Positions 1 through 20,345 of a DNA stretch of 20,345 bases are shown here, in pieces. The stretch is from IMG/VR virus record IMGVR_UViG_3300039018_000046, positions 1-20,345 of that record, one strand, 5' to 3'. How positions within the stretch are numbered: position 1 is the stretch's first letter; every line of letters starts with the position of its first letter. The notes under the pieces were generated by a model. It was given only the letters and a program-made list of their open reading frames with translations. It ran no database searches and had not been told where the DNA came from. The DNA comes from a virus. The translations under genes were made by a program, and so were the position numbers.

Positions 1-2
1 GC

Positions 3-1397
3 AGCCACTCGCCGGGCGAGAAGCGGGGCAAGGAGATCTACGACTCGACCGCCACGATGGCCGTCAACGAGTTCGCCTCGCGTATGCAGGCCAGCATCTG
101 CCCGCCGTACCGGCAGTGGTCCAAGTTCGTGCCGGGTCCCGGTCTGCCGAAGGAACAACGCGACAGCGACGAGCTGCTGCAGTATCTGGACGAGCAGACC
201 GACCTGTTCTTCAGCTACCTGAACCATAGCAATTTCGCTATACGCAGCCACGAGACGTTCCTCGATCTGGCCGTTGGCACTGGTGCGCTGACGCTGGAAC
301 TGGACGAGCAGGGCAAGGGCTTTAGCTTCGAGTCCATCCCGCCGGCTATGCTGGCCATCGAGGAGGGCCCGAGCGGCATCATCGAGACCACGTTCACGGA
401 CCGCAAGTGTCAGGTCTCGCACCTGCCCCGCCTGTATCCGGGCGTCAGCCTGCCAGATGCGTGGGAGAAGGCGCTCAAGGACAACCCCATCATGGAGGTG
501 TCCTACGTTAACGCGGTGGTCTACGAGCCCATCAGCCGCGAATACTTTATGATTGCCCTGGCTAAGGCGCCGCAGCACATCCTGTATGTCCGCGCCTTGG
601 GCGACACCAGCCCAGTCATCGTGTTCCGCTGGTCGGTTATTCCGGGCGAGACATGGGGCCGCGGTCCGGTCATGTCGGCGCTGCAGGACATTCGCACGCT
701 GAACAAGGTGGTCGAGTTCAACCTGACGGCAGCGGCCATGAACCTTGCGCCCCCGCTGACTGGCGTGTCGGACGGGGTCCTGAACCCGTACACCGTCCAG
801 ATCATGCCGAACACCATCATCCCGGTGATGAGTAACGACCAGGCTAATCCATCATTGCGGCCATTGATGACTGAAATCCGGCCTGACCTTACCCAGTTCA
901 TCCTTGTTGACCTGCGCCAGCAGATACGGTCCAGCCTGTTCGCTGACCCGCGCCGCCGCGAGGGCCCCATCCAGACGGCCACCGAGGTGATGATTGAGGA
1001 CCGAGACTTCATTCAGCGCATTGGCTCGGCCTTCGGGCGCCTGCAGACTGAGTTCCTCGAGCGTGTCATCAACCGTGGCATAGCTCTACTGCGCGGCATT
1101 GGTAAGATGGCGCCGTTCAAGGTCGATGGCCGCGAGGTAACGCTCAAGCATCTATCCCCGCTGGCGCGTGCTCAAGACAACGAGGAGCTGATGGCGTTAC
1201 GCACTGCCCTCGAGATGACCATGCCATTCGGGCCACAGGCCGTGCAGATGTCCTTCAAGACCGAGTCGGTCGGCGAGTACATCGGCAAGCGTGCTGGCGT
1301 GGATTCATCGCTGCTGCGAACTGACGCAGAGCGCGAGCAGATAATGCAACAGGTGGCGCAGGCTGCGGCCATGCAACAGGGGATGCCAGAGGCATGA
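3..1397 (+). CDS. Portal (head-tail connector) protein, 5' partial
   Basis: Forms the dodecameric ring at the capsid vertex through which DNA is packaged and ejected. The frame is already open at base 3 and reads through the ATG at 57 with portal-like sequence before it (KEIYDSTATMAVNEFASRM), so the true start lies upstream of the window and the ATG at 57 is internal. About 464 residues are visible; podovirus connectors are usually somewhat over 500. The stretch WSVIPGETWGRGP, then LQDIRTLNKVVE, then APPLTGVSDGVLNP is the hallmark core of the T7-gp8-like head-to-tail connecting family (Pfam Head-tail_con, from memory). The C-terminus is Gln/Ala/Met-rich, as in other connectors. It overlaps the next gene by ATGA, so translation is probably coupled. 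The large terminase would be expected just upstream. Identification is firm. Confidence 0.95.
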   Translation, partial: SHSPGEKRGKEIYDSTATMAVNEFASRMQASICPPYRQWSKFVPGPGLPKEQRDSDELLQYLDEQTDLFFSYLNHSNFAIRSHETFLDLAVGTGALTLELDEQGKGFSFESIPPAMLAIEEGPSGIIETTFTDRKCQVSHLPRLYPGVSLPDAWEKALKDNPIMEVSYVNAVVYEPISREYFMIALAKAPQHILYVRALGDTSPVIVFRWSVIPGETWGRGPVMSALQDIRTLNKVVEFNLTAAAMNLAPPLTGVSDGVLNPYTVQIMPNTIIPVMSNDQANPSLRPLMTEIRPDLTQFILVDLRQQIRSSLFADPRRREGPIQTATEVMIEDRDFIQRIGSAFGRLQTEFLERVINRGIALLRGIGKMAPFKVDGREVTLKHLSPLARAQDNEELMALRTALEMTMPFGPQAVQMSFKTESVGEYIGKRAGVDSSLLRTDAEREQIMQQVAQAAAMQQGMPEA

Positions 1398-1711
1398 CTG
1401 AAACGGTGAGGGAAGCGGTGTCCCGCAAGCTGACTGGGGTCAGCGGGTGGGAATCACTGGAGCTGGTGCCCAACAGGGAAACCCAGCAAGAGCAGTGGGC
1501 GGCCATGTTCGCCATTGCACGGCTTACAGCCGACGTATTTTCCACCGAGCGGGGGCGGGAACTGCTCGAGCATCTGGTACGGACCTTCGTGGCCAGACCC
1601 ATTGTTCTCCCCGCTGACACCCAATTTGCGGCCGGCATCCGTCAGGGGCAGGCCGATGTGGTGCTGCAAATCCTGCAGCAAATTGAAATCGCCAGAAGGG
1701 GAACGCCATGA
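1394..1711 (+). CDS. Small Bbp19-like phage structural protein
   Basis: A 105-aa soluble protein between portal and scaffold. The central and C-terminal pattern (FSTERGRELLEHLVRTF, then a spacer, then GIRQGQADVVLQILQQIE) matches what I recall of the Bbp19 family of small phage proteins named after Bordetella phage BPP-1, which share a 'GR.vL..L' segment followed by an 'eGqr.vvl.Il..l' helix. Their precise role is not established; the position next to the portal suggests a head-completion or assembly role. The start ATG overlaps the portal stop (ATGA), with CAGAGG about 1-6 bases upstream. The end overlaps the scaffold start in the same way. The gene itself is secure from its position and compact coding; the family name is from memory. 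Confidence 0.8.
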   Translation: MTETVREAVSRKLTGVSGWESLELVPNRETQQEQWAAMFAIARLTADVFSTERGRELLEHLVRTFVARPIVLPADTQFAAGIRQGQADVVLQILQQIEIARRGTP

Positions 1712-2580
1712 GTGAAGACACGAACACCGAACAGCCGGCAACCGCCGAGGTTGCCAGCCCCACCGCCGCGCCTGCCGGCGGAGATCCGACGGGGGCTTCC
1801 CCCTCACCAGCGCCGTCGGAAGCAGGCACTCCCGGCCTTTCGTTCACCTATCAGGATGCCGCCCTCGAGCAGGTGTTCGGCAAAGTAGGCACGGACGGCC
1901 GTCCCGAGAACGTCGCAGCAAAGTACTGGGACGCAGACAAGAAGGCCATCAAGGCTGACGTGGTGCTCAACCAGCTGCGCTGGGCCGAGTCCAAGATTGG
2001 CAAGAAGATTGATTCTATCGGCGCACCCGAGCAGTACGAGCTGCAGCCCACCGAGAAGCTGTCGGCCGAGGTACTGCAGGGGTTTGCTGAGGACCCGCGC
2101 CTGTCGGCCGTGTTCGAGAAGGCGAAGTCGCTGGATCTGTCTGGCTCTGCCATGCAGGAACTGGTCGGCGCGTTCCTCGAGCAGGACATGGCGGCCACTG
2201 AGGAAATCATGCAGGCCGAGATTAAGTCGCTCGGCGAGAATGCCCCGCAGCGCATCAAGGACCTGTCCGACTGGCTGGATGCGTCGGTCGAGCCGGTCCA
2301 CCGTCAGGCGCTGAAGGACCTGTGCACCAGCGCCGCGGCCGTCGAGGCCATCGAGTCGCTGATGCGGGCAGCCCAGCCGCCGAAGTTCAACCAGGCAGCG
2401 GCTGCTCAGGCGCCCACCGGCCCGAGCCGCGAGGACTGGGAGAAGATGTACTTCGCCCGCGACGACCGTGGCCAGCGACTGGTGCAGGTCGACCCCGGCT
2501 ACGCCAAGCGCGTCGAGCAGCTGCGCGACAAGGTGTTCGGCACCGAGCGCCGCGACTCGAACGGGCGGCGCATCGCGTAG
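1708..2580 (+). CDS. Scaffolding protein (capsid assembly)
   Basis: A 290-aa acidic, Ala/Glu-rich protein directly before the major capsid gene, the standard place for the podovirus scaffold (T7 gp9 position). It guides procapsid assembly and leaves before maturation. Residues 1-45 are a Pro/Ala/Thr-rich disordered tail. A predominantly helical middle follows, with KIDSIGAPEQYEL and a charged helix near 150-190. The C-terminal 50 residues (EDWEKMYFARDDRGQRLVQV, then the helix KRVEQLRDKVFG) end in a basic tail. This fits the way scaffold C-termini bind the coat. The start at 1708 overlaps the upstream stop by ATGA and has AAGGGG at 1696-1701 as ribosome-binding site. The assignment rests on position, composition and the C-terminal motif. 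Confidence 0.87.
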   Translation: MSEDTNTEQPATAEVASPTAAPAGGDPTGASPSPAPSEAGTPGLSFTYQDAALEQVFGKVGTDGRPENVAAKYWDADKKAIKADVVLNQLRWAESKIGKKIDSIGAPEQYELQPTEKLSAEVLQGFAEDPRLSAVFEKAKSLDLSGSAMQELVGAFLEQDMAATEEIMQAEIKSLGENAPQRIKDLSDWLDASVEPVHRQALKDLCTSAAAVEAIESLMRAAQPPKFNQAAAAQAPTGPSREDWEKMYFARDDRGQRLVQVDPGYAKRVEQLRDKVFGTERRDSNGRRIA

Positions 2581-2790
2581 TTATTGCCTCGCGGTTCCGC
2601 GGTAACACGGGTGGCGGTACTGTCACGCCATCCGGTTATCGGAACTACCGTGCAAGCGGCCCGAGCAATAATCGAATCCCCCGGCGTGGGGGTGCCACGC
2701 AAGTTCCGGCCCACATCGTGGATCTACCGGGGCGAAACACCAAGTGGTGACACCAGTCACCGTGTCTCGTCTGTCATGGAGTAGATCACA
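2581..2790 (+). promoter_or_regulatory. Structured non-coding leader of the major capsid gene
   Basis: This is the longest gap in an otherwise nearly gapless operon, and it sits immediately before the most highly expressed structural gene. It contains a 6-bp GC stem with a 5-base loop (GCGTGG 2684-2689 with CCACGC 2695-2700), a second perfect 6-bp hairpin at 2746-2761, and several smaller inverted repeats (for example TCCG/CGGA at 2631-2643). I see no convincing T7-type promoter or sigma70 -35/-10 pair and no T-run after the hairpins, so they are more likely RNA-processing, stabilising or promoter-linked elements than terminators. The capsid ribosome-binding site GGAG is at 2778-2781. By analogy with phi10 upstream of T7 gene 10, a promoter or RNase cleavage site is the best guess, not shown. 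Confidence 0.45.
2744..2763 (+). other. Perfect hairpin 15 bases ahead of the capsid ribosome-binding site
   Basis: GGTGAC (2746-2751) pairs with GTCACC (2756-2761) around the 4-base loop ACCA. Two G-T wobble pairs can extend the stem to 2744-2763. It ends 14 bases before GGAG at 2778. There is no downstream U-run, so it is not a classical terminator. A 5' stabilising stem or an RNase III-type processing hairpin would fit the place. Confidence 0.55.
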
Positions 2791-3651
2791 ATGTCTATCT
2801 ATCTGACCGATGCCGCCCAGCAGGAATTTGCTGCTGAGGTCAAGCATCAGTACCAGGGTGCCGCCATCCTGAACAACACGACCCGCGTTCGTCGCAACGT
2901 GGTCGGTTCCACCGTCAACTTCCGTCGCTTGGGTACTGGCATTGCCAAGACCAAGGCGATCCAAGACAACGTGAACCCGATGGGTATCACGCACACGAAC
3001 GTGGCTTGCACGCTCGGCAACTGGCACGCCGCTGATTACAGCGACATCTTCGCCCAGGCCGAAGTCAACTACGACGAGAAGGTCGAGCTGGCCAAGAGCA
3101 TCGCGCTCGCCATGGGCCGCCGTTCGGACCAGATCATCATCGACGCTATCGGTACGGGCGCTTCGGCGAACGTCGCCGCTGTCCCGACCTCGGTCGGCGG
3201 TGCTGGCACGGGCCTGAACCTCGACAAGGTGCTTCGCCTGTCGAAGCTGCTCACGGACAACGGCGTGCCGAACGACGGCAAGCGTCACCTTCTGGTGAAC
3301 GGCCGTGGCCTCGAGCAGGCTCTCCTGCTGTCGCAGTTCAGCTCGGCTGACTACAACGCCATCCGTGCGCTGATGGCCGGCGAGATCAACAGCTTCATTG
3401 GCTTCCAGTGGCACATCATCGACAACCGCACTGCAACGGGTCAGGAAGGCGGCCTCGGGCTTGCCTCTGCTGGCGTCCGTCAGGGCTGGGCGTGGCACGA
3501 AGAGTCGGTTGGTTTCGGTGTCGGCATCGACATGAAGACCGAGATCAACTACATCGCCGAGAAGACCAGCTACCTGGTCAACGGTGTGTTCAAGGCTGGC
3601 GCCTGCGTCATCGACGTTAAGGGTGTCCAGGGCGTTCAGTACACGGAATAA
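2791..3651 (+). CDS. Major capsid protein
   Basis: A 286-aa coat protein that builds the icosahedral head shell, presumably with the HK97 fold. The sequence resembles the podovirus capsid family whose members carry an N-terminal basic strand region (TTRVRRNVVGSTVNFRRLG), an ADYSDIFAQAEVNYDEKVEL segment, and a spine helix followed by GRRSDQIIIDA. It ends with the beta-strand IAEKTSYLVNGVFKAGACVI typical of coat C-termini. The start is set by GGAG at 2778-2781, nine bases before ATG. It follows the scaffold and precedes a small head protein 12 bases downstream, and shows no slippery site or 10A/10B-like extension at its end. Strongly biased, regular codon use fits high expression. The identification is firm from context and sequence. 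Confidence 0.93.
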   Translation: MSIYLTDAAQQEFAAEVKHQYQGAAILNNTTRVRRNVVGSTVNFRRLGTGIAKTKAIQDNVNPMGITHTNVACTLGNWHAADYSDIFAQAEVNYDEKVELAKSIALAMGRRSDQIIIDAIGTGASANVAAVPTSVGGAGTGLNLDKVLRLSKLLTDNGVPNDGKRHLLVNGRGLEQALLLSQFSSADYNAIRALMAGEINSFIGFQWHIIDNRTATGQEGGLGLASAGVRQGWAWHEESVGFGVGIDMKTEINYIAEKTSYLVNGVFKAGACVIDVKGVQGVQYTE

Positions 3652-3663
3652 GGGGAGCACATC

Positions 3664-3969
3664 ATGGCTTTCGATCGCAATGGTCTTTACTGCGTTACCC
3701 CCGGCGTGCCGGCCGGTCATCGCATCTGGAAGTACACCACTCTCGACACCCTCACGGACGTCGACGGCTCGGGCTACTTCGACAGCGCCAGCAAGGAGCT
3801 GGCCATCGGTGACATCGTCATCGGTGTGACGGTGACGGGCACGGTCAAGACGCCGACGGGTTACACCGCCGGCGCCGACAAGGCCGGTCTCGCAATCGTC
3901 AATGGCAATGCCTCGGGAGTGGTGGACATCACCGACTTCACGGACATCGCCACTGTCGACACCGACTAA
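3664..3969 (+). CDS. Small head-associated protein of unknown function
   Basis: A 101-aa protein following the capsid gene after 12 bases, with ribosome-binding site GGGGAG at 3652-3657. It is rich in Gly, Thr, Val and Asp and predicted mostly beta. It opens with FDRNGLYCVTPGVPAGHRIW and ends in an acidic DITDFTDIATVDTD tail. No transmembrane segment or catalytic motif is visible. Genes in this slot of podovirus genomes often encode cement or decoration proteins made in capsid-like amounts. Its place inside the same transcription unit as the coat, before the terminator at 4010, supports that, but I do not recognise a named family. The gene is secure; the function is inferred only from position. 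Confidence 0.8.
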   Translation: MAFDRNGLYCVTPGVPAGHRIWKYTTLDTLTDVDGSGYFDSASKELAIGDIVIGVTVTGTVKTPTGYTAGADKAGLAIVNGNASGVVDITDFTDIATVDTD

Positions 3970-4009
3970 AATCGGTTTCCTGCAAATCGTCGGAGAGGCG
4001 CAGGCGTTT

Positions 4010-4046
4010 AGCGGCAGGTGGATTCAACCCCATCTGCCGCTCTTTT
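4010..4046 (+). terminator. Rho-independent terminator after the capsid unit
   Basis: A 12-bp stem (4010-4021 with 4030-4041) carries a single G-T wobble, encloses the 8-base loop ATTCAACC and is followed by CTTTT (4042-4046). This is a canonical intrinsic terminator and lies 40 bases after the stop of the capsid-companion gene. The T-run runs straight into the ribosome-binding site AAGGAG (4047-4052) of the next gene, so read-through transcripts would have their translation signal right at the base of the hairpin. The position matches the T-phi terminator that follows gene 10 in T7. Confidence 0.9.
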
Positions 4047-4057
4047 AAGGAGCAAGC

Positions 4058-4411
4058 ATGGCCACTATTTCTGCCGCGGTTACTCAGGTCAGCGGTCAGG
4101 CGGCCGTTATTACCTGGGCGAGTCTCACCAGCGCCACGTCTGACGTAGGTGAAGCGATCGAGATGCCGTACTTGTCTGACCGTTCGGTTCAGGTGTTTGG
4201 CACCTTCGGGACCGGCGGCACCTGCACGCTGCAGGGCTCCAACGATGGCACAAACTGGGCCACCTTGGACGATACGCAGGGCACAGCCATCGCGCTGACT
4301 GCAGCTGGCATCAAGCAGCTGGCGCCAATCACCCGGTACATTCGTCCAAATATCACGGCAGGCAGTGGCGCCACGATTACTTGCGTGGTTTGTTGCGCCA
4401 GGTCAGCCTAA
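4058..4411 (+). CDS. Putative capsid decoration / surface protein (beta-sandwich)
   Basis: A 117-aa all-beta protein. The pattern SVQVFGTFGTGGTCTLQGSN followed by DGTNWATLDD, a hydrophobic strand, and ITRYIRPNITAGSGATIT is a recurrent phage structural module: short strands with a 'QGSNDGTNW' turn, seen in small virion proteins next to capsid genes. I take it as a head decoration protein, though a tail role cannot be excluded. Ribosome-binding site AAGGAG at 4047-4052 lies five bases before the ATG. It is the first gene after the terminator at 4010-4046, and its stop is one base from the next start at 4413. It carries two adjacent Cys near the C-terminus (VVCCARSA). The gene is secure; the role is inferred. 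Confidence 0.82.
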   Translation: MATISAAVTQVSGQAAVITWASLTSATSDVGEAIEMPYLSDRSVQVFGTFGTGGTCTLQGSNDGTNWATLDDTQGTAIALTAAGIKQLAPITRYIRPNITAGSGATITCVVCCARSA

Positions 4412-4412
4412 G

Positions 4413-5192
4413 ATGCGACGCCGCCGCTCTCTAGGTGGCGCGTTTTCCCCGCGCAAATTGTTCACCAGCGGCGTGGCCGGCGCATGGTACGACCCATCTG
4501 ATTTCAGCACGCTATTTCAAGATAACGCTGGCACTACACCAGTTACCGCTACTGGGCAATCTGTAGGCAGGATTTTAGACAAGTCCGGCAACGCAAATCA
4601 TGCGACTCAGGCAACAGCAGCCTCTAAGCCAACCCTGCAACAAACAGCTGGCGGTCTTTACTATCTGTCTTTTGATGGTTCAAACGACAGCATGTCTACT
4701 TCAAGCATCAACTTCAGCAGCACTGACAAGATGTCGGTATGCACAGGTGTGACAAAATCGAGCGATGCGGCGCAGGCAATTCTGTACGAATTGAGCGTTG
4801 ATACCTTTTCAAATAATGGTTCGTTCTTGTTGTGGGCGCCCGGCGCTGCTGCTGGCGCAAACTATTACGCTCGCGTTCGCGGAAGTTTGTTAAGCAATGC
4901 TATTACTTTTGCTACATACGCCGCTCCAATCACCAATGTTGCCACCATGCTTGCCGACATTTCTGGCGATTCGGTAAACATAAGAGTGAATGGCGCGTCT
5001 GCTGTTACAAGTACATCCGACTTGGGAACCGGAAATTTCGGAAATTATCCGCTATTCATTGGTCGCCGCAATAACGCATCTCTGCCATTTAACGGGCGTA
5101 TTTATCAGATGGTTGTCTGCGGCAAAGCGCTGAGCGCATCGGATCTGGCTGCCGTTGAAAGATTCGTCAACAGCAAAACGGGGGCATATTAA
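4413..5192 (+). CDS. LamG / concanavalin A-like domain protein, putative virion surface
   Basis: A 259-aa protein likely exposed on the particle, where such lectin-like folds bind glycans or other surfaces. After a basic N-terminus (MRRRRSLGG) comes AGAWYDPSDFSTLFQDNAGT and ILDKSGNANHATQAT, the usual opening of phage LamG-like beta-sandwich proteins. LSFDGSNDSM, a central beta region and PFNGRIYQMVVCGKALSASD complete the jelly roll at residues about 20-255. The frame is open back to 4365, but that start would overlap the previous gene; ATG 4413, one base after the upstream stop, gives the family-like beginning. No strong ribosome-binding site is visible, so translation is probably coupled. 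Its base composition is clearly more AT-rich than its neighbours (25 of 60 G+C at 4861-4920), consistent with acquisition as a cassette. Its end overlaps the next start by one base. Confidence 0.85.
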   Translation: MRRRRSLGGAFSPRKLFTSGVAGAWYDPSDFSTLFQDNAGTTPVTATGQSVGRILDKSGNANHATQATAASKPTLQQTAGGLYYLSFDGSNDSMSTSSINFSSTDKMSVCTGVTKSSDAAQAILYELSVDTFSNNGSFLLWAPGAAAGANYYARVRGSLLSNAITFATYAAPITNVATMLADISGDSVNIRVNGASAVTSTSDLGTGNFGNYPLFIGRRNNASLPFNGRIYQMVVCGKALSASDLAAVERFVNSKTGAY

Positions 5193-5842
5193 TGGCTAAT
5201 CAAAAAATCTCTGCCCTCTCCAGCGGCAACCCCGCTGCCAGCTCTGACGAGCTGGTCATCGCCCGTTCTGGCGCCAACTACAAGGTCACGGCCGCATCGG
5301 TGGCCGCTTTGCGTCTCCCGGCTGGCAGCACGACACAGGTGCAGTACAACCTAGCTGGCGCTCTGGCTGGATCTGTCAACATGACGTTCAGCGGCTCGAC
5401 TCTGACGCTCGGTGTGGCCGGCACGGCTGGCGGCGCCCTGGCATTAAAGGGTTCGACCTCTGGCACGGCCACCATTCAGACCCCTGCCGTGGCTGGTACG
5501 GTGACGCTGACCCTGCCCGCCGTCACGGACACGCTGGCGGTGCTTGGCGCGAACAGCTTCACGGCCAGTCAGACGCTGGCAGAGGCCGCGAACATCGTGG
5601 TAGGTACCACTACTGGCACCAAGATTGGCACCGCCACCACTCAGAAGCTGGGCTTCTACAATGCCACCCCTGTGGCGCAGCAGGCCACCACTGGCACGGC
5701 AGCAACCGGGTTCACGGCTGGTGGTCCAGCCAATGGCGTTCACGCCGACAGCACATTCACTGGAAACAGCGGCACCAAGGCGTACACCATCAGCGACATC
5801 GTCTTGGCGCTGAAGAATCTCGGTCTGTTGGCTGCGTCCTAG
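5192..5842 (+). CDS. Repeat-rich fibre-like structural protein
   Basis: A 216-aa Ala/Gly/Thr-rich protein with the look of a trimeric beta fibre. It has an N-terminal attachment segment (KISALSSGNPAASSDELVIA), a GSTTQVQYNLAGALAGS motif found in many phage fibre and head-fibre proteins, and a repetitive middle (GTAGGALALKGSTSGTATIQ). The C-terminal signature is GTKIGTATTQKLGFYNATPV followed by a short coil and SDIVLALKNLGLL. This ending is widespread at the C-termini of phage fibres. The gene overlaps the LamG-like gene (TAATG), so the two are likely co-translated and may act together on the head or at the vertex. Whether it is a head or tail fibre cannot be told from the sequence, since the main tail spike is at 16226. 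Confidence 0.8.
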   Translation: MANQKISALSSGNPAASSDELVIARSGANYKVTAASVAALRLPAGSTTQVQYNLAGALAGSVNMTFSGSTLTLGVAGTAGGALALKGSTSGTATIQTPAVAGTVTLTLPAVTDTLAVLGANSFTASQTLAEAANIVVGTTTGTKIGTATTQKLGFYNATPVAQQATTGTAATGFTAGGPANGVHADSTFTGNSGTKAYTISDIVLALKNLGLLAAS

Positions 5843-5856
5843 TTACTTGCCGCCCA

Positions 5857-5882
5857 TTGCCGACGGGTGATTCTGTCGGCAA
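5857..5882 (+). other. Intergenic 8-bp hairpin
   Basis: TTGCCGAC (5857-5864) pairs perfectly with GTCGGCAA (5875-5882) around a 10-base loop. An alternative stem CTTGCC/GGCAAG (5846-5851 with 5878-5883) competes for the same 3' arm. It lies 15 bases after the fibre-gene stop and 19 bases before the ribosome-binding site of the 59-aa gene. There is no T-run (the next bases are GGTGGCAG), so it is not a standard terminator. An mRNA-processing or 3'-end stability role is possible. Confidence 0.5.
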
Positions 5883-5912
5883 GGTGGCAGTATCCTGCAT
5901 TGGAGGCCACCC

Positions 5913-6092
5913 ATGCCCAGCACTAGCGAAGCCCAAGCCCGCCTGATGGCGGCAGCTGCACATGACCCGAAGTTCGCCAAGCGCGTAGGCATTCCCGTGA
6001 AGGTGGCCAAGCGCTTCAACAAGGAAGACACCGGCACGAAGCTGCTGTCCAAGGCGATGAAGGCTCGGTCGCTGTTTGATTCCAAGGCCTAA
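5913..6092 (+). CDS. Conserved 59-aa basic phage protein (MPSTSEAQ type)
   Basis: A short gene translated directly from the sequence: it begins MPSTSEAQARLMAAAAHDPK and continues FAKRVGIPVKVAKRF to a Lys/Arg-rich C-terminus ending SLFDSKA. Small proteins starting 'MPSTSEKQarfM.AvAh.pkFAkKvGip..V..eF' occur in many unrelated tailed phages, usually within the structural region, so I take this as a real member of that family. The function is unknown; the strongly basic character suggests contact with DNA or an acidic protein. A strong ribosome-binding site GGAGG (5902-5906) precedes the ATG by six bases. The stop is two bases before the GTG of tail tubular protein A, which would couple their translation. 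Confidence 0.85.
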   Translation: MPSTSEAQARLMAAAAHDPKFAKRVGIPVKVAKRFNKEDTGTKLLSKAMKARSLFDSKA

Positions 6093-6094
6093 CC

Positions 6095-6646
6095 GTGGCC
6101 GCCAAAATCGACATCGTCAATGGTGCGCTCATTGAGCTGGGCGAGACCCCGCTCCAGTCGCTGACCGAGGACACCGAGTCGGCCATCACGGCCAACTACG
6201 TCTACGACCAGGTGTATCACGACCTGCTGTCAAAGGCGCCATGGCGCTTTGCCGTGACCAAGCAGACGCTGTCGCAGCTGGTGGCTACTCCGCTGAACGA
6301 GTGGGCGTATCAGTACCAGATTCCGTCTGAATGCGTCCGGGTCATGCGGGTCTACCCCGATCAGGACTACGACATCTACGGCACCTCGATCTACGCTCAG
6401 TCCAGCGAACTCGCCGTGGACTACGTTGCCAAGGTCGATGAGGCTGTCCTGCCGCCCTACTTTGTGCGCCTGCTGGTGCTCGAGCTGGCGGTGCGTATGT
6501 CCATTTCCATCACGGCCAGCGCCCAAGCAAAGGGGACGCTGGTGCAGGAGAAGCAGCTGCAGTTCGCCGCCGCTCTTGCTGCCGACGCCCAGCAGCGCCC
6601 GAACCGTCCGTTCCTGTCCCGCCCGTTCCTTGATGTCAGGTACTGA
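6095..6646 (+). CDS. Tail tubular protein A (T7 gp11-like, head-tail adaptor)
   Basis: A 183-aa adaptor that forms the ring between portal and tail nozzle. The family signature is complete: IVNGALIELGETPLQSLTED near the start, then YDQVYHDLLSKAPWRFAVTK, then LNEWAYQYQIPSECVRVMRV. A beta hairpin and a C-terminal helix bundle (YFVRLLVLELAVRMS) follow. The length matches T7 gp11-type proteins (about 180-200). The start is GTG at 6095, two bases after the preceding stop. An ATG start would lose the conserved N-terminus, so GTG is preferred. No separate ribosome-binding site is evident, which suggests coupling to the 59-aa gene. Tail tubular protein B follows after two bases. Confidence 0.93.
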   Translation: MAAKIDIVNGALIELGETPLQSLTEDTESAITANYVYDQVYHDLLSKAPWRFAVTKQTLSQLVATPLNEWAYQYQIPSECVRVMRVYPDQDYDIYGTSIYAQSSELAVDYVAKVDEAVLPPYFVRLLVLELAVRMSISITASAQAKGTLVQEKQLQFAAALAADAQQRPNRPFLSRPFLDVRY

Positions 6647-6648
6647 GC

Positions 6649-8781
6649 ATGGCTCAGACCAACGTCTTCAAGAACAACTTTACCTCGGGCGCACTGGACC
6701 CGCGGCTGCACTCGCGCCTCGACATTGCCCACTACGAAAACGGCGCCGAGACGCTGGACAACGTGGTGGTCATGCCTTACGGCGGGCTGCGCCGGCGGGG
6801 TGGCCTGCGGTCCATCTACCACCTGCCAATCGACGCTCACGGCAATGCCATGCTGGCGCGGTTCGCGTACAACTCGACCGACCAGCAGTATCTTCTGTGC
6901 TTTTCTGAACAGCGCGTTTACTTTTTTAAGGATTCTGAGGTAATTCAGAACATCAACGGCACCGGGTTGGATTACCTGGTATCGCCGTGGCCGGTGTCGG
7001 TTGCCCGCGACCTGAAGTGGTCGCAGACCGCTGACACCATGATTATCGTCCACGAGGACTACGCCCCTTACAAGTTGGTGCGTGGCTCTACGGACGCTAC
7101 ATGGACGCTGGCGGCCATCACCTTCGACGCCCAGCCGCAGATTGACTACAACGATGCCAGCAGCCCGACGCCGGTCTCCGAGGTGCAGGACATCACCCTC
7201 ACCACGTTCACAACCGGCAACACGTTCAAGCTGGACCTTGAGAACGTCCTGACCGAGTCCATCACCTACGACGCCTCGGCCACTGCCTCGACCGCCGACC
7301 GCATCCAGAAGGCGCTGGCCAACCTATATGTGGTACGCAGCGGCGAGGTGTCTTGCGCCTTTACGAGCGGCACGACCTACCGAGTGACGTTCTCTGGCGG
7401 GTCTGCCAAGGACTACAACACGATGACCGGGTTCGCCACCAGCGGCTCCGGTACCATTGCCATCACCCAGATTACGGCAGGCTCGGTCCGCACCGAAAAC
7501 GCATGGAGCGCCACCCGCGGCTGGCCAAAGTCGGTCTGTTTCTACGAGTCGCGGCTGGTGTTCGGCGGGTCCAAGTCCAAGCCGGCCACCGTGTTCCTGT
7601 CCAAGTCGAACGGCTACTACGACTTCGGTTTGGGCTCTGGCCTTGCCGATGACGGCATCCAGAAGACGCTGGACACTGACCAGGTCAATGCCATCGTCAA
7701 CGTGGTGCCCGGTCGCCACCTAATGATTTTCACCGAGGGCGGCGAGTTCTTCGTCCCTGACTTCCCCATCACCCCCGAGAACTCGAACTTCCGGCCGCAG
7801 ACCACCTTCGGGTGCGCCACGCCGGACCCCATCGAGCTCGAGGGTGCGGTGCTGTTTCTGGACCGCTACGCTCGCGGGCTGCAGCAGTTCCTGTACAACG
7901 ACGTGGAAGCGGCCTACACCGCCAATAGCATCAGCCGGCTGTCTGGCCACATCATCGACTCGCCGCTCGACATGGACGTGCAGCGCAGCTCGTCGCTCGA
8001 GGACACCAATCTGGTGTATCTCGTCAACACCGATGGCACTGCGGCGGTCCTGAACCACCTGCGTGCCGAGTCGATTGCAGCGTGGACGCGGTTCGTAACC
8101 GACGGTGCGTTCCTGTCGGTGTCTGCCCTAGGCGAGGAAGTGTACTTCCTCGTTCGCCGCTCCGGATCTACGGGCGCGGCATGGTCCATCGAGCACCTGC
8201 GGGACGACTTCTACACCGACGATGCCGAGCAGTACTTCACTGGCGCAATCTTGCTAGAGAGCGGTGACTATATTCTGGCCGAGGATGGCGACACCATCCT
8301 GCTGGAGGTCTCTGCCGCTGGCACGACATGGGCTGTCGGCACTCACCTCGATGGCATCGAATGCCGGGTGCGTGGTGATGGCGCGGTCATGGAGAACGTG
8401 ACCCCCAGCAGCGGCAGCATTACCTTGTCGGCTGAAGTGACCGAAATCGAGATTGGCCGCAACTTCAATACGACCATCGAGACCTTGCCGGTGGCAGTGA
8501 ACTCGTCGCAGTTCGGGATGTCGCAGCTGCAGCGCACCCGCCTTGCAGCCATCCTGACGCGAGTGAGGTCCACACAGGGCCTGCTGGTCAATGGCCGCTC
8601 GCCGCGCCAGCGCAAGATGGATGTCGATGCCTTGGACACGGCCGCCGGCCTGTACTCCGGCATCCTAGAGAATCGCTCGACCGGGTGGGGTCGGCTGCAG
8701 AACATCACATTCACCCAGGAGGACCCGCTCCCGCTCCAGCTCCTGGCCATTGAATACGTCGCCGAAATCAATAATGGGTGA
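6649..8781 (+). CDS. Tail tubular protein B (T7 gp12-like tail nozzle)
   Basis: A 710-aa protein forming the hexameric nozzle of the short tail, the exit channel for DNA. The N-terminus NNFTSGALDPRLHSRLDIAH with ENGAETLDNVVVMPYGGLRR is diagnostic of this family: 'F.sGelsP.l..R.Dl..Y..g...l.N..v.p.Gg..rR.G'. Residues around 280-370 carry the typical WSATRGWPKSVCFYESRLVF segment. Around residues 532-556 there is a short repeated motif (ILLESGDYILAEDGDTILLE), a common phage beta-repeat insertion. The C-terminus forms a beta-rich domain with PLQLLAIEYVAEINN. Length is within the usual range for gp12 homologues (about 650-800). It follows protein A directly and precedes the ejection proteins. Confidence 0.94.
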   Translation: MAQTNVFKNNFTSGALDPRLHSRLDIAHYENGAETLDNVVVMPYGGLRRRGGLRSIYHLPIDAHGNAMLARFAYNSTDQQYLLCFSEQRVYFFKDSEVIQNINGTGLDYLVSPWPVSVARDLKWSQTADTMIIVHEDYAPYKLVRGSTDATWTLAAITFDAQPQIDYNDASSPTPVSEVQDITLTTFTTGNTFKLDLENVLTESITYDASATASTADRIQKALANLYVVRSGEVSCAFTSGTTYRVTFSGGSAKDYNTMTGFATSGSGTIAITQITAGSVRTENAWSATRGWPKSVCFYESRLVFGGSKSKPATVFLSKSNGYYDFGLGSGLADDGIQKTLDTDQVNAIVNVVPGRHLMIFTEGGEFFVPDFPITPENSNFRPQTTFGCATPDPIELEGAVLFLDRYARGLQQFLYNDVEAAYTANSISRLSGHIIDSPLDMDVQRSSSLEDTNLVYLVNTDGTAAVLNHLRAESIAAWTRFVTDGAFLSVSALGEEVYFLVRRSGSTGAAWSIEHLRDDFYTDDAEQYFTGAILLESGDYILAEDGDTILLEVSAAGTTWAVGTHLDGIECRVRGDGAVMENVTPSSGSITLSAEVTEIEIGRNFNTTIETLPVAVNSSQFGMSQLQRTRLAAILTRVRSTQGLLVNGRSPRQRKMDVDALDTAAGLYSGILENRSTGWGRLQNITFTQEDPLPLQLLAIEYVAEINNG

Positions 8782-8784
8782 GCC

Positions 8785-9297
8785 ATGTCAGACCCTGTAA
8801 CGCTGTTTTTTATTGCTGCCTCCACTGCTACCGCTGCCTACGGAACCGTGCAGGCTGGCAAGGCGCAGGCGTACCAGTACAAGGCCGAGGCAAATCAGGC
8901 CAAGATGCAGGCGCGTGACGTGGAAATCGCCCGTCGGCAGAAGCTGCTGCAGGCACTGGCAGAGCGACAGGTAGCGACGGCCGCCGGTGGCGCCACGCTC
9001 GAGGGTACGCCTGGCGTGCTCATCAACGCATCCGAGCAGGCGGCCAACATGGACGCTCTCAGCCTCGAGGGCATGACCGCATCCCGAGTCGCCACCCTGA
9101 ACGCCGCGGCTCGCAATGCCAGAACGACTGCCAATATCTCTGCCGGTGCTCAAGTGCTGGCCGCTGGTGCGGCTGCCTCTAATACGATGGCTGGTCCCAA
9201 GACGGCCTCGGCTCCCGGAATTTCTGGTGGCGGGTCGCCTCCGGGCGCTCTCGGTCGCATCACTCCCAAGGGCGGCGCCGGGCTCGTGCCACGGTAA
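8785..9297 (+). CDS. Internal virion protein, small (T7 gp14-like position)
   Basis: A 170-aa ejection protein candidate. It starts with a hydrophobic Ala-rich segment (TLFFIAASTATAAYGTVQAG) that could insert in a membrane, followed by a long helix with YQYKAEANQAKMQARDVEIA and the conserved-looking LAERQVATAAGGATLEGTPG and RVATLNAAARNARTTANISA. A disordered Gly/Ser/Pro tail ends the protein. This arrangement is typical of the gp14-type proteins of many podoviruses: they leave the head first and are thought to form the pore in the outer membrane. It starts three bases after the nozzle gene. The family is recognised by pattern and order, not by a catalytic motif. Confidence 0.85.
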   Translation: MSDPVTLFFIAASTATAAYGTVQAGKAQAYQYKAEANQAKMQARDVEIARRQKLLQALAERQVATAAGGATLEGTPGVLINASEQAANMDALSLEGMTASRVATLNAAARNARTTANISAGAQVLAAGAAASNTMAGPKTASAPGISGGGSPPGALGRITPKGGAGLVPR

Positions 9298-9306
9298 GGA
9301 ATCACA

Positions 9307-10857
9307 ATGGCCGATTACGAACGCTTCATCCGTTACCAGGCACAGTCCCAAGACACCGGGCAGGCGCAGGTTTTCGCCACCCTGTCTGACCGCCTGCGTG
9401 ACTTCTCGAACCAGATCTACGAGCAACAGGTCGTGCCGGCCGTCAAGGCCAAGGCACAGGCAGCTGGTGCTGCAGCTGGTGCAGCTGGCACCCCGCAGCT
9501 GAAGTCCAGCTTCACGCTGTACGGACGCGCCTACAACGACTCGGCGGTTCGCGCCTATGCCATGTCCCAGTACTCGGACATCGAGCAGACCATGGGCCAG
9601 TTCGAGGCAGATGCCGGAACAGACGCCGCCAAGTTCACCGCAAAGGTCGAGGGATACCGCAATGGCGCGCTGCAAGGCGTCATCGCCGAGGCCCGCCCGT
9701 TCATCCAGCAGATGGTGCAGGAGCGCTCTCAGGAGGGCCTGAGTCGCATCACGACGGCCGCCCGAGTGCAGGCCAAGCAAACCATTCAGGTGCAGATTGC
9801 TGCTGGCCTCGATGTGATGGCTGGTAAAATCTCGCAGTACTACACCGAAGCCACCCCCGAATCTGTCGCCAAGGCACAGGTCACCGGACAGGTGTACCTC
9901 GATATGGTGGACCGTTCGGTTGCCGATGGCACATTCACCCCACAGCAGGGGCAAGCGGTCAAGGACAACCACTTAAAGCAGAGCATGGAGTGGTTATCGG
10001 CTGGGCGCCTCCAGGCCGAGTACAGGCGGCCCAACGGCAACCCGGTGCAGGTCATCAAGGACGTTCTGGCAAATCCGGCACTGACAGATGAAGACCGCCA
10101 AACGCTCGGGCGCAATCTGTTCAACCGTCTGAACCTGCTGCAGACCGCCGACCGAGAAGCCAGCGCCCGCAGCGACGCCGAGTTCAAGGCCGAGGCTGAG
10201 GCCGCAGACCGCGACCTGACCTCGATGCTGCTGCGTGGCAAGTTGACCATTGGTAAGATTGACGAGGCTGTGCGCCTTCGCGGGTTGAACCCCAGTCGCG
10301 CCACCGCTCTAATGGAGAAACTCAGTTCCGGACCCGGTGCCGATGATGCCCGCGAGCGGTTTAAAGTTGAAACCAACCTGCTTACTTACACCCGCGACGA
10401 GATTGAGAATAATCCACGTTTGAGCTGGGACACCAAGCGAGTTCTCACAGAGAAACTGGATTCTCGACTTGGCGGGTGGCAGGACAGCAATCCGTCGCAG
10501 GAAGCCCGCCGGCGCATCGACAATTCGCTCGGCATCGTGCAGGGCATCCCCAACCCGCTGCTGACAGCTGAGATTGCCGCCAAGCGTGGCGAGGCGCTCA
10601 CGGCATGGTACGACGCCATGGAACTGGTGCCGCCGGCTGAACGCGATGCGAAGGCCCTGACGATTGCTGACCAGGTAATCAATACCACCACCAGCAAGTT
10701 CAAGGCGAAGAACGACGTGACCCGTCTGACCAATCGTCTGACCAGATTGCGGGCGCAACTTGCCGAGACCAAGGGCAAGGAAGCAAGAGCCACCATTGAG
10801 GCTGAAATCGCTACCGTGAGCAGCAACCTGACTGCCGCACAGGGAAGACTGCCATGA
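9307..10857 (+). CDS. Internal virion protein, middle (T7 gp15-like position)
   Basis: A 516-aa, highly charged and mostly helical protein in the slot of T7 gp15, which forms part of the internal core and, after ejection, the periplasmic tunnel. There is no signal peptide, no hydrophobic span and no catalytic motif that I can see. An N-terminal region ends in an Ala-Ala-Gly linker (residues about 52-61). Then come TLYGRAYNDSAVRAYAMSQY and a helical middle rich in Gln and Ala. A likely coiled coil occupies residues about 465-516 (LTNRLTRLRAQLAETKGKEA). AAGGA at 9296-9300 serves as ribosome-binding site, and the stop overlaps the next start by ATGA. I do not recognise a specific family beyond this context. 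Confidence 0.8.
   Translation: MADYERFIRYQAQSQDTGQAQVFATLSDRLRDFSNQIYEQQVVPAVKAKAQAAGAAAGAAGTPQLKSSFTLYGRAYNDSAVRAYAMSQYSDIEQTMGQFEADAGTDAAKFTAKVEGYRNGALQGVIAEARPFIQQMVQERSQEGLSRITTAARVQAKQTIQVQIAAGLDVMAGKISQYYTEATPESVAKAQVTGQVYLDMVDRSVADGTFTPQQGQAVKDNHLKQSMEWLSAGRLQAEYRRPNGNPVQVIKDVLANPALTDEDRQTLGRNLFNRLNLLQTADREASARSDAEFKAEAEAADRDLTSMLLRGKLTIGKIDEAVRLRGLNPSRATALMEKLSSGPGADDARERFKVETNLLTYTRDEIENNPRLSWDTKRVLTEKLDSRLGGWQDSNPSQEARRRIDNSLGIVQGIPNPLLTAEIAAKRGEALTAWYDAMELVPPAERDAKALTIADQVINTTTSKFKAKNDVTRLTNRLTRLRAQLAETKGKEARATIEAEIATVSSNLTAAQGRLP
9460..9489 (+). repeat. Short in-frame repeat GCAGCTGGT x3
   Basis: Three copies of GCAGCTGG(T/C) sit at 9460-9468, 9472-9480 and 9481-9489, with one GCT codon between the first two. 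They encode an Ala-Ala-Gly linker in the 516-aa internal protein. This is probably a slippage-prone flexible hinge and not a regulatory element. Confidence 0.7.
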
Positions 10858-13163
10858 CGGACCTAACCTCTCAGTTCATGACCTCGGCCCCGGTAGATCC
10901 GGACGAGGCTGCATTCGAGCGCAAACTGTCCATCGCCCGTGCCACGGACGCCGCCAGCGAGGAATCTCCGTTTGCCGCCATGCTTGGCCCCATTGGCCAG
11001 AGGGCATTTACCGGGTACGTCAAGACCGCCGTGCAGACGATGGGTATGACCAACCGCATTGCAGCAGGGCTGACCGAGGCGGCACTGCAGGTTTACAACA
11101 CGGTGGGAAGTGCAATAGATGTCGTTGCCGAGGCCGTGGTAGGCGAGCAGCCCAGCCAGACCACCATGGCAGACCTTATAACAGGGCAGAAGAAGCCGCC
11201 GGCACCAGTCACGCCAACACCAGTTTCACCAGCGCCAGTAGAAACTCCGCTGGCTGGCCCGACATGGAACGATGCCCCCATCAAGGACGCGCTAACCCGC
11301 CTGCGCGACGAGGCCCGCGCCGAGGCTGGTCGCCAAGGAGTCGGCGAGGACAGTCTTGCAGGCAACCTGACCGAAGGCACCGTGCAGTTCATGGTCCCAT
11401 TCTCGATGGCACTCAAGACCATGGGCGGCCTGCAGGCTGGCGCCACGGCGGCGAATATTGCCAAGGGTGCAGCCGCTGAGGCCGTGACTATGTTCGGCGC
11501 GTTCGACCCGCACGCTGGCCGCTTTGCTGACCTGGTGCGTGCCGTGAGCCCCGACGGACTGGCATCTAACCGATACATCGACTATCTAACCAACCGCGAA
11601 AACGAAGGCGAGTTTGAGGGTCGATTCAAGAACGTGGTGGACAGTTTGTCAGGTTCCGCTGCAGTAGCTGGAGCACTGAAAGTCGGCGGCACCACGCTCC
11701 GCGCAGCACACCTAGCAGCCACGACCCCGTCGCCTACCAAACTGCAGGCGCAACGTGGGTCGATTGATTTAAGAAAACTCAGCCCAGAGCAGGCTGCAAT
11801 AGCAGAGCGTTCCCGCAATTTGTGGAGTTCCGGTTCAACGCCAGAACTTGTGCCTCAATTGCTTGGCCCGGATAACACGCCATTGACCGAGTACTTTGCT
11901 CGCAATCCTGAAATAAAGACATTTGTTGACCAAAATCCGGGGATTGTTTCAACTAGGCTTCCCACCGCAATAAATGCCAAAGAAAACCGAAATTCTCAGA
12001 ATTTGCTTATTGATTACTCTGTTGCAAAGAGCGACCCAAAATCATTTGATAAAAATATTGGGATGATGTCTCAATATCCAAACTTCAAAATTGATGAGGG
12101 TATGAGTCCAGACCAACAATCAGAGCAAATGATTGACCAGATGAAGAGCAATCTACTGTTTCTTCACGACACCATGCCTCAAAACTACAGGGACCGTTCG
12201 CACCTGTGGTATGTCGGCGCAAGAAACATCGTTGATTCGTGGGCCCCTAAATACGAACTTCCAGATCAGGCTGTGTCTGGCGTTCTTGCTGTTCTCAGCC
12301 CGCAAAAAGACTGGTTCCAGAATGTTTCTTTGGCAGAACGTGTCCTTGACATCAGCAGAAACCAAAGAGACTTCTCTTGGAATAGCAAGATGGACGCCAA
12401 AGCATCTGAGATATGGGACGCAAAATATGCACCAATCTTGGACTTGGTACGAAACAAGACTTTTGGCGAGTTAACTTCGCCAGAAGAAAAGGCTTTGTGG
12501 TTGAGGACCTATGACCAGGCATTCAATTCACCAGATCACCTTGTGGTAAGTCCGGAAGGAAACTTTGAAGGTCCGCGCCTTACGGATTCTGGTGGCCGTC
12601 GAAAGATTGCGTGGGGCTCTCTGAACGAAATCGGCAAGGCCGTTGCCATTGTGGACAATCCGGAAATTGCAAATATCAGCAGACTGCTTGGTGATATGCA
12701 CAAGGTTCGCAGCTTCTACAGCAACATCTACGCGCCGTTTGACCCCCGTGGTGCAGCCACCATTGACACCCACGCAGTTGCCGCGGCAATGCTTCGGCCG
12801 CTGAGCGGCAAGTCAAGGGAAGTTCTTCACAACTTCGGAAGCGGCATCGTAGGAGAGGGCGGCCCCGGAAAGAATAGCCTGCTTGGAGTAAACGGAACTT
12901 ACGGTATAATTTTGGAAGCGTACCGTCGAGCCGCGGCAGAGCGAGGGCTGCTGCCCCGTGAGCTGCAGTCAATCACTTGGGAAGGTGTGCGCGGATTGTT
13001 CCCGGACAAGTGGAAGAGGCCCCAGAACGCAGCATCAATTGATGCGATCTGGAACAGGTACCGCAACGGCGAAATGACACTTCAAGAGGCCCAGAATGAA
13101 GTTATCCAAGCAAGCCCCAACAAAGGCACCGGAACCCCAGAATGGGCCCGAGCCGCAAAGTGA
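10854..13163 (+). CDS. Chimeric internal virion protein with a putative HhH-glycosylase-like C-terminal domain
   Basis: A 769-aa protein among the ejection genes. Residues 1-290 are GC-rich in coding and look like an internal virion protein: a helical start, a Pro-rich linker near 110-130 (APVTPTPVSPAPVE), an amphipathic Ala/Gly/Met region (residues about 175-215), and FGAFDPHAGRFADLVR. From residue about 300 the DNA turns AT-rich and the protein changes style. Visible blocks are HLWYVGARNIVDSWAPKY (450-467), GVLAVLSPQKDWFQNV (476-491), K617 in MHKVRSFYSNI, D638 in ATIDTHAVAAAM, LLGVNGTYGII (from 676) and ITWEGVRGLFP (707-717). The K..D pair, 21 residues apart with 'DTH', resembles the catalytic lysine and aspartate of endonuclease III-type HhH glycosylases. 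I recall similar blocks in an uncharacterised phage domain (DUF7178-like, from memory). The gene overlaps its upstream neighbour by ATGA and the next gene in another frame. Virion location is inferred. Confidence 0.8.
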   Translation: MTDLTSQFMTSAPVDPDEAAFERKLSIARATDAASEESPFAAMLGPIGQRAFTGYVKTAVQTMGMTNRIAAGLTEAALQVYNTVGSAIDVVAEAVVGEQPSQTTMADLITGQKKPPAPVTPTPVSPAPVETPLAGPTWNDAPIKDALTRLRDEARAEAGRQGVGEDSLAGNLTEGTVQFMVPFSMALKTMGGLQAGATAANIAKGAAAEAVTMFGAFDPHAGRFADLVRAVSPDGLASNRYIDYLTNRENEGEFEGRFKNVVDSLSGSAAVAGALKVGGTTLRAAHLAATTPSPTKLQAQRGSIDLRKLSPEQAAIAERSRNLWSSGSTPELVPQLLGPDNTPLTEYFARNPEIKTFVDQNPGIVSTRLPTAINAKENRNSQNLLIDYSVAKSDPKSFDKNIGMMSQYPNFKIDEGMSPDQQSEQMIDQMKSNLLFLHDTMPQNYRDRSHLWYVGARNIVDSWAPKYELPDQAVSGVLAVLSPQKDWFQNVSLAERVLDISRNQRDFSWNSKMDAKASEIWDAKYAPILDLVRNKTFGELTSPEEKALWLRTYDQAFNSPDHLVVSPEGNFEGPRLTDSGGRRKIAWGSLNEIGKAVAIVDNPEIANISRLLGDMHKVRSFYSNIYAPFDPRGAATIDTHAVAAAMLRPLSGKSREVLHNFGSGIVGEGGPGKNSLLGVNGTYGIILEAYRRAAAERGLLPRELQSITWEGVRGLFPDKWKRPQNAASIDAIWNRYRNGEMTLQEAQNEVIQASPNKGTGTPEWARAAK

Positions 13164-13293
13164 TGGCAGCGAGGACTATGTGGTAAAGCTGCTGAAAAAG
13201 GCAGGCTTACCGGTTACTCGTGAAAACTACATTGGATTGGCTTATCCCGAAGGATTGCCAGAAGACTTTGGGGAAGAGCAAATCCCCGTGTAA
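13096..13293 (+). CDS. Small 65-aa protein with a TRENY..LAYPEGLPED motif
   Basis: A small gene whose first 68 bases overlap the end of the 769-aa gene in a different frame. The N-terminal third is Pro/Gln/Glu-rich, presumably constrained by the overlap. The rest, VVKLLKKAGLPVTRENYIGL followed by AYPEGLPEDFGEEQIP, matches a short motif I know from many phage and prophage proteins ('agiPvTReNYL.lAY.g.lPee...E.E..lP'), either as small proteins or as C-terminal tails. Its function is unknown. AAGAGG at 13084-13089 precedes the ATG at 13096, and no other ATG exists in frame. The base composition is AT-rich like the end of the upstream gene, so the two probably arrived together. The following gene starts 17 bases later. 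Confidence 0.75.
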   Translation: MKLSKQAPTKAPEPQNGPEPQSDGSEDYVVKLLKKAGLPVTRENYIGLAYPEGLPEDFGEEQIPV

Positions 13294-13310
13294 TTTAAGG
13301 AAAGTGACCC

Positions 13311-16133
13311 ATGCCTGACTTTGGCCTAACCAAGCTGGTCCTCCGCGCAGCCCGCGAAGCGAAGGTGACGCGCCCTGCTGCTGAGGCGGTTCCGACGGCC
13401 ATTGCTGGCGCTGCTACCCCGCCGGCTACTGCCGTGCCCGGTTCACCCCCGGCGTCGGCCATTGCAGGCCCTGCCCCTGCTGACATCCCCAACCCCACGC
13501 CTGCAGCCCCCGCGCGTCCCTCTGCGGCCCCTGCTGCCGCTACCGTGCCAACGCCTGCCGCTGCCGTTATCGAGCCTCCTGCGGGCGCTGCGGCGCCTGT
13601 AGAGGTCCCGGTCACTCCTGCCGCTCCGCGCCTGCCGTCTCCGCTCATGCCGGAGGTCAATATCGACGAGCGTGCTAGGGCAGTAAGCCGGGCTACCCTC
13701 GGCGACTTCGACCTCGATGCCACGCACCAGACGAACTTCGACACCATCACCACGACGGACGATGTGAAGGCCGTCATCGCTGAGGCTGCCGACCGCAATG
13801 CTCCGCTCATCGAGGAGTCCCGCCGCGGGACCATCTCCAACGAGCAGCTGAAGGGGCTGGCCGCCGACCTGAACATGGAGCAGGACATTGTCCGTGCCGT
13901 GCTCGAGCGCGAGTCTGGCGGCGTCCTGCGGCCCGAGGTCATCCTCGGCGCCCGTCAGGTGCTGAACGCCTCGGCAGATAGAGTTCTGCAGCTGGGTAAA
14001 AAGATTTCCACCGGCGGCGCGACCGACATCGAGCGCCTGCAGTTCCGTCGGCAGGTCCAGTTTCACGACGAGTACCAGCGCCAGTTCATGGGCGCCCGTG
14101 CCGAGACCGGCCGTGCCCTGAATGCGTTCGGTATTCCGACCGGCATCGAGAACGAGCCGATGCGCCTCAAGGCGCTGCAACAGTTTGTCGATACCATGCA
14201 TGGCGCAGACACCGACGCGCTGGCTGCAATGGTCGCACAGCTCGATACCGCTGAAGGGATTGGGCGTTTCACCCGCGAGTACAGCCGCAGCCGGGTTGCC
14301 GGCGTCCTGCAGGAGCTGTTCATCAATTCGCTGCTGTCCGGCCCCAAGACGCATATCATCAACGCTCAGGGCAATGCCCTGTTCTCGATGATGAATATCT
14401 TCGAGACGGCCGTCGCTGCTCGCCTTGGCAAGATGCTGCCGGGCGCCGACCATGTCGAGATTGGCGAGGCTTCGGCAATCCTGTTTGGTCAGATAACCGG
14501 GTTCCGCGATGCGATGCGGGTGGCAGCCAAGTCGTTCCGCGAAGGCCGGGCGCTCGATGCCGCCATGAAGTACACCGGCCACACGGACCGGGCTATCTCA
14601 ACGGCCAACCTGTTCCGCGACAGCCAGCCCCACCCAAGCGTGGCAGCGGCGCTGGATCTGATTGGTGCGGCCATCCGTCTGCCGACCGAGCGCGTCATGG
14701 CCCCGACGGACGAGTTCTTTAAGATGATGGCCTTCCGTGGGGAACTAACACGAAATGCCTTTCTGCACGCGATGGATCTCACTCAGTCCAAGGTAATGAC
14801 CGGGGACGAGATTGCCCAGGTCATCAAGGATTTCATGGAGAACCCGCCGCAGCGGGTGCTGTCGGTCGCCGAAGACCAGGTGCAGATGATGACGTTCCAA
14901 CAACCGCTGGGTCCGATAGCCTCGAAGTGGCAGGCTGCACTGAGCAAGACACCCGGCGCGTTCTTCATTGCCCCATTCATCAAGACTCCGGTCAATATCT
15001 TCAAGGCTGGCCTGATGGAGCGCAGCCCACTGGCGCTGTTCTCCGAGAAGGTGCGCCGCGACATTGCTGGCGGTGGTCGAGCCCGAGACATGGCGCTGGC
15101 CAAGCTGTCCATGGGCAGCCTGACGGTCGGCACGGTGGCGGTCATGACCGCTTCCGGGTTTATTACTGGTGGCGGCCCGCAAAACCGAGACGCCCGTCGC
15201 ACTCTTGAAGCCACTGGCTGGCAGCCTTATGCGTTCGTCATCCCCAACGAAGACGGCACGGCGACGTACCAATCGTATGCGCGCGCTGAGCCGCTGGCCT
15301 ATGTCATTGGCGCCACCGCGGACGCCGTTGAGGTCGGTGCTTATCTCGACTACGACGATGAGATGAAGGACGAGGCGCAGGCAAGCAGCGATGCTCTCGC
15401 GGCAGTAGTGGCCGGCGTAGCAAATAACACCATGTCTAAGACCTTCCTGCAGGGCGTGGCCGACTTCTCCGAGGCTATGGCAGAGCCGAAGCGGTTTATG
15501 ACTCAGTTCCTGACCTCGACCGGAACGGCATTGATTCCCTACTCTTCGTTCCGTCGGCAGGCTGCTCAGATGGATGACCCGGTCCTCCGCGAGGCTTGGA
15601 CACTGACGGACAAAATTTCGACCTCCAGCGGCATTCCCGGATGGAGCGAAAAGGCACCCCCGCGGCGTGACGTATTTGGCGAGCCGATGTACCGCAAGGG
15701 CGGCTCTTTGATGGGTGTCATGTCCCCGTTTCCGGTCAGCACCACCAAGGTCGACCCGGTCATGGACGAGGTACTGTCAATCATGAATCAGACCCGCACC
15801 GTGCCGGTCGGAATGCCTGGTCGACGCATCGAGAACCTGAAACTGACGGTTGAGGAGTACGACGAGCTGGTGACGTACAGCCGGCGCGACCCCCTGCCGG
15901 ACGGCCTGACCTTCAAGGAACACCTGCAGGACCTCATGGATTCGCAGGCGTACCAGCTGGCCACGCCGGACTACAAGGTGGTGCTATTCAAGCAGGTCCA
16001 GAATGTGGCCGACCAGGTGGGCCGGGCCATGCTGGAACAGAACAACCAGGCATTCTCCGACCGGCTGGCCGACCGCAGGTTGCTGAAACAGAAGAAACAC
16101 TTCGGCGCCGAGGCGGTTATAGAGGCGCCGTAG
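13311..16133 (+). CDS. Large internal virion protein (T7 gp16-like position)
   Basis: A 940-aa protein, the largest ejection-protein candidate. Residues about 20-113 are an extreme Ala/Pro-rich low-complexity tract. A long, mainly helical body follows, with FRRQVQFHDEYQRQFMGARA, then ELFINSLLSGPKTHIINAQG (residues about 334-353). That motif is shared by large internal proteins of many podoviruses. Around 595-625 a hydrophobic Gly-rich stretch (GSLTVGTVAVMTASGFITGG) is followed by GPQNRDARRTLEATGWQPYA and a YARAEPLAYVIGA segment, also typical of this family. I see no lytic transglycosylase motif of the kind found at the start of T7 gp16. A ribosome-binding site AAGGAAAG at 13297-13304 supports the ATG at 13311. 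It is GC-rich throughout, in contrast to the genes just upstream. It would line the trans-envelope DNA channel. Confidence 0.87.
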   Translation: MPDFGLTKLVLRAAREAKVTRPAAEAVPTAIAGAATPPATAVPGSPPASAIAGPAPADIPNPTPAAPARPSAAPAAATVPTPAAAVIEPPAGAAAPVEVPVTPAAPRLPSPLMPEVNIDERARAVSRATLGDFDLDATHQTNFDTITTTDDVKAVIAEAADRNAPLIEESRRGTISNEQLKGLAADLNMEQDIVRAVLERESGGVLRPEVILGARQVLNASADRVLQLGKKISTGGATDIERLQFRRQVQFHDEYQRQFMGARAETGRALNAFGIPTGIENEPMRLKALQQFVDTMHGADTDALAAMVAQLDTAEGIGRFTREYSRSRVAGVLQELFINSLLSGPKTHIINAQGNALFSMMNIFETAVAARLGKMLPGADHVEIGEASAILFGQITGFRDAMRVAAKSFREGRALDAAMKYTGHTDRAISTANLFRDSQPHPSVAAALDLIGAAIRLPTERVMAPTDEFFKMMAFRGELTRNAFLHAMDLTQSKVMTGDEIAQVIKDFMENPPQRVLSVAEDQVQMMTFQQPLGPIASKWQAALSKTPGAFFIAPFIKTPVNIFKAGLMERSPLALFSEKVRRDIAGGGRARDMALAKLSMGSLTVGTVAVMTASGFITGGGPQNRDARRTLEATGWQPYAFVIPNEDGTATYQSYARAEPLAYVIGATADAVEVGAYLDYDDEMKDEAQASSDALAAVVAGVANNTMSKTFLQGVADFSEAMAEPKRFMTQFLTSTGTALIPYSSFRRQAAQMDDPVLREAWTLTDKISTSSGIPGWSEKAPPRRDVFGEPMYRKGGSLMGVMSPFPVSTTKVDPVMDEVLSIMNQTRTVPVGMPGRRIENLKLTVEEYDELVTYSRRDPLPDGLTFKEHLQDLMDSQAYQLATPDYKVVLFKQVQNVADQVGRAMLEQNNQAFSDRLADRRLLKQKKHFGAEAVIEAP

Positions 16134-16225
16134 TACTTAGACCGAGGGGAGGGTAGGCTTCCGCTCATAATAATGAGCGTCCAGCGCCTCTCCGACATTG
16201 CCCGATTTCCGGGCTGGAGGCGTTG
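16134..16225 (+). promoter_or_regulatory. Structured leader of the tail-spike gene
   Basis: This is a 92-base gap in a gapless neighbourhood. It holds a perfect 7-bp hairpin (16162-16179), a 4-bp stem CCCG/CGGG (16201-16204 with 16210-16213) and CGCCTC at 16185-16190. CGCCTC can pair with GAGGCG at 16217-16222 and so cover the ribosome-binding site GGAGG (16216-16220) of the spike gene. No T-run follows any of the stems. I see no clear phage or sigma70 promoter. The structure could set the level of spike translation; that is inference. Confidence 0.5.
16162..16179 (+). other. Perfect 7-bp hairpin upstream of the tail-spike gene
   Basis: CGCTCAT (16162-16168) pairs with ATGAGCG (16173-16179) around the loop AATA. 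The next bases are TCCAGCGCC, not a T-run, so terminator function is unlikely on the + strand. It may be an RNA-processing or stability stem between the large ejection-protein gene and the spike gene. Confidence 0.6.
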
Positions 16226-18826
16226 ATGGCTAATCCGACGATTGGGGCTACGACGCCTCGCATTCAATACACCGCGACCGCGAGCCAGACGGTGTTCACC
16301 GTCCCGTTCGAGTTCCTCGCCAATGCTGACCTGGCGGTGTACGTCAACGGCACTCTGAAAACCCTGACCACGGACTACACCCTGACCGGGGCTAATACTA
16401 CCGGCGGCGGTTCGCTGACCTTCGTCACCGGCAGGACGGCCGGAGACATCGTCACCATCCTTGGCGATCTCGACTACTCGCGCAACACGAACAAGTACAC
16501 GAAGTATGGCCTGTTGCCGGCTGAGGTCCTCGAGGCCGACTTCGACGCTCTGCAGGTTCAGGCCAAGCAGCTGGCGCGAGACGGCCAGTTTGCCCTGCGT
16601 GCACCGCTGACCGATACCGCAACACCTGACATGGTGCTTCCGGTCAAGGCAACCCGTGCCAGCAAGTTGCTGGGCTTTGATTCCGATGGCGACCCGGTTG
16701 CCAGCTCGAGCACAGTTGCGGCTATGGATGCCGCGGTGACAGCTATCAATACGATTGCTGGCGCAGCTGCTGGAAGTTCTGCCGGCATTTCGCATATTAG
16801 CGCTGGCACTGGTGCTGTAGTTACAACCGTGCAGGCCAAACTGCGCGAGAAGATAAGCGTTAAGGACTTCGGCGCTGTGGGCGACGGGGTAGTGGACGAC
16901 ACGGCTGCGATTCAGGCAACTATCGACTACGCAATTTACCAGTCAATGACGACCGGCGGAAAAGCGCAGGCAGTCGTTTATGTTCCAGACGGTGTGTATA
17001 GAACCACCAGAACGCTTTACCTTGGGTACGGTGATTCGCCGCATTCGATTGTTTTTCAGGGTGCAGGAAAGCGCAAATCGACAGCAAGTGCTTTTGGTGG
17101 GACTTGGATTTTTTGCGACTTTGGCAACGCCCCTGGCATCTCCGTAACAAGAATGGAAAGCCCGCGTATTTGCAATATGACGATTGCTGGGCGAAACCAA
17201 ACTTGGGTGCAAAGCAATAATCTTGGCGGTGTAAATCCAGTTTTTGCAGACCTTGCAGCAACTGACTGGGTAAACCCTGACAACAATGTTATTCCAGCGG
17301 TTAATAAAACAGAGCCTACCAATCGGTATTGCCCTTATGCTGGTATTGCACTTGACCCGTATCAAGGCGCACAACCTGCAAATCCATACCCGGATATTGT
17401 ATTTCCTTCGTGGTGGACTGGTTCAACCGCGCAGTACAACAAGCCATCGTCAAACAATCTTCAACTTGAAGAAGTCAATATCTTTGGGTTTGTAGTTGCG
17501 TTTGCAGTATCTCCCGGTCCTTTGGATTCGGGCGGCGATTACACCAAGGTTACTAAGTGTAATTTTTCGTACAACCAGTACGGCATGGCTGTTTGCGGCG
17601 ATGAATCGCGGGTAGTACACGTTCTCGATTCAATCATTGATTGGTGCCATACCGCATTGGTTACTGCAAAGTACGGCAGCCAAACCGGCAAGGGGCATAT
17701 TTTGTTCACTTCATGTGAACTAGGCGCAATCATTCAGTGGTGCAATGTTCCAACACTGTCGTATGGCGGCCCGTTGGTATTTGACCATTGTTATGGAGAA
17801 GTTGTTTACGCTCTTGGAAGTTGTTCTGGAAATATTGACCAAAGAGCAGTAGTTTTTCGCAATTGCGAAGTTGGATTTACTGGGTCTTGGAGCGTTCGCG
17901 GAGTTCCAAACACTGTGTTTTCTAACACGGGGCCTGCAGTAATAGACAGTTGTACGTTTAGCGTTGGGGACTATTTTTGCGCCCTGTCATTTAAGACCCC
18001 GCCAAAGTATCTTCAGTTCACAAACAATTACATGGTTTATGACGCATCGCCTGAACCATCGCAATCTTTAAAGCACGCATTACGCGCAACAAATGGCGTT
18101 ACTTTTGGTGTTGAAAGCTACAATCAGTATTTAGCTTCATGGAGCAACAATACGGCGTCTTTGCTTACGCGTTCTTGGTGGATTTCGCTTAATACGCTTT
18201 GCTTGTGGGACCGTGAAACTCGGCTAACATCACCTCCTAGCGGCGCCGGTATTCCTATTGCGTATCAAAGTCAGTCTATAAACAGGGCTACTTTTTCTGG
18301 AACAATTACAGGAAGAGATATAACTCTGACAGCAACAGGTTACAGCAACTGGGAACTGTACCAATACGCGCTGAATCTTGGCGACATTCTTATCGACAAC
18401 ACAACTGGCGTTGTGTTTGTAATAACGTCAAGCAATTCAACAACAGTTACGGCAACAGCAACAAACGGGTACGACAGCGCAGGAAACATGATTAATTTCA
18501 ATGCTGCGTCTGGTCTGTTTTATACATTCCCGTCCAGATTGTTTTCTATCGAAATGTCGAACTCGCCAGCGTTTGCTTTGTACGGAGACACAACGGCAGC
18601 CAATGCAACGATGAGCAGTATTGGCCGAGCCGATGGGGTTGCAGTATCTTTAACTTCGCACGTTGTTGCAGGCGATTACATCTACAACAACCCTTTCTAT
18701 GAAAACGTATGTAATTCGTCAGGTTCAAGGGTTGCATCGGTAACAGGAACCAGCATTACTATTGACGGCACGTTTAGCCGGACGCAGACTTTTAGGCGGT
18801 TGCCATTGGCAATTAAAAAGGTCTAG
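16226..18826 (+). CDS. Tail spike: T7-fibre-like anchor plus pectate-lyase-like beta-helix (putative depolymerase)
   Basis: An 866-aa receptor-binding protein. Residues 1-150 (IQYTATASQTVFTVPFEFLA, the strand pair DLAVYVNGTLKTL, then YTKYGLLPAEVLEADFDALQ) form the T7 gp17-type N-terminal domain that attaches to the tail nozzle. After an Ala/Thr-rich linker, residues 209-221 (KISVKDFGAVGDG) with DDTAAIQATIDYA open a pectate_lyase_3-type right-handed beta-helix. This is the fold of tail spikes that cut capsule or O-antigen. The helix runs to about residue 640, and a beta-rich C-terminal domain follows. Active-site residues cannot be assigned by eye. TTG at 16223 is in frame, but ATG at 16226, five bases after GGAGG, is the better start. 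The anchor is GC-rich; from about 16950 the DNA is AT-richer (29 of 60 G+C at 17101-17160), marking an exchanged host-range module. Confidence 0.92.
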   Translation: MANPTIGATTPRIQYTATASQTVFTVPFEFLANADLAVYVNGTLKTLTTDYTLTGANTTGGGSLTFVTGRTAGDIVTILGDLDYSRNTNKYTKYGLLPAEVLEADFDALQVQAKQLARDGQFALRAPLTDTATPDMVLPVKATRASKLLGFDSDGDPVASSSTVAAMDAAVTAINTIAGAAAGSSAGISHISAGTGAVVTTVQAKLREKISVKDFGAVGDGVVDDTAAIQATIDYAIYQSMTTGGKAQAVVYVPDGVYRTTRTLYLGYGDSPHSIVFQGAGKRKSTASAFGGTWIFCDFGNAPGISVTRMESPRICNMTIAGRNQTWVQSNNLGGVNPVFADLAATDWVNPDNNVIPAVNKTEPTNRYCPYAGIALDPYQGAQPANPYPDIVFPSWWTGSTAQYNKPSSNNLQLEEVNIFGFVVAFAVSPGPLDSGGDYTKVTKCNFSYNQYGMAVCGDESRVVHVLDSIIDWCHTALVTAKYGSQTGKGHILFTSCELGAIIQWCNVPTLSYGGPLVFDHCYGEVVYALGSCSGNIDQRAVVFRNCEVGFTGSWSVRGVPNTVFSNTGPAVIDSCTFSVGDYFCALSFKTPPKYLQFTNNYMVYDASPEPSQSLKHALRATNGVTFGVESYNQYLASWSNNTASLLTRSWWISLNTLCLWDRETRLTSPPSGAGIPIAYQSQSINRATFSGTITGRDITLTATGYSNWELYQYALNLGDILIDNTTGVVFVITSSNSTTVTATATNGYDSAGNMINFNAASGLFYTFPSRLFSIEMSNSPAFALYGDTTAANATMSSIGRADGVAVSLTSHVVAGDYIYNNPFYENVCNSSGSRVASVTGTSITIDGTFSRTQTFRRLPLAIKKV

Positions 18827-18830
18827 CAAA

Positions 18831-19061
18831 ATGAATATTCCCTTAGACAAGGCCTTTCACTTCCTTGCCGGCTGGGCTATTGCCGCCACGTTCCAGTCCA
18901 TGCCGCTCGTTGCTGCCGCCCTGGTTGCGGCGGCGGCCATCGGCAAGGAGTTATGGGACAAGCGAGGCTACGGTACGCCCGAACTGGCTGACTGTCTTGC
19001 CACGCTGGCCGGCGGTGTCGCTGCCATGGCATTCGTCACCCTGCTTGAGCTGGTGCCATGA
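18831..19061 (+). CDS. Small VanZ-like membrane protein of the lysis region
   Basis: A 76-aa protein with two or three membrane segments: about residues 9-21, 24-38 and 56-72. The pattern DKAFHFLAG (6-14), then GKELWDKRGYGTPELADCLA (38-57), then LAGG resembles a minimal VanZ-like fold: DK..HF, a charged E..D turn, and a D..A..G final helix. Such small proteins are common in phage lysis regions and are often labelled putative holins, but the function is unproven. The frame is open back to 18762 inside the spike gene, but ATG 18831, four bases after the spike stop, gives the family-like N-terminus. The ribosome-binding site is AAAAAGG at 18815-18821, inside the spike gene's end. The stop overlaps the next start by ATGA. 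Confidence 0.8.
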   Translation: MNIPLDKAFHFLAGWAIAATFQSMPLVAAALVAAAAIGKELWDKRGYGTPELADCLATLAGGVAAMAFVTLLELVP

Positions 19062-19402
19062 CTCCGGCATGGCAGCGCAAGGAAGGGCAGGACCCCGAAG
19101 GCGGACTGAACGCCAAGGGCCGCGCCTCTTATCACGCTGAGACCGGCGGCGAACTGAAGCCGCCCGTGAAGGGCGCTCCCAAGACCGAAGACGACCTGAA
19201 GCGCAAAGGCGCGTTCCTCGTCCGCATGGGCAGCTCGAAGGGGCCGCTCTTTAAGGACGGCGAGAAGACCAGGCTAAAGCTGTCCCTCGAGGCGTGGGGC
19301 CACCGCGGCGACAAACAAACTGCCGTGGCCAAGGGCCGTCGGCTGCTTGAGCGGTATTCGCTGTTGGACGTCAAAGAGCATGGAGGCTCCGACGATGAGT
19401 AA
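19058..19402 (+). CDS. DUF6321-like small basic protein
   Basis: A 114-aa basic, Gly/Lys-rich soluble protein. The opening TPAWQRKEGQDPEGGLNAKG with RASYHAE, then LKPPV, then FLVRMGSSKGPLFKDGEKTR and LKLSLEAWG matches the phage DUF6321 family as I remember it ('aWqRkEGk...GGLNakGR.....g..LkpPv....R...f..RM.gmkgpl.d..g.ptrkalaL..W'). The function is unknown, and the family usually sits near structural or lysis genes. Its start overlaps the upstream stop (ATGA). Its last eight bases overlap the holin start at 19395, and the ribosome-binding site for that holin lies within this gene. Confidence 0.83.
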   Translation: MTPAWQRKEGQDPEGGLNAKGRASYHAETGGELKPPVKGAPKTEDDLKRKGAFLVRMGSSKGPLFKDGEKTRLKLSLEAWGHRGDKQTAVAKGRRLLERYSLLDVKEHGGSDDE

Positions 19403-19571
19403 CCCAGCAAGCACGCGGCTGGCTGACGCCGCTGCCGCCACCAGCTCGATCGGTTGGCTGGCCTCTGTCGCCACCGATACCCTGCCCATATTCCAGCTGC
19501 TGGCCGCACTGGTGGCCATTGTGGCCGGCGTGTTCGCCATCGCCTATCACTGGCAGCGTCTCAAAAAATGA
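19395..19571 (+). CDS. Small one-span holin
   Basis: A 58-aa protein with a polar Ala/Ser-rich N-terminus, a single strong membrane segment at residues about 31-51 (PIFQLLAALVAIVAGVFAIA) and a basic tail (YHWQRLKK). This layout fits small class II/III-type holins such as T7 gp17.5, which permeabilise the inner membrane to release or activate endolysin. The frame is open upstream to 19347, but ATG 19395 has GGAGG at 19382-19386 eight bases before it and leaves only an 8-base overlap with the previous gene. The stop overlaps the endolysin start (ATGA), the usual holin-endolysin coupling. The assignment is by size, topology and position. Confidence 0.85.
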   Translation: MSNPASTRLADAAAATSSIGWLASVATDTLPIFQLLAALVAIVAGVFAIAYHWQRLKK

Positions 19572-20035
19572 GCGCCTTCGACCGTGCGCTGGCACTGGTG
19601 CTGCGTCACGAAGGTGGGCTAGTCAGCGATGAACGCGACCCCGGCGGGATTACCAACTTCGGCATCAGCCAGCGGGCATACCCCGACCTAGACATTCGCA
19701 ACCTAAAGGTTGCAGATGCGGCGAATATTTACCGCACAAACTATTGGGACGCCATCAAGGGCGACCAGCTGCCGGACGGGCTGGCCATCTGCGTGTTCGA
19801 TGCCGCAGTGAACATGGGCACCGACAAGGCCATCAGGCTCTTGCAGAAGGCCTGCTCAGTACAGGTCGATGGATTGATTGGCCCTAACACCCTACGGGCC
19901 GCCAGCCGCCTGCCAGACGCTGTGGCGCGGTTCTCTGCCGATAGGGTAATTGCTTACACCGGAATCAGGAACTTCGACCTGTACGGTCGCGGATGGTTAC
20001 GGCGTACCATCGCCACTGCAATGGAGGCAGCATGA
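19568..20035 (+). CDS. Endolysin: GH108-type N-acetylmuramidase with PG_binding_3 domain
   Basis: A 155-aa lysis enzyme that cleaves the glycan strands of peptidoglycan. Residues 1-85 hold the GH108 (ZliS-like) signature: LVLRHEGGLV with the presumed catalytic glutamate E15, then DERDPGGITNFGIS. Next comes the YRTNYWDAIKGDQLPDGLAI segment, and FDAAVNMGTDKAIRLLQKAC with VDGLIGPNTLRA (to about residue 120) is the PG_binding_3 region. No signal peptide or arrest sequence is visible, so it should depend on a holin. The frame is open further upstream, but ATG 19568, overlapping the holin stop, gives the correct family N-terminus and usual length (about 150-180). The stop overlaps the next holin by ATGA. 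Confidence in the family is high. Confidence 0.94.
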   Translation: MSAFDRALALVLRHEGGLVSDERDPGGITNFGISQRAYPDLDIRNLKVADAANIYRTNYWDAIKGDQLPDGLAICVFDAAVNMGTDKAIRLLQKACSVQVDGLIGPNTLRAASRLPDAVARFSADRVIAYTGIRNFDLYGRGWLRRTIATAMEAA

Positions 20036-20345
20036 CCCCAATCCTTGGTGGCATCCTCGATGCCGGTCTGAAGATTCTGGACAAGGTCCTGCCTGACCCG
20101 CAGGCGAAAGCCGCCGCCCAGCTCGAGCTGCTCAAGCTCCAGCAGGCCGGGGAGTTCCGGCAGATGGAGGCCGACCTGCAGCTTGCCCTGGCACAAACTA
20201 AAATCAACGAGATCGAGGCGGGCAGTCCTGACCTGTTCCGTGGTGGCTGGCGCCCGGCTGCCGGCTGGGTCTGCGTGGCTGGCCTTGCCTACCAGTTCCT
20301 GTTCCAGCCGCTGGCCGCATGGTCCGGTGGCATTCAGGGCTGGGC
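20032..20345 (+). CDS. 3TM-type phage holin, 3' partial
   Basis: The first 104 residues of a second holin-like protein; the window ends before its stop. An N-terminal hydrophobic helix (residues 3-20) is followed by a long amphipathic helix rich in Ala, Gln, Glu and Leu (about 24-62). Then come the motif RGGWRPAAGWVC (70-81) and a membrane segment continuing to FLFQPL. This is the Holin_3TMs/GTA-holin pattern, in which 'GWRP..gWv' precedes the paired C-terminal membrane spans. Ribosome-binding site GGAGG at 20023-20027 and an ATGA overlap with the endolysin stop define the start. It is the second clear holin candidate here, so one of the two may be an accessory or an antiholin. Confidence 0.9.
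   Translation, partial: MTPILGGILDAGLKILDKVLPDPQAKAAAQLELLKLQQAGEFRQMEADLQLALAQTKINEIEAGSPDLFRGGWRPAAGWVCVAGLAYQFLFQPLAAWSGGIQGW

Follow-up and report, generated by a model that had tools for sequence, protein, structure and literature searches.

A candidate OGG-like DNA glycosylase domain of family DUF7178 in an ejection-region protein of a podovirus

Why should a gene situated among the ejection genes of a podovirus encode a domain that resembles a DNA glycosylase? This question is raised by a 769-aa open reading frame (ORF) in the window analyzed here, i.e., the whole stretch of 20,345 bases, a virus record that carries a podovirus late module (Table 1). The ORF begins with ATG, its frame is open throughout, and it is situated inside the ejection block, where it occupies the ejection-protein slot of the late module, as had been supposed in a sequence-only reading of this DNA. 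The same reading proposed an endonuclease III-like domain. The analyses described below lead to a modified answer, namely that the gene probably encodes an OGG-like HhH-GPD glycosylase/AP lyase of a subfamily of its own, DUF7178, as part of a packaged protein that is ejected with the genome.

Table 1. Genes of the late module and features of the 769-aa protein, in positions of the window.
Feature	Position	Strand	Family match or remark
Head-tail connector	57-1397		
Major head protein	2791-3651		
Tail tube protein	6095-6646		
Tail tube protein B homologue, upstream syntenic marker	6649..8781	+	phrog_376
Ejection block	8785-16133		
Internal virion protein homologue	8785..9297	+	phrog_418, weak match (E 2.4e-4)
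516-aa ORF in ejection block	9307..10857	+	family match absent
Ejection-region protein, 769 aa, with C-terminal DUF7178 (OGG-like HhH-GPD) domain	10854..13163	+	PF23802, phrog_3842
N-terminal region, about residues 1-369	10854..11960	+	family match absent
DUF7178/HhH-GPD-like domain, residues ~376-755	11979..13118	+	
Motif L481-SPQKDWFQN-490; Q484, candidate residue inserted in DNA gap	12294..12323	+	
Insertion with beta hairpin, ~residues 509-590	12378..12623	+	fused form only
K617, candidate Schiff-base lysine, start of second HhH helix	12702..12704	+	
F621 (K+4), pocket position of OGG1 Cys253/AGOG Phe by spacing	12714..12716	+	
D638-T639-H640, candidate catalytic Asp and phosphate-contacting His	12765..12773	+	
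Q705-S-I-T-W709, candidate base-pocket pair Q705/W709	12966..12980	+	
Internal virion protein, directly downstream of the 769-aa ORF	13311..16133	+	phrog_6651
Tail spike/fibre	16223..18826	+	
Endolysin	19454-20035		

The two parts of the protein differ in composition. The N-terminal region contains moderately hydrophobic stretches, resembles the flanking genes in GC content and shows similarity to close relatives only (L001, L002, and L098). A DPH motif in this part, examined as a possible ejection signal common to the relatives, was discarded because the relatives lack it. From residue ~300 onward, GC falls from ~0.6 to 0.37-0.57, which bears out the AT-richness reported earlier for residues 300-769; the low point (37%) lies at residues 351-400. 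Over positions 11961-13160, GC amounts to 50.3% compared with 59.4% for the whole window, and third-position GC of the domain stretch is 0.53 compared with 0.76-0.82 in the adjoining virion genes. A domain had been placed at residues 300-769; it is real, but its recognizable extent starts at about residue 376 and not at 300. The translated 769-aa protein contains no cysteine anywhere. Other low-GC modules exist in this GC-rich genome: the gene at 4365-5192 encodes an AT-rich LamG/concanavalin-like virion protein (PF13385, phrog_10356), and the tail spike combines a GC-rich N-terminal anchor with an AT-rich, pectate-lyase-like body (third-position GC 0.50), a composition that is consistent with exchange of receptor-binding modules.

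The domain matches Pfam family DUF7178 (PF23802) with an E-value of 3e-23 and 83.2 bits, at a curated cut-off of 27 bits, and also phrog_3842. A scan of viral contigs with the single sequence identified 165 relatives, a profile scan at least 581 contig stretches with DUF7178, and bacterial and archaeal assemblies contributed 12 further relatives. In addition, 124 records show free-standing members of ~200 aa in phages of Mycobacterium, Streptomyces, Microbacterium, and Roseobacter and in cyanobacterial phages. Homology between the fused and the free-standing form is confirmed by profile comparison (hhalign probability 99.7%, E 1.5e-26); the ~80-residue insertion at residues 509-590 is present in the fused form and missing from free-standing relatives. 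A literature search on DUF7178 returned no paper. In public phage records, however, some free-standing members carry the depositor annotation “glycosylase” or “N-glycosylase/DNA lyase,” so that for this form a glycosylase had already been suggested. A single Opitutae assembly (G003) exhibits a free-standing gene (L194:1471-2097) and a fused gene (L090) on separate contigs. In a SAR116 assembly (L096:8996-12525), the DUF7178 gene is divided among three ORFs and is consequently regarded as broken or mis-assembled.

Sequence comparison places the domain close to no solved structure. PDB sequence and profile searches with the window domain gave no significant match, the corresponding search with the free-standing family returned one chance match and no homologue, and hhalign comparisons with endonuclease III and MutY profiles were not significant. 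The comparison with OGG2 was weak (28% probability, P 6e-4), with D-x-H and a Trp in register, and no alignment was obtained with OGG1. That these comparisons fall short of significance would explain the “unknown function” label of DUF7178. An AlphaFold model of the window domain, predicted from 45 aligned relatives, reached a mean pLDDT of 90.8. Foldseek searches with this 400-residue model yielded no match below E 0.2, and VIA-align was used for a second look at the Foldseek candidates. The 25 best rows were all HhH-GPD-fold proteins with Z-scores from 9.4 to 4.7, followed by unrelated folds at Z 2.8 or less; the individual values were 9.4 for the OGG2 structure 3n0u, 8.8 for the queuine salvage protein DUF2419, 7.6 for AGOG, 7.5 for EndoIII-3, and 6.8 for hOGG1, although middling Z-scores may mean little for helical proteins. 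For both reasons, i.e., the lack of a Foldseek match below this value and the ambiguity of middling scores, a compact free-standing relative was modeled too (pLDDT 93.9). With this model, Foldseek ranked the 8-oxoguanine glycosylase/lyase MjOgg first (probability 1.00, E 8.9e-3), VIA-align likewise placed MjOgg at the top (Z 13.2, rmsd 3.2 over 172 of 200 residues), and all 50 rows listed were HhH-GPD glycosylases. The domain is therefore predicted to adopt the HhH-GPD fold, a helical two-domain architecture with a helix-hairpin-helix. The endonuclease III-like assignment thus stands with respect to the fold; the nearest enzymes, however, are the 8-oxoguanine glycosylases OGG2, AGOG, and OGG1.

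As DUF2419 structures score nearly as well as OGG2 on the window model (Z 8.8-7.8), the main rival to a DNA glycosylase is a hydrolase of the same fold that acts on free or RNA-borne nucleosides or nucleotides and not on DNA. Like the queuosine salvage glycosylase Qng1/DUF2419, such an enzyme could, for example, remove a signaling or modified nucleotide as a counter-defense, and the occurrence of the nucleotide enzymes GGDEF and InPase among the polyvalent partners of the domain elsewhere would suit this role. However, DNA glycosylases take the leading places throughout among the matches of the free-standing model (Z 13.2-8.6), and the conserved LSPQ/LSPN loop and D-x-H typify DNA glycosylases that insert a residue into DNA and contact its backbone (PMC3397491); a nucleoside or nucleotide substrate is consequently considered unlikely. 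A search with PF10343 gave no match in the genomes searched, but as control genomes were equally without a match, this result carries no information. Scanning with the PADLOC defense families produced no match to the window protein.

Candidate residues can be named for the predicted DNA glycosylase activity. K617 within MHKVRSFYSNI and D638 within ATIDTHAVAAAM, both highlighted in the sequence-only reading, were recovered in the translated ORF. In both models a helix is followed by a short turn, a second helix, a loop, and a third helix; in the window model the helix-turn-helix spans model residues 236-257 with the second helix at 247-257. According to DSSP, K617 (model residue 248; 121 in the free-standing relative) opens the second hairpin helix and D638 (model residue 269; 138 in the relative) caps the following helix. 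A lysine that opens the second hairpin helix and an aspartate that caps the next helix constitute the catalytic layout of HhH-GPD enzymes, and the predicted structures thus place both residues at the catalytic positions. The spacing between them, quoted earlier as about 18 residues for bifunctional HhH glycosylases, is 21 in the window copy and 17-19 in free-standing relatives. A K-x(15-24)-hDTH pattern is expected by chance at ~0.003 per 769 aa (two occurrences in 501,088 residues of other ORFs from the same loci).

The loop at residues 481-490 would be the counterpart of LSAQ in EndoIII and of LTAN/LTPQ in OGG2, as judged from its pattern and from the order of helices. In those enzymes the polar residue of the loop fills the DNA gap. 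The loop reads LSPQ in the window protein and LSPN or LSPR in free-standing forms. The LPGVG hairpin, already described as not obvious, is indeed degenerate, with LLGDMHK in the window protein and L-S-G-P-K in free-standing relatives taking the place of the canonical sequence; hairpins of AGOG enzymes deviate from it too (PMC3397491).

Conservation was counted in 206 sequences, made up of 127 distinct fused proteins and 79 free-standing ones. Every one of them contains K617, F621, and D638, so that the predicted catalytic pair is unchanged across both forms; Q705 and W709 are ~99% conserved, and W452, Y453, S482, W487, and N490 are likewise conserved in the combined set. The aromatic blocks noted earlier are consequently real, as W452-Y453, W487, and W709 are invariant or almost so in the alignment of relatives. 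This pattern also bears on the proposal that the fold is kept mainly for binding or bending DNA within the ejection apparatus, with catalysis being unimportant. Such a role would be in line with the position of the gene amid structural ejection genes and with the non-specific DNA binding of HhH folds, but strict conservation hits the catalytic Lys and Asp as well as the pocket Gln, Phe, and Trp in fused and free-standing proteins alike, none of which a structural role needs, and it is thus judged distinctly improbable.

The candidate base pocket of the proposed glycosylase was derived from the last helix. The structural aligners give alignment end points only, and these fall in this helix: residue 195 of the free-standing relative and residue 346 of the window model both pair with hOGG1 residue 325, whereas residues 194 and 200 of the relative pair with MjOgg 203 and AGOG 233, respectively. 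Assuming an ungapped last helix, the models make Q705/W709 equivalent to Q315/F319 of OGG1, D194/W198 of OGG2, and D218/W222 of AGOG, the residues that have been described as corresponding to one another in the three OGG subfamilies, where they read the base and stack on it (PMC3397491). The K+4 position is occupied by Phe, like in AGOG. In OGG2, a strictly conserved C-terminal lysine senses 8-oxoG (PMC3397491). The alignment of DUF7178 relatives contains no conserved C-terminal Lys, and the N-terminal A-domain beta sheet of OGG1 with Gly42 is absent, the models being helical. Consequently, specificity for 8-oxoG is not predicted, and the missing OGG2 lysine argues for DUF7178 as a separate OGG-like subfamily. 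As modeled, the pocket suggests a guanine-type base, not specifically 8-oxoG. Since the missing sensor leaves the substrate open and phages replace and hypermodify bases, a glycosylase-like site that exchanges or hypermodifies a base without leaving an abasic site might also be imagined, but this is very improbable given that the window holds no base-synthesis genes and that an enzyme brought in by the particle ahead of replication would be ill suited to modifying progeny DNA throughout the genome.

Packaging of the putative glycosylase is suggested by its genomic context. Tail tube B, DUF7178, and the internal virion protein follow one another in this order on one strand in all 40 loci that show both markers, and in 34 of these the gap to the downstream gene is 0-4 bases. 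In L005/L175 the DUF7178 domain and the internal virion protein (phrog_6651) even share a single ORF. The fused protein of Roseobacter phage CRP-738 adjoins the portal gene, and a giant ORF of phage LS06-2018-MD07 that includes DUF7178 has an annotated internal virion protein in its neighborhood. The protein is therefore likely to be delivered into the cell together with the genome. Of 178 rows (duplicates included), 47 show the domain in ORFs of 1,000 to 5,127 aa; the giant ORFs scanned combine DUF7178 with ART-PolyVal, RadC, ddrB-ParB, GGDEF, zeta toxin, InPase, and GNAT as well as with LPD3, LPD22, and LPD38. Such combinations are the signature of polyvalent proteins, which have been proposed to enter with phage DNA (PMC5512222). 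Individual giant ORFs encode 3,263 aa with the glycosylase-like domain, a zeta-toxin kinase, and LPD22 (L015:5505-15293), 2,869 aa with GGDEF, RadC, and DUF7178 in Pseudofulvimonas gallinarii (L088:1647-10253), and ~3,100 aa with DUF7178 under the sole annotation “methyltransferase” (L083, OP947163). In P-SSP10 the free-standing gene lies upstream of that for RNA polymerase, and in Triumph it is separated by a few genes from one for an Ocr-like antirestriction protein. From its location near early-type genes in several phages we infer that both forms would act early, the fused form earliest.

In the proposed mechanism, the helix-hairpin-helix and the 481-490 loop would grip and kink the DNA, and Q484 would occupy the place vacated by a base that has flipped out. 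This base, most likely of guanine type, would be sandwiched by F621 and W709, with Q705 reading it. Aided by D638, K617 would then attack C1' and release the base, and the resulting Schiff base could nick the strand by beta-elimination. The phage may thus bring a ready-made candidate base-cutting enzyme to the earliest stage of infection. Its most likely role is DNA work during the first infection minutes, either the excision of oxidized bases from the incoming genome or the cutting of host or rival DNA. A more far-reaching version of this model, which is offered as a speculation with the odds against it, holds that many podoviruses and phages with giant polyvalent proteins inject a pre-made glycosylase of a fourth OGG-like subfamily that acts on a guanine-type modification, not on 8-oxoguanine, in the DNA of the host or of rivals and so serves as a weapon or counter-defense at the very start of infection.

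The fold class, the Pfam family, and the polyvalent-protein idea were already known; new are the residue-level assignment for DUF7178 and its virion-borne, polyvalent setting. Neither an OGG-type pocket assignment for DUF7178 nor the virion-borne form was found in the literature searched, the coverage of which is incomplete, and a search for glycosylases in ejection proteins returned no paper. DNA glycosylases are repair enzymes and, since 2024, have also been known from antiphage defense, with Brig1 as an example (PMC11078745); in the present case, such an enzyme appears to travel inside the phage particle. A Pfam family of unknown function thereby gains a proposed function, candidate active-site residues, and a class of substrates that can be tested, and polyvalent proteins would gain an activity that is unmentioned in the main text of the 2017 survey (PMC5512222). 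Whether incoming phage DNA is repaired at entry or host DNA is attacked can now be tested.

Among known enzymes, the OGG2 proteins (MjOgg, 3knt/3fhf; SsOgg, 3fhg; TM1821, 3n0u) share the compact all-helical HhH-GPD fold with the free-standing relative (Z 12.2-13.2), and DUF7178 exhibits their catalytic Lys and Asp, D-x-H, the Trp at the W198 position, and an L-[ST]-x-[NQ] loop. In contrast to OGG2, it lacks the conserved C-terminal lysine, has Gln for Asp at position 194 and Phe for His at K+4, and carries the ~80-residue insertion in its fused form; the sequence similarity is not significant. With OGG1 (hOGG1, CacOGG) it shares the catalytic Lys/Asp, D-x-H, Gln at the Q315 position, and an aromatic residue at +4, but it has no N-terminal A-domain bearing the Gly42 sensor and shows Trp for Phe319 and Phe for Cys253. 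AGOG resembles DUF7178 in its fold (Z 7.6 with the window model, 9.5 with the free-standing relative), in the Trp at the W222 position, and in the Phe at K+4, and differs in Asp218, for which DUF7178 has Gln. Endonuclease III (Nth) has the fold (Z 10.8, free-standing relative), the Lys with a VDTH-like D-T-H, and the LSxQ loop in common with DUF7178, whereas the window protein lacks the cysteines of the [4Fe-4S] cluster and its LPGVG hairpin is degenerate.

Among phage proteins, the free-standing members Microbacterium phage Cece gp22, S-CRES3 gp63, and SIO1 gp9 belong to the same family and exhibit the same invariant residues; they differ in their length of ~200 aa, in having neither insertion nor fusion, and in the location of their genes outside the structural module in the records examined. 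The window protein itself has one recognized domain. In this it differs from the polyvalent phage proteins (Iyer et al., 2017, PMC5512222), whose multi-domain make-up is shared by the giant DUF7178 relatives, and some of these giant relatives adjoin virion genes.
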